Assembly (NCBI GenBank): GCA_947044365.1
Contig: OX345636.1
Location: 24,027,466-24,091,465 of the forward strand
DNA from: Petrosia ficiformis
Taxonomy: Eukaryota > Porifera > Demospongiae > Haplosclerida > Petrosiidae
DNA length: 64,000 bases
Reading direction: 5' to 3'
The position numbers were made by a program, and so were the translations under genes. Under the pieces are notes generated by a model that ran no database searches, had not been told where the DNA came from, and was given only the letters and a program-made list of their open reading frames with translations. This document shows positions 1 to 64,000 of this stretch, one piece after another. Numbering within the stretch: the stretch's first letter is position 1; each line of letters opens with the position of its first letter.

Positions 1-59
1 TATGTGTGTCATTATTTGTTAGCAAGCAATGAGTCCTTCAACAGTCCTTTCATTTCATA

Positions 60-245
60 TTTTGATATACATCTTTTTTTACTATCTCTTAACACATTTA
101 GAGCAAATTGGGTGAAACAAAATGAAGTCTTTTTTCGGGTGAATCTTCTTTTGTTGTTTTTGAAGTAGAGAATGAGGAAATCCTGTTTGGGCAAATTTAC
201 AATATTTATATTGTGAAAAATAAATTACTGTTGCTATTTTAGTGG
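60..245 (+). pseudogene. CACTA (En/Spm)-type transposase scrap
   Basis: In one plus frame the text reads ANWVKQNEVFF; after a frameshift it continues VVFEVENEEILFGQIYNIYIV. The same pattern (WVKLNGVYF, then AIENECSDSPKFAEVMEIYLL) occurs in the last 150 bases of the window, downstream of a CACTA transposase relic. I therefore read this as the C-terminal domain of the same family. The frameshift and the short length mark it as a relic. Identification rests on that internal match and general family resemblance, so confidence is moderate. Confidence 0.45.
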
Positions 246-389
246 ACACTACCATGCTTTTAATGCTCGTAATACTACTACATGTATGTATTGTTGTTGT
301 TCTGATATAATAAGTTTTCATGTGTATGGAATGTATTCAGTTCATCACATTGATACATACATATCTACAAAATTTACTGTAATAAAACA

Positions 390-410
390 CAATATATATA
401 TATATATATA
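390..410. repeat. (TA)n microsatellite
   Basis: A short run of alternating TA directly precedes the inverted-repeat element. It has no coding content. Confidence 0.85.
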
Positions 411-417
411 TTATTGC

Positions 418-520
418 ACAGATACTGGGAAATATTAGGAGTTGGATACGAAGTATTGTCACGAGTTCGAAGGACGAGTGACAATACGCGTATCCAACTT
501 GTGATATTTCGCGGTATCCG
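418..520. repeat. Inverted-repeat (foldback) element
   Basis: The block folds on itself. The inner arms gttggatacg (441-450) and cgtatccaac (489-498) pair, as do gtattgtcac and gtgacaatac. The outer arms near 421-435 and 503-517 pair imperfectly. Translations across it in several frames are artefacts of the palindrome. It looks like a miniature inverted-repeat transposable element or the fused termini of one; no coding sequence is present. Confidence 0.7.
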
Positions 521-544
521 TGAGATAATGGCTTTATTGTATTC

Positions 545-760
545 GTGTGCGCTAACCATGTAGTCATGGAGCTAATGCGTTCTAAAAGTCATAGAACTAG
601 AACAGTAGAAAACGTGGAAATAGTTGAACCATGTACTTCCCATCAACTCACTTTTATTATACAACCAGAAGTGGATAATTGGACTCCACCACGGAGAGAT
701 ATTGTAAATTTGAATCAGATAAAAAGGTCTACAGTTCATAAGTATTATTTAAATAATTAA
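545..760 (+). other. Uncharacterised open frame, possible exon remnant
   Basis: An open frame of about 71 codons (start MCANHVVMELM, end VHKYYLNN) lies between two inverted-repeat elements. No domain is recognised. It could be an upstream exon of the Crypton-type relic that begins at 945 on the same strand, or chance coding. There is no promoter or splice evidence. Confidence 0.2.
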
Positions 761-765
761 AATAA

Positions 766-906
766 TTGGGGCGAAGCCCCACACTAGTCGAGAATCTTGC
801 TTGCTTGCTTGCGTACGTACGTCTTTTTCTCTTGCGGGGACCACTTGGCCCCAGGCGGGGTGAAATAGCTTTAACTAATTAATAGGCGTGTACTACTTCG
901 CCCCAA
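766..906. repeat. 141-bp MITE with ttggggcgaag ends
   Basis: The left end ttggggcgaag (766-776) is the reverse complement of cttcgccccaa (896-906), giving an 11-bp terminal inverted repeat around a 141-bp non-coding body. The body is visibly more GC-rich than its flanks. A short tgct/cgta simple repeat sits inside near 795-822. It lies just upstream of the splice acceptor of the recombinase relic. Confidence 0.7.
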
Positions 907-944
907 AAATGTTTTACATTCATCTAGTAATAAATCATTTTTAG

Positions 945-1715
945 GATTTGGATGACAGTGAACTTAAAGAATTTATTGAAGGACAAAAAAAATGTAAACA
1001 CAAAACGAAAACATCATCTGATCTTTCAATATGGTACCATTGGTGCCAGTCTACTGGAGAAAGAAGAGTAATCGAACATATACCACCTGAAGAACTTGAT
1101 AAACTATTGGGACACTTTTTCATGAAAGAATGGAGAAATGTATGAACCAGAAACTTTAACTTCCTTTCATGGCTGTTTGCATCGCTATCTTGCTAACGAA
1201 AAAACATACCTTTTGAAGGACCTCGAATTTACAAGTACTAGAGAGAGTTTAAAAGCAGTGCGAATGATCCTTAAGAACAAGGCAAAGGAAATCATTCCCA
1301 GGCAGTTATGGCTTTATCTAATGAGGATATTGAAAAGTTGTGGCAAACTGGTGCACTGGGCTATTCGAATCCAGAATCTTTAATGCCTACTGTATGGTTT
1401 CCGGTATGTTACCACATGGGAAGGGATGAACGCAAAAAATATTGTTTTAGACTTCACAATCCAGTCCACATCTGATGAAAGGAAATACTTAGAATATACC
1501 AATGAACGGGACACAAAAACAAGATCTGGAGAGCGTGAATATGATAATCACACATCCAAGGCCAAAATGTGGGCTACTCCTGAATGTCCCAAGAAGTGTC
1601 CTGTAATCAGTTTTGAGCATTTTATCCAAGAACGAACAGAAAGTATTGCAAACAGGGTCTCTATTTTACTTAGCCATCAACTAATAAGAGGTATCTTTAG
1701 GAGATGCTCCCCAAG
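945..1715 (+). pseudogene. Crypton/DUF3504-type tyrosine recombinase relic
   Basis: A splice-like acceptor (tttttag) precedes LDDSELKEFIEGQKK, and PPEELDKLLGHFF follows. A second frame has EPETLTSFHGCLHRYL, then LKAVRMILKNKAKE. Another frame gives LSNEDIEKLWQTGALGYSNP, then RDERKKYCFRLHNPVH, YLEYTNERDTKTRSGE and MWATPECPKKCPVISFEHFI. The order and motifs match the Crypton-derived domain found in ZMYM/QRICH1/KCTD1-like proteins and free Cryptons. In the family this is a tyrosine recombinase-like fold acting on DNA. At least two frameshifts separate the parts, so this copy is dead. The catalytic tyrosine region was not found. It abuts the end of the next element near 1680. Confidence 0.75.
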
Positions 1716-3935
1716 ATAATTTGCCCAGTTGTAAGTGGGAACTACCACCTCCCCTGACTGTGTACCCACAAGCTGAGCATGATTTACCACAGCAGATTCG
1801 TTAACGACTTTGAAAATATCATCCAGGCAGTCAACACGGGTCCTTCTGAACTTCTGCTTCAGTAGTCCAAAGCACCAGTCCAGGGAGAATTTGGTGTGGC
1901 CCACTGTCAGAAATGATAATTTGATGGATTTGTGAAGTCCAACGATAACTCTCCATAGCAGGTACTAGATTAAATTGAAAGTAAATTTCATTCCACAGAT
2001 TCATGACTTATCATGCTAACCTGTATTAATGTGTTGTTTTTGTTTTGCCCAACACAGTTGTCAGCATTTAGATGAACCTCAGACTCCCCTAGAGAGTGAT
2101 TTGCAAAAAAGTGGTGGAGCATGCTGGCAACTGTGTTGGCACCTTTACCAGTATTGCTGGCCTCATCAATTAAATAATTGATTTGTCGAGGTATTGCTTC
2201 ACAGCTAGAAAGCAGAAAAGTAGCTAGAAAAAGTAAGTTTATTTCAAAGTATTAGTTTAGTGTTGGAAATAATAATCATCAATATCTGTGTTATGCTTTA
2301 ATTAGTTAATAGCTGTGTGTGCTTTAATTGGAATTCTCTCCCATCAATAGCTATGTTGCGCTTTAATTAAAATTTTGTTGTTTTAGATACATCAATAGTT
2401 GTGTTGTGCTTTTATTATATTACGTACATTAATGGAAGTGTGTGTGTGTGCTTTAATTGGAATTCTGTTGTTTTAGATCAATCAATAGATTTACATACAT
2501 GTACATTAATAGCTGATTGTGGAATAGCTGTGTGCTTTAATTAGAATTCTTTTCCATCAATAGCTGTGTGTACTTTAATTGGAATTCTGTTGTTTTAGAT
2601 GTTGTAAAATATAATAATAATGTGTTGTGCTTTAATTATTTTGCTCATAATACATGTATGTAGGTCATATACCTCTGACTTGTCTTCCTCTGGCCTATTC
2701 ATACTTCTAACCAATGCTACACTGTGTTTTTGACAAATCCAGCAAAGGTCAGACATTGGCTTCATCACTGTGATCTGAGGCCTGTACATTTTCCACAGAC
2801 GTGTGAAGGTAGAGTACCCAAGAGACCTAAAAGAACTGATTTCGGCTGATTCTTGATATATCCTCCAGACAGCCTTCTTAGTTGTATTTGAAGGTAACAG
2901 CTGGATGTCACAGTTCTTGTAGCCAGGTATGCGGCCTGGGAGATATATTGCGTTGTTCTCAGCGAAGTGAGACAGGAAGATGATGAGCCTCTGTACTTCT
3001 TCTGCAGTAATGGCATTATGTGGTTGTCTATGCAGGTTCCCATGAGATCTACGTAAAGGTAAAAAAAAAGATCATAATTAATAACTAAACTTATATTCCA
3101 GAATTTAAATTTTTCATTTTCCTCACCTTGGTACTATTCCATTTGTGAAAACACTGTGTCGAACAGACTGCAGCCGGAATTTGCCAATGTTGTACAGTGT
3201 GAGGAAAGTGTTACGGCATATCTAAAAAATGGGATTCAGATATTGTTGATATCTATAATTCACTGTAATTTTATACCTTTGATCCTTTGTGCAGAAACAT
3301 CATTGATTGTCTTGAGCGTTGATGAGAGTTGTGATGAACTTCTGTAGAGTCTGATGCACAGCACATAACTGCTCCCATGAGGATAAGATCCATTTCATTG
3401 GGAGTCAGTTCAGCTAAATCATTTCTATGTACGCCATATCAAACTTTTTGCTGCACTCACTACTGCATCCACACCCTTCTCTTACAAATCTTTCTATCTT
3501 TTCTACTTCCTCTTCATCTAGATCTCTGTTAACTACTCCCACTTCTTGGAATGGTGGTAACTGTGGTGGAACATCAACAAAATTAACGCAAGGGGAAACT
3601 TCCACCAATGGAGTATCATCTATAGAATTAAAATATAAAATGTTTCCAGCTGTTTAAATTTTTTGCCCTACCGTCTTGCTCTTCCTCATATTGCTCTTCA
3701 TCATCTTCATCATCTTCATCATCAAAAATGTCACTATACTCTGTAATATTATTCATATTTTAATATACACAGTGAATCTCATTAATTTAATTATCAACTT
3801 ACCGTCTTCATCATTGGAATTAATGGTAAAGTAGTCAGTTACCATCTCAGATAGTGCCATTTGATCACTATCTTGTAAAGATGTAGTGAAAAAATTGTTC
3901 AAAATAGAAGCAACGCTACTGCTGCTAGTAGTCAT
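1677..3935 (-). CDS. Seven-exon DNCxGQNKNN (DUF7869-like) transposon gene
   Basis: Exons run leftwards at 3935-3803, 3740-3672, 3619-3277, 3221-3127, 3048-2673, 2204-2021 and 1964-1677, all with GT..AG ends. Landmarks in order: a Ser/Thr-rich start, an acidic exon 2, a Cys cluster (REGCGCSSECSKKF), CRNTFLTLYNIGKFRLQSV, AIYLPGRIPGYKNCDIQLLP, the Cys pair of MSDLCWICQ, EAIPRQINYLIDEASNTGKG, HLNADNCVGQNKNN and VGHTKFSLDWCFGLLK. This order is that of a large family in sponges and cnidarians, annotated I believe as DUF7869 and presumably a DDE-type transposase. Exon 3 needs a one-base frameshift near 3425. The C-terminus stops early where the Crypton relic abuts; family members continue about 80 residues. 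Its upstream flank ends in an inverted-repeat terminus at 4231-4268. Confidence 0.75.
2280..2640. repeat. Minisatellite inside the transposon intron
   Basis: Imperfect copies of a unit containing 'agctgtgtgtgctttaatt' followed by 'ggaattctgttgttttagat' recur across the intron between the fifth and sixth exons of the element. Unit lengths vary, so this is a degenerate minisatellite and not coding. Confidence 0.7.
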
Positions 3936-3959
3936 ATTTCAAATTTCGCACTAAAATGC

Positions 3960-4268
3960 GTTGCTAACACAGTTGCTATGCGCATGTACTTTTAGTCCGC
4001 ACACGTCCGTTCCATTTCCGTTCTACTTTTCGCGTTATGAAGAAGATAGAAACTCACACAGGTTGCTTTAGCAGTGGCTAGCGACGCACCAAGAGGTCTC
4101 TAAGACTTGTTAAAGGTGTCAAAAGACAGGTAAGACATTTGTGATCCTTTCTATGTAAAAAAAAAAACGGTGATCGCCCAAGTAATTCAAAACTGTCTGT
4201 ATTCGATTATATCTCCAAATTATATTTTGATCCATAAGACCGGTTTTCGCAGAGCCGGTCACATGTAT
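3960..4268. repeat. 5' flank and terminus of the DUF7869-like element
   Basis: This block, upstream of the minus-strand gene, matches the right-hand end of the inverted-repeat element at 44535-45706. They share 'catttccgt', 'ggttgcttta', a poly-A followed by 'cggtgatcgccca' (45.6 kb: 'ccgtgatcgccca') and a terminal '..ccggtcacat'. The end (about 4231-4268) is therefore read as the terminus of the autonomous element. A second similar terminus in the opposite sense (tatgtgaccgagaatgag) starts at about 4277, so two ends sit head to head. Confidence 0.6.
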
Positions 4269-4276
4269 ATAATATA

Positions 4277-5900
4277 TGTGACCGAGAATGAGAAATTGAG
4301 TTTCAAGCTACTTACAGATGGTTTCGATTTTTCAATATGACGTTCCGTTGCTGAGTTACACTCCCTCAAAGGTTTGACAGCAATTAAAATTAAAATGCTA
4401 GAAAAAAGTCATTTATAAAATTTTCACGTTTTTCCGTAAACTATCCGTTTACGCAAGCATGTGAGAGAGAAACAAGTTTTTGCTGGTTTGTAAATGCCTG
4501 GTTTTTATTGTTAATAGCCAATTTTGTCATTCATTTGGAATGGTAAACTTCACCCTTACTTTAGAGTGTCTTGTTCTGCAATCCAAGGCCCAAATTGATG
4601 GAGGAAATCTCATAAATGGTGAGTATGATTATTGTAGATAAAATGTATTGTTTACCTTCTTGGAATGCATTTGTTGTACTTGATATAAAACTGGGATGTT
4701 ATTAACTGTAACAGTTTTATCTTGTATGCCTGTAGAGTTATGTTAACTCAGTTGGTTTTATTTGTTTCCTTTTGTTTATATTTGTTAACTAAAGTTTTAT
4801 AAAATTATTAACACATGTATTTTCAACAAGGTTCAAGCATCTCATCACAAGTTATCAACATCACTGAGAGCTTCTACATCATCACTGAACATCAAAATCT
4901 ATTACAAAACATAAAATGTTATTTTTTTTTTTAATGATCATAAACATTGATAATGTTACTCACTCTTCACACAGGTAGGGTGGCACGATTAGACATTTAC
5001 CATTTTGACCTCCAGCAGTTAGAAGTACCCTAGTTGAGTTCACAGCTCGAGTAAGAGCCTTTTCTTTGTTGAAATAAAATTCCTTGCTATGCGTTGCTAT
5101 GGATTTCCCGTTAGTGTCCGCCTTACATTTCGTTGTCTGTGCTCCGTGTTTATAGCAATGGCTGACGTTCTCTATGATAAAACGAGTGTTTGCAGTATAG
5201 CGAAGTACTCCAGAGGACTTTAGATAGTCTCAGAGGATGAGTAAGTCACCTATAATCATCATAATGCAAGCGAAATCTCGATTTCGACAAGTGTTTGCTA
5301 TGCCATCTATTTTGGCTAATAACTCAATATCACAAGACACGTTTTCTCATTCGCGGTCGCATATACAAAATTATTGTAAACCCTTTCGTGCCGAGACGCC
5401 GTGTATACACGTCACCTTGTAATTACATCAGCGTTCGAATGACGTATATATACGGCGGGAATACGGAGCGCGCTATATTGCTGTATCGCAGGCTTCCGTA
5501 CAGGTTAGTGAGCAACTCTTCAGCTGCATCGTTCTAAAAGTAAAGCAAATATACCCCTTTATTACTGAAGACTGTTACTAACCTGCAATCAGCCTTAACT
5601 CTTTCACTACTGAACCCATATTCCTCTCTCTTCTCAGGTCAGAAAGATTTCAAATGGTTGTTTTTTTTTTACTAACATGTATAATAATTTTGCTCACGTA
5701 GTATGTATTATATATATATATATATATTACTTGTTTTGAAGTTTAGATTTATGATGATAATTACTACTTATTATAATACATAATAACAATAAAACATATT
5801 TGCGTACATGATAGCAATAAAACATACTTGCATACATGAATATATGCATATATGTAGGCACAGTATAACATATATACGACAAAGGAAATTATATTAACAG
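4277..5900. other. Gene-free stretch with a transposon end and a GC-richer block
   Basis: It begins with a terminus-like 'tatgtgaccgagaatgag'. It also holds 'gtttttccgtaaact', a motif that recurs in related elements near 39.1 kb. The block 5295-5540 is less AT-rich and has two overlapping open frames without recognisable domains; it may be the 5' end of the piggyBac element that follows. A (TA)n run lies near 5708-5727. No gene was identified. Confidence 0.4.
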
Positions 5901-5909
5901 TCAAATATA

Positions 5910-8130
5910 ATGGCGAGAACACCACATCTTTCCACGCAAGACGTGTTAAACATGTTGGAGATTGATGGCGAAGATGACTGTGGCAACGAGATTTTCTTTG
6001 AAGGTAGTGATGATGAGCTCTCAGTATTCAATGATGATGAAACACATGATCCTGTAGAGAGGTTAGATAATCGTAACATATCATGAAATTGATGCTAATT
6101 TTTTTTAACATTAGTGAGACTCTACAAACCAATGCATCCTCAAGTACAACAGATCTTGGGGAGCTCAGGTAAAATTCATATAAAATTTATCTTAAAAAAA
6201 AAAGGTTCAATTATGGGTGAAACAGAAAAAATACTTACCTAAACATGGGCTCTGGTTATGAATATTTATCCAGTTCTAATTTGTACTAAAGAAGGATTTG
6301 GTTAAAGTATGGTGGAAGAGTAAACATACTTACTAAATTTAACATGGGGTTTGGTTATGAATATTTATAAATTATACTAAAGAGGGGTTGGTTATATATA
6401 TGGTACTTTAAAAATAGTTTGGCTATATATTTTCAAAAAAAGAAAGAGAGAGAGAGAGAGAGACACACACACACACACAGTACAACAAATTTAGTTTACA
6501 TACATACACAGAGGTAAAAATAATGGAGGACAAGGTGCCTCTTTGGAAATGAAGTCACATATTGTAAACAGTAGTTTGGGTTATGGGTAGAGCTGGAAAT
6601 ACATTACTGTAATTATTCAAAAGGGATGTGTATGGATGGAACAGTAAGTATGTGTTTGTTTTTACTAAAGTATGTGGTTATGGGTTATGGGTTATGGGTG
6701 GAGTTTTTATATTGTAATTTAGCACATTGCCATAATTATGCTCTAACTATTTCATAGAAGTAACCCTGGATATAAAACTTTTTTAGAAAATGGGTTTGGT
6801 TATGAGAGGAGCAGATACAAATTTAGTCATTTACCTATAATTATAGTACTATTATTTGTTGTTACAGTGCTAAAGACATGATCTGGACAACTGACCTAAA
6901 ACCTCTTGTAATAAATCCTTTCACTGAGCCTTCTGGTCCGGTCCTTCTAACACTCTTCCTTCTTCAATTCTGAATATCTTCTTTCTTTTCTTCAACCTGG
7001 ACCTTCTAATTCTGATCGTTGATCAAACAAACCTATATGCTAGCACTTGCCTAGGTGAGACATACGAGATGTGGAATAAGGTAACATTAGATGAATTAAA
7101 AGCATATATGGGATTAGTGAAGTTACCAACAATTAACGACTACTGGAGGAAGGATGGGATTTTCCATTATCAAGCAATCACCAATAGAATTACACGAGAT
7201 ACATAGGTTGATAACTCAACTCTGGCAAGTTATGGTGAGCCTGATTACAATAAATTAGGAAAGGTACGACCAATATTAACTGTTCTCAATGAACGTTTCC
7301 TGGAAGTATACCAACCTGGATGTCATCAATCTATAGACGAGGCAATGGTGCCATTCAAAGGCCACTCCTTCTTAAAACAATACATGCCTAAAAAGCCCAT
7401 AAAACGAGGTTTCAAGATATGGATGAGGGCTGATGGAGAAAACGGATATGTATCTGAGTTTGAGGTATATACTGGGAAGAAGGGTGATCAAGTAGAGAAG
7501 GGTTTGGGGGAAGGGGTTGTTAGACGACTCACACATAACATACTAAACAGAAACCATCAAGTATATTTTGACAATTTCTTTACTAGCATCAATCTGTTAG
7601 TTTATCTTCTCAAAAATGGCACTTATGCTAGTGGAACACTGAGAACAAACAGAGTAGGTTTTCCCTGTCAATTAAAACAATTCATTAAAAAAGGATTACC
7701 AAAAAGGGGTGACAACATAATCATACAAAGTGGCCCTGTTGCTGTCAGTATATGGCAAGACACAAAACATGTTTTTAGTGCATTTACTAACACACAACCA
7801 AATTCCATTGTTACTGTAACACGTAAACAGAAAAATGGCTCACAATCACATTTCACATGTCCAGAAGGTGTTCAGTTATACAATAAGTATATGGGAGGAG
7901 TCGACAGGAACGATCAAATGAGAAGCTACAGTAGTATAAGATTAAGAAGTAACAAATATTATAAATATTTATTTTGGGCATTGTTTGATGTGAGTATAAC
8001 AAATTCCATAATAATGTGTAGGAACTATACGGACATAAAACCAAACACTATAAAAGATCTGCGAGTCAGCTTGGCTAAAGGTTTAATAGCCACGTATAAC
8101 AGTAGGAAAAGAAAAGGAAGACCTACCTAA
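5910..8130 (+). pseudogene. piggyBac-type transposase, degenerate copy
   Basis: A first exon at 5910-6072 (MARTPHLSTQDVLNML, then acidic residues) ends in a GT donor. A short exon near 6113-6170 follows, and the body runs about 6870-8130. The long open part (7345-8130) carries the piggyBac catalytic pattern: IDEAMVPFKG (first Asp), VYFDNFFTS (second Asp) and GGVDRNDQM (third Asp). KRKGRPT ends the protein, without the Cys-rich finger seen in many relatives. At least two in-frame stops upstream (after LLTLFLLQF and after NRITRDT) break the body. The family catalyses cut-and-paste transposition at TTAA. The terminal repeats were not located. Confidence 0.9.
6440..6480. repeat. (GA)n(CA)n microsatellite
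   Basis: A compound run of ga followed by ca dinucleotides lies between exons of the piggyBac relic. Confidence 0.85.
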
Positions 8131-8294
8131 CACATTATTGGCGTATGATAAGCATAATAATTATATAGTAATTGGACAACTACTTGTCTGACTGAGGCTC
8201 AACTAGTATAAAAGTAAACTCAGTTAAAGTACACTACGAAGAAGACTTGTAGTTATTTGAAATTAGTCAAATTCCAGGCCAAACAAAAGCGATA

Positions 8295-8470
8295 AGACGC
8301 TAAGTATGGGCGTCGCCACTGACTACTACACTTTCAAACACTCGTCTTGCTGCTTTCCTGCAGCTAACGATTCACGCGCTATACAGACTAGACAAAAAGT
8401 GGGCGTTGCCCGTCGACTACTATACTTACAAACGTTCGCATGTCTCTCTTCCTGCTGATAGCGAAGTATA
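8295..8470. repeat. Diverged tandem duplication of about 100 bp
   Basis: The text 'tgggcgtcgccactgactac' (from 8308) recurs in altered form about 95 bases later as 'tgggcgttgcccgtcgacta'. Both copies are followed by 'ctac/cta..actt.caaac..tcg' and a 'tcctgc' segment. It is non-coding and may be a decayed transposon end 3' of piggyBac. Confidence 0.45.
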
Positions 8471-8554
8471 AATTTTACATCAATGGGTTTGTTAAAGACT
8501 CTTCTTTCCACAAAATAAGTTAGAATGTTGAGTCTTATAAAATATGAGAGTTAT

Positions 8555-9300
8555 TGAATTGAATTGAATTGAATTATATTAATCACACACAACACAGTTG
8601 ATATACATACATACACGCACATAATTATATGTGTATATACAACATAAGTTGTCCAGCCTCTTAGGCTTATGAGTGACAGAGTTAAACAAAAAGAACTGAA
8701 AAGAAAAGGTATATGGTGAAAAGTAAATCTAATGATGATACCATGAGAAATAAAAAATAAAAATAGAATAAAATAAAATAAAAAGATATAATAAATAAGT
8801 GAATGAGACTAAAATAAATAAATTTATGAGTTTCTTGTTTTGAACATTTTATAAATAAAGTATGAAGTGTGTGCATTGTGATGCTGTGATAAAATGACTT
8901 TTAGCTTTTCATTAGGTGTTAATGATTGGAATGATGGGAAGTAATTGGTCATGTACAGAAATAATGATTTATGAATATTATTATATTTTGGACAAAAAAG
9001 TATAAAGTGTGGAATATCTTCCACAGAATCCATTGCACAGTGGGAGCACAGACGACTAGACAGAGGTATCTTGGGACTCTGTAATCTACCAGTCTCGATG
9101 GCCAGAGGCAAACATCCACCTCTAATAGTTGCCATTATCCACCTTCTCCCAAGAATAATGTTGGCAGTTATATACCCACGTGCAGATGGGGTGATTGCAA
9201 TTGTTTATATATAAGTAACCTACCACCAGATTCAGAATTTAAGTCTGGTTCTTTTTGTACCTGCTTTTGCCATTCATTCAAAGCTAATATGTGAACCCCT
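8555..9300 (-). pseudogene. Non-LTR retrotransposon 3' end (zinc-binding tail)
   Basis: The minus frame reads ILGRRWIMATIRGGCLPLAI, ETGRLQSPKIPLSSRLCSHC and HFILFCPKYNNIH. This C-x-x-C ... H ... C pattern after an R-x-R/LPL motif is the zinc-binding tail that follows the reverse transcriptase in many LINEs. The 3' direction ends at 8540-8579 in a (gaatt)n run, (aattc)n on the coding strand, as expected for LINE families that end in a short tandem repeat. No polymerase domain remains, so it is a 5'-truncated copy. Confidence 0.65.
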
Positions 9301-9459
9301 TCCTCCAGGTGACTGTACAAGGGGGTATCAGTAATAATGGCCAATTCAATACATGATGCTTTAACAATAGAAATTAATTTACTACAGTGCCAACACCAAT
9401 TTCTCTTACCTAATTTAGCTAACTTCTAACTAAACTAAAGGAGCTGGTTACAATGGTTA

Positions 9460-10292
9460 GTGCAAGTTATTGTTGAGAAACAGTAGCATGTCCATGTTAC
9501 TAGGCTTGAGTCTGTTTCATCTCTCAGACACCAGTTGTCCAGCCTTTGAAAACAATCGTTCTGATGGAACAGACGAGCCTGGAAAGGATAGATACTTCTG
9601 TGCTAGTGTATGTAGCTTTGGAAATCGAACAGCATTATCTTTCCACCATACTAGTGGGTCTTTTGTGCGTTCTATGCATGGTTCCTTGAAGTACCTACGA
9701 ACTACTATGGTAGCATCTGTTTGAGCAGATCGATGTGAAGTTGATTCACTCACTCTCTGATCAAAGGAATCCCAGAGGCTGGGTGTGGCAGGTGTATTCC
9801 CAGTGGAAGTGCTTGGACCTGTAGCTTCCTGCCTTTGATCAAGGCTCGGCAAAGTTGCTACTTCATTTTTGATTCTTGTGACAGCATGTTCTGCTGAAGA
9901 GGTGGTTAAGAAGAGCACCTTTTTAAAGCGTGGGTCTAATAAGGTGGTTACAGCTGTTGTATATGCACCCTCTATAGAAGAAAAACGGCTAGACAACTGT
10001 GAGGCAAAGTGTAGCAGCTAAAGGGACATCTAAGTGGGACAGCATACTCTGTTGAAGCAATCTGATAAGTGGGGTGATCATTGGAGTTGACCCATACTTG
10101 TCACCTGATATATTTTCTGTTGCTTCTAGGAATGGTTTAAGGACTTCAAGTGAACAGGAAAGTAGTGATTTGTCTTCAGCAGTTAAACACAGCTGGTTGT
10201 AATAGCCTCAAACTGTTCAAACATCGCATAAGTGGAATTCCACCATGTTACAACATCTTGTTTCAGTTTATGTTCTGGAAGAGATAACTGTT
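9460..10292 (-). pseudogene. hAT (ZBED-type) transposase, C-terminal part
   Basis: Minus-strand fragments in three frames read KLKQDVVTWWNSTYAMFEQF, LTAEDKSLLSCSLEVLKPFL, VTTLLDPRFKKVLFL and, at the end, DPLVWWKDNAVRFPKLHTLA followed by SFPGSSVPSERLFSKAG. The last is the hAT dimerisation domain. Frameshifts and stops between the pieces show it is dead. The N-terminal part of the same transposase lies at 13522-14140 on the same strand; a separate element occupies the gap. Confidence 0.85.
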
Positions 10293-10689
10293 CAGTCGAA
10301 CCGCAACCGTACCGAATTATCTTTAGATAAACAGTTTTGGTTGCAGCGAGCCCACCCACGCACATGTAAAAGGTCCAACTATGGTGTTGGCTGCGGCGAG
10401 TGTAGTAAGCGTATTTTTCTGCTGATAAAGGCAATTTCCAGACCACAACTAGCCACATAAAAGGGCTACAAAATGGTATAAGACACGTGTTGTTACACGT
10501 GTCTTCTGATGTGCGTCGGCTAGCAAAGCAGATTTTGGGTTATCGTTTAAGTTTTTGGCAGAATTGCATGGCATCATTTTTTCAGCTCTTGAGATAGTCA
10601 CAATTTGAAAGAGCACAGGCTAAGCTACAAGTAGATACCGAAACATCATTGTTCTAGCAAGCATAAGGAAACTAGGTATGTTTGTATAT

Positions 10690-10764
10690 CAACTAATTAC
10701 CCTCGCCGCGTAGCGTAGGCGGAAGGGTACGGTAATCGTTTTGTCTGTGTGTCTGTGTGTCTGT

Positions 10765-10810
<46 letters not shown>
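10690..10810. repeat. Dispersed 'gcgtaggcgga' repeat with (TG)n
   Basis: 'gcgtaggcggaagggtacgg' and 'taatcg' precede a run of tctg/tg dinucleotides. The same arrangement, 'gcgtaggcggagggttatag' then 'taatcg' and (tg)n, occurs at 30722-30785. This indicates a dispersed repeat whose end is tied to a TG microsatellite. It is non-coding. Confidence 0.65.
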
Positions 10811-11354
10811 GCAATTTTTCTGGAAAAATAAAAACATTGACATTTCAAAAGGGGTACTGGTAGACTTCAAATTATACAAGGAAAAAAAATAACGTAGGAA
10901 TTCTTCTTAAACCTTTCGGTTATAAAGTTATCACAATGTTTATAACTCACGGTTACTGTTTCCAGACTTGAGAAGACTCGTGGAGGCATCTGAACACATC
11001 AAAACATAACTACTCCTGTATCATGACTATCGCTAGCAAAGCACTACATAAAAGCAAACAGAATTTGGGTAGTGGTTGCTACAACATCGAGTACTGGCTC
11101 CAAGCATTCTCCATTACTTTCAAACTCCGCCTATTTCAATTTTTCAAAGTCATGTGCTGTGCACGTTACTTGAAAGTCAGCAGTTTTGAGGACCTGTCTA
11201 TGCTGTCTTTGTGGAATATTTCACAAGACGAATTGAGGATCTTTCTTTCTTCTTTCAGATAATACAGAGACTAAAATGTAAGACTTATAGTATAGACAAG
11301 GAAGAGACTAGTATAATCGTAATAAGTAGTGACATGTTAGTTTATATAATTTAC

Positions 11355-11356
<2 letters not shown>

Positions 11357-11431
<75 letters not shown>
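11357..11431. repeat. (TA)n microsatellite
   Basis: About 75 bases of alternating AT inside the 3.2-kb element, upstream of its gene. Confidence 0.95.
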
Positions 11432-11432
<1 letters not shown>

Positions 11433-11626
11433 ATATCTATTATAATATTATTATAAAAACTAACATGCCAGTACGGTTTTATAACTTAATATGTTTCATA
11501 CACAAACTAAACAATCTGAAGTAAACATTCTCATTATTATATGACCATACAAACGAGCAATGATAATTATAATCTTTTGGCATATTATATTTCGAAATTA
11601 TAGTTTGTATTACCTTGCCACGTAGG

Positions 11627-11646
11627 CGAGGGTCCCGTCCCGACGG
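11627..11646. repeat. Dispersed 20-mer cgagggtcccgtcccgacgg
   Basis: An exact 20-base GC-rich match recurs at 52383-52402, in very AT-rich surroundings in both places. It is probably a fragment of a dispersed repeat end. Confidence 0.6.
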
Positions 11647-11719
11647 CTCTTTATTAATTATGCAATAATAATAATAATAAATGAAGAAATAATAATAATT
11701 ATGCTTCTATAGGATTAAC

Positions 11720-13030
11720 ATGTCTAGCAGTTTGAGGCAAAGTTCCAAACACAGATCTCTCCCAGATATACCAGGCAAGTTATGTTTCCTGTGTGGGACA
11801 AAAGCACAATATATGACTAAATATAATAACTGGAAAGACCCAGGGAAAGCCTTTGTAAATAAACATTGTGCTATACAAATACCATCTGACAGTAATATAT
11901 GTAAGAAAGATTATCTGGAAGCAAAAAAATATAGTAAAACAGAGGAATATATTCCAAAGTGGAAAGTTGCATGTACACAAAATACACCAACAATTAAATG
12001 TGCTTACAGAGACTGTGATATTACAAGTAAAGATGCAAAACTGATTAAGCCATCTTTTGAATCACTTGATTTAATTCAGAAAGTAGATGAAATAAGCTGT
12101 ATACATAATGCTCAAATACTAGTATGTTCAAAGCATTATAGGACAGTGCATAGACAGCTACATCCAGTAACTCACTGTGCTTCCTGTGGTGCTAAACCGA
12201 AACAGGGCCATTTCATTCGACATAGCCCTGATGCAACTAACGTATCTGCTTATTTAACTGGAACATAAGAGGATAAAGTAATACAATCACAAGATTATCT
12301 GTGCTATACATGCTACAAGCTTCATTTTGCAATCCTTTCATCATTGGAAGCTGAGCCGAAAAACTCTAATGAACATCTTAGAGCAAATATGGATATTTGG
12401 AGAGTTAATACAATGACGAAAACACCGATGATCTTACTTGCACCATTTTGCATGTAGTGTTAGTAGTTTCTGATCACTTGCTACTTGAAAAAGCTATTCT
12501 CCTCCCTCAAGCTTGCAAATTGTTTCTTGATTCATATGGTGTGTCACATACCAGTAGTATTAAATCAATTGATCTTGATCTGGATGTGGGAGATAGTGTA
12601 ATAAAATTCTCGTCTAGATGGGTTCTAAACCAGCTCATGCTATACCTTAATCCATACATGGAATGCAGGTGTATACATATGAAATTTGGGACAATTCTTT
12701 ATAGGAAAAATGGCAATTTACTAACAAGCCTATCATGGGCTTTAGGTAGTGTAACTTGTGACACATCAAATCAGTCAGAATGTTAATGACAATTTTGAGT
12801 TCTCTATCAATGATTGTGGACCAGGATGTGAATGCCAAGGATGCTTGAACTTACCAATCCAACAAGTTGAAATAGAAAGTGAAAGTGATTTAGATACCGA
12901 GAGCAGTTGTAGCTCTATACAGTCCAGCAATGAAGATGAAGCAGATGAGTCAGATTATGGCCTGGAAACAGAAGTAATAACTGATACAGACACATTTAAC
13001 CTATTTACATTTGATAGTACCATTATATAA
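11720..13030 (+). pseudogene. Cys-rich element-encoded gene with CXC-like C-terminus
   Basis: The start MSSSLRQSSKHRSLPDIPGK is followed by paired-Cys motifs (LCFLCG, CAYRDCD, CASCG) over 182 codons. After a stop, another frame has YLCYTCYKLHF. A long stretch follows (12448-12780) with LLLEKAILLPQACKLFLDSY and FSSRWVLNQLMLYL, ending LTSLSWALG. The last part (12780-13030) has CGPGCECQGCLNLP, then an acidic Ser/Glu tail and a stop. CGPGC-x-C-x-x-C resembles half of a tesmin/TSO1 CXC zinc-binding repeat. I recall similar multi-copy proteins in sponges and cnidarians but know no function. Stops between the blocks may be introns or decay. It lies entirely inside the 3.2-kb element. Confidence 0.5.
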
Positions 13031-13521
13031 GTATCAAACAAATTTATTTAGAAGTATCAAATCATTCATTTATCAAGTTATCATTGCAAATCTATAATAC
13101 AATTTACTATCAGAGTGAATAGTTTTTTGGTAGAATTCCATGGCATGAAAGTAAATCAAATACTTTTTGGCTATTTACATGAAACATATGTTGGTGCATC
13201 CTAAATGTATAAAAGAAATTGTGTTCGCTCTGTCTTTCATTAAAAAAAAACAAGATATAAAGTGTGATTCTTAAAACCTGTTCTGTATTAACCACAACAT
13301 TTCATACAACACCATGTCAATAAAGATTTAATAAACTTTTAAAAACTCACCACACGTTTCTTTAACATACTACAGCTAACAGAGCCTTCTTTATGTGCTA
13401 ACACCGTTACAAAAGCGTTTTTACTCCATGAGATAACTGCTAGAATTCGTCCATTTTGTATGAAACGCCTACTTCCGCTGCAACCAAAATTCAGTCTACG
13501 AGTACGGTTGCGGTTCGACTG

Positions 13522-14140
13522 TGTTTCTGTACTTCTCGTAGTTTTGTTGTTGATTTGGCACTTCAATGAAAATGACTGTAATGTGTCGGTAATGTAGTGC
13601 ACTATAACACAACAATATGATGTTGTTTGTAGTGATGTCCATATATCTGTGGTTAGGGAAACATGTGAAGTGTTGTTTAATTCAGCCAGTAATTTAGTTT
13701 TTAGGTTTTGATAGGTGACAGGAATCTGAGTACTCATTACGGTTCAACGACTAGGAGGTTGATATCGGCTGTCTAATTTTGAAATGAGGTTTTTAAAGCC
13801 TTTATCTTCAACAATAGCAATTGGTTGTAGGTCAGTTGCAATCATGTATATAAGTGATTCATCAATGTTTTTCCTTCTTATAGAATCTTTGGAATATAGT
13901 TGAGATCTGGATAGTGTCTGCTGTATAGTAGGTTGTTGGTTTGTTGTGGTTTTCTTTCGCTTTTCTTCATTTTCCTAAATCTCCTTTGCACATTCTTCAT
14001 ACTCTTTCATATGTTTAGTTTTCAGATGTTTCAACATATTGCTTGTGTTACCACCTGTTTGTTTGATTTTGGTTCTGCAGGCAGCTATGGTACGTACATA
14101 CAGTGAAAGGTCCATCAAGAGTGTCCTCCTTATGAAAAAA
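13522..14140 (-). pseudogene. hAT (ZBED-type) transposase, BED finger and N-terminal part
   Basis: The minus strand reads CRTKIKQTGGNTSNMLKHLK, then TKHMKEYEECAKEI: the C..TSNMLKHLKTKH signature of a BED zinc finger. SLIYMIATDLQPIAIVEDKG, then FKNLISKLDSRYQPPSR, and then LNNTSHVSLTTDIWTSLQTT and SYCCVIVHYI follow, all standard hAT landmarks. A stop follows CAKEI, and the protein is cut at about 13522 by the 3.2-kb element. The central catalytic segment is missing even after joining the two halves. Confidence 0.85.
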
Positions 14141-14296
14141 ATTCCAAACAGAACTTCGTGTACATTTTTAAAATTTTAAGTCATTTTTAATTAACTAGAA
14201 TAATAATTATTAAGTAATATTAACGTTAAGTGGGTGTGGTCTTTGGTATCGACTGTGTTCGGTTCTGATTCCTGTACTTGGTGCCATTACATCTGA

Positions 14297-14346
14297 GCCT
14301 GGAATTGAAGTATCGAGTACTCGAGTATCGGTATCGCCCATCACTA
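14297..14346. repeat. hAT terminal end (..gtatcgcccatcacta)
   Basis: The sequence ends in 'atcggtatcgcccatcacta', whose complement starts 'tagtgatgggcgata', a common hAT terminus. A near-identical start (tagtgatgggcgattcc) occurs at 34277. A short palindrome (cgagtactcg) lies just inside. It fits the outer end of the BED/hAT relic to its left. Confidence 0.55.
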
Positions 14347-14639
14347 GTTAACAATGGGAGATTAGATTATTGGATAACTGATGTGTACATTATGTGTTTG
14401 CTTTATATCACTATTTCAGAGTTTAAGTATACTGATATAAAGGTCAGCACCATGTGGGACATGTAATCCCAAAAGCATTTCTTACTTATGACAACTCTCT
14501 GTGGGTCTTTCTGTCCCAATAGACTCTTTTAGCCATTTTGTCATCATCTGCTATGCACTATATGATCATTAGTGTTGTTTAACAGTTTGAGTGTTAATAA
14601 CTGAGTCATATATAGCAGAGACACGATTAGAAAGAGGAT

Positions 14640-15720
14640 CAACAGGAGCATCAACAGGTGACCATGATTTTTGTAAATTCAGTCTCATCCCTAGTGTGAT
14701 TTTGTTGACATTCCTGAGTCAATAGAAGGCTCATGGTATGCAGGAGATGTTTTTGTTGGGATTAAAGATGCTGTTTTCAAGCCATCATCACCCCTAAGGC
14801 ATGCTACAGAGCTTTATAAGTATCTGTCTACAAGAATGGATGGTCGACATATCTTATTTGTTTATTCTGATGGTGGGCCCGACCACCGATTGACCTATGT
14901 TAGTGTTCAGCTCTCATTAATTGCCCTATTCCTAAGTCTTGATCTAGATTTGCTTATTGCAGGAAGGACAGCTCCTTCACATTCATGGGCCAACCCTGTT
15001 GAGTGTGTAATGTCCATTGTCAATCTAGGAATGCAATGTATATATAGGTATAATGAGAGAGAAAATGGGTGAGCAATTTGAGAAAGCTGTGGAGAACTGT
15101 AAACATCTTAAGGACCTACGGGATAATTGTTTTCAATATAGATCTGATGTGTCTAGTTCTCTTAAGTCGCCGAAGGACTTAATAAGCAGTATCATGGATT
15201 GTTTAGAGCTGAAGGGTAGAAAGTTTAATGTTTTTGAAAGTGCTTCCAACGATGAGATAGATCAGTTTTTCAGTATTTTACTGAAAGTTGATTCCTTACT
15301 TACTATGGATAGCATGACTCATCAATCTGTTGAAAAGCTTGCATGTCTTCAAGCATTTATTTCCCACTGTTGTTTGTTTCGAAAGTATGCTTTGACAATA
15401 CAAAAGTGATTGTTCCATTTGTTCTCCAGTGAGAATGGCTCCAGATGTTTTTACAAGTAAGAATCCCATCCCTATTCACATTTTTAGTAATTAAACATTT
15501 ACTTGTACCTTATGTACTTGCTTCTCTGTACGTGCATGCATGTCATTTGTCTACCTACAATTTATTCAATCATACTGTCATACAGACAGTTATAATGCAA
15601 ATTTTATAATTAATGGTGACTTTTGTTTATTTTTAATTTTTGTGATAGGTATACACAACTTGCCCGATCCCATTATTAACATTATCATTCCTTTGATGTT
15701 ACGTTTCAAGTGAGTAGTTG
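14640..15720 (+). pseudogene. DDE-like transposon protein (SDGGPDHR family)
   Basis: Frames give FCKFSLIPSVI, then PESIEGSWYAGDVFVGIKDA and SSPLRHATELYKYLS. From 14836 there is an open stretch with VYSDGGPDHRLTYVSVQLSL, then RTAPSHSWANPVE. A second open frame starts at 15053. After a frameshift DCSICSPVRMAPDVFT ends at a GT donor, and IHNLPDPI follows beyond an acceptor near 15648. The SDGGPDHR ... HSWANPVE arrangement belongs to a protein family I know from sponges and Hydra, probably a DDE transposase-like domain. At least two frameshifts are needed. It lies just beyond the hAT terminus. Confidence 0.6.
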
Positions 15721-16200
15721 CACTCACTCTTTTTGGGAAAAAGAAAATCATATCTACATCTGAATCGACTTTGTTTTCGACATGTTTGGGTATGAGTGTC
15801 TCTATGTACTCTCATCACTAGTGATCTTAATTCATCATCCTCACCAATCACTGGTACCCTACACGTTATGCATTTATCGATGAACTCTGGATAAGTTAGT
15901 GTGCTACGATGCTTTAGGTTTCATACCTATGTCATACATATACTTACCAACTAATAACAATTACAGCCAATAACACCTAATTGGTACCAAAATGATGTAC
16001 CACTACAGTGCTTCAGCTTGCTCTTTAGCAGTAAAATATGGGATTACTTAGTTAATAACAAATAAATATGCTCAACATAAGCTGTCGCAACACACAAAAA
16101 CACATTAACGATACAAAAAATGGAAGCCTGTAACTACTAATGGGATGAAGGCATTTGTGGAGTAATTCTAAATATGGGATTATACAGTTACAAAATCTGC
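15721..16200. other. No gene seen
   Basis: This AT-rich stretch has no open frame or domain that I can support. It separates the DDE-like relic from the second piggyBac copy. Confidence 0.4.
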
Positions 16201-17179
16201 AAGATTACTGGAGCACAAACCCAACAAGTAGCATACCTTTCTTCAGATCTGTCTTTTCTAGAGATCGATTTTTTAAAATTTTTTGGATGCTACATGACAA
16301 AATTCAACCTTTCCTTGATCTTTTCTATACTTGACACAGAGAAGTAGCAGTAGATGAATCAGTAATAACTTTCAAGGGACGAGTCAGCTTTTGACAATAC
16401 CTCAAGGGAAAACCAAATCCTTGGGGGTTAAAGCTTATGTGCACAACTGCCTAGATGCACAACTTACGAATTTATTTTGGGAAACAGACTAGCCTAATAG
16501 ATGACACAAATGATCACACACTGTGAAAGTAGTGCTCACTTTAGTTGAGCACTTGAAAAATAAAGGTTATGACCTTTATGCAGACCGATTCTACACTAGC
16601 CCAGCACTAGCTGATAGGCCACAAAAATGTGGTCTTACTCTAACAGGAACTATTATGAGTAATTGGCGTGGATTACCAGAGCAGTTCAAGGGAAAAAATA
16701 AGATGGATATAGGCTCAACAGAATGTTACAGTTGTGGAGATATGATAGCTCTAGCTTGGAGATTGGTGGATAGCATCATGTCATTTCTTTTTACTTTAAG
16801 AGACCAACAGAACCCCCAAAAACAAGCCAATGTTATACGGCAATATAATAGATACTTGCTTGGGGTAGACAAGTTAGACCAGATGATGTGCTACTATAGC
16901 TTCATACATAAATCTGTGAAATGGTGGAGAAAGGTTTTTTTTTGGATCTTAGAGTTGACAGTTGTCAATTTCTACATCATTTGTCAACACACACGTAATG
17001 AAATCAAACAAAACAGTGTTCACCTTGCATTCAGACGAGAACTAATACATCATCTCATTGAACCGCTACTAACATCCAGACTTCAACCTCTGATTAGTTT
17101 GGAGTTGTACGAAAGTGTTGAACTGCTTCAAACTAGTATAGTAACTATATTAAATGTATGTACTCAGGCTTCAAACTAG
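16200..17179 (+). pseudogene. Second piggyBac/PGBD-type transposase, truncated
   Basis: Before 16523, a broken frame reads FFRSVFSRDRFFKIFWMLHD, then EVAVDESVITFKGRVSF and YLKGKPNPWGLKLMC. The open part, 16523-17179, has YDLYADRFYTSPALA, TGTIMSNWRGLP and LLGVDKLDQMMCYYSF. The three Asp positions of the piggyBac catalytic core (VDES, ADRF, GVDKLDQ) are present. Two stops lie in the first part. The sequence differs clearly from the copy at 5.9-8.1 kb, so it is another subfamily. Confidence 0.85.
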
Positions 17180-17515
17180 TATAATATCTATATTAGATGT
17201 ATGTACTCGTTATTTGTGATTATTTTGAAGTTGTTCGAAAGTGTTAACTGCTTCAAACTAGTTTAATAACAACATTAAATGTATGTATTCATTACTTGTG
17301 ATTATTTTGAAGTTGTTCAAAAGTTTCGAACTGCTTCAAAATAGTATAACATCTATATTAGATGTTTGCACTCATTATGAAGTTGTTCGAAAGTGTTGAA
17401 CTGCTTCAAACTAGTATAGTAACTATATTAAATGTATGTACTCATTATGAAGTTGTTCAAAAGTGTTGAACTGCTTCAAACTAGTATAGTAACTATATTA
17501 AACTATATTACATCT
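17100..17515. repeat. Minisatellite overlapping the piggyBac 3' end
   Basis: Roughly five diverged copies of a unit containing 'gttcgaaagtgttgaactgc' and then 'ttcaaactagtatagtaact' plus 'atattaaatgtatgtactc'. The first copy forms the last codons of the open frame ending at 17179, so the array appears to have expanded from the tail of the transposase gene. Confidence 0.85.
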
Positions 17516-17579
17516 ACACGTACATGAACATATACTTTCGTCCTAGAAATTGTAGATGTCTATTATTAAACTCAAATTT

Positions 17580-18012
17580 ATACAGGTTAATGACATTTAT
17601 CAAATTATGAAACAATAATTATTAAACTACATGAGAAAAGAATTGGTGTCTTATATACAAATGACATTTATCAAATTATGAAACAATAATTATTAAACTA
17701 CATGAGAAAAGAATCGGTGTCTTATACAAATGACATTTATCAAATTATGAAACAATAATTATTAAACTACATGAGAAAAGAATCGGTGTCTTATACAAAT
17801 GACATTTATCAAATTATGAAACAATAATTATTAAACTACATGAGAAAAGAATTGGTGTCTTATATACAAATGACATTTATCAAAGTATGAAACAATAATT
17901 ATTAAACTACATGAGAAAAGAATCGGTGTCTTATATACAAATGACATTTATCAAATTATGAAACAATAATTATTAAACTACATGAGAAAAGAATCGGTGT
18001 CTTATATACAAA
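17580..18012. repeat. ~71-bp tandem array, six copies
   Basis: Six near-identical copies of a unit holding 'atgacatttatcaaattatg', then 'aaacaataattattaaacta' and 'catgagaaaagaat(c/t)ggtg'. Copies differ mainly by 'tata' length and by c/t in 'aatcgg/aattgg'. This is a typical minisatellite; nothing in it is coding. Confidence 0.95.
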
Positions 18013-18074
18013 TATCAAAGAATCAGTCAACAATCTCCCCTAAATGCAGTACAGTAAATAATATTCTCTTCTGA

Positions 18075-18652
18075 TCAAACAAAGTTGAAAGGTAACTGTG
18101 TGTGTTGTCCCCCAGGAGCAGCTACAACTTGAAAAGGAGGAGGAGGAGGTGCAATAGGATTTGTGCCTATTGCAGGCTGGCAATAGTGCGGGACATTACT
18201 ATATGGTGGAAATGACATCACAACTTGTCCCATACACAAAGGATGATGAGCTACCCGAGGTGGGTAAACAGACAGATTTTCCTCTTTTTTTTTTTTTGTA
18301 TTTCTCTTTCGAGTTGCCGTCTCTTTCTCCTCAATTGTTCATTTTCGTCATGGAACTTTCTTTTCAGTCTGTTCCATTCTTGTCTCCTTCTTTCTTCATT
18401 CCTTAAGTAGTTTACCCTCCTCTTCTCTTGGTTTTCACTTTTATTTTTCTCTTCCAGGTATTGTTGCTTATTTTTTTCTTCCCTTTTTCTATCTTCCCGG
18501 CATTTTGTTTCAAGTTCTTTCAGTTTCTGCTCTTCTTTTGACTTCCTTTCTTCCTCTTGCTTCAATTTCTGTTCTCTCAACTTCTCCTCTTCCTTCAATT
18601 TCTGCTCTTCTTTTTTCATCTTATCTTCCTCTTTGGTGTTACTACTTCCCAT
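18075..18652 (-). CDS. Two-exon charged coiled-coil protein with Pro-rich tail
   Basis: Exon 1 (18652-18255) starts MGSSNTKEEDKMKKEEQKLK and is almost entirely Lys/Glu/Arg/Gln heptad-like text, a long single helix or coiled coil. A 56-base intron (18254-18199, GT..AG) joins in phase to exon 2 (18198-18075): NVPHYCQPAIGTNPIAPPPP, then a short tail ending QLPFNFV and a stop. The predicted length is 173 residues. MGSSNT fits the N-myristoylation consensus (Gly2, Thr6), so membrane attachment is possible. No family is recognised. Reading frame and splice phase are intact, unlike most neighbours. The opposite strand gives T/C-rich artefact frames. Confidence 0.65.
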
Positions 18653-18659
18653 GTTGTCT

Positions 18660-19295
18660 TTTTTGTGATATTTTGTTTCTGTTCCAAGGTTATTTATACT
18701 TGCCTCTTACCCAAGGCCCTCCCCCTGTCCTTGATTTCACAAGGATTGAGCCTGCCTTTTCTGCAGTGATATGTCTTACTACTGTATAGACATGCTGTGC
18801 AACACAGTAATTTTGGGATTTATTTGTAATTATATACACATGTATGGCCAATTTTATTGTAGAAGCAGTAGGGAGATCGGTGCATTGAGTGTACTAAAGC
18901 CAGACTAAAAGAATATGTAAGTTTTTTGTAATATACAAATTCGTTCATTATGTAACTCTCCCATGCAGTTTACAGTTTCAAAAGATTACCAGTAGCACCA
19001 GGCTGCAATGTTCAGCTTCATTCAAGTAAGTACATATACATGTACATGTGTAATAGCTAGTAATACTTACTTTAGTCTCCCAATACACATACTTTATTGT
19101 ATGTGTACATACATGTACATGTATATACATGTACTAGCAGTTTTGTTGATTTTTTTTCAGTTTAAATATTTTTAGGTAGATGTAGACTAACAGATCTTAA
19201 CTTTCAAAAACTTGTTTTCATATAAAGCAACAACAAATTTCAATGAATTACTTGAATTTTGTTTAAAAAGTTATCCTTAGCATGAGTGAAATTTT
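18660..19295. other. Intergenic, no gene seen
   Basis: Upstream of the coiled-coil gene and of the first visible myosin exon. I looked here for the myosin P-loop exon (GESGAGKT) and did not find it. Several tacatgta palindromes begin near 19035. Confidence 0.4.
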
Positions 19296-19296
19296 A

Positions 19297-19435
19297 GTTT
19301 GCATGTACAAGTGCTTGAAATTGTGCTTGAAGCACTTTCAAAGTGCTTTAAAAGATGCTTAAGCACTTTTTGTGTAAGTGCTTGAAAAAGTGCTTAATGC
19401 TTTAAGCACTTCAGTCAGTGCTTATGCTTGACCCC
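19297..19435. repeat. Cluster of AAGTGCTT/AAGCACTT palindromes
   Basis: About ten copies of the near-palindrome AAGTGCTT/AAGCACTT are packed into 140 bases. Similar clusters occur at 25190-25370 and 25838-25910 around a BED-finger fragment. This suggests the terminal region of one transposon family. Confidence 0.7.
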
Positions 19436-19739
19436 ATGTCTTGATAGGGATACATTTTTCTTCATAATAGATAGGTGCATATGTAACTGTTATAACATTA
19501 ATTATGATTGACCTTATTTGGCTTTGCTTGCAGTCAGTTATTGATTTGTTTTTTCCTATTGATATATTAGAGTCACAAACATGTTAATCAGGTCAAACCA
19601 GATCATGGAAGCATTTGGTAATGCCAAAACCAATCGTAATGACAACTCGTCAAGATTCGGTAAATATATGGATATAAATTTTGATTTCACTGGAGAACCA
19701 ACTGGAGGCCATATAGAAAATTATTTATTATTAGAGAAG

Positions 19740-20616
19740 GTAAATGTATGTTGTGTGTACTGTACATGTACAGCTGTATGTACATGTACATGTGTACATG
19801 TATGTTGTGTGTACTGTACATGTACAGCTGTATGTGTGCTATTAATGGATCTACTTGTCTACAGAGAATCACCAATATAACCTAACATGTAATAATAATA
19901 ATAATAATAATAATAAATTAATAATACATTTCTGTATACACAAGGGCAGGGGGGATGGTGGGATTTCAGTCCCATCCATCTTCAGCTTCTCATTTTACAA
20001 GCTCATATACATGTACACAGTATCTGACATTATTATGTTTATATACTATCACTGTGCTTCCATTGACTAGTGTACATTGTGAGTGAAATACACTGTACTT
20101 TGAATGTACAATACCTGACATTATTAAATTTACATACACATGCACTATCACAGTACTCCCTTCCATTGACTACAGTGCACTTTGTGAGTGAAGTACACTG
20201 TACGTATTGCACAGTATTACACCTTAGTACATACAAATGTAAAGGGAATTCACACATTACAATTTACTATGATTACAGAATTTACAGTACAAAGTAGTAC
20301 TATAGTACTACTTAGAAGTACAGTTGACTATCACATTATTAAAGAGTAGCTCCCATCATAGTATGTAAACTTAATAAAGTCAGGTACTGTATGTCTAACT
20401 TGTAGTTTGATGTTTTGTGATTCCATGTCTACTGAAATATTATAAATTTAATATATAATTTGATATGCTTCCATTGAGCTAAAGATTATATTTCACCTAA
20501 AGACTATTTGTCCATTCAATAACTGTAACATAAATTATATATTCATATTATTCTATAATCTATACGTACTGTACATGTGTGTTACATTGTGTACTGTGTT
20601 TCATTTATATATGCAG
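19740..20616. repeat. Intron 1: tacatgta palindromes and (AAT)n
   Basis: Repeated 'gtacatgtacagctgtatgt' units at 19748-19840 and an (aat)n run near 19889-19918. Further paired 'tacactgta' repeats lie at 20080-20210. Confidence 0.7.
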
Positions 20617-20766
20617 TCTCGAGTGGTTAAACAACAGTTTGGTGAAAGGAATTTCCATATATTTTATCAACTTCTAATGAGTGCCTCAGAAACTCAATTA
20701 TCTGGTCTGGGACTTCGTAAAGATCCTAAAGCTTATCATTTTTTCAATCAAGGCGATTCTAACAGG

Positions 20767-21864
20767 GTAATACAAGTATAAACAACTTATAATACTTGTA
20801 CGTGTATATGACTACATACATGTACATATAAATATGTACATGTACATGTAGTCATGTACATGTACAAATTCATGTACATTAGAGTTTTTGAAGAATGGGC
20901 CAAATGGTTAATGTGTGTGCCATTGGGAACACATCAAACAAAAGAATTAATGCTGTTAGTGACAATATAATCATAATTACATGTAACTGCACCACTGGCC
21001 CAAGAGAGAACTGTGCAGTGCCAAATAAGAAGCTCTTTGGGCCAATGATGTACATACAAACGTATCAAAACACTGACGCACATATACATGTACATGTACA
21101 TGTACTAGGGTTAGAAAACAGCATTCAAAACTTTGTCAGCAAAAATGAACGAATATTTGAAGGTTTGCATGTGTTTTTATCAATGTTGCTCTTACCTTGA
21201 TCCATAGAAAGCCTCCAAAACTCTATTAGTGGTTTATAACGAGTACTACATGTAGTTTGTTCTAGTTGCATTAAACATTAAACTACATGTACATGTACAT
21301 ACTCATGTAACTCACTTAACGGAAACAGTAGTACTATATTGTTGATAATACTGTCTCAGAGTACATGTACATGTACATGTGTAATACATATACATTTCTA
21401 ATACATATACATGTACACACACATGTAAATCACTAAATGAAAACAGTAGTACTATATTGTTGATAATACTGTCTCAGAGTACATGTACATGTACATTTAT
21501 TTATGCATGTATATGTACATGTATATTTATAATACATGTACATGTACATGTATAATACAGATACATGTCTAATACATATACATATACATGTACACACACA
21601 TGTAAATCACTAAACGGGAACAGTAGTACACTATTGTTGATAATACTGTCTCAGAGTATACTAAAGTACTGATTACAGTAAACATACATGTACATGTACA
21701 TATACAGTATAGTTATATATGTACATACATGTACATGTACCAGGCACAAGCTCAAGTACATGTACTATAGTACAGTAACATATTATACTGAGCTACATGT
21801 ATGTGCAATGTACTACTGTCTATACAAAACACAATATGGTTGTTGAGACATTTATCTTTGCCAG
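20767..21864. repeat. Intron 2: tacatgta islands and a ~120-bp triplicate
   Basis: Dense 'acatgtac' runs. A segment containing 'aaacagtagtactatattgt' then 'tgataatactgtctcagagt' appears three times, around 21323, 21437 and 21620. The segment at 20885-21060 resembles 25940-26080 ('attaatgctgt(t/c)agtg' and 'ggcccaagagag/ggcccagagag'), a dispersed repeat. Confidence 0.65.
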
Positions 21865-22099
21865 GTGGATTCTCTCAATGACCAAAAAGATTTTGACAAT
21901 GTTCGGAACGCAATGAAAGTACTTGGCTATACACCTCAAGAAATTGATACTGTTTGGAAACTTATAGCAGCTATACTTCACCTGGTATGTGAAATAATGT
22001 ATATTTTATAATGTTATTACAAGATAGAAACTGCTGACAAACATTTGTTCCTCTCTGAATATCTGTTCATAAATTTATCTACAACATGTAATTCCTTAT

Positions 22100-22365
22100 T
22101 CTGTTCTCTTGTATCTCTCTTCCTCTCTCTCTCCCTCCCTCCATCCCTCTCTCTTTGTCTCTCTCTCTCTCCCTCTCTCTCCTTCCCTCTCTCCTTCCCT
22201 CCTTCCATCCCTCCCTCTCTCTTTCCCTCCCTCCATCCCCCTCTCTCTCTGTCTCTCTATATCCCTCTCTCCCTTTCTCCTCCCCTCCCTCCTTCCCTCC
22301 CTCTCTCCCCCACCCCCTCTTTCTCTGTCTCTCCCTCCTCCCTCTCTCCTTTCCTCCCTTTCTCC
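22100..22365. repeat. Intron 3: (CT)n / CCCT pyrimidine tract
   Basis: About 260 bases of almost pure pyrimidine (ctct, ccct, tccc) run into the exon 4 acceptor. Long open frames of Ser/Leu/Pro here are artefacts of the repeat. Confidence 0.95.
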
Positions 22366-23285
22366 AGGGAAATGTACAATTTTCAGATGAAGAAGAAAAA
22401 GATCAAACTGACGGAGCAGCCCTACAATCTCCTGAACTGATGCAAACCATATCTAACCTTCTAGTAGTCAAATCAGAGACTTTAGAACAAGCACTGTGTT
22501 CCAGAGTTACAGCTAACAAGAGGGAAGTTGTGCAGAAGAAACATTCTGCTGATCAGGCATATTATGGTAGAAATGCATTCGCAAAGGTACATGTACAGGG
22601 TACTTCATAAATACATCATACATTGTAATAGTTTGTACATTGTATATATAAAGAATCCGAAGTACATGTATATATATATTATAGAGCATTAAATGTGTAT
22701 GTACACGACTACATGTACTGTACATGTGCTTGTACTGTACATTGTATAACATATCAGTTGTACATGTACATGTACTGTACATTGTATGAAGTATGCAAGA
22801 GTTGTATATGTACATGCATATATAGAGCATTTGAAGTGCATTTACTGTACTGTATTGTACGCTGTACACATGTATGAAGTATCATGTACATGTATATATA
22901 CAAATGTAGTATAGAGCATTTCAAGTGTATATGCATGTGACTCAATCTTTGAATACCTAAAAGATCAATGTAGTGAATGTATATTAACAATTGTCTGTCT
23001 ATCTGTCTCTCCCTCTCTCTTTATCTCTCCATCTCTCTCTCTTTTTGTATTTCCAGGCCATTTATGACAGACTATTCACCTGGATTGTACACTTCATAAA
23101 TGATAACCACAAATTCACTGAAGGGAGACAGTACAGTAATTGGAGTCTTGGATATATATGGATTTGAGATATTCGATAACAACTCATTTGAGCAGTTTTG
23201 TATAAATTATTGTAATGAGAAACTACAACAACTATTTATTGAGTTAGTGTTGAAACAGGAACAAGAAGAGTATGGGATTCAGGTC

Positions 23286-23862
23286 AGTCTCACACACATG
23301 TCCACCCACACACACACACACACAGCATACTCTGTCTTTTACTCCCTCCCTACCTCCATCTTCCCTCCTTCCCTCTCTCCCTCTCTCCCCCCTTTCTTTT
23401 TTATACTCTGTATTTTTCATGTACATGTAACTTGTCGTAACACTCAAAATCCAAGGTTTCATTTAGAAAATTTGTGCGAAACGTGAATTTGAAAGACTTT
23501 GAGGGGGTCGACATACAGGGTTGTTGTAGTATGCATATTGGCAAACAAATTCCAAGGGGAGGCAAAACTATAGCAAGTGGTGGGTAAATGCCCCACCCCT
23601 CCCTCTATGAGCGAAACCCTGAATACATATAATGCCATACATGTGTTCACGATCCAGATTTACGATGTTCTTTATTGAAGTACAATGTACTTGTACAGTG
23701 TACATGCATATGTGCAACTGTACATGTACTTGTGTGGTATACATGTACATGTATATAGCTATATGTACATGTATGTTCTATTTGCTGTACTGTAGTAACA
23801 GCTGACAGTATTACATGTACATGTACAATACTCATATTACCAGCTGGTTTCTTTAATTACAG
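23286..23862. repeat. Intron 5: (CA)n, CT tract, and a diverged insert
   Basis: A (ca)n run near 23307-23324 and a CT-rich tract precede a less repetitive block (about 23440-23625). That block contains 'tgggtaaatgccccacccct' and 'gagcgaaaccctgaa' and looks like a small inserted element. tacatgta islands follow. Confidence 0.5.
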
Positions 23863-23994
23863 ATTAAGTATTTCAATAACAAGATAATTTGTGATTTGGT
23901 TGAACAACAGCACAGTGGAGTTATAGCATTACTTGATGAAGCTTGCTTTCTTGTTGGAACTGTTACTGACAAAGTAATAAGTTTCCACTATTCT

Positions 23995-24445
23995 GTGTAT
24001 TTACATCCATCCATTCATCCGTCCACTCATCTATCAATCATATGTTCAATCCATCCATCCACCTATCCACTAACCTATCCATCCATCTATCCATTCATAC
24101 ATGTATGTTCAGTCCATCCATCTATCCTTCCACTCATCCATCCATTCATCTATCTACATGTACATCTATTTATCCACTCACCTATCCATCCATTCATCCA
24201 ATCCATTCATCCATTCATCCATCCATTCATCCATTCATCTATCCATCCATCCACCCATTCATTTATCCATCAACATGTACATCTATCTATCTACTCATCC
24301 ATCTATTGATCCATTCATCCATCTACATGTGCATCTATTTATCCACTCACCTATCCATCCATTCATCCAATCCATTCATCCATTCATCTATCCATCCATT
24401 CATTCATCCATTCATCCGTCCATTCATCCGTTTTTCTATCCATTC
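23995..24445. repeat. Intron 6: (ATCC/ATTC)n minisatellite
   Basis: About 450 bases of 'atccattcatcc'-type repeats fill the intron. A longer period beginning 'tacatgtacatctatttatc' recurs about every 140 bases. Frames rich in Ser/Ile/His/Pro are artefacts. Confidence 0.95.
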
Positions 24446-24694
24446 AGCATTTCCTTCATGCAATGGATGAGAAATTTAAAGGACATGATCACTACAGCAG
24501 TAGACAGGTATGGTTATTTGTGGAATCGAAATCTTCATGTACAATTTACATGTACATGTATATACATGTACTCATATACATGTATAATAATACTACTAAA
24601 TTTGCTCTTTTCCTTACAGTTGGACTTTTCTGAAAAAACTCTTCAGAGAGACGAACAGTTTAGAATACGACATTATGCAGGAGATGTAGTGTAA

Positions 24695-25060
24695 GATTAT
24701 ACCTAGACCATGTATACATGTACACATGTACATGTAACTATAACCTCGATAGACCATGTACATGTACTTTGTATACACGTACATGTACATGTAACTGTAA
24801 CATAGACCATGTATACATGTACATGTATCTATAACATTGATAGACCATGTATACATATACATGTATCTATAACCTTGATAGACCATGTAAACATGTACAC
24901 GTAACCTTAACCTTGATAGATGATGTACATGTACATGTAACTATAACCTTGATAGACCATGTATACATGTACATATAAATGTAGTTTACATATATAACCT
25001 AGTCTAATGGAATCACATGTACATTGTATATACATGTACATGTATGTACATGTACATGTA
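24695..25060. repeat. Tandem 'gatagaccatgtatacatgt' repeat
   Basis: Six or more copies of a ~55-base unit with 'cttgatagaccatgtatac' and 'atgtacatgtaactataac'. It directly follows the last visible myosin exon, where further exons would be expected, and runs into the first hammerhead ribozyme. Confidence 0.85.
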
Positions 25061-25135
25061 CAGGGATACACCATGCTGATGAGACCCAATAGGTCGAAAC
25101 AATCTGATCAGTCTGATTGTCCATGGTTTGCCCTG
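25061..25135 (+). ncRNA. Hammerhead ribozyme, type I (copy 1)
   Basis: The plus strand holds every element of a type I hammerhead. Stem I is CAGGG (25061-65) and CCAUG (71-75) against CAUGG (122-126) and CCCUG (131-135), with an internal loop AUACA/UUUG. The core CUGAUGA is at 76-82. Stem II is GACC/GGUC (83-86, 92-95) with loop CAAUA. GAAA is at 96-99. Stem III has six pairs (99-104 with 115-120) and a 10-base loop. The cleavage triplet GUC ends at 25121, so self-cleavage is predicted between 25121 and 25122. In animals such motifs occur in retrozymes and Penelope-like elements and cut transcripts to unit length. Activity is inferred, not shown. Confidence 0.9.
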
Positions 25136-25184
25136 AAAATGTCACATTTACACAAAATCTGTATCTACAAATAATTCTGACATG

Positions 25185-25915
25185 AGTCAAGCACTTTAAA
25201 TGTGCAGTGCTTCAAAGCACTTTAAGCACATTTTTTGAAATGCTTGGAGAGTGCTTTGAAGCAATTTTTAGCCACAAGCACTTGTGCATGAGCTTGCACT
25301 TAAGCACATTATAGCATTAGTGCACATTATAAGCACTTTTAAGCGCAAAGGCTTGAAGTGCTTTATACAAATTTAATCAATACTGGTAATCAGTATATGT
25401 GTGTTTGTAAATTGTACAAAGGCCCAATTCAGCAGTTCTATTCACACTAATTCAGCTACTATTTCACATGTGGAAATAATTCTTTTAATTCTTTTGACAG
25501 CTGCTTTTTTCACACTTTGAGACTGCTCTTTTCACTGAGAAAAAGCTACCTACTGTTTTAATAACCCTCAGTCTTTGGAAGGCATCTTTTAAGGCCATAT
25601 GTAAACACTGTGATGAGACCATATCTGGATCTACTAAAGTTTCAACTAATTAGATGAAGCACATGGTAAGATTGATACAGTACTAGTAGTACACTATGTA
25701 GACTAGTCTAGTAGCAGTAATTGTAGTACTAAAATTTACAAAAATTCACATCAGTTGATTTTATGATATATTTTCTGTCACATTGTTTTCTTCATAGAGA
25801 AACTGTCATCCTCTGAAGCTAGGAAGTGTATATTTGGTCAAAAAGTGCTTGTGTTTGTGCTTCAAGCCCTTTGAAAGTACTTAAAATTGTGCTTCAAGCT
25901 TCAAGCACTTTATTA
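25185..25915 (+). mobile_element. Non-autonomous hAT-like element with BED-finger remnant
   Basis: Clusters of AAGCACTT/AAGTGCTT lie at both ends (25190-25370 and 25838-25910). Between them, 25555-25670 reads LWKASFKAICKHCDETISGS, then TKVSTN, a stop, and MKHM. This is a BED zinc finger: W, C-x-x-C, and the start of the H part, with the stop where family members often have Leu or Trp. The octamers may be transposase binding sites. No catalytic domain remains. Confidence 0.55.
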
Positions 25916-25924
25916 ACCATGTAC

Positions 25925-26110
25925 TGTATGTCTACAAATAGATTCGGAAGTTTCTTGTGTATGGGCCTATACAATGTAGTGTGTTCACCATTGAGAATAT
26001 ACATTAATAAAAGAGGTAATGCTGTCAGTGGCCCAGAGAGAGAAGTGGCAAATGTCAACTTCATTGGGTCAATAGTGTGCTATATGAGCTTAGTTTATGC
26101 TTGCCTATGT
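25925..26110. repeat. Diverged copy of an intronic repeat
   Basis: This segment matches 20885-21060 in order: 'atgggcc', 'tgt(g)tg..ccattg', 'aattaatgctgt' or 'ggtaatgctgtcagtgg', and 'cccagagaga'. It is a dispersed non-coding repeat. Confidence 0.45.
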
Positions 26111-26527
26111 AAATTTCCACCTTAGGTTCTTCACCTGTATTGGTTATGTTACAATAAACCTGTATTTTTAAAAAATATCTCAAAGCAACCAGGGTCCATG
26201 TGTGTGTCTGTGTTTGTGTCTTTGTATGTGTATGACATCAAGTTAATGCTGTCAGATCTAGATAATGCTACATGTTGATCTGACATAATTTCATATCAGC
26301 CTTCATAATCCTCTTGCCATACAAACATGTACCTCTTTATCCTAGGAAGAATCCTTAAGTGGTCTTCATTCACCTACAAAACACAAATATAAGGTTTTAT
26401 GAATATATCTGTAATAGTTGAGTATAACAACCCACATTCTTGTTTTGTGGCTTTGTCAAAACAGTTTTTGACATCCCTACATTTTTATTGGAAATGTTTT
26501 TTTTATATAATATAATGCATGTATATA

Positions 26528-26587
<60 letters not shown>

Positions 26588-27935
26588 CTCTTCTATATGT
26601 TACTACGTAGTACTCTTCATAGCTCATTAATAATTAATATTGTACTCTTCTATATGTTACTAGTACTCTTCATAGCTCATTAATAATTAATTTTGTACTC
26701 TTCTAAAACAACACTACTAGGTAGGTCCTTAGGTAAGTAAACCTTTCCAAGATTTTTCACCAATAATCATATATAATTAGTGGGTGAGGCACTCTGCATG
26801 TGGAGTCAGGCTCAGAGGCTACTACTCAGAGTCATATATACTAACCACAGATTACATGCTTGAGTGAGAAGAAATACACCTGTACATGTACCTAATGTAC
26901 TGTGACAATCACTACTATCATCTGGTGGTGTATAAATTTTGAGACCACAATGATATTACACAGCCAACTGACAGAAAATTGACAGACAATTGACTGACAA
27001 CAAACTAAATCATGTATATAGTAATGAAGTCCACAGAAAAGCATACATGCTTGGATTTCATTACCTAAATATTTATCATCATAAATTATGGTATCATAGC
27101 CTTTTTATTAAATAGCTACTTTATCTTCATAACTATAATATGATGATTATTAGCTGTTTGTTATATGAATACTTGAAAATTATCTAGATACATTGAACTG
27201 GGTTTAATGTCATGACTTTTGACCATGACATATATGTTCACCTTCATTTTGAAGTGGTTTGACAAAATGTAATTGTCTACAGCTAGTTGCCATGGCAATA
27301 GAGTCTAAAATAGTCATAGTCAATTCATCCATTAATGCATTTTTAGTGTGTTAGTCCACTAGTCCATTCAACTACCCCACATACATCATACATTCTCCAT
27401 TCATTTTTAGGAGCCATTGTGTGTGCTGTATGACTTGTCTTTCTTTTTCTGGTGATGTGTTATTATCGAGGCAGAAAAAAAAAGATATATTGAAAGATTC
27501 TTGTGGTATATATGTAAAGAGATATAGACAGACAATTAGTGAAATAGTAAGTAAACACACACACATGCATGTATAGGTCTCCAGAGATCAAAATTTGAAC
27601 AGTAACATTAAATAAGGAACACATGTGGAATCATTTATATTTCGTTGAACAAAACAGAAACTGGAATTTAGTCACATGTAATGTCTATGATCAATCTCAT
27701 TCTCTTTGGAATGTTAATTCTTTGTTGCCAGCAAACCCTAGTGTACCTTATTGAACAGTTTATATAATATATATTATTTCATGAAAGTATGTTAGAAATA
27801 TTTCTTTCTAGTGACAGTGACATTACATAAAAAAAAAAAATCTTAATGGATCAAGCCATATAATTATCAGTCACATTAGATATTACTAAAAAAAATCCTA
27901 ATGGGCTCAAGCCATATTTATAATAATGATTTGAT
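26111..27935. other. Intergenic with simple repeats; no gene seen
   Basis: A (TA)n run sits at about 26528-26580. A short duplication of 'tgtactcttctatatgttac' occurs at 26585-26700. Two diverged copies of an 'aaaatc(t/c)taatgg..tcaagccata' unit sit at 27830-27915. No coding region or RNA gene could be supported. Confidence 0.5.
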
Positions 27936-29412
27936 TCACAGATTAGTAGTCTCTCTTGGTTTTTTACATATTGACAGCAGATGATTTATAGCACAACACA
28001 TAGATTTTTTTGAAAGTGCTCCATCACCACCCAAAGAAGTTGCTGTAATGTATGTACCATTCTGATTGATTTGTACTTCGATGTGTACTGCTCCTGTAAC
28101 TTTGTGGATATAAAGGCCATGCCCTTTAAGTGGCAATACGATTTGTTTACCTTTACATAACCTTCTCAGGAGTTTTGCTTGCATCGAGAACAATATTGCA
28201 GCCACCAACTGCCCAGCTTTAATGGGTATTATTGATCCACTTTTGTAAGATGTGTTGGGGGAAGGCTGATATGCATGTTCTACTCGAACACTTTCACCGC
28301 TTGTGTCAGATGACCATTCAGCTTCATCATCATCCCCCAGACTATGTGACACATTTATAGGTATCGATTTAAAAATAAAATCGGGTGAACCCTTGAATAA
28401 GAATCCATTGCTTGATATACCACTTGGTAACTTTCCTCCCAAGGTTGCATGTTTACCTCTATAATGGACATATAAATTTCCGTCAAAGTCATCAATTCCT
28501 TTACGTAAACCATAAAATAGACGTGTTGTCCACGTATCTTCGTCGTAGTCATTCGCCACCATATTTGTTGCACCTCCGGAAAAAAACCGTGAAAGTTCAC
28601 AAGAATTGGTATCTATATATTCATTTAATTCACTTAAGTCCATTCTAGCAGCAGATGCTCTATCTGATTCTACATGTTCAGCTATTATCTCATTATAGCA
28701 GAGCTTCAGCTTATCATTGCCATTGTAATATGGAAGTAAGTAGTCATGATTTTCATGTTGACACTTGGGTAGTGAAACTGTACGCTCACTTATACTTTTA
28801 GCACATCGTGCAATCATGCCAAATTTTACTTTGGAAAATGCCATGTAACTAGTGTGGTGGTACATATAAATTGGATTATCCTCAAATCGACAAATTTCGA
28901 AGTATCCTAGTCGAGGTGATGTCAAGATTCCCCTATCATATAATTGAGTGATATCGTTTTTAATTTTATCAAAATTTGTACGAAACAGTAGAGGTAGGGT
29001 GGGTTTTGTCCCACTTTTCAATTCAATTTTATCATTGTGAGAAATTGTTTCTGGAAGTTCGGTGAAATTATCCAATGGAGATTCTGAAATTATGAGTACA
29101 CTTCCAAAATATATAAATTTTAGCTGTTTTATCTGAAAAAAAGCAAGATAGGGTGGAATAAAATTATTGTTTTGTAAGAACCTAGTAGCTAGCTATAAAG
29201 ACAAGGCAGTGTCTACAGACAGGGGTACTAGAAAAACAAATAGAAACTTTTAATTAAAAGTGCCAATAAATATTGTACTATTTCCTAGGAGAAACCTATC
29301 TTTGACTAGTATTGTTGTAGCTATCAATTAACGTTTATCTATTACTTACAGGCTCTGTTTTTCTTCTCTTTGAGCGAGGTGGATCTTCTTGGGGTGAAAT
29401 TGTTTCCGACAT
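27936..29412 (-). CDS. Intact two-exon orphan gene, 419 residues
   Basis: Exon 1 (29412-29350) encodes MSETISPQEDPPRSKRRKTE plus P and ends at GTAAGT. RSKRRK is a likely nuclear localisation signal. Exon 2 (29132-27936) follows a strong polypyrimidine acceptor (gctttttttcag) and continues in phase 0 for 398 codons. There are no stops or frameshifts. Features: LPLLFRTNFDKIKNDITQLY, an acidic segment EDTWTTRLFYGLRKGIDDFD, KGSPDFIFKSIPINVSH, an acidic linker (GDDDEAEWSSDTSGE) and a C-terminal strand IHIEVQI... spelled VHIEVQINQNGTYITATSLG. An E...GxPD arrangement recalls PD-(D/E)XK nucleases but the final ExK is not evident. I recognise no family with confidence. Intactness amid decayed elements argues for recent selection. 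Confidence 0.7.
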
Positions 29413-29669
29413 CAATCTGAGAAAACATTGGGGGGGGAGAGAGATACTATGATACGCATGCATAAGAGGATCAGAAAACTGAAAAAGTGAGGATTTATAT
29501 AAGTAACTATAATAAACGCACAAGGAACTAACCAAAATGTTCAGAGAGACCGGTAATAATCTTTCTTGTAGTCAGATTTAGCTTCAAACTTTCAATTTCC
29601 AAATTTCCAAATTTCGCATGGTTAATTGGTTATTCCAAACGACGTACACCACTTTTATATCAACGGAGG

Positions 29670-29702
29670 TATGATCATGTGAGCACAGCTCACATGATCA
29701 TA
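29670..29702. repeat. Perfect 15-bp palindrome upstream of the orphan gene
   Basis: 'tatgatcatgtgagc' is followed by 'aca' and its exact reverse complement 'gctcacatgatcata'. It lies about 260 bases 5' of the orphan gene start. It may be a protein-binding site or a transposon footprint. Confidence 0.7.
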
Positions 29703-30019
29703 TCCATTATTAATTGATTAATTAATTAATAATAATAATAATTTATTTTTTGGATTAAATAATATAGACAATACTACAGCCTTATACCCATACATGGCAG
29801 GGTAGATTTAGACATTGAATCTTTATAATTGCAATTCTATGATAGCATATTGATAATTTGGTTGAAGAATATATATCAAGCCTATCAGGCACACCACATT
29901 GACATAAATTTGCAGGAGTTGCTAGGTGTGAGGGTTTAAATTAGTATTGAAATGATACTAATGATATTCACACAGTATCCATCAATCTTCATGCAATCAG
30001 ATGTGTTATAACTTTGTAA

Positions 30020-30107
30020 GGGCAACTGTGGACAATCTGAATTATAATTATACATACACTGATCAGATTGTTTCGACCTATTGGGTCTCATCAGCACAGT
30101 GTATCCC
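30020..30107 (-). ncRNA. Hammerhead ribozyme, type I (copy 2)
   Basis: Read on the minus strand. Stem I is GGG (30107-105), internal loop AUAC, then ACUGUG (100-95), pairing with CACAGU (30030-25) and CCC (22-20). CUGAUGA is at 94-88. Stem II is GACC/GGUC with loop CAAUA. GAAA is at 74-71. Stem III has nine pairs, ACAAUCUGA (71-63) with UCAGAUUGU (40-32), around a 22-base loop. The triplet GUC ends at 30031, so cleavage is predicted between 30031 and 30030. The core equals copy 1, while stem I (ACUGUG/CACAGU against CCAUG/CAUGG) and stem III length differ yet still pair. Activity is inferred. Confidence 0.9.
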
Positions 30108-30115
30108 AAATTCAC

Positions 30116-30142
30116 AATACATTGTGCAGAATGATGCACAAT
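30116..30142. repeat. Hairpin next to ribozyme copy 2
   Basis: 'acattgtgc' and 'gcacaatgt' pair perfectly around an 8-base loop, just 5' of the ribozyme on the minus strand. It could be part of the same mobile RNA or a chance hairpin. Confidence 0.5.
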
Positions 30143-30199
30143 GTATGTTATATAATAATTATTATGAAAGGTTTCTATGTAGTACTATGTCTAGTACCT

Positions 30200-31440
30200 C
30201 CAGAGGTACTGGTAATAGATACAGCTTTCAGATTGGACTGAAAAACTGAAATACTTACTCTATGTTTCAGATGAGTCAGAAGAGATATAAATTTACCATT
30301 TCTAGTACAGTCAGCACCTCCAGAATCAAAGTAGAATGTGCTATAGTAAATGCAGGTAGACAACATACATACATGCATGCATGTGTGACAGTTATTTTCA
30401 TTATATGCGACTGTCTACACAAAAACCAGGCTTTGGTGACAAAATTTCAAAATTGATTTTTTGCTTTGCATTTTGACAAATGGCATGATGTGGCATGCTC
30501 TGGTAGTTGATCTGAGGATTCCCATAACATTTCTCAAGTATTATTGTATTCAACTGGATGGTGATTACAAAGGATATCAAAAGATTTGCAATACTGTATC
30601 TGATTACATCCTAAAGTCCTAACTATAACTAAATCTTAGGTTTCTTGTTTTCCTGTTCCCTTAATTTTCCACCATTACATATAATTCTTTTCATACTAAA
30701 CAGTTGTCTTATTAAGCAGAGCGCGTAGGCGGAGGGTTATAGTAATCGGTTTGTGTGTGTGTGTGTGTGTGTCTGTCTGTGTGTTACCACGTAATAATTC
30801 TCATAATATATAGATCATGTTAGTTCATTACAAATGTCTTGTTGCCTTGACAACAGTGATGCAATAGTACTTTTATTACATTTTTGTGGCTGTACCAGAT
30901 AGGTTATGGGCAACCTATTATCTCGCGAGCTACCTCTAGACAGGGAGATATCCATCACATATAAATTATAATTAATTAAATTATTATGTGGTTACAGGAA
31001 TGTACAAAAGTTTATCACACTATATTATGTAATTTGACTGTAAGTAATACAGTTATTATACTAGTTCAAAGCAGTATAGCTGATGGAGAATCATTCTTAG
31101 TCATCTTCCATGTGTTTTTATATTTATCAGAAATAATCTTAGCCAGTCTAGCCACAAAAAAACTTTCTCAACCAACTTTAAACTTTATATAAACAACAAA
31201 TTCAAATTTAAGCTTGTTACTTTCTCTCTTGCATCTCATTTATTTAATTGTTGCAATTGCAACCTATCCTTAAGCTACAGCGGCGAGGCCATGCACCAAA
31301 GGTGCTTCATTGCAAAGAGGAGTCATTAAGAGACAGCCAGTCACATACTTCATTAGACAAAAGAAGATGGATCTAGCCAACCCTTTTTGATAGCTTCTAG
31401 TGCATGTACATGGTATGTCATACTCATACCCATACTACAT
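30200..31440. other. Intergenic; dispersed repeats, no gene supported
   Basis: It contains the 'gcgtaggcggagggt' repeat with (tg)n at 30722-30785. A possible exon, MSQKRYKFTISSTV.., lies at 30272-30358 between an AG and a GT but has no partner exons. A hairpin 'gataggtt..aacctatt' lies near 30898. Nothing else was recognised. Confidence 0.4.
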
Positions 31441-31467
31441 AAATGTATTGTCATAGAGACTCATACC

Positions 31468-31631
31468 CAAGGGTGTGGAAATAGTGAGCTAATTGCCGGA
31501 CATCCTGGCTTGTTTTCACTACTCTTGTCCTGCTCCCCATATACTTTGTATACAGTTCAGTTTTAATTTCCCGGACATTCACTAGATTTATCGGACAATG
31601 TCCTGCATGACTGGCTGTTTCCACACCTCTG
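31468..31631. mobile_element. 164-bp hAT-type MITE with 8-bp target duplication
   Basis: The right end read inward starts cagaggtgtggaaac; the left end is caagggtgtggaaat, an inverted pair with a hAT-like start. The octamer ctcatacc flanks it on both sides (31460-31467 and 31632-31639). It sits in a local 'ctcatacccatactacataa' repeat, so the duplication could partly reflect that repeat. The body has no coding content. Confidence 0.7.
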
Positions 31632-31734
31632 CTCATACCCATACTACATAAATGTATTGTCATACAGACACATACCCATACTACATAAATGTCACACTCA
31701 TACCCATACTAGATACATGTACTTTGACTATACT

Positions 31735-32216
31735 AACACAGTTCCTCACTTCTTCATCTTCATCATCTTCTTCATATCGACCTCTTCGTGGTTAATCCCT
31801 TATGAGCTCTCTTCTCTTTCATTCTTCTCTGTTGGCTTTCAAGACGTTGTTCCTCTTGCTAACAAGTATACAAATGAGTAACAAATACATGTTTTATTTA
31901 GTACCTTAATCATTTCATTTCTACAAGACTCGGGATCTTTTTCTACAACTGGTAACACTCTGATTTTCTGTTATAGATAAACATGTATACATGCCATATG
32001 TACAGTATATGACAATTGGATATATATGTATGTAATGATTGATGGATAGACAGACAGATAGGTAGAATGACAGTCAGATAGAGATACAGTGTAGATTTTA
32101 CCTGAGCTTTTGAAAATTGGTCAACTATAGATAATGTCATTTTTCTATGAGTTTGGTAGAGTGAGGTCGAAATGTTATCTTGTTTTTACAAACAGCCTGA
32201 CCTTGTAATCCAGTAC
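31735..32216 (-). pseudogene. LEO1: LEO1 (Paf1 complex) C-terminal fragment, frameshifted
   Basis: Exons run leftwards at 32216-32102, 31967-31905 and 31858-~31735, with GT..AG ends. They read GTGLQGQAVCKNKITFRPHS, MTLSIVDQFSKAQ, KIRVLPVVEKDPESCRNEMI plus K, then QEEQRLESQQRRMKEKRAHK and RYEEDDEDEE. This is the conserved LEO1 run TGLQGQA..FRPHST..KMTLS..KIRVLP..DPE..R.EMIK..ESQQRRM. LEO1 is a nuclear subunit of the Paf1 elongation complex. Frameshifts separate FRPHSTK from MTLS, and GLT from RYEED; about seven residues before ESQQRRM are missing. The N-terminal half was not found. It is a decayed duplicate, or a gene with assembly errors. Confidence 0.8.
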
Positions 32217-32219
32217 CTG

Positions 32220-34270
32220 ATAAATAGATAGACTGAGCTCATTATATATTCATAGATTTACTTTGAGGAAGCACGTTTTACTATACATGTAGTTCGAAAA
32301 CCGGGATTATGATCATTTAGGAAACAAATGTTTAATTTCAAAAATGCTCAATATTCAGCAATTTGTATATGAATCCAACATCATTCATTATCTAGTGAGA
32401 CCAATGGTTGTTCTTCATGGATACCAACATTTGATACAAGATGCTCAAATAGCAGGTATTTTAATTTATTTTTCATGAGGTTGTGAGTATGTCAAGGTGG
32501 GACAATGTCAATTTACGGTTGATTGTTACTGTTATTTTAAAAAGGGTTTAAAATGTGAGTTTTTGTAAAGGATCATTAGGTCATAAACATCTGCATCAAT
32601 TGCTTTTAGCAAAATGGTGAGTTAATGTAACCTGATGTTTTACAGTTATCTTATCTGAAAGGAACTTACAAAATATTATTAGTTGGTGTTTTTAAATCTG
32701 GTATAAAACATTTTTCAGATACCACACATTGTAATGTTTTAGTGGTAGTTGTGATTACATGGTTACATGTTTTGTTCTTTGAAACACACACGAGGGGCTT
32801 AGATGTGTTCATTTTTTTAGTATTAGTTGCTTTTACACATTGAAGAGGCAACAATAGCACATACAATACTGCAATAAACCCCTTAATGGACCCCTCCCTT
32901 TTCTGCTATGTGAAATTCTATTGAGTATAATAAGTACAGTATATAACCTGGTCTGTAATGATTACTAATATGAAACACAGTATAAATAGTACATTATATT
33001 GTCATCAACATTGAGCCAGCCATCAGTATATGATTCATGTAAGTTACTAACAGCATTCTGTAATGATAAATACATTGTTTAGTACAGTGTGTGATGGAAA
33101 TCTGGCTTATTTAGATCATGTACAAACTAATATCGATACATTGATTCCTTTAAAATACATACGTATCCATTAGCACATTACTACTAACTTCAAGTGGATC
33201 CATTAGTACACCTACTTACCTATTCCATTTACTCTTCTTCTTAGAATCACTGCAGAAGTGTCCATGTTTTTTCATTTAAAACCATGGGCGGGGAAAGTTA
33301 TACCGTTATTAAAATTAAAATGAGTATAACCCTATTAATTAAAAGTCCGTTTTTATCCGTAAATTCCTGTACAGTTTTATAAAACAAAATTTCGTCACAA
33401 ATCATCACCAAAAATGAATATAGTTAATATAATGATATTCATTGCAATTTTTACGTCATAATATGAATAATAATAAGAAAAATGGAGGATTTTATGCCGA
33501 AAATTCAAATTTACATACCTGTTTACTAAACTGGTTATAACTGCTTACGTGTACATTTTTTTGTATGGCATCGATTGCGTCATCGATCAGACCACGTTTT
33601 TCTGAGCAGAAAGGTACCAAACATGAAGGACTATACAGGTTGGTATTTGTTGTTAGTACAATTTTTGTGTGTAAAGTAGCTATTGTACGATTATAAATTC
33701 GTCTAGTCTAAGTAACATCATAGAGACTAGTAATATATATATATAATATAATTATATATAATTGTTATAGTGTAATTATAATAATAATTATTATTATATG
33801 TATAAAGAAGACTATGTATGCATAAATATGAACTGGACTCTATTATGTTGAAGGGTTGTTCTTGTGATAATTAGAAAACAGTGTGTTGTGTGATCTCCTG
33901 TATGATACCCAGTACTTGCTGCACTCTTCACAGAACCCAAAAGTCACTCGTTTTATGTGTTGGAATGCCAACAATATTGTTATTTGCTGTTTTCTTTTTT
34001 TGCAGGTTGTGTTACTGAATGTGATAATCCACAGTAGGTTCTTCAACTGGCCATAACAGCAAGATAAAACATCCCAAGAAATAAATAATACTATCTAAAA
34101 TAGAGCCTAATACAATAATTTATTCTATTGTTATTACAATAATTAGTCATATGTAAACAAAAAAAGACGCGTGTACTTTACACCTGGATGTTTCTTTATG
34201 AAATCTCCTATTTAACCCTTTGAACGCGTGGGTGAAAAATTAATTAAATCGTTGTCACGCGATCGTTATT
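32220..34270. other. Long gene-poor stretch
   Basis: No coding region was supported. 33280-33500 resembles the interior of the 'tatgtgacc' elements ('aaaattaaaatgagtataac', 'ccgtaaattcc', 'aaaatggaggat'), so a relic of that family is likely. (TA)n/(TAA)n runs lie near 33730-33800. Confidence 0.4.
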
Positions 34271-34276
34271 TGAAGT

Positions 34277-34330
34277 AGTGATGGGCGATTCCAAGATTTC
34301 TGAATTCGATTCGATACCGAGTAGTCTGAG
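34277..34330. repeat. hAT-like left terminus
   Basis: 'tagtgatgggcgattcc' matches the complement of the hAT end at 14346. No matching opposite end was found nearby, so it is a lone end or a MITE fragment. Confidence 0.4.
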
Positions 34331-34451
34331 AATGTATGGTGGCCCAGAAGGACACTCCGTTTTCAGTTCCGAGAACGGACGATCACGTACGTACGTTAAT
34401 GCTAAATTTTAAAATGGCTTCACGTTTGGATGGTTAGTAGTCTGTCTGTAG

Positions 34452-34514
34452 TCGCGTAACCAGCCCCTCCCACTCTCCCTTCGTCAGAGTGGGAGGGGCT
34501 GGATACGCGAGACT
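34452..34514. repeat. Strong hairpin, GC-rich
   Basis: 'cagcccctcccactct' (34461-34476) pairs with 'agagtgggaggggctg' (34486-34501). Flanking 'gtcgcgta' and 'tacgcgag' extend the stem imperfectly. It lies in the first intron of the integrase-like gene, so a transcript would form a stable hairpin there. Confidence 0.8.
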
Positions 34515-34915
34515 AGTCTGTCTGTTGCTTCACTTGTTGGTTTTACCTCTTTTATCCGTTTTGAAGGTATAATACGAGAACTGTTTCTATTAAAAAGAAC
34601 CAACAAAGCAATTCTGGATAGGTTGCAAGAGATTCATGGCGTTCATAGGAGGTGAGTGAGTGTGAGAGCCTCACTTACTAGTAGCCTGAACTAGGAGGCT
34701 GTGTGACAATTACTTATTTATGTAGTTTAACATGGTTAAAGTTACAACTAAAGAGAATGAGTCTAAGAAGACGTATTTCAGACCCTGATTTAACAACAGT
34801 GAATGCCATAATCAAAAAAGAATTGCGGACTTCTAACTCTTTAAAGGGCTATCGAGCAATGTGGAGACATATATGCAGTAAGTATAGAATATCTATTAAG
34901 GTTGTAGTCTTTTCC

Positions 34916-35477
34916 GTGGGCGGATGCTACTCCAATCAGTTTCTAGTCTTGCCAGCTTCTTGCTGCATACAATCTAGTTCAATTCTGTATCTTTTGGAAG
35001 CCACACCCACCCGGGGGTATAATTATTGGGGCTAAAAGTTTATTTTCAGAAACAAAGCTAAACACACCCTTCGGGTGGTGGAGGGGGCGGTAGGCGGGAA
35101 ACCCTGGCAGGGTAACTGTAGTTGCTCTCTGAGAAAGATCGGAGTTTGATAGTGTCTAGAAAGGTAGATTTTATGATTTCAGTGAAAAGCTACAGAATTC
35201 AGCTTTCTTGTAAGTATAAAAGTAAAATGAATTTTCAGAAAACGGCTCTATTTGTTTTCTCAAAATACATTGTACTTGGTGCACGCCATGATTGGTGGGC
35301 GTGGCTTTCGTGGTTTTGTACTTATGGCGATTGCAAAAATGGCGATTTTAACCATATTTCTTCAATTACAGGACAATATAAAGCTGATCAGAAGATATGA
35401 AGGCTGCTATTAGACCCGGTTAGAGTCATATTATATAATATTCTATTTTGAAAGTGATTGGAGTCGCATCCGCCCAC
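34916..35477 (+). mobile_element. 562-bp MITE, copy 1, in an integrase-gene intron
   Basis: The left end is gtgggcggatgctactccaa and the right end (35450-35477) is its inverse, ending 'gagtcgcatccgcccac'. Internal text such as 'gagaaagatcggagtttgat' and 'aaatgaattttcagaaaacg' recurs in inverse orientation at 41747-42310. An open frame of 92 codons inside has no start context or domain. Non-autonomous. Confidence 0.85.
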
Positions 35478-37041
35478 TCCGCCTATTATTATTATTCACT
35501 CTTACTGAATGATTTTAATAGGAATACTGTCATGAAGGCCATGCAAACTCTGGATCCTGAAGGTGTGGCTATTAGAAAGAAAAAAAGCCTGAGGCGAAGA
35601 GTTTATTTTAATAAAGTATACACCTTGGTGCATAATATATTAAGTATCATCTTTTAGTTAGTTGTTTTTATAGGGCCCAAACTTCGTATGGCATATAGAC
35701 GGCTATGATAAGCTTGCAATTCTTGGCTGTATAGATGGGTAACAGAAATTAGTGGCAATGTATCCTTCAAAGCTTATGCAATTTCTTAATATAGATTTTC
35801 CCGTAAACTGCTTTGGTTGAAGCTTACACCAAGCAATCATAATCCCATGATTATTTCACGCTTTTACCTGGAATGCATTGAGACTGTTGGAGGTTTGCAT
35901 GACCATTAAGTTATTGACAAAATTTAACATGACTATATTACTGATGTAGGAATTCCTAAATTTCTAAGATCAGATTATGGCACAGAAAATTCCATTGTGG
36001 CTTCTCTTCACATTGCATTTCATCTGAGTAATTCTTCCAACTTGAAAGAGAAATCTTACATTTATGGTCCCTCGAAAAGAAATGTGGTATGATTTTAATA
36101 AAAATAATATCATTATGGCACTTAATTAATATTGTTATAGCGAATTGAGGGTTGGTGGTCTCAGTTGCGTCGCCATAAAACATCTTGGTGGATAGATTTA
36201 TTTAAGGTTTGTTTAAATTACTATAGTTCAAAGTATATAAAAAGAAAAATATATCATTTCATTGCATGCATGCTTCTGTCATATAGGGCATGAAGGAAAG
36301 TGGCCAGTTCAATGGGTCTCAGTCACATAAGTAAGACTGAAAGATCTAATTGTGTTAATTTTAATTGGGAATAAACAATGACAGGTATGCTGTTGCATTT
36401 TGTATGGCCCATCTGGTAGAGAAAGAACTGAATGGATTTAAAGATAGCTGGAACAATCATAGGATAAGAGCTAATGACAAAACTGCTCTTCCTTCTAGAG
36501 TACCCAATGATCTGTACGAGATGCCAAGTGTTTATGGCAAGTAAATTCCTAGATGTATATTTAGTACATTATTACCATTATTATTAGGTGTTGATGATCA
36601 TATTCAACCTGTCAGTACCAACCTTTGGATATTGGGAATGGAAAATGAAAGTTGTCCGGTACCACAGTTTTACCCTTTATCCTATAAAGTTCGGGCAAAT
36701 CAACTTTTAAAGGATAAACTTCATATGAAACGTGAACAAATAACAATTGAGAATATGGAAAATGTATACAATATTTTGGTGTCCAATATTTAACAATGAT
36801 TATTGTCAATCAGAAATCTGTTTTAACACTGTGCCCAATTCATTGCCACAAGGCAAGAACCTATAACAATAATTATAGTATAATGCTGATAATTATAACT
36901 ATGATTAGTACTGTAAAACCAACCTCTCCAGATTTGGCCTTTACTGTATCTTGAAAGACATTTGTTGACTACTGTTCTGAAGATTTCACAGAGTGTTTCA
37001 TCAACTGCTACATTCTCTCCCACAAGCATTACTATTACGGG

Positions 37042-38565
37042 AATTTTTTATTTCGATACCATAATCGATCAGCTGCTAGAACTGCTAAAACAAGTTTTAT
37101 AAGAGGTACAGAAGTTGATAATGCGTTGACTAAATCTAGAAAGAAGGAGCTCTCAAAGCAGTATGGTGTAACTGGTGTGTCTGTACTTTATAGGTGGTAT
37201 TTTCTTTGTAAGTTTGACCCAGTAAATGACCTTGTGATTGATGTTATGCATGTGATTTTGAATCTTGTGAGAACCGAGTTGGAACTTCTACTTGGCCGAG
37301 GTAATCAGTTAGATGAAAGTAGAGTTGTTAATAGATCAAAGCTTGCTGATGCTTTAAGATACGTGCCATGGATATCAGAGTTGAAAGATGGTAGACTTCC
37401 AACAATTATAGGATATTCTGACCCTGTCTTCAAACACCATCTAGGACATTGGAAGACAGAAGAATTTATGAAATTTATAAAAGTTGCACCATATGTCTTG
37501 CACACCATAGCCCCAAAAGATCGGTATTATTCGTTTTATTTACTTCACAGAATATGTCAGTTGTTACTTTCAATGGTAATGCGTGTAGAGGGATGGCGGA
37601 AAGAAGACACTGATTTGCTGAATAAGTTGCTTTGGCTGCATGCAATTCAGTTTGAGCAGTGTTATGGAGTTGCATGTTGTAGTGAGAACCTCGAATATTC
37701 ATTGCATCTCCCTTCTGATATATATCGTCATTCATCACCAGATAACTATTGGTGTTTTGTATATGAACGACTTGTTAGATTCTACAAATTGCAAACTACA
37801 AGTCAAAAAACTTTGTGCAAAACATTTGCTGACCGTGCAAATCAACTGAGATTTGTTACATCATTTTTAGAATTACAAAGTTCAAAAGAAACTACTGATC
37901 ATAATACTGCCGGGTTCACATCAAATATTAGTGATGGTTTCGTGATTCTTTCAGAATCTACATGTTCATCAGCTCTTGCTCTAAAGGAACACTTGTCAAC
38001 AATAAATATGTCTGTATCTGTGAAAGAAATGTATAGCTATGATATTTTAGTTGGTACGCCTATATTTAAAAAGCTTCACCCAAGACAACTTGCTGATATA
38101 CAGTATTTTATGGATAAGGAAGTAAATCCTGAACAGCTTCCATCCTCTGGTCAGTACTTTACAAAACTTCAAAAGACAAATGATTGTGATATGGGTGTAC
38201 TGTTTCGAATTGGTGAAACGATAATATTAAGAGATCTGCATGAAGAAGGAAAGGAATGGGTAATGAAAATTACCCACTTTATTCTGTATGGACCAGTTCT
38301 AGGAAAGTACTATATTTTTGTTGACGACCATTATTTTGTTGCTAAGACAAAGACACGTGGACGAGAAATTGATTTGGATTCTTGGACAAGGAAAGAAAAA
38401 ATGATTCCGAAGTACTTCAGCCGTCTCTGCATTCAACCAACTTTATTAATAGATCGTAAAGTAATGTTATATCCCAGCCCTAACAACCATAATAACCCTA
38501 ATTACTATCTTGTAATAGATCATGAAGACGTGGACTTTTCACCAATTGATTTGCCCAATCCATAG
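37042..38565 (+). CDS. CACTA-type transposase-like protein, C-terminal half
   Basis: One long open frame (start in the list frame at 37126, but readable from about 37050: LFRYHNRSAARTAKTSF) ends at 38565. It contains FDPVNDLVIDVMHVILNLV, HLPSDIYRHSSPDNYWCFVY and ERLVRFYKL; a GETIILRDLHEEGKEWVMKI region is near the end. VIDVMH matches the D-x-MH motif of En/Spm transposase_21 proteins. LHLPSDIYRHSSPDNYWCF is like the adjacent DUF4218-type segment. The N-terminal catalytic part is absent; that part exists as a relic of another copy at 61.5-63.2 kb. The frame is intact for about 480 codons, so this piece is younger than most. Confidence 0.65.
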   Translation, partial: NFLFRYHNRSAARTAKTSFIRGTEVDNALTKSRKKELSKQYGVTGVSVLYRWYFLCKFDPVNDLVIDVMHVILNLVRTELELLLGRGNQLDESRVVNRSKLADALRYVPWISELKDGRLPTIIGYSDPVFKHHLGHWKTEEFMKFIKVAPYVLHTIAPKDRYYSFYLLHRICQLLLSMVMRVEGWRKEDTDLLNKLLWLHAIQFEQCYGVACCSENLEYSLHLPSDIYRHSSPDNYWCFVYERLVRFYKLQTTSQKTLCKTFADRANQLRFVTSFLELQSSKETTDHNTAGFTSNISDGFVILSESTCSSALALKEHLSTINMSVSVKEMYSYDILVGTPIFKKLHPRQLADIQYFMDKEVNPEQLPSSGQYFTKLQKTNDCDMGVLFRIGETIILRDLHEEGKEWVMKITHFILYGPVLGKYYIFVDDHYFVAKTKTRGREIDLDSWTRKEKMIPKYFSRLCIQPTLLIDRKVMLYPSPNNHNNPNYYLVIDHEDVDFSPIDLPNP

Positions 38566-38690
38566 ATGTTTTATATTTCTGATCTTAATTATTGTAATAA
38601 GAATTATTAATATGCAATTGATCCAAAACATTGATATTTTAATATTGTTCATAATATATACTGGATTAATAATGAATAATACTTTGCTTG

Positions 38691-40639
38691 CTAATAATAC
38701 ACTTTATTATAGTAAACTTTTTCAACAACATCTCCTGTTTCCTTAAAATACGAAACACCACAGTGATCATATGGCTCCTTTCTCATATCTGCTAAAGGAA
38801 CATTAACAATCCTAATTTGAACAAAAAAGAACTTGAGATAATTAAATATTCATGTTAATTATTATTAGTCTCCAAACTTTGCAACTATATACTGTGACAA
38901 ATATGTGACCCAGGATGAGAAAAGGTGGCTATCTTACTATTTTGAAAATTCTCCATTCTCTTGGCTATCTGATGGTGTATTCGCTTTTTCCATCCGACAT
39001 TGCAATCGCGAGATATCGAGCCAGACGCTAAGTTGTTTGGTTCCACATAATTCCCCAAAAAATGCAATTTAAATGTGATTATTATTAAATTCCGTATATT
39101 TCCGTAAACGAAGTAAGTACTGTGAACAGGAAGATGGAGACAGTTTCTACTCGGAGTTTTGTTGAAGATCGAGCGATTTAACCCTTATTTACGAGGTAAA
39201 AAGGACTGAAACATGACAGAGAGACCCATTATAAATGTGAAAATCCAGCAAACAGGTGAGACATGAGTTTTATTAGTATCATTAAATTCATTATCATTCT
39301 TATGAACAACATTTGCATTTATACATATACTGTGCCTTAGTGAAGTGTATGAGCATGCTACTACACTACTACTTCTGTTCTTCATAGAGTCACATCCATT
39401 CAACTGCATCATTATGACCTGTACAAGAACAATGTCAATTTGCAGCTTATTTATATCTCTAGAGAATGAATTCACCCTCAAAATTCAAGTCTTCATCCTG
39501 CTCTTCATTGTCTATTGATTATATATATTATATTCATTTGTTATTTATAAGTACATGTGTATGCTATGAATACATTATAACAATTACTAATTACCTTACT
39601 TTGGGTCATCTTCATTCCAAAAATAATCAGTAATGAAAGAAGTGAGTGATTCTATGTCCAATGGGGTCAGTGAGCTTTGAAAAAAGCTATTTTAATTGCA
39701 TGCAATATCAGAAGAATTCCTTGAAGCCATCAGACAAATACGTTACTATGCTTGTTGCTAGGGGGCGAGGCCAGCGGTCAGAGAATTTCCGTGTTTCGTT
39801 TAGTGTTACATCTCCGTTAATTTTTTAATGGCGTTATAAACATTTCTGACCGACTCTGAACAAACACTCGTTCTGGAAAAACTACGTGGATCTGGACTTT
39901 GAAACTGCTGGTAGAGATAGCCAAGATATTTGTCCTCATGAAACTACAATAAACACGATTTCGCCACTTGGCGTGTTTTTTGCATTATTGAGCCCATACA
40001 AAAATATTAAATTTAAAAAGATAGCCACCTTTTCATAGAGCGCGTCACATATATATGTATGATACTTCGCGGTGATACCAAGTGAATTGTTTAACAGAGA
40101 ATACACGTTTGAAAGAATCTATTGCTCTTTGATAATGATTTTCATACTAAAAGGTAGGAAGAGTGTAATTTATTGCATTGATAAATTTGTATAAACTTAC
40201 AGTGAACTGATGACTATCTATTGGAATGCAGGGATACTTCTTGAATCCAACTTCTTGAAATACTTCGTCATAGTTAATTGGTATTGGATCCTGTTCCATT
40301 ATATTTTTCACAAATATTTCAGCAGTTTGCCTAGCTCTTGTTAAGTCAGAGGAGTAGATAAATAATGGTTTCTGTAACTGTTGCTGTAATCTATGTCCAG
40401 TTGTCTGTGCTTGTTTCTGTCCTATTTCAGTAAGTTCTTGCGTTTCATCATCATTTGTTTTGATATAGTCTCCATGTCTAATAAAGTATATGTGTCTAGT
40501 GAATGTTGTAGTATTCTGAACAGGTTTAGAACTGCAGCTGTCCTAATAACCAAATTAACTAACCTCATTAGTAAAATTAAATATACATACTAACTTCTTT
40601 ATCATCTCTGTCCTTCCAGCATGGTACAATCTGATCCAT
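38691..40639 (-). pseudogene. Histidine phosphatase (PGAM family), split by a transposon
   Basis: Exon 1 (40639-40595, MDQIVPCWKDRDDKE), exon 2 (40542-40201) and exon 3 (from 40146) join in phase 0. Exon 2 reads IYFIRHGDYIK, then LTEIGQKQAQTTGHRL and PLFIYSSDLTRARQTAEIF. RHG is the catalytic phosphohistidine motif, and the rest is the usual PGAM5-like strand-helix pattern. Exon 3 reads HYQRAIDSFKRVFSVKQFTW, then YHREVSYI, and runs into an inverted-repeat element at 40052. Beyond it on the same strand a terminal exon (38811-38691) reads IVNVPLADMRKEPYDHCGVS, then YFKETGDVVEKVYYNK and stop. The second catalytic His segment is missing or disrupted at the insertion. Assigning the last exon to this gene is inference. 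Confidence 0.7.
38901..40052. mobile_element. 1.15-kb 'atatgtgac' inverted-repeat element B
   Basis: The left end is atatgtgacccaggatgaga followed by 'aaaggtggctatctt'; the right end read inward is atatgtgacgcgctctatga, then 'aaaggtggctatctt'. Inside are 'tttccgtaaacgaagtaagt', a small ATG exon-like METVSTRSFVEDRAI and 'aatttccgtgttt', features shared with element A at 44.5 kb. It has no transposase and sits inside the phosphatase gene. Confidence 0.8.
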
Positions 40640-40644
40640 TTTCT

Positions 40645-41490
40645 TTTCCCACATTCAGTCACATGGCTATTAATTATAGAACGAAAATGGGAGTGAACAG
40701 TGAGGTGTTGATTTCTAATCAAAATAGTTTTTCAGTCTGACTCTGCCTCCTGTTTATAAGTAATTGAGTATGCAATCATATTCAGAAATATCTATGGTTA
40801 TATGGAAGGAACAGTAGACATAACATACCTCAGTAATTGATTATTACACTAACAAATTTAGTTAGCTACCATATAGTGATGAGTTAACACTTCCAAAATA
40901 CATGTACTTAATTTCAAATCCCTTAAAAACAATTAGCTTAAAATAACAGTGCTACAAAATTACATATAGATTAGTGGTCTAATCAATTAAAAAAGAGTGC
41001 AGTACTTCTCAACAATCATTAATAAAAATGGAGTAGTTAATTGCTAAGAAGTAGTTATACGCTTTTTTTTTTACACATGATACATATTCTCTCACCTTTT
41101 AATAGAACTGCCTTAATGTACGTAATAAGAAATTCATCACAATAGATCTTGTAGCATGAAGACTGTATAGAAAAATATATATTGATATAACATACTAGTG
41201 TACTTATATGTATAATATTTTTATATAATTATATTAGATTTATACAGGGTTCGCCTACTCCGCGTTGCCTAATTATAAATTGAAATTCCGGTAATGCCTA
41301 CTACGTTAAAATTGTTTTTACAGTGTAACCACAATTATTATAATTGATGTTACAATAATTATTACTTTGAAGTCCTTGAAATGTACTTCCATGTGTTTGA
41401 AATATATATACAATGTACCTGAACAAGCTATGGTTAGTATATAAAGGACACTAAAATAATATAATATCTAGCATTTGTCATCATTTTATA
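40645..41490. other. Intergenic; no gene seen
   Basis: This AT-rich stretch between the divergent phosphatase start and the FLYWCH fragment probably holds the phosphatase promoter. No specific element was recognised. 'gttcgcctactccgcgttgc' at 41250-41270 resembles the dispersed 'gcgtaggcgga' repeat in inverse. Confidence 0.35.
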
Positions 41491-41496
41491 TTAAGT

Positions 41497-41746
41497 ATGG
41501 AGTATATTACTACTAAGAGAGGAGGAAGAGCTTTAATCTATCAGGGACATAGATATGTAATAAATAGAAGAGGTTGAGATGGAAGAATATTTTGGAGGTG
41601 TGGAGTAAGTAGGCTTTGTAGTGGAGCAGTAACAACCATGTTAAATGAAATTCTGTCACAACGAGACATTCATAATCATCCCCCAGATGTTGCTGAAATA
41701 GAAATATTTTCTTTTACTACCATTTTACTTAAGGTGGTACTAGGGA
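41497..41746 (+). pseudogene. FLYWCH zinc-finger fragment
   Basis: From ATG: MEYITTKRGGRALIYQGHRY, VINRRG, a stop, then DGRIFWRCGVSRLCSGAVTT and HNHPPDVAEIE. This is the FLYWCH pattern (F/L-Y..Y, W-R-C, C, H-x-H). FLYWCH fingers often precede Mutator-like (MULE) transposases. A MULE-like relic lies 0.9 kb downstream on the same strand, separated by the MITE at 41747. One in-frame stop is present. Confidence 0.75.
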
Positions 41747-42310
41747 GTGGGCGGATGCGACTCCAATCAGTTTCAAAATAGAATATTATATAATATGACT
41801 CTAACCTGGTGTAATGGCAACCTTCATATCTTCTAATCACCTTTATAGGGTCCTGGAAGTGATAAAACATATATAAAATGTCCATTTTTGTAATCGCAAT
41901 AAGTACAAAACGGAGAAAGCCACACCCACCAATCATGGCATGCACCAAGTACAATGCATTTAGAGAAAACAAATAGAGCCGTTTTCTGGAAATTCATTTT
42001 ACTTTTATAGTTACAAGAGGCTGAAGAAAGCTGAATTCTGTAGCTTTTCACTGAAACCATAAAATCTACCTTTCTAGGCACTATCAAACTCCGATCTTTC
42101 TCAGAGACCAACTACAGTTACCCGCCATTGTTTAACACCCACCGCCCCCTCCACCACCCGTGGGGCGTGTTTAGGTTTGTTTCTGAAAATAAACTATCAG
42201 TCAAAACATTTAGGCCCAATAATTATCCCCCCGGGTGGGTGTGGCTTCCAAAAAATACAGAATGGAACCAGATTGTATGCAGCAAGAAGCTTGCAAGACT
42301 AGAAACTGAT
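41747..42310 (-). mobile_element. ~560-bp MITE, copy 2, inverse of 34916-35477
   Basis: It begins gtgggcggatgcgactccaa and carries the whole body of copy 1 in reverse order, up to 'aagactagaaactgat'; the last ~18 bases of the other terminal repeat are missing. It lies between the FLYWCH fragment and the MULE-like relic. Confidence 0.85.
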
Positions 42311-42614
42311 AACGTAGGGAAAGCGATGGATCTCTATATTCCCACAGCAGTATTCTGTGTGGTTTAGTTTAAGGTAGGGAAATCGTAGCGAAAATTTTTA
42401 CCCCCCAAAACCCTATAGTAAACCATAGGGATTGTATGTGGCTTAGACATAGGGAAAAGCTTATTTTTTTCTGTGGTTGATTTTGTTAAGCGGGAAAGTT
42501 TATCAGGTGTGTGAGATATCTTATCACTTGTCTTCTTTAGAAGTGCATGTATGCTTGAAACTTCTAACAACTGTGTTGATGCTGCTATACAATAACATTT
42601 ATCTTTTATTTCAG

Positions 42615-43850
42615 ATTTACACCCCCTTGCCTATAAATCACCACCTCCAAAATGCTCATCTGAGGATTTGCTTAAAATCCTTTCAAGTCCTAAAGTTTGT
42701 CGTACATGGCCAGTTTATGGGATGGAGAGTAATTCGAGCTTCATAGTTGATATTCGAGCTCTAAAACACCCAGATAATGTCAGGAAAGACTTCTTTGGAA
42801 AGTGGATGTACTCTGGTTCACATACTTCAACTTACAAAACTATTGTCGAGGAAGATGGAGAGGTCCAGGTGCAAGGGGAAACATCCATCATTTGAGAAAG
42901 CTTCATTCATATCACCCTTCAAATCCAGACTTTCGGATAATTGTCTTCATATCAGGTAAGTAGCTACATTTATTTTGCTGACTAATTTCAAACAATCAAA
43001 CCACAGATGGATCCCACAATCAGCTTCCTCTTTGCCTGGTTATCTATAAAATGCATGTCCGATGACCCAAAAGAAGTTCTGTCTAGTATGGACCACACAG
43101 CTGGAGGTATACTGGATGCTACCCATCCTGGCCAATTGCCACGTAATTAGCAGCAGATCAGATATTGATCTATAAAAACCATTGATAGATAGATGCCTTT
43201 TCATATGAATTTGCTACTGCTTTACATCTGACCTGCTTTAATCACGTTAGACAGAATATCAAGGATAAACTTCGAAAGTTGATAGTTCCAGATGAACATC
43301 AGGCTGACATTTTGAAATGACATATTTGGGGGGAAAATGGGGTCTACATTCCTTACTGGTTTAGTTGACTCAAAAAGCATCAGTCAATTTAATGACAAGT
43401 TGGACACATTAGAATAGAAGTGGTTGCTGAATGTCACTGGTCCAGTAAAAAAAATTCTGTGCTGGCTTTGCCAGTACAAAGTACCAGTTCTGTGTGACGT
43501 TGCCTGTTTGTGAGAAGGCCGGACTTGATCCTTTCTCTACTAATAACAGTGAGAGTATTAACTTTGTTTTGAAGGTTAAATTGGACTACAAACGTAATGT
43601 GTTGGTTAACAAGATTTATGAACTCATTGAGGATCAACAACGTGAAGTAGAGAAAACATTACTTGATACAGGAAAATACACTCTGCATCTCATGTATATG
43701 GGGTTGAATACATGTCAAAAGATCAAAGGAAACAACAACTGAAGAATCTGAACACTTATGAGAAACTTCTAAAGGTTGCAGAACATAAAGTAGTGAGGAA
43801 GCCATGCTGCTAAATGTAGGTACAAATGAAGAACATGCAAGTACTTCTTC
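42615..43850 (+). pseudogene. MULE-like transposase relic
   Basis: After an acceptor at 42614 the text reads LHPLAYKSPPPKCSSEDLLK, then SSPKVCRTWPVYGMES and FFGKWMYSGSHTSTYKT. Further frames give NIHHLRKLHSYHPSNPDFRI, LPLCLVIYKMHV, then HLTCFNHVRQNIKDKLRKL, VCEKAGLDPFSTNNSESINF and DQQREVEKTLLDTGKYTLHL. I recognise this as a transposon protein family of cnidarians and sponges that I place with Mutator-like elements. Several frameshifts and stops are present. With the FLYWCH fragment upstream it probably formed one element. Confidence 0.6.
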
Positions 43851-43949
43851 TGGTGATGTCTAGGAAAGATCTGTGTTTGGAGCTTTGCCTCAAACTGCTA
43901 GGGATTGATGACATGTGAATCCTATAGAAGCATAACTATTATTATTTCT

Positions 43950-44372
43950 TCATTTAATTAGTTGATATACAAACATACTTAGTTTCCTGGCTTGCTAGAA
44001 CAATAATGATTTCAGTATCTATTTGTAGCTTAGCATGTGCTTTTTCAAATTATGACTATCTCAGAGCTGAAAAAATAATGCTATGCAATTCTGCCAATAA
44101 CTTCAACAAAAAGCCAAAATCTGCGTTGCCGACACATATCAGAAGACAAGTGTAGTCACATGTGTCTTATACCATTTTGTAGCCCATTTTGTAGCCCTTT
44201 TATGTGGCTAGTTGTGGTCTGGAAATTTGCTTTATCAGCAGAAAAATATGTTACTACACTCGCCACAGACAACACCATTGTTGAACCTTTTGCATGTGTG
44301 TGGTTGGGCTCGCTGTGACCAAAACTGTTTATATCTAAAGATAATTTGGTATGGTTGCAGTTCAGCTGTAAG
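43950..44372. repeat. Lone end of the 3.2-kb element (second copy)
   Basis: This block is the reverse complement of about 10298-10690. Shared text includes 'gcttgctagaacaat(a/g)atg', 'tcaaatt(a/g)tgactatctca', 'cttataccattttgtagccc' and 'ttttatgtggctagttgtgg'. It ends 'ggtatggttgcagttcagct', a decayed form of the gtacggttgcggttcgactg terminus. The rest of the element and its gene are absent. Confidence 0.75.
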
Positions 44373-44534
44373 GCCGTTTTTTTTTTGCTGTCTGGTGTTG
44401 TTTTATCTTTTTGTAAACATAGAGACTTGCTGTATCACTTCAGTTATTGATAGAAACAGAGACATTTTTTATGAGGTAAGTGACCTTTGAAATAGTTATA
44501 TTATAATGTTATTTGTTGTATAATGGCTTATTTT

Positions 44535-45706
44535 ATATGTGACCCGATGTGAGAAAATAGGGCTTCTGTCGCAAAATTTGAGATTTTATCATACCTGAAT
44601 AGAGCATTAAATTACCTTTCATTTGATATATCATACGTCCCGAACAAGTATAATACGAAGGAACAGCAAACGCTTAAACCGTTGACATTAGAAATCTACC
44701 GTTTTGAGAAAAACGCAATTAAAGGATAACATGCAGTGAAATCATTTAACTCCGTAAATTACCTTTGTTTATAAATGCACGTGACTTTTTCCACGTGTTT
44801 AAAAAGAAAAAAATGGAGGATCAACAGTATCTACTAGAAAGCTTCTTCAATCGACATGTAAGTAAATTATTATACGTGTTATAATCATTCATTTTACTTT
44901 AATGAAACACTATTTAATATTAAAATAAAATATGAAGCAGGGTTTCTTGTATGCAATCTGTTTTCTTCTGATACCTTTCCTATAGTGATGTAGAAAGAAA
45001 TATTTTCCCTGTAATTCAAGGATTTACCTGGCCTTTCAGAGACCCTCTTCATCTTTAGCTGAAACGTATACCTACATACAAAAAGTATATTTACTGTTAA
45101 TGTCTTATTTAACAGGTCAAGTTATTTTCAGGCACCACAACAAACTTCAAGAATTATCTGTATATAAAACACCACTAGTATTCATGAATAATTATTTCCC
45201 ATTTATGTCTTTATTTCCATCATTCACTGTTGTATATACTTATTGATTGATAAATTTTAAATGGTTTTGATATAATTATAATGTATTAACTTTAATTGTC
45301 AACTCACAATTTTCATGATCACTGATATGGTAAGTATGTCTCTCAACTTCCTTATTAGTTCATCTTGCTCCCTTTCCTCGTAATTTTTGCAGAGAATACA
45401 AGCATAAGTATGTTGCCATGTTTTCCCTTGTCAGGGGGTGTGGCAACAATACTGCACATGCCCGTATACATTTCCGTGTTATTATTCGCTCTACGGTGAA
45501 GATGAAGTTTGATAGGGGTTGCTTTAACGAATGCTAGAGAAGCTTATGGAGCTCTCCAAGCCTCATTAAAGGTATTATCGGGAAGGTTATGCATTTTAAG
45601 CCAAAAAACCGTGATCGCCCATGTAACATACAACTGCACTTTTTCACTCGTATCTCAAATTTATAATTTGCGACATAAGCCCTATTTTCTCACATCCGGT
45701 CACATA
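44535..45706. mobile_element. 1.17-kb 'tatgtgacc' inverted-repeat element A
   Basis: The left end is tatgtgacccgatgtgagaa followed by 'aatagggctt'; the right end read inward is tatgtgaccggatgtgagaa, then 'aatagggctt'. A small exon-like MEDQQYLLESFFNRH with a gtaagt donor starts at 44813. Its right-hand 290 bases match the 5' flank of the DUF7869-like gene at 3960-4268, so A is likely a deletion derivative of that family. Confidence 0.85.
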
Positions 45707-46019
45707 TACTAAAAGAAAGAAATATTGTAAATATACCGTGTAGGAGAGTACTCATAAAATTTTATGGTAAATGTGAACCTGTATTGTGATATATTTCAAA
45801 GCATGGGATGGGGCATAAAGGGGGATGTCTGCTGCATGCAGTGGTAAAGGGTTCTTCTTTTTTTGGGAACTACGAAGTACACACACTCATACTGCTGTTT
45901 TATTGGTCACTTAGCAACAGAATATTTTCTTGAGTCAAGCCTTTCTGGCTGATTCTCTAGGAATGATTGGGTTCTTCCTCCTAAAGGTCTAGGTATGGAT
46001 TGTTGTTTGCAGTCCCTTG

Positions 46020-46600
46020 ATAATCTATCTACAATCACAGGGAAAAAAATGACATTTCCTTACACAGGATTGGTACAGCACGTCTGTATGAAATACCATA
46101 TTCCAGCTATATTTCCTTATGCCTGAATTTCCATGAAATCCCCACATTTTGGATGCATTTCCTGGTACAGGATAGGAAAGCACATGGTTAATTTCCTTTA
46201 ACTGACAGATGAAGAACATTTCAAATTCTAAGTAACATTTCCTTTACCTGAAAATTCATATGTTGAGACAATTTCCTGATGCCAACTTTCTCTGATTTCA
46301 TGTCACATTTCCTGCACCTGCAATTTCAAAAGTTGGGACAATTTCCTGATGCCAACTATTTATGATTTTGTGTAATATTTCCTCCACTTGGAATTTCAAA
46401 AGATGAAAAAATTTCCTGACGCCAACAATTTCTGATTCCATATATCATTTCCTGAGCCTGCTACTTCAAAAGTCCTCGTACCAACATATCTCTTTTACTT
46501 TAGCTAAAATTTGAACAATAATGCTATATCACATCCCACATTTACATTACATTTCCTGATTTAACAGGTGCCACATATTTGTTTTTGTAAATATATGACA
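46020..46600. repeat. Degenerate 'atttcctg' tandem block
   Basis: Units of about 60-70 bases share 'caatttcctgatgccaac' and 'catttcctgcacctgcaatt'. Ten or more 'atttcct' motifs are present. The block resembles, in inverse sense, the array at 51110-51660. Confidence 0.7.
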
Positions 46601-46676
46601 CAATAGGAAAAACATGAATTACAATTACAATAATTATCGTGAAACAATAAATATAGCTATATTCACAGTATACTTG

Positions 46677-46924
46677 CTAGTCATCACTTTTGGCAATTGC
46701 CCACTCTGGGATTGTACCACTTGGAAATGGTCTTTTGGACTTGCTTCCATTGATTAAGTCTTTGTTTGTCTTTGCGACTGTGATTATTTCCTTGATTTAG
46801 AATACTGGTCAATTTTGTTAAACATACAAGCAACGTATTGGGATCGCCAAGGTATAGGATGCACTACCAGACTTTTTCCCTCACTCTCTTCAGTCAAATT
46901 TTTATTTTTTTGAACTGTAGACAT
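46677..46924 (-). pseudogene. Transposon protein C-terminus fragment
   Basis: From MSTVQKNK the frame reads SLVVHPIPWRSQYVACMFNK, then IDQYSKSR. After frameshifts it ends GSKSKRPFPSGTIPEWAIAK, then SDD and stop. 'HPIPWRS...F.KID...K..P...PEWA' is an ending I recall from multi-copy sponge and cnidarian transposon proteins, without a known function. Confidence 0.4.
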
Positions 46925-46929
46925 GCTGT

Positions 46930-47710
46930 TTTTGTATTTCTAAATTGAAGAGATGAGAGAGTCTTTTATAACCATAATTCATGAAACATGTAGAACATTT
47001 ATATAAATTATACAAGTGTCAATGTGATTGATAAGCAATCCACAGATAATTTTGTATTTGTCATAAAATGAAATCAGTCTTCTGCCAGGAATTTAGAATA
47101 TATTTTAAATGTACAAAATTCAATCACACTTCAATGACACAATCAAGATGTAATAATGTGTTCCATTTTTACTATAAGGCCTTCTAAGAGTGACTGCAAT
47201 TCCACATCAAGAGTTTGCAATGGGATTTGAAAGAGGTACATTGTGACATTGCAAGAGTATACTATTGTTTACGTGTACTAAATTTAGCGATTTTAAAAAT
47301 TATAGGTTAACATGCGTGGCCAGAGCGTATAGCAACAAACTTTTTTCACCTCTATAACTATCCCGTTTTCTAAAACTAAAGTTTCTGACTTACTTTGCTG
47401 AAAAGAACAGTTGTTAAAAAAGCTATAGATGTGAAATTTATGCTTTGCTATCAGCAGGAAGATAGCAAGGCGAATGCTTAAAAGTTTTTTAGTCCAAAGG
47501 ACAATGCCCACACACTTACTTACCTGTATAACTTCCACATTTTACTCAACACAGACTTCTAACATACTTAGTTAGAGGTTAATTATAATTCAATTGTATC
47601 CACAAAAACTTAAAAAATTCGTGTCAACAGCAAAATCGCTAAATTAATACCAGCCAAATGTGGATATCATGAAAATTGCTAAATTAAGTACGGGCAAACA
47701 ATAGTCACCT
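46930..47710. other. No gene seen
   Basis: AT-rich sequence with short frames only, no domain or splice pattern. Confidence 0.35.
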
Positions 47711-47716
47711 TAAGTC

Positions 47717-48325
47717 AACTAAATTTATCAAAATAAAGGTTCTTGAACTATAACTGGAACTATAAACAACAAGAAAAAAGTTCCAGAACTAGAACTGGAA
47801 CTTTTAAAATAAATAGAACTAGAACAACACTATGTGCTACTATTATTAAGTACTGTAACATGTGACACTAATAAAGATGTGGAAGTGTTTGTTTGTATTG
47901 GAAATAAGATATATATATATATATATATATATATCTTATTTCCAATACAAACAAACACATATATATATATATCTTATGTGCTACTATTATTAAGTACTGT
48001 AACATGTGACACTAATAAAGATGTGGAAGTGTTTGTTTGTATTGGAAATAAGATATATATATATATAAGATATATATATATATGTGTTTGTTTGTATTGG
48101 AAATAAGATATATATATATATATATATATATATCTTATTTCCAATACAAACAAACACTTCCACATCTTTATTAGTGTCACATGTTACAGTACTTAATAAT
48201 AGTAGCACATAGTGTTGTTCTAGTTCTATTTATTTTAAAAGTTCCAGTTCTAGTTCTGGAACTTTTTTCTTGTTGTTTATAGTTCCAGTTATAGTTCCAG
48301 AACCTTTATTTTGATAAATTTAGTT
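47717..48325. repeat. 600-bp palindrome with (TA)n centre
   Basis: The left arm runs 'aaatttatcaaaataaaggt ... gtgctactattattaagtac ... tgtttgtattggaaataaga'. The right arm is its near-exact reverse complement, ending 'cctttattttgataaattta'. Each outer arm is roughly 220 bases. The centre holds two further copies of 'gtttgtattggaaataagat' in both senses, separated by (ta)n. Such a structure extrudes as a cruciform and is prone to deletion in cloning; frames within it are artefacts. Confidence 0.9.
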
Positions 48326-48795
48326 CTAGTTCTAGTTCTAGTTCTAGAACCTTTATTTTGATTATTTTAGTTCCAGAACCTTTATTTTGATAATTTTAGT
48401 TCTAGTTATAGTTCTGTCTTATTGTCCTAATACTAGTTCCATGGTGCCAGCTGCTGGTACTCATCAGCTGTGCATGATATCATTATCAAAACAAGTACCC
48501 TTCCAACTTCAAAGAAAATATAAAATTACTGGCATTTCTGATACTGTACTAATTAAAGTTCTATTGGAAAAATTTAGTTCTAATACCAATTCCAGTTCTT
48601 AACAAAATATATTTTTAGTTCTAGTACCAATTCCAGTTCTTAAAAAAATATTTTTTTAGTTCTAGTACCAATTCTAGTTCTTAACAAAATATTTTTTTTA
48701 GTTCTAGTACCAATTCTAGTTCTTGGTACTAGAACTAAAATAAAAAGGCCAGAACTAAAATTATATTAGTTCTAGTACCCAAGAACTAGAACAAC
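48195..48795. repeat. 'agttctag / agttccag' hexamer repeat block
   Basis: Dozens of 'agttctagttc' and 'agaactagaac' units, with longer units such as 'ttagttctagtaccaattc' and 'agaacctttattttgat' repeated three or four times. They occur in both senses, so much of the block is self-complementary. Confidence 0.9.
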
Positions 48796-48929
48796 ACTAG
48801 TAGCACACTTACTTCTTAATTAATAGTGTAATAAGTAGGAATTTTTCTATCACTATAATTGTGCATGTATATCGTATATTGTGTATTTAATTTGTGGAAA
48901 CTAATGCTTAAAATTGTCATGTGCACTTA

Positions 48930-49553
48930 CGGTTGAAATGGTTGAAGGTTGTCATCTTCATCAAATGTTTTATGTATTGCTCTGATTCGGTTCTGTGTAA
49001 TTAAATTAATATATAGTAGCATAAGTATAGTGGTAAATACACATATACCTGGAGTGAAAGTGGAGTTCGTCTCTTTCTTTTGATAGAAAATACCAGCACT
49101 ACTTCCTGTACTTGGAGATGACGAGGAACTTTCTGATGAGGTGTTTGTGAGTTGTTGCTCCAAGGTTCTGGACAGTATTTTCAACAGCACAAATACGTTC
49201 ACTGAGTTTATTTAAACCCTCATGAAATTTCAAAAATAAAGTGATTTTATGTCCTCCCAACTGAATTGTTGTTCATATTGTTCCTGATGTTGTTCATCAT
49301 ATAAGCCAGGATCTTCATCAATAGAATCATTGTCAGAGAATTCATTAAGTGGAATGGAAGTCTGGGTAACTGAAGTGGGCAGGACTTCACCAGGCTGCCA
49401 ATTGCTGGTCCTAAAAGCACTGCCTTGGGATGAAGTTTTACTATAGAAATTTCTGACCTTTCCCTGTCTCGATGTAGACTGAATAGAATTTTCAAGAGGT
49501 TGTATGGGCCTTTGTTGAAACAATGTCCTGTGAGCCCTTCCAGAGCGCTTCAT
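48930..49553 (-). CDS. Uncharacterised multi-exon Ser-rich gene (5' part)
   Basis: ATG at 49553 starts MKRSGRAHRTLFQQRPIQPL; the frame stays open to about 49230 through SIPLNEFSDNDSIDEDPGLY and QQFSWEDIKSLYF. A second segment (about 49195-49050) reads LEQQLTNTSSESSSSSPSTG, then SSAGIFYQKKETNSTFTP at a GT donor. A third, after an 'aattacacag' acceptor (about 48990-48930), reads NRIRAIHKTFDEDDNLQPFQ, then P at another GT. Later exons were not identified. No domain is recognised. It sits between two related repeat blocks and may belong to a mobile element. Confidence 0.4.
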
Positions 49554-49559
49554 GACAGC

Positions 49560-51105
49560 TTTGAGGTCAAGTTAACCGCCAGTATCCATAAGTCACGTGA
49601 GCAATCAAAATAATTTAATGGAGATCTACCACACCCAATTAGTTATGTATGCTACACATGGGGACTATTGGGGAGAATATGTGTGAGTTTTGATCTGTAA
49701 TTGCATATAATTATATATATTAATTATTGTAGAGTATATAATATTACATTAATACACAAAATTCATTCTCTTTTTGAAAGTGCATGTATTGTGTAGCAAA
49801 GGAATCACTGTGTGATTCTGATCTTTGAATAACCTAATGTGTTTCGGATCATCTAATTTTCCACTCTAACACTAAATTGTGACCAGAAATACAGGATGAA
49901 TAAGAAGCTTAACTTGTTTGAAATAGTAAACTGAGTCTTTATCATAAACAACCACTTTTGTTAATCATAATCATTAGAGGGGTGACGCTTTTCACTCACA
50001 CAAGTATAGTCCAGCACTGGCTATTTCAACAATCTTATAATCTACTCCTGTTTCTTTTTGTTGGGGCAATTTCCGTATACGAGTGGAAATATTTGTATGA
50101 TTGTTGCACCATTAGCTTTGGCAGGGATCAAAGTTCTACACATCATGCTAATCATAGTATGTCTGAATGAATGTTGCTTTGAAAAATATCTATTATTTAG
50201 TGTGCATTATATTGGTCAATTAATTGTTTATGAATACATTTATTGCTTTGTCAAATGACAGCTGCATGCATGTAGACTGATAATAATTATTATAATTATA
50301 ATTATGTTATTATAATTATTTCATTCACTGTATTACCTCTGTAGTTTTACTTCCACAGGAAGATAATAGATGTTGTTGATTACATCTTTTGTTCTGGCAT
50401 TTTATATGTTTATAATTAATTATTACCAATTGGTAATATAATTATATATATATTGTGTTCTTTTCCTGTTAACAGATAAATCTGAACTGTGCGTATTCTG
50501 TGTCTAGACTATAAGCTTAACTTTTAATTACTTCAGCTTGGCTTAATGTAGTATGAGAAAGTATTTTAAATAACACACAGTGTATAAAGAACACACTCTG
50601 ACTTGTCCAGTGGCTCCGAACTGAAGTGTATATTACACACCTTTTGCAGAGGTGTGCTTAACATTAATTTTACTGTGCCTCACACACTTCAGTTTTTACA
50701 GTGACATGTTACTAACAGAAACGGTAATTGTGACAATAAACTTCTGAAGCTTGCTAGTTATAATTATGAATAATATATAAAGAATAATAAAAAAACATTT
50801 AATAATAATTATTATGAATATATGTGCTTGAAATCAATTATGTTTGAGAACTGAGCATGAAAGTAATGCCATATGGTATTTATTATAGTGTAGTTATACG
50901 AAGTGGTGTATAAGCTAAGTGCATAAACAGTTGTGATACACTACAGTGTATATTTTAGTAATACTACTCATCAGCATAACATGGTTATCACTAATATATA
51001 CTGTATTTGCTATAACAGAGTATAACATCCTTTTTGCACAGTGATATACTACTGATAACATAAATAATAATTAGTCAGTCAAAATTTAGATATGCATGTC
51101 ATGAA
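49560..51105. other. AT-rich gene-free stretch
   Basis: Short 'ataattattataattata' runs near 50280-50320 and 50410-50450. No coding or RNA feature was supported. Confidence 0.4.
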
Positions 51106-51109
51106 ATGA

Positions 51110-51660
51110 TATAGTAAATGTACAGGATTTTTCATGTGGAAGGCTGTGCAGTAAATGTGTTGGTCATGTCATATGGAATGATGTAGCGAATGTGTAGGAT
51201 ATTTCATGTGGAAGGCTGTGCAGTAAATGTGTTGGTCATGTCATATGGAATGATGTAGCGAATGTGTAGGATATTTCATGTGGAAGGCTGTGCAGAAAAT
51301 TTGTTGGCCATGTCATATGGAATGATGCAGCAAATGTGCAGGATATTTCATGTGGAAGGCTATGCAGGAAATTCGTTGGTCATGTCATATGGAATGATAT
51401 AGCAAATGTACAGGGATATTTCATGTGGAAGGCTATGCAGGAAATTCGTTGGTCATGTCATATGGAATGATGTAGTAAATGTGTAAGATATTTCATGTGT
51501 AAGGCTGTGCAGGAAATGTGTTGGCCATGTCATATGGAATGATGTAGTAAATGTGCCGTATATTTCATGTGTAAGCCTGTGCAGGAAATTTGTTTGCCAT
51601 GTCATATGGAATGATGTAGTAAATGTGAAGAACATCACAAATGACAGGGATACAGGACAT
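51110..51660. repeat. ~61-bp tandem array, eight to nine copies
   Basis: Units contain 'ggatatttcatgtggaaggc', then 'tgtgcag.aaatgtgttggtc' and 'atgtcatatggaatgatgta'. Copies differ at a few positions. Reverse-strand frames with repeating TTSFHMTW text are artefacts. In inverse sense it shares 'atttcctgca' and 'atttca' motifs with the block at 46.0-46.6 kb. Confidence 0.95.
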
Positions 51661-52730
51661 CTATTCCAAAATTTCATGTATTTCCACCACGAAATGTAAA
51701 GGAAATGTGACACCTAAATGTCCTGGACATGTTGTGTAAATCACGTATTCAGGAAATTCCAATTTTCCCCCTGTGAATAGCTCTTCTAAACTGCAAATAG
51801 CAGATTCTGGGGTTAGCTTCAAACAACCAAAAAAATCCTTGTCACCACCATTTACAGGACTTACGAACAAAACCATAGGACACTAAGCTGATCAACAAGG
51901 TCAACACCATTCATTGTTTGATTGTAAATGTCTATCACTTCAGGTTTACAAACAAGATCTGATGAATGTTTTTTTTTTACTAATAGTGATCATTCTATAG
52001 AACTTGCCTCAGTTGACTTTCAAGTCTCCATGCTGTCACTAAAATATTCCTAATTCGATATGCTTTGATTTCACTTGATTTGAGCTTCAATGCTTTATCT
52101 CTAATGGGATCAAGTAAGTCTATACGATTTTTTATTTTTTTTAAGCAGTATATGCTGTTTGATATTTCTCTAATATTAGTGGGACACTAGAGTAATACTG
52201 ATCTCTTACTATATGGTAACCTTTATTTAGGTAATGACGAGCGAGATGTAAAACTATTTGTGCTATTTTCATTTCCTAAGGTGTCAGCTCCAGTATATAT
52301 ATATATCACAAAATACATGACAAGGTAATAACATGGGAGCCTATGTTATTGTATAATAAATAGAAATTATTTGGAAAACTTACGAGGGTCCCGTCCCGAC
52401 GGTGCTCGTTGTATTCTAGTTTTTTCTTTAATTATTAAATATTTGATATACTGTGACAGTCGCTTTTAGGGAGAATTTAGCAGTTGCTTAGTTTGCCTAA
52501 TTTCTACAAATAACGAGAAAGTACCATGTATTGTAATTCAACAAAAAAATAATGGCAATGATTATTACAGAAAATGGATAAATCACTAATTGTCTGAAGT
52601 AGAGTCAATACCTAGGATGTGGTGAAATTATTATTAGGAACCTACACAAAAACATGATATATAATGAAAAAAGAAATTTCAAGCTTTCATTTCATACCTT
52701 GCATGGAAATTGAGCAATATCCGCAATTTC
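51661..52730. other. No gene seen; 20-mer repeat at 52383
   Basis: It contains the second copy of cgagggtcccgtcccgacgg (52383-52402) and short simple repeats. No coding region could be supported. Confidence 0.4.
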
Positions 52731-52736
52731 CATGAG

Positions 52737-53522
52737 ATGTTTCAACATCAGCCATTAGTAACATGGAGCGTTGCGAAGGAAAAATTACCAGGACAGCTGC
52801 GAAAGCTAATATGGAAGATAGTGTGCAAAATTCTAAACAAGCTTCGAGGAAACTCCTTCAGTAGTAGCGACGAAGAAGCTCTTCATCAAGTAGTTGAATC
52901 TTACTTCTGGGAGGAGGGTGACGACCTAGACCCGCCCAATGGTACAGCCCACAAAAGTGAATAATGAATAATACTTAACAAACTGTTTTTTTATATTAAA
53001 GATGAATATGAGATAGACAGTATAGAATTAGACCCAGAGGTACTCCAGGTAGTTAGGCCATCATTGAAAATGTGGAAGACACCTGTGAAGGTAGGTAGAT
53101 ACATTTTTGCCCATTGTGCCACCAGCCTCTTCTCTGTTACATTATTAACAGACACTTAGCAGAGTGAAGAAGGTATAGCTAATAGTTTAAACACACTACC
53201 TACATGAAACTTCATACTCTGCAGAAATGGCACAAGTGATAGAGTCACAACTAACAGTAAGACATGACTTTACTCAATCATAACAATTATCATGACTCAA
53301 TCATAACAATTATCATGACTACCATCTACCAGCTCACAACAGGAACAAGCTTGCTGAAGTTAGCAAGTAAGGAATTAAATTCACTCATACCAACTTCCGG
53401 GTACATGTGTACATATTACATGTAATTTTATTCAGACATTGACAAAACAGAGCATGAAAAGGTTGTTTAATTCCTGGCAGAAACCTGTGGGGAATGTAAC
53501 TCCTTCTCTATGGAAGAGATAG
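52737..53522 (+). CDS. Small three-exon gene of unknown function
   Basis: Exons 52737-52941, 53002-53090 and 53436-53522 join in phase (GT..AG at both introns) to a 126-residue product. It starts MFQHQPLVTWSVAKEKLPGQ, has an acidic middle (SFSSSDEEALHQVVESYFWE, DLDPPNDEYEIDSIELDPEV) and ends KSMKRLFNSWQKP-like text, spelled TKQSMKRLFNSWQKPVGN, then VTPSLWKR and stop. No domain is recognised. ATG at 52737 is the first Met in the frame. It precedes the DUF7869-like relic on the same strand and could be its neighbour or an unrelated gene. Phase agreement across two introns is the main support. Confidence 0.45.
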
Positions 53523-53849
53523 AGACAGGAACGAGTCAAGAAATTTTGTAAGGTAGGGTGAACTCAGTGCTCAAAGTGTGCTGTGAAACTTTTTGCTCAT
53601 TAATTGTTCATGACGGGTGTCGTCACTTAATTTAGGCTATGCACAATAATAAATTATCTTTGTCCAACCTTTAGATGCACAATTATATATGTTTGCCGGA
53701 TAAACTGATTGACCAGGTGTTATAGTTGTGTAAACAAACTCCACCCTTCATGTCATGCATGAAATAACTCACAGAAAGTTATTTTTTTTTAATTTTCAAA
53801 TCAATTTTCATACAAGTAAAAACTTAGGGGGGGCTCCCTGCCCCCCTGT

Positions 53850-54818
53850 AGACCCGCTTCGTAACGACTGCTTGGGGCTACATCATGATTCACTGGACAT
53901 GGGACAGATAATGGCTAATACCCCAAATTCAGAAAAACCCAATCACAGTAGGTCTGAGAGGAACAGAACAAAGACCAGTACTAAATTCTATTTACAATTC
54001 CACAATACCTTGATGATTCTTGACATTCAAATCTGCTTGAAGACTTTCCTATTCCTTCATGGAACAGGAAGGTATTGCTATGATGCTGTTCACCATCACT
54101 ATCTAGAGAATGGTATTGAGGATTGGATCCATGGGAACAGCAACCGTATTCCGTTCAATAGGTTTACCACGAGCTGAAGTGTGTTGTGTCCTTCCTGCAC
54201 AACTACACCGAGTAGAATGCCATTCTGTTACCAGGAAGGATTCCAGGATTCAAAGGACTGACCTTCAGCTCCTACCAACAGAAACCACCAAGAGAGCAGT
54301 GTGGAACAGCTACATACAGGCATGTCATGATAACCACACCCAAGACAGATCTATGTTGGACCTCTCAACAAAACTTCTTTGTGATCACGGCATCCAGCAA
54401 CAAAACCAATTCTGAGAAAGCAAGGGTAAAAACATGTGAATTATTGATAATAAATTTAGTTTATCACACTTTACCCAAATTGTAGGTCTTAGCTCTAGCA
54501 CAGAAACACATTTCCCTGGCTCAGAAGGAGTGCTTGTTCTATAAGAAACAATGTGAGAAAAGTAAAATTTACTCAACCTGATGGGTCAGTATGTGTTCCT
54601 TTTCCATCCAACTGTGCACCTGCTTCACAAGACACGTCAGTTTTGATTTCACACAACAGGTAAACATTTCAGTTATGCCAATGTCTCAAATAATTCCAAG
54701 TAATTACTCTGCTTTCAAAAGGTACACTACCCCAGCAACCCTCTTCAGCCAGGACCCTTTTACTTTCTTCGGCATCTGTCGAGAAGGGATACAACAACAA
54801 GTCAATAGGTCATTATAA
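53850..54818 (+). pseudogene. Second DUF7869-like element, N-terminal part
   Basis: Frames give CLGLHHDSLDMGQIMANTPN, then ICLKTFLFLHGTGR, WIHGNSNRIPFNRFTTSEVC, NAILLPGRIPGFKG, LPTETTKRAVWNSYIQAC, VMITTPKTDLCWTSQQNF, LALAQKHISLAQKECLFYKK and SFDFTQQVNI..FTFFGICREGIQQQVN. The order equals the family seen at 1.7-3.9 kb. Frameshifts occur about every 100 bases. The text stops near 54818, where a minus-strand piggyBac fragment begins. Confidence 0.75.
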
Positions 54819-54839
54819 ATATGTGTACATGTACTGCAT

Positions 54840-55413
54840 ATACTCACCATGGACTGTAGAAAACGAACAATCACAGAGAATCTGTCTCTGGTCATTACCC
54901 GTGAAAAGGTATTTGTGCCAAAAGGCCATGATTTCACCCAGTAATCTTCTATTCTCCGATAGTGTATTATTCCCATAACAATAATTATATAGCTATAAAT
55001 TGTATAAATTCTGTTACATTATGTAGTTTTTTCTTCCAGGCATGAAGTCTTGATTTCCTGGGAATTTCTGGATTAGCTTGGATATATTCATCAGCATAAA
55101 GATTTGTCTGACTGACTATGTGATCTAAAATACTGTCAGTCATCAGAAGCTGGAAATAGTCAATGGGTTGTTTACTGGACATATCATGAGTACAAGCTGG
55201 TCCACATGCAGAGTCCTGAGCTGAAGATTGAATGGCTCTCAAAGTGTCATCGTCTACTTCACTATCACTGTTTTCTAAATCATTTCACCATCTCTATATC
55301 TTCAATTACCTCGTCATTATCATTATTTCAGTATCATCCATATACCCATCAATTTCATCTTCTGGTCCATCTTCTAGTAGTTCTAAAACATGATCAATGT
55401 TATATCTTGCCAT
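54840..55413 (-). pseudogene. Third piggyBac fragment, N-terminal part
   Basis: ATG at 55413 gives MARYNIDHVLELLEDGPEDE, then after a frameshift NSDSEVDDDTLRAIQSSAQD, PIDYFQLLMTDSILDHIVSQ, TNLYADEYIQANPEI, and finally MGIIHYRRIEDYWVKSWPFG, then MTRDRFSVIVRFLQ. The start resembles the MARTPHLSTQDVLNMLEID exon of the copy at 5910. The catalytic region is missing. It lies between the two halves of the second DUF7869-like element. Confidence 0.75.
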
Positions 55414-56240
55414 TATTTTACAAATAATAATTAATAATTAATAATATGACTTTAAGTACCACAATAATAACAAGGAGGGGCTCTCACACAGAATCATAGA
55501 CTTGATGTAAATATTTTTACACCTGCACATATATTATGTGTACTATGTTTAAGTGTGTTTTGCTCAAAGGGTTAATTGATGAGGTATTAGACACCGGAAG
55601 GCTCTAACACGGTGATAAGCCTCCTACACTACTACTTGGCTCCTTATGGGCTAGTAGCCATGCAGATAACTGCATTGGGCAGTATATACATGTTTATTAA
55701 AAAAACGTTACGTGTACTTATATTCAAGGCTCATCTACAACTTTCACAGTACCTTTGCTCAAAGATTATAGAACAAGAGGGATTGGAAACAGGAAGCAAA
55801 TATTGCGGACTATCTGCCGTCGCTTCCGGGCTGGTTTAGGCGTGGTAACAAGATGGCTAGTTCTTTGGTTAGAAGTGTTGTTATGTCTGTGGTAACTGAT
55901 AAGAAGTACTTGAGTCAAAACGAATGAAGGAGATCAGAGTACTGGCTGATAGTATAAGTTCTCAGATCATGATGGATGAAAAAAATTGAAATCTTTGACG
56001 AGTTTGCTAAGTCACTGTATGGAATTTTGGAAGTTATTTCATGCAAGCCTTTGGTATCTTCTCGTGACAGACAGCTGTTGTTGAAGCGCTCAACTGATGA
56101 ATGAGATGATAGTGCTTTGTGAGGATACTGACAATCCTATAAACATAATATAATATAAACTTATTTATGCACAAAAATTATTGATTGTTATTTATTTATT
56201 CAATAACTGTTATAGTACTTGTATTAGGTTTGTCTATAAA
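55414..56240. other. Mixed stretch; one unassigned plus-strand fragment
   Basis: 55854-56110 has MASSLVRSVVMSVVTDKKYL and, after stops, IEIFDEFAKSLYGILEVISC, then KPLVSSRDRQLLLKRSTDE. No family is recognised. The rest has no supported coding content. Confidence 0.3.
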
Positions 56241-56245
56241 CTTTG

Positions 56246-56885
56246 TTAACCAGTAGATTTCTTCCTACGTTTCAGAATAGGAGCATCATCAACCGGTATA
56301 TTTGTTTGCCTTTTTCTTCTGCAATTTCCACGAATGAGAGCTTAAAGCTGCTGATTTCTGAATTCTAAGCGTACTGTGTTTTTTTATGAATTGCTGTACA
56401 GTTGGGTTTTCACACCGACCTCCACGGGCTCTTTGTTTCCCAAAGAAATCTTCAAGAGGGTCTTGGCTAAACCTCTCACTAAGTAAATAATGGACACCTT
56501 GCTGCTCGAGTAAGTACTTTGATACTTCAACAAAAGATTTAACTAAAAAGAAATGAATGGTTGAAATAATTTTAAACAGTTGAATGACTTACCAGTCAAT
56601 TGCAAACCACTCAGTGTTTCTCTACCAAGTAGCATCCTAGTTTTGTGTACTTTTGTAAGTATAGCATCACTTCTTTCTGCAACTGATTTCTCCCAGTCAA
56701 TTAAGTATTGAAGAAAATCCTGTTCAAGCCACTGTGTATAAATTTTAATTAATTATTAAAACTTTTATGCATAGAGACCTTCAAACGTTCATCATCAGAG
56801 CTTCTGTAGGGGGTCAGATTAGGTTTTAGCTTCCTTATTCCTTCACTCCTCTCTTCTTTCTCCTTGCCATCTCTATACAATTTAA
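56246..56885 (-). pseudogene. P-element/THAP9-like transposase C-terminus
   Basis: Exon-like pieces read KLKPNLTPYRSSDDERLK, KWLEQDFLQYLIDWEKSVAE, TRMLLGRETLSGLQLT and, from 56542, FVEVSKYLLEQQGVHYLLSE, RFSQDPLEDFFGKQRARGGR, CENPTVQQFIKKHSTLRIQK, and after a frameshift RGNCRRKR, ending LKRRKKSTG and stop. QDPLE.FFG..R.RGG..NPTV is the C-terminal signature of P-element-type transposases. The N-terminal THAP and catalytic parts are absent here. Confidence 0.7.
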
Positions 56886-56889
56886 ATAA

Positions 56890-57470
56890 TTGTGTGGTCA
56901 GTTACACCTAACAATTCAATGGCTGGCTATACACATAATATATTAGTTGCTATCAATAACATTCATGTACACAGAAAAAACTACGAAACATTGCAGTCTG
57001 AGACCAATATTTACAAATGTTTATAAATATACACGGTGTACAACAAATCTAGTTGCCTACTTACATCAAAAACAATTATAACTGACGAATAATTGTAACT
57101 TTTTCTAAATTTCTAAATTTTTGTCCCCAGACTAGAGAAAAAACTACAAAACCTATATATTAGGACAATTGGATAGTATAAACAGCCCACACACTTGATA
57201 CAATGATACAAAAGAATATGGTACTATGTAAGATAGCATTACAAAGAACTGTGAAGCTTTTCATACAATCATAACTTACCAAATGACTTGTTGGTTTAAC
57301 TTGGTAGCAGTTTGTTCACGAGATGGGTGGTGGATACCGGATAACGACAAATGGATATGACGTCACAACGGCAATTTCTGTAACATTTCCAATCCCTGTT
57401 GCTCTATAATCTTTGCTCTGCTGGAGAGTAATTCCATCTTCTTGTCCTTCATGATTATAGGGCACACAAA
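56890..57470. other. No gene seen
   Basis: AT-rich sequence between the P-element-like fragment and the C-terminal part of the DUF7869-like element. No feature could be supported. Confidence 0.35.
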
Positions 57471-57485
57471 ATTCTCACCCAACTC

Positions 57486-58080
57486 ATGTTTCGGTTTGCT
57501 GAAACAGCAGTTTGGAGAATGGCAGTCAATGAACTTCAAGATGTTGCGGATATTGTTACTCAGTCTGCTGTGTGTAACAAAGTGGAGGTTGTTGGCTGGG
57601 AAGATGGCATTCCACTAATTCCAATACATGACTGGTCATCCTACTCTACAGTAAACATGAACAAAATTATAGGGATAAAGAAATACCAGCATTTTACGCT
57701 CGACTCGACTGTCAAGGGCAAGGTATTGTCACCAAAAATGCAATAGTAATTCAGATGCGATACAACTCCTCAAAGACCCATCCTGGAAACCATCTGCTTC
57801 CCTACTTCCAGACGTGGTTGAGCCAAAAGGTTTGGATGCCAAGTGGCAATGGTATACATATGCAAAACAAACAAGACAATTCTGTCACGAAGGTAAAGAT
57901 ATTACCTGGCCATTGCCCTTGTGTGCCAAATCTACCAGCTCAACAGTTCCTCCATCTCCATTAACTCGTAACTCACCAGCTCATCCTTTAATGTCTCACC
58001 AATCTTCAGATCAACCACTTTCTGGAAATGTGGTCACCCAGGTCACAACAGTCGCACCTGTAGTAAGATATAACATTTAT
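57486..58080 (+). pseudogene. Second DUF7869-like element, C-terminal part
   Basis: The text ELQDVADIVTQSAVCNKVEV, then WEDGIPLIPIHDWSSYS, aligns with the end of the first copy (CLDDIFKVVNESAVVNHAQL, then GEVVVPTYNWANY). It continues KKYQHFTLDSTVKGKV and LLKDPSWKPSASLLPDVVEP, then AKWQWYTYAKQTRQFCHEGK and DITWPLPLCAK. These are the C-terminal segments missing from the first copy. The central DNC..GQNKN exons are absent. Confidence 0.7.
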
Positions 58081-58714
58081 TCCACAATCACCTATCCCTC
58101 TTCCTTGCCACACACTCCTCTCCATTCCTTTCCATCCTTTTGCTGCATCCCTCACACACTAACCTTACAATTATCATTACTACATTACCATCATCCATTG
58201 CTTAATGTACATATTTTTTATTACTTCACACATTGCATGCCCATTGATTGCTACTCTACCAACACACTTCAACTTGCTGTTTTTTTTTTACATGTTCCGC
58301 ATTGTACTGCAGTTCCATTATACATCTAACACACTCATTTCACATTATTTTATCGTACACTTGTACATAACACACTCATTTCACATTATTTTTATTGTAC
58401 ACTAGTCACATTATTGTAATTGCACCTTTTTTTAAAGTAATATCAAGTCAGAAAATCCTACTTTACACTATGGCAACGCAACATGGCAACAGTGAAGGAA
58501 ATCAAAAAATGCAGCACTAAATTTTAGAAGTACATACTATCTTAGAAACGTACATCAGGATGCTTTACAGTAGCCAAAGATTTATTGATGTGTGACAGGA
58601 ACAGAAAACAGCATCAAATCTAAAAGCGTAAAAGTGTGAAAATTAAAAAAAATCTCACCCACAAACAGATTAGTATACGGAAACGCAGTTAACAATGTTA
58701 CTGAACTTCAATTG

Positions 58715-58757
58715 CGCTTTTCTCATGTATGGTTTTGTCAAATCCAGTCACATATAC
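58715..58757. repeat. 3' terminus of the second DUF7869-like element
   Basis: 'gtcaaatccagtcacatata' ends the block; read inward it is tatatgtgactggatttgac plus 'aaaa', close to the tatgtgaccggatgtgagaa ends of element A. It lies downstream of the C-terminal coding part in the expected place. Confidence 0.55.
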
Positions 58758-58759
58758 AA

Positions 58760-59220
58760 TAATTACAGGAAAACAACCACTCTTAATTACTAATAAAAAT
58801 ACTGTTGGTAAGGGCCAATCCCTATAAAATAAAACAATAAGTCATGATTTCAATTTTAGATCAACGAATAGCACATGATACTGTTTCTGAGAGAGTTTTT
58901 CTGTTACCTAGACGACTAGAGAGCAGCAAGATATCTCAAAGCAGCATTTTGAGTTCATAAATAAAGATTATTTTGTGTTTAAGTGGCATTTACTGTCATC
59001 CTTTTTCAAGAAAGCATGCATCAACTAGAATATACGCCACCTCATTAATTATGCAACAAGTACACATGACTTCCTGTGGTCATGGTTAGTAGGTGTATAT
59101 GGCCATATGGTAAAAGCTTTTGTCTGTTGGTGGTTTTGTTGAAAAAAATTGTTAAAGAAAAAGAAAAGAAGCTTTTATAAAGCTGGTGAGAAAATCAAAC
59201 AGGAAATTATACTGACCCAG
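58760..59220. other. Intergenic; possible terminal exon
   Basis: After 'tttcaattttag' (to about 58859) a short frame reads DQRIAHDTVSERVFLLPRRL, then ESSKISQSSILSS and stop, followed at once by aataaa. It could be a last exon, but no partner exon was found. Confidence 0.25.
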
Positions 59221-59234
59221 GCATCGTTTGCAGT

Positions 59235-59760
59235 TTTTCCATTTCATTCCCGCCACATGAATTCATCCAGATGTTGAGTGTGACATCCCTTTATCCCTTC
59301 TAACTTTAATTTGGCTCGGTTCTAATAGGATTCAACATGTTGTGTGTGGATGCCAGTGGTAGGGTCAACAAAGGTTACAGAGTGGTTAACAGTCCCATGT
59401 GAAGCCACATGTGGTAAATGTGATAATATCCTATATGCACTCCGCTCATCTGAATGGACAATTGTACAGGTGCAACGTGGGTTTGTATAATTGGAAGAAG
59501 TGTGGCAACATTTCGAGTTCTTACCCACATATCTGTTATTGGAGCCTGTCCTCTATGATGCTGTTATAGAAAGAACAATATATTTGTGAAATACAGTAAT
59601 CTACTACCTTTAGGTTTGTGCTTGAATTTTGATTCATCTATCTGCACAATTACACCTGGTCCTCCAAGAATGATTGGTGTATTCAATAACTTGGTAGAAC
59701 AAACGTCCCTGAACCACTGATAAATGTCACTGCTGAATCCTCTGTGATCTTAGCTTCCTT
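59235..59760 (-). pseudogene. Merlin (ISXO2-like) transposase relic
   Basis: The minus strand reads IYQWFRDVCSTKLLNTPIIL, then GGPGVIVQIDESKFKHKPK (first catalytic Asp in IDES). After a frameshift come VHSDERSAYRILSHLPHVAS, HGTVNHSVTFVDPTTGIHTQ, HVESY, a stop where Trp is usual, then NRAKLKLEGIKGCHTQHLDE, FMWRE. This is the ISXO2-like DDE fold of IS1016/Merlin elements. Two or more disabling changes are present. Confidence 0.85.
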
Positions 59761-59849
59761 TGACATTTGGATGATTTGATATTCCCTCGTCCACCACAAC
59801 ATAGCAATCCCACTTTTGCCTACAAAAGTGTATCATATGTATCTCGGAA

Positions 59850-60940
59850 ATGTTTACTCAAATTCTACTCCCGTTCAAGTAAAAGGTTACGAGAACTTTC
59901 AAGAGCTAACACAATTTTAGACGGTACAGTTGGAAAATTTGGGAAATGAAACCCTGTGAGATGGATCGCATCCCGAATACTGAGAGCAGTAAATGAAAAC
60001 TTTGTTGCTACGGTCACACATTTAGAGCATAAGGTTGCTTCCAGTGATAGTGAAAAAGCAAGTACTGTGAAAGGTCTTCCATGTACACTTCTTACCGTGA
60101 GGTTGGTTTCATGTGCGACTTCACCACTGCTCTTGGAAATTTGTCTGAAGCATTCCAGTCTGATCATATATCGTTAAGTGCAACCCTAGGATATTTAAAG
60201 CAGCTTATGACATCTCCAGGTACAACAAGTTCCCAGTTCTTTCTAGAGTTTGATGACACTGTATGCCCAACTACATTTCGTGGATTTGATGTGGAAGGTC
60301 TGGACTTGTCCAAACGTGATAGTGAAGCTCTTACAAGTGGAGTGATTTTGTATCGAAAATTCTGATTTTGTAATATTTTACCAAAGTAATTGGCCAACTG
60401 GAGTCGACCGTAATAAAGTAGTAATCACCTATGGTAAAGAAGAGTTATCATGTATTATGGAACATTTTAAGCCTCTTTTTTCCAGTGATATTCGTCAAAA
60501 GATGAAGGAACAGTGGTTGCGTTTAAAACCATTCATATGTAAAAGAATTCCCCTTAGTGATAGACAGTTTCACGTACTATGGCCGATAATTGCCACACAG
60601 TAGGTTTTCACGCATCATGAAACTAGCCCACTAATGGAAATAGTCATTAGCAAGTTTAATATTCCACTACCCATACCTGATTTACTTTTTGGTTCATTTT
60701 CGAAAGCCCAATCTTGAAATATTTGATCCTCAACCCGCTGTTAATCACTGGAGCAGTGAAGTACATCGTAGACCAGGTTATACAAAGCTGTCAAAGTCCA
60801 AACCATCTTCTAAGGATGTAGACAGTGATAATGTTTGTCCAGTGACTATGAACTATCCAGTGTAAGCGATGACGATGACTCTGACTACGAGGGCATTGAC
60901 CTGTCAGACGATTTGGAGAATGATATAAACCTAGAATAGA
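59850..60940 (+). pseudogene. hAT transposase relic, TTF-finger/ZNF862-like group
   Basis: Pieces in shifting frames: KFYSRSSKRLRELSRANTIL, RWIASRILRAVNENFVATVT, HLEHKVASSD, MYTSYREVGFMCDFTTALGN, LSEAFQSDHISLSATLGYLK, VITYGKEELSCIMEHFKPLF, FHVLWPIIATQ, FDPQPAVNHWSSEVHRRPGY, and an acidic end SDDDDSDYEGIDLSDDLEND. This order (RW..R, HLE, central helices, then an LWP-type segment) fits the C-terminal half of ZNF862-like hAT proteins. The dimerisation WW/SER motif is not clear. Several frameshifts. Confidence 0.55.
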
Positions 60941-61079
60941 TATATGTAATGAACTCATGCAACAATCTGAATTGAATTGATATTATATTTGTCATGTTTC
61001 TTCAAAAACGTATTGTTGATATTATTATAAACCTGTAAAAGGAAACAAATAACACTTTTAATAGTTATCTCTTTGTTAT

Positions 61080-61430
61080 TGAATATAGTGTTCAACGCTC
61101 ACCAAGAACACACTGGTTATAACAAGCTTGGTTGGCAAAAGGTTGTCCTCTTTTGGACACAACTTAAACCTGGCAGTCTTTAAGATGACAATATAGTTAA
61201 CATACTGGAACAAGAACATGTAGTAAGACTGGTTTTGAGTTCAGATAGAAAGACGAGTCCTGAATGGCAAGATACTGAAGTAATGAAATCTATTTCTAAA
61301 GCCCTGTCTCCCATTGCAGAACTTACTGATTTGCTATCTCACAGGAAAAAGAAAAAAAAAATATGGAGCGCTACCTGTAGGTTTGTAAATGGTAATGACC
61401 ACATCTTAATGGGTCTGCTGCTTTAACGTA
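61080..61430 (+). pseudogene. hAT (ZBED-type) transposase fragment
   Basis: The text reads NAHQEHTGYNKLGWQKVVLF, then DDNIVNILEQEHVVRLVLSS, DRKTSPEWQDTEVMKSISKA and LSPIAELTDLLS. It matches the segment of ZBED hAT transposases after the TRW motif (LEQ...VL..DRK....W.D...L..I..AL.P...LTD.LS). It is a different hAT lineage from the relic just upstream. Confidence 0.6.
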
Positions 61431-61508
61431 TAACTACTTCATTGTTGTATTCCACCATAATAATATACACACCCTAATAATGTATATTATTAGGGTGTGG
61501 CTGGAAGT

Positions 61509-63165
61509 ATGGAGAATTCTAGGAAAAGGTATTTGTGTTCTTGCTGTAACAAGCATGTTTTGAATTCTACCTTGCAACAGCATCAACAAGCAATAGAACA
61601 ACTAGAAAACCAGAAGAAAGATTATTGAACCAGAGTGTGATGATGTGAGTCACTGGCCAGTGTGGTGTGTCATAAAGATATAGGCTCCAAAGATATCCCT
61701 AGGATATCTTTAGGTCACATATAATAATGATAATTATAATTATTAAAATGAACATAGTTTAGCTAACTGTTACAATTAGTCATTAGTCTCTGATTCATTT
61801 TGTAATAAATAATGTAATTATTAGGATGAATGGGTAGTGATTTCAGATGAAAATTCAGGTGACGACAGTTCATGAACTCGTACAATGTTAGTTGTGTAAT
61901 ATATTGTGTAATATAGAGGAAGTCATGCATCAGTTAGTTCACTGTTCCATTTTTATTAGTTGCTGATGATATAGATGATTTTGATGAATGCACACATAAT
62001 TATTATAACACTCTAATTATATAAGCACACACATTCAACTACATAATTATTATACAATTATATAAAATATCATAATTTGATAATAATTCTCTTGTCCGAT
62101 ACAAAGTACTATGATGATGTTTTTTCTTAGGGTATGATTTGGGATGACAATGATACTACAAAAGAAGATATTTCTAGTTCCCCTCCCCCCAAAATGCCTG
62201 CTTTTATTCAAGCTGTACTACTATTTCTTATGTTGTGGCAAATGTCATTTGGAGTTTCTGATATTGGTTTAGGTGTATTGATTTTATTTATGCACCAACT
62301 AAATAAATTTATTTAGAGTGTTTGCAAATTATCAAAGACTGTACATACAACAAGCTCGACAGAATATGTTGAGAGATTCACTTGATTTCAACGCTATGTA
62401 GTTTGTCCTAAGTGTCATGCACTTAATGAATGTGTAGAAAGAAAATGAAGGAAATGCCAATATAGAATCTTTCCAAATCACCCATTTCAATTTTTTAGGA
62501 AGCCATGTCATTTTATTCTTCTAAATGTAGTAAATAGTAGAAATAATTCTGAGAGCTTCAAACTAGTGATGGTGTACTGTTACCAAAGTTTGAAGAGTGC
62601 TGTGCAGTGTCTGATTAGTTGGCCTGGTTTCTTATACTAATGTGAGAACTTTGGAGGGATTGCACTTCCCATATGTCTGATGACACTTTTGGAGATAGCT
62701 ATGATTGTAATGGAAGGAGTTTATTTACATATAATGGCAAACCATTCCTTGCAGATCCATTCACATGGTGTGTAAAACTAAATGTTGACTTGTTTCAGCC
62801 TTTTACCCACGTGTGACTGTTGGTGCAATATACCTAGTTATACAAAATGTACTTAGAATGAAAGGAATAGATGGGTGAAATATGAGTTTATTATTTCAAG
62901 TCCAAAAGAACCTTCTCTTCATATTAACTCTAGAAAAGTCTTTTTAGTGGAAGAACTGAGCTCTTTTTGAAGGGGAGTTCGTCTATTATCTCCTAAGTAT
63001 GGTTCTGTAGTGGTAAAAATTGCATTAACTTGTGTAGCATGTGATTTACCAGCTACAAGAAAGGTGTGTGGTTTTATGAGTCATAATGCTACTAAAGAAC
63101 GTTCAAGGTGTTTCAAAACATTTGAATTTGCACAAAAACCAGACTACTCTGGTTTTGACACCAGC
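61509..63165 (+). pseudogene. CACTA (En/Spm) transposase_21 relic, N-terminal half
   Basis: The start MENSRKRYLCSCCNKHVLNS has paired Cys. Exon-like pieces follow: DEWVVISDENSGDDSS, AVLLFLMLWQMSFGVSDIGL, then VVCPKCHALNECVERK, RIFPNHPFQFFRKPCH, GKPFLADPFTWCVKLNVDLF, QPFTHV, PKYGSVVVKIALTCVACDLP, ATRKVCGFMSHNATKERSRC and PDYSGFD. These are the ordered landmarks of En/Spm transposase_21 proteins (CPKC, PHP, LNVD.FQP, CDLPA.RK..GF.SH). Stops and shifts are numerous. Confidence 0.8.
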
Positions 63166-63341
63166 ACACTGTTAAAAAGGCGGTGTTAAAACTACACCTA
63201 TTTCAGGTGTTATGTCACTGTCCACTCAATAACTCTCAACATTTGAGTTTAATTAGCACCTTAAACTAAGTGTTAACATTACTCCCTCTGCAGGTGTCAT
63301 TATTACGTTAATGGTGATAAAACACCACCTTCTTAGTGTTT
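63166..63341. mobile_element. ~176-bp MITE with 'acact..ggtgtt' ends
   Basis: The left end 'acactgttaaaaaggcggtg' and the right end read inward 'acactaagaaggtggtgttt' form an imperfect inverted repeat. Internal 'gtgtt/aacac' motifs add further self-complementarity. It interrupts the CACTA relic right after PDYSGFD. Confidence 0.6.
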
Positions 63342-63464
63342 TATATACACACAGACTTTGTTTAAAATAGCACTTTAAAAATTATAATATAATATAACAG
63401 TAAATAAATAAACTTAATATCTGTGGAGAGTTTTAGTTCTTCTGTTTGTCAATAGCACCAACTT

Positions 63465-63696
63465 CAAGATGAGGAAATTTTACTAAATACAATGGATGTT
63501 GGACATGGTAAGATGCTTTAAACTTTTAAACAGCATGGCATGGTAATATACATTAGCTATATAAATTATTATTCTGTTGTCTGTAGGAGAAAATATTTTG
63601 ATATCCAATTCAAACTTGCAAAGTTTGTGTCAACTACAACTATATATAGGTATGTGATTTTTAACCTCTCCCTCAAGGCAGAGGTTTACTGTACTT

Positions 63697-63753
<57 letters not shown>

Positions 63754-64000
63754 ACGAAGGTTCTGCACCTCAAGTGCATTCATTTCAACAGCAGAGATAA
63801 ATGTTTACTTTTGTTTTTTCATTTACCAGCATCTTTATGATTATTTCTTCTTTTATATAGAGTTAATTGGGTGAAACTAAATGGAGTTTATTTTAAAAAA
63901 GGTGCTGTTGTTATCACAGCAATAGAGAATGAGTGTAGCGATAGTCCCAAATTTGCTGAAGTAATGGAGATCTATTTATTAGCTAATGAAGTTCTTTTAG
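63465..64000 (+). pseudogene. CACTA element, downstream C-terminal exons (partial)
   Basis: Exon-like pieces: HQLQDEEILLNTMDVGHG to a GT (about 63510), GRRKYFDIQFKLAKFVSTTT after an AG, and after a (tg)n tract an 'atatag' acceptor followed by VNWVKLNGVYFKKGAVVITA, then IENECSDSPKFAEVMEIYLL to the window edge. The WVK.NG..F domain is shared with the scrap at 60-245. The gene runs off the window. Confidence 0.5.
63700..63751. repeat. (TG)n microsatellite
   Basis: About 50 bases of alternating gt, in an intron-like position of the CACTA relic. Confidence 0.95.

Follow-up and report, generated by a model that had tools for sequence, protein, structure and literature searches.

Animal non-LTR retrozymes carry type I hammerhead ribozymes and, as described in PMC7229834, are present in many copies and low in GC. 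For Penelope-like elements and Terminons, PMC6431247 places hammerheads near the element ends together with accessory genes, and mentions ragged truncation in Terminons. The window, which is the whole analysed stretch of 64,000 nucleotides from Petrosia ficiformis (C1:24027466-24091465 in a 191 Mb assembly of 29 contigs), contains two hammerhead copies that belong to a class with likeness to both systems. In contrast to the retrozymes, the copies are not arranged in tandem repeats of 150-450 bp and their pairs lie on opposite strands; in contrast to the Penelope-like elements, the pairs face inward and stem III is not minimal. No direct tandem array of units of about 150-450 bp with hammerheads was detected in 29000-31500, and among the first 100 listed places there are no same-strand neighbours within 2 kb. 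Due to the opposite strands, an RNA running through a pair contains one active copy, and excision of a unit circle as in retrozymes is unavailable. The window pair is not a tandem retrozyme. The frames compared with Pfam, 17 distinct ones from related loci and 11 from the window, revealed neither a reverse transcriptase nor a GIY-YIG match; beside L046 a further frame looks reverse transcriptase-like by eye.

The literature searched (hammerheads combined with sponges, terminal inverted repeats and Penelope, mostly at title level) yielded no report of inward hammerhead pairs and none on hammerhead ribozymes in Porifera. Judged from these literature listings, inward-facing, non-tandem hammerhead pairs around genes are apparently unreported. 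To our knowledge, few roles are established for animal hammerheads that are not part of retroelements.

Copy 2 (30020..30107, minus strand, CUGUG class) is a canonical type I hammerhead fold, which extends from GGG to CCC and reads GGG-AUAC-ACUGUG-CUGAUGA-GACC-CAAUA-GGUC-GAA-ACAAUCUGA-(22 nt)-UCAGAUUGU-C^CACAGU-UG-CCC from window position 30107 to 30020. Its anatomy is as originally predicted: the core, stem II and loop are those of copy 1, both stem I blocks (ACUGUG/CACAGU and GGG/CCC) are present on the minus strand, and stem III comprises nine pairs with a 22-base loop. The predicted self-cleavage bond after C17 (30030..30031, minus strand) was also correctly placed at 30031/30030. The hammerhead is both the minimum-energy structure and the centroid (-25.8 kcal/mol; z -2.59; 3 of 200 shuffles equal it), and we infer that the RNA of copy 2 would cut itself. 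The copy is located upstream of, and in sense with, a putative gene at 29412-27936. A bare core is weak evidence, because the window has 7 matches to the loose motif CTGATGA-N(1-30)-GAAA where 1.6 are expected; the hammerhead case is carried by the complete fold and by 222 exact 24-mers against 0 reversed controls.

Copy 1 (25063..25133, plus strand, CCAUG class, predicted cut 25121/25122) is the inward-facing partner, recognised by its sequence, relaxed Rfam scoring, arm complementarity and fold. It is antisense to the putative gene and lies past its 3' end. Here the hammerhead is the minimum-energy fold only (frequency 0.06, z -1.50, 17 of 200 shuffles equal it), and the centroid is without stems II and III. 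The original prediction regarded the two copies as independent sequences. This view was abandoned, since they are homologous inverted arms (over 50 nt, 25063-25112 is 96% complementary to 30058-30107). The accompanying claim that changed bases remain paired holds for stem I, with two compensated pairs, and not for stem III, where the difference is one-sided (U.U in copy 1, U-A in copy 2).

No match in the Rfam scan of the window reached a gathering score, that of the type I hammerhead included. At a relaxed threshold, Hammerhead_1 (RF00163, gathering 34) gave 33.4 bits for copy 1, which is 0.6 bit short, and 20.0 bits for copy 2, and the RAGATH-1 hammerhead (RF03152, gathering 56.3) gave 33.1 bits for copy 2 and 31.7 bits for the other copy. 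A genome search produced 24 matches at E up to 1 and none above the cut-off (73 of 18802 candidates scored). The likeness to RF00163 concerns the core, the stem II loop CAAUA, which is close to CAAAUA in the model, stem I, which is open and interrupted by an internal loop (AUAC / UG or UUG), and the predicted cut after C17; besides their scores, the copies differ from it in a stem III of up to 9 pairs and of variable loop length. The weak match of both window copies to RAGATH-1 is offset by the score and by the hairpin just upstream, which is not conserved here: it is strong only in the subclass of the window (z -6.4), and as 3 of 16 representatives beat 95% of shuffles, a conserved extra hairpin was rejected. 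The CUGAUGA...GAAA core with A15.1-U16.1 is present, with A-U in 46 of 46 copies, although the core itself was the search key and most copies were chosen by an exact core. Three helices with stem I open are maintained by pairing across the copies, and the cleavage triplet conforms to NUH, with C in 44, A in 1 and U in 1 of the 46. The 5' internal loop of stem I is conserved although unpaired (AUAC 39, AUGC 4, CUAC 3).

The exact 24-base core occurs at least 222 times (97 + 125) in the assembly, and at least 266 times when up to three mismatches are allowed; either search found 0 matches to the reversed pattern, which led us to reject a chance origin of the conserved block. Among the 222 exact cores the stem I classes CACUGUG and CACCAUG account for 121 and 94, respectively. 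The exact core is absent from the viral contigs and prokaryote genome contigs searched, a collection that may lack entries close to this genome. Copy positions refer to the listed places, which are complete for part of the genome. Among these, CCAUG-class copies form dense clusters at C6:5.47-6.35 Mb (25 of 26 on the minus strand) and C10:4.35-5.86 Mb (15 of 17 on the plus strand); listed CUGUG copies stop on C3, and any CUGUG partners of both clusters would thus fall outside the listing. No convincing gene was seen by eye in 10 kb around one C6 CCAUG copy. The complement of CCAUG copies contains a splice-acceptor-like TTTTCAG/GG, seen by eye in several classes and absent in C10 and L011.

From 71 loci a sample of 46 distinct copies was obtained after identical copies were collapsed and L029 (a fragment) and L068 (no cleavage side) were dropped. 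With the outer stem placed and with sterically impossible stem III pairs (very short loops) excluded, 786 of 817 helix cells are paired (96.2%). Changes on both sides were found in five pairs, all of stem I and its outer block. Of 1000 shuffles, which ignore relatedness, 0 match the paired fraction, 0 the number of double-changed cells and 37 the five double-changed pairs; for the 21 distinct signatures the corresponding numbers are 0, 0 and 35. The compensated states of inner stem I are CUGUG/CACAG and CCAUG/CAUGG, and those of the outer stem GGG/CCC, GAG/CUC (L005, L013, L024), CGG/CCG (L011) and GGA/UCC (L039). In an alignment of 32 copies without the outer stem 98.5% of the cells pair, and two pairs of stem I are double-changed. 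For this alignment, 0 of 500 shuffles attain the paired share or the covariation score, while 435 attain two double-changed pairs and all 500 the number of further pair types. Stem II is invariant in the sample because the search fixed it. All six pairs of stem I and the first six of stem III are formed in 41 of the 46 copies. The covariation proposed for stems I and III across genomic copies is thus found in stem I with its outer block and not in stem III, which shows wobbles, no double change, and a seventh pair that fails in 7 of 45 copies. The proposal that the RNA fold and not the letters alone has been selected is upheld on the 46 copies, and the argument originally given for it applies to stem I only. 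A selected fold is well supported. The stem I of the copy at L067 combines a 5' arm of CCAUG type with a 3' arm of CACAG type, which causes two mismatches, and the stem II loop is one base longer; this copy is decayed or recombinant.

In 16 class representatives the mean identity of the ribozyme is 0.83 compared to 0.56 after shuffling. The 50 nt upstream retain some likeness (0.68 versus 0.60 shuffled), and the 50 nt downstream are at shuffle level (0.60 versus 0.59). A better test of selection is offered by the outer module that adjoins copy 2 (30108..30461, minus strand), since copies were otherwise picked by the core. This module is common to related loci, and homology to the L016 copy stops at 30461. 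Its part 30118-30330 gave 40 genome matches (40 of 86 candidates scored). An exact core lies beside it in 33 of the 35 loci that could be decided from the listed cores (five of the 40 could not), in comparison to an expected share of 0.54-0.68 calculated from the 1.6-2.6% divergence of the nearer outer flank. The outer flank differs by 1.6-6.4% from its consensus and the class of copies seems fairly young, for which reason the test is moderate at the lowest divergence (P 0.0002).

The two copies of the window face inward as a pair, with an open reading frame and its likely promoter between them. Among 137 listed copies on C1 and C2, 35 of 40 neighbouring pairs within 16 kb face inward, and in the first 100 listed places the same holds for 20 of 21 neighbours no more than 10 kb apart; the 16 kb limit was set after the spacing had been seen, and shared ancestry inflates both counts, so that the 35 are not independent events. 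Inward pairs on C1 and C2 are 0.6-15.7 kb apart (median 5.3 kb, listed copies), and of the 5 exceptions three are located between the units of a tandem array on C2. That array, at C2:5364565-5422416, comprises four inward pairs with a period of ~17.5 kb. By the exact-core criterion, 67 of the 137 listed copies are without inward partner. L016 contains the window pair in inverted orientation, with 98% identity over 5 kb, and the inward arms of L012 extend over 617 bp at 95%. In all 11 mixed-class pairs tabulated by eye (L009, L013, L014, L016, L017, L019-L022, L026 and the window) the CUGUG copy is on the 5' side of the enclosed frame. An enclosed gene necessarily has one arm in sense and one in antisense in any inward pair, and this adds no evidence.

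Within the window pair, a TATA-like box recognised by motif match (29652..29659, minus strand) lies downstream of copy 2, 361 bp inside the ribozyme. It is followed by a putative first coding exon (MSETISPQEDPPRSKRRKTEP) at 29350..29412, then GTAAGT, and a putative second exon at 27936..29132, both on the minus strand. The latter belongs to the open frame 27939-29192; it resembles three proteins (P0001-P0003) and has no Pfam or NCBIfam match. The predicted structure of the window protein has a mean pLDDT of 32.5 and a pTM of 0.28. Promoter-like words (CCAAT-type, the CATGATCAT word and TATA-GTG) follow 12 of 33 CUGUG and 0 of 20 CCAUG copies within 900 bp each, which leaves 21 CUGUG copies without such words; in 10 CUGUG copies a TATA word is found 178-713 bp past the ribozyme.

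The enclosed frames differ among the examined pairs. P-loop NTPases of two related kinds are enclosed at L018/L027 and at L019 and have weak P-loop kinase matches in the PDB. Homology between the NTPase alignments A4 and A5 is indicated by hhalign (99.6%, E 1.8e-24), which found nothing between A6 and A7 or A2 and A7. The Walker A motif and a MPLW..(E/D)E..(E/K)C...(K/I)WGG stretch of these NTPases are reminiscent of Crinkler/RHS-type effector NTPases, although neither Pfam nor NCBIfam assigns them to a family of that kind. No convincing family match was obtained for the enclosed frames of the window, L016, L017 and L020, of L014, L022 and L026, and of L021, L009, L011 and L013. In some enclosed frames E-x-K-like stretches, noticed by eye, suggest nucleases. 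Outside the L018 pair, L051:799-1479 (plus strand) has a Death-domain-like frame (E 0.0015, below the cut-off of Pfam). To the left of the window pair, myosin head gene pieces (22092..24691, plus strand) point toward copy 1 and are apparently broken off before it. PF00063 matches 22092-22607 and 23857-24306, and the frame ending at 24691 has no Pfam match and is myosin by eye. Myosin and the Death-domain-like frame suggest an animal genome. Since myosin pieces are also found beside the L016 copy, the window pair was duplicated together with the broken neighbour gene.

We tentatively propose, as the mechanism that we favour, that such a pair may cut RNA entering from either side and so would shield the gene, guarding it on both sides against antisense RNA and read-through. 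A transcript entering the unit from either side would pass a ribozyme in active orientation before the gene; after the cotranscriptional cut, the inward-running part would begin with an uncapped 5'-OH end, and the intruding RNA would be destroyed or the polymerase released. The gene's own mRNA would start inside the pair at the TATA-like box and meet the far ribozyme only in antisense, and would thus remain uncut. Such a guard is supported by fold and covariation, core conservation, inward orientation, the promoter words inside the pair and the inward-pointing myosin pieces; it is weakened by the unpaired listed copies, the CUGUG copies without promoter words and shared ancestry. A wider idea is doubtful, namely that the pairs are a natural two-sided ribozyme insulator of a diversifying family of NTPase-like and possibly nuclease-like genes, in which RNA read in from outside, whether sense or antisense, would be destroyed and the gene's own message would escape. 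Given more than 200 copies, often inward-facing around genes and not tandem, a role in gene insulation becomes testable; should it fail, a clean case of a ribozyme module carried by gene duplication would still be at hand.

A possible competing account is that a mobile ribozyme-ended module (outer block plus hammerhead), derived from an old retroelement, became trapped on either side of an ancestral gene and multiplied together with that gene through tandem and segmental duplications, selected as mobile element and of no use to the genes. Most classical type I animal hammerheads are retroelement parts according to PMC7229834, about half of the listed copies are unpaired, the C2 array has its period of ~17.5 kb, and the outer edge of the module is ragged by eye, abutting a PHD/OTU frame in L034 and the reverse transcriptase-like frame (by eye) in L046; however, the core is retained while flanks drift to shuffle level, and the frames scanned include no autonomous partner. 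We weigh hitchhiking and guard about equally, with the guard slightly ahead: orientation and promoter position fit the guard, whereas the unpaired half and the ragged outer ends fit hitchhiking. It is unlikely that the copies are terminal inverted repeats of a gene-carrying DNA transposon with the hammerhead inside them. The long arms of L012, common ends with differing interiors and copies on several contigs would agree with this, but no fixed terminus was seen, several copies have homology that reaches ~1 kb beyond the ribozyme and stops at different places, and the one transposase found between two arms (piggyBac-type, L017) is in one locus only. Still less probable is a ribozyme that trims the 5' leader of mRNAs starting further upstream, like the messages of ribozyme-led retrotransposons; the 5' position of the CUGUG copy in all tabulated mixed-class pairs is in line with it, yet promoter-like words, where recognised, lie downstream of the ribozyme and the opposite arm is left unexplained. 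We give hardly any credit to a block conserved as DNA or coding sequence with an incidental hammerhead fold: short antisense-strand frames do cross some copies, but between core and cleavage site the length ranges from 13 to 40 nt, which breaks the frame and led us to reject a coding origin of the block, and stem I bases change together.

Several further features were noted in these loci. At L034:1059-2099 (minus strand) a frame with a PHD finger and a weak OTU match runs directly into the hammerhead module. The window contains piggyBac-type (DDE_Tnp_1_7) and hAT-dimerisation transposase frames at 7207-8127 and 9520-10017, and 16514-17176 is piggyBac-like by eye. A possible DNA transposon lies at 34935-42310, where ~6.3 kb are surrounded by inverted arms (107, 100 and 275 nt long, 89-97% complementary) and include a frame of 536 aa (36955-38562) without Pfam match. 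An inverted repeat at 47717-48325, with 261-nt arms that are 100% complementary and 87 nt apart, constitutes a long perfect hairpin, and tandem repeats of ~72 and ~70 bp are located at 51053-51720 and 17518-18077.
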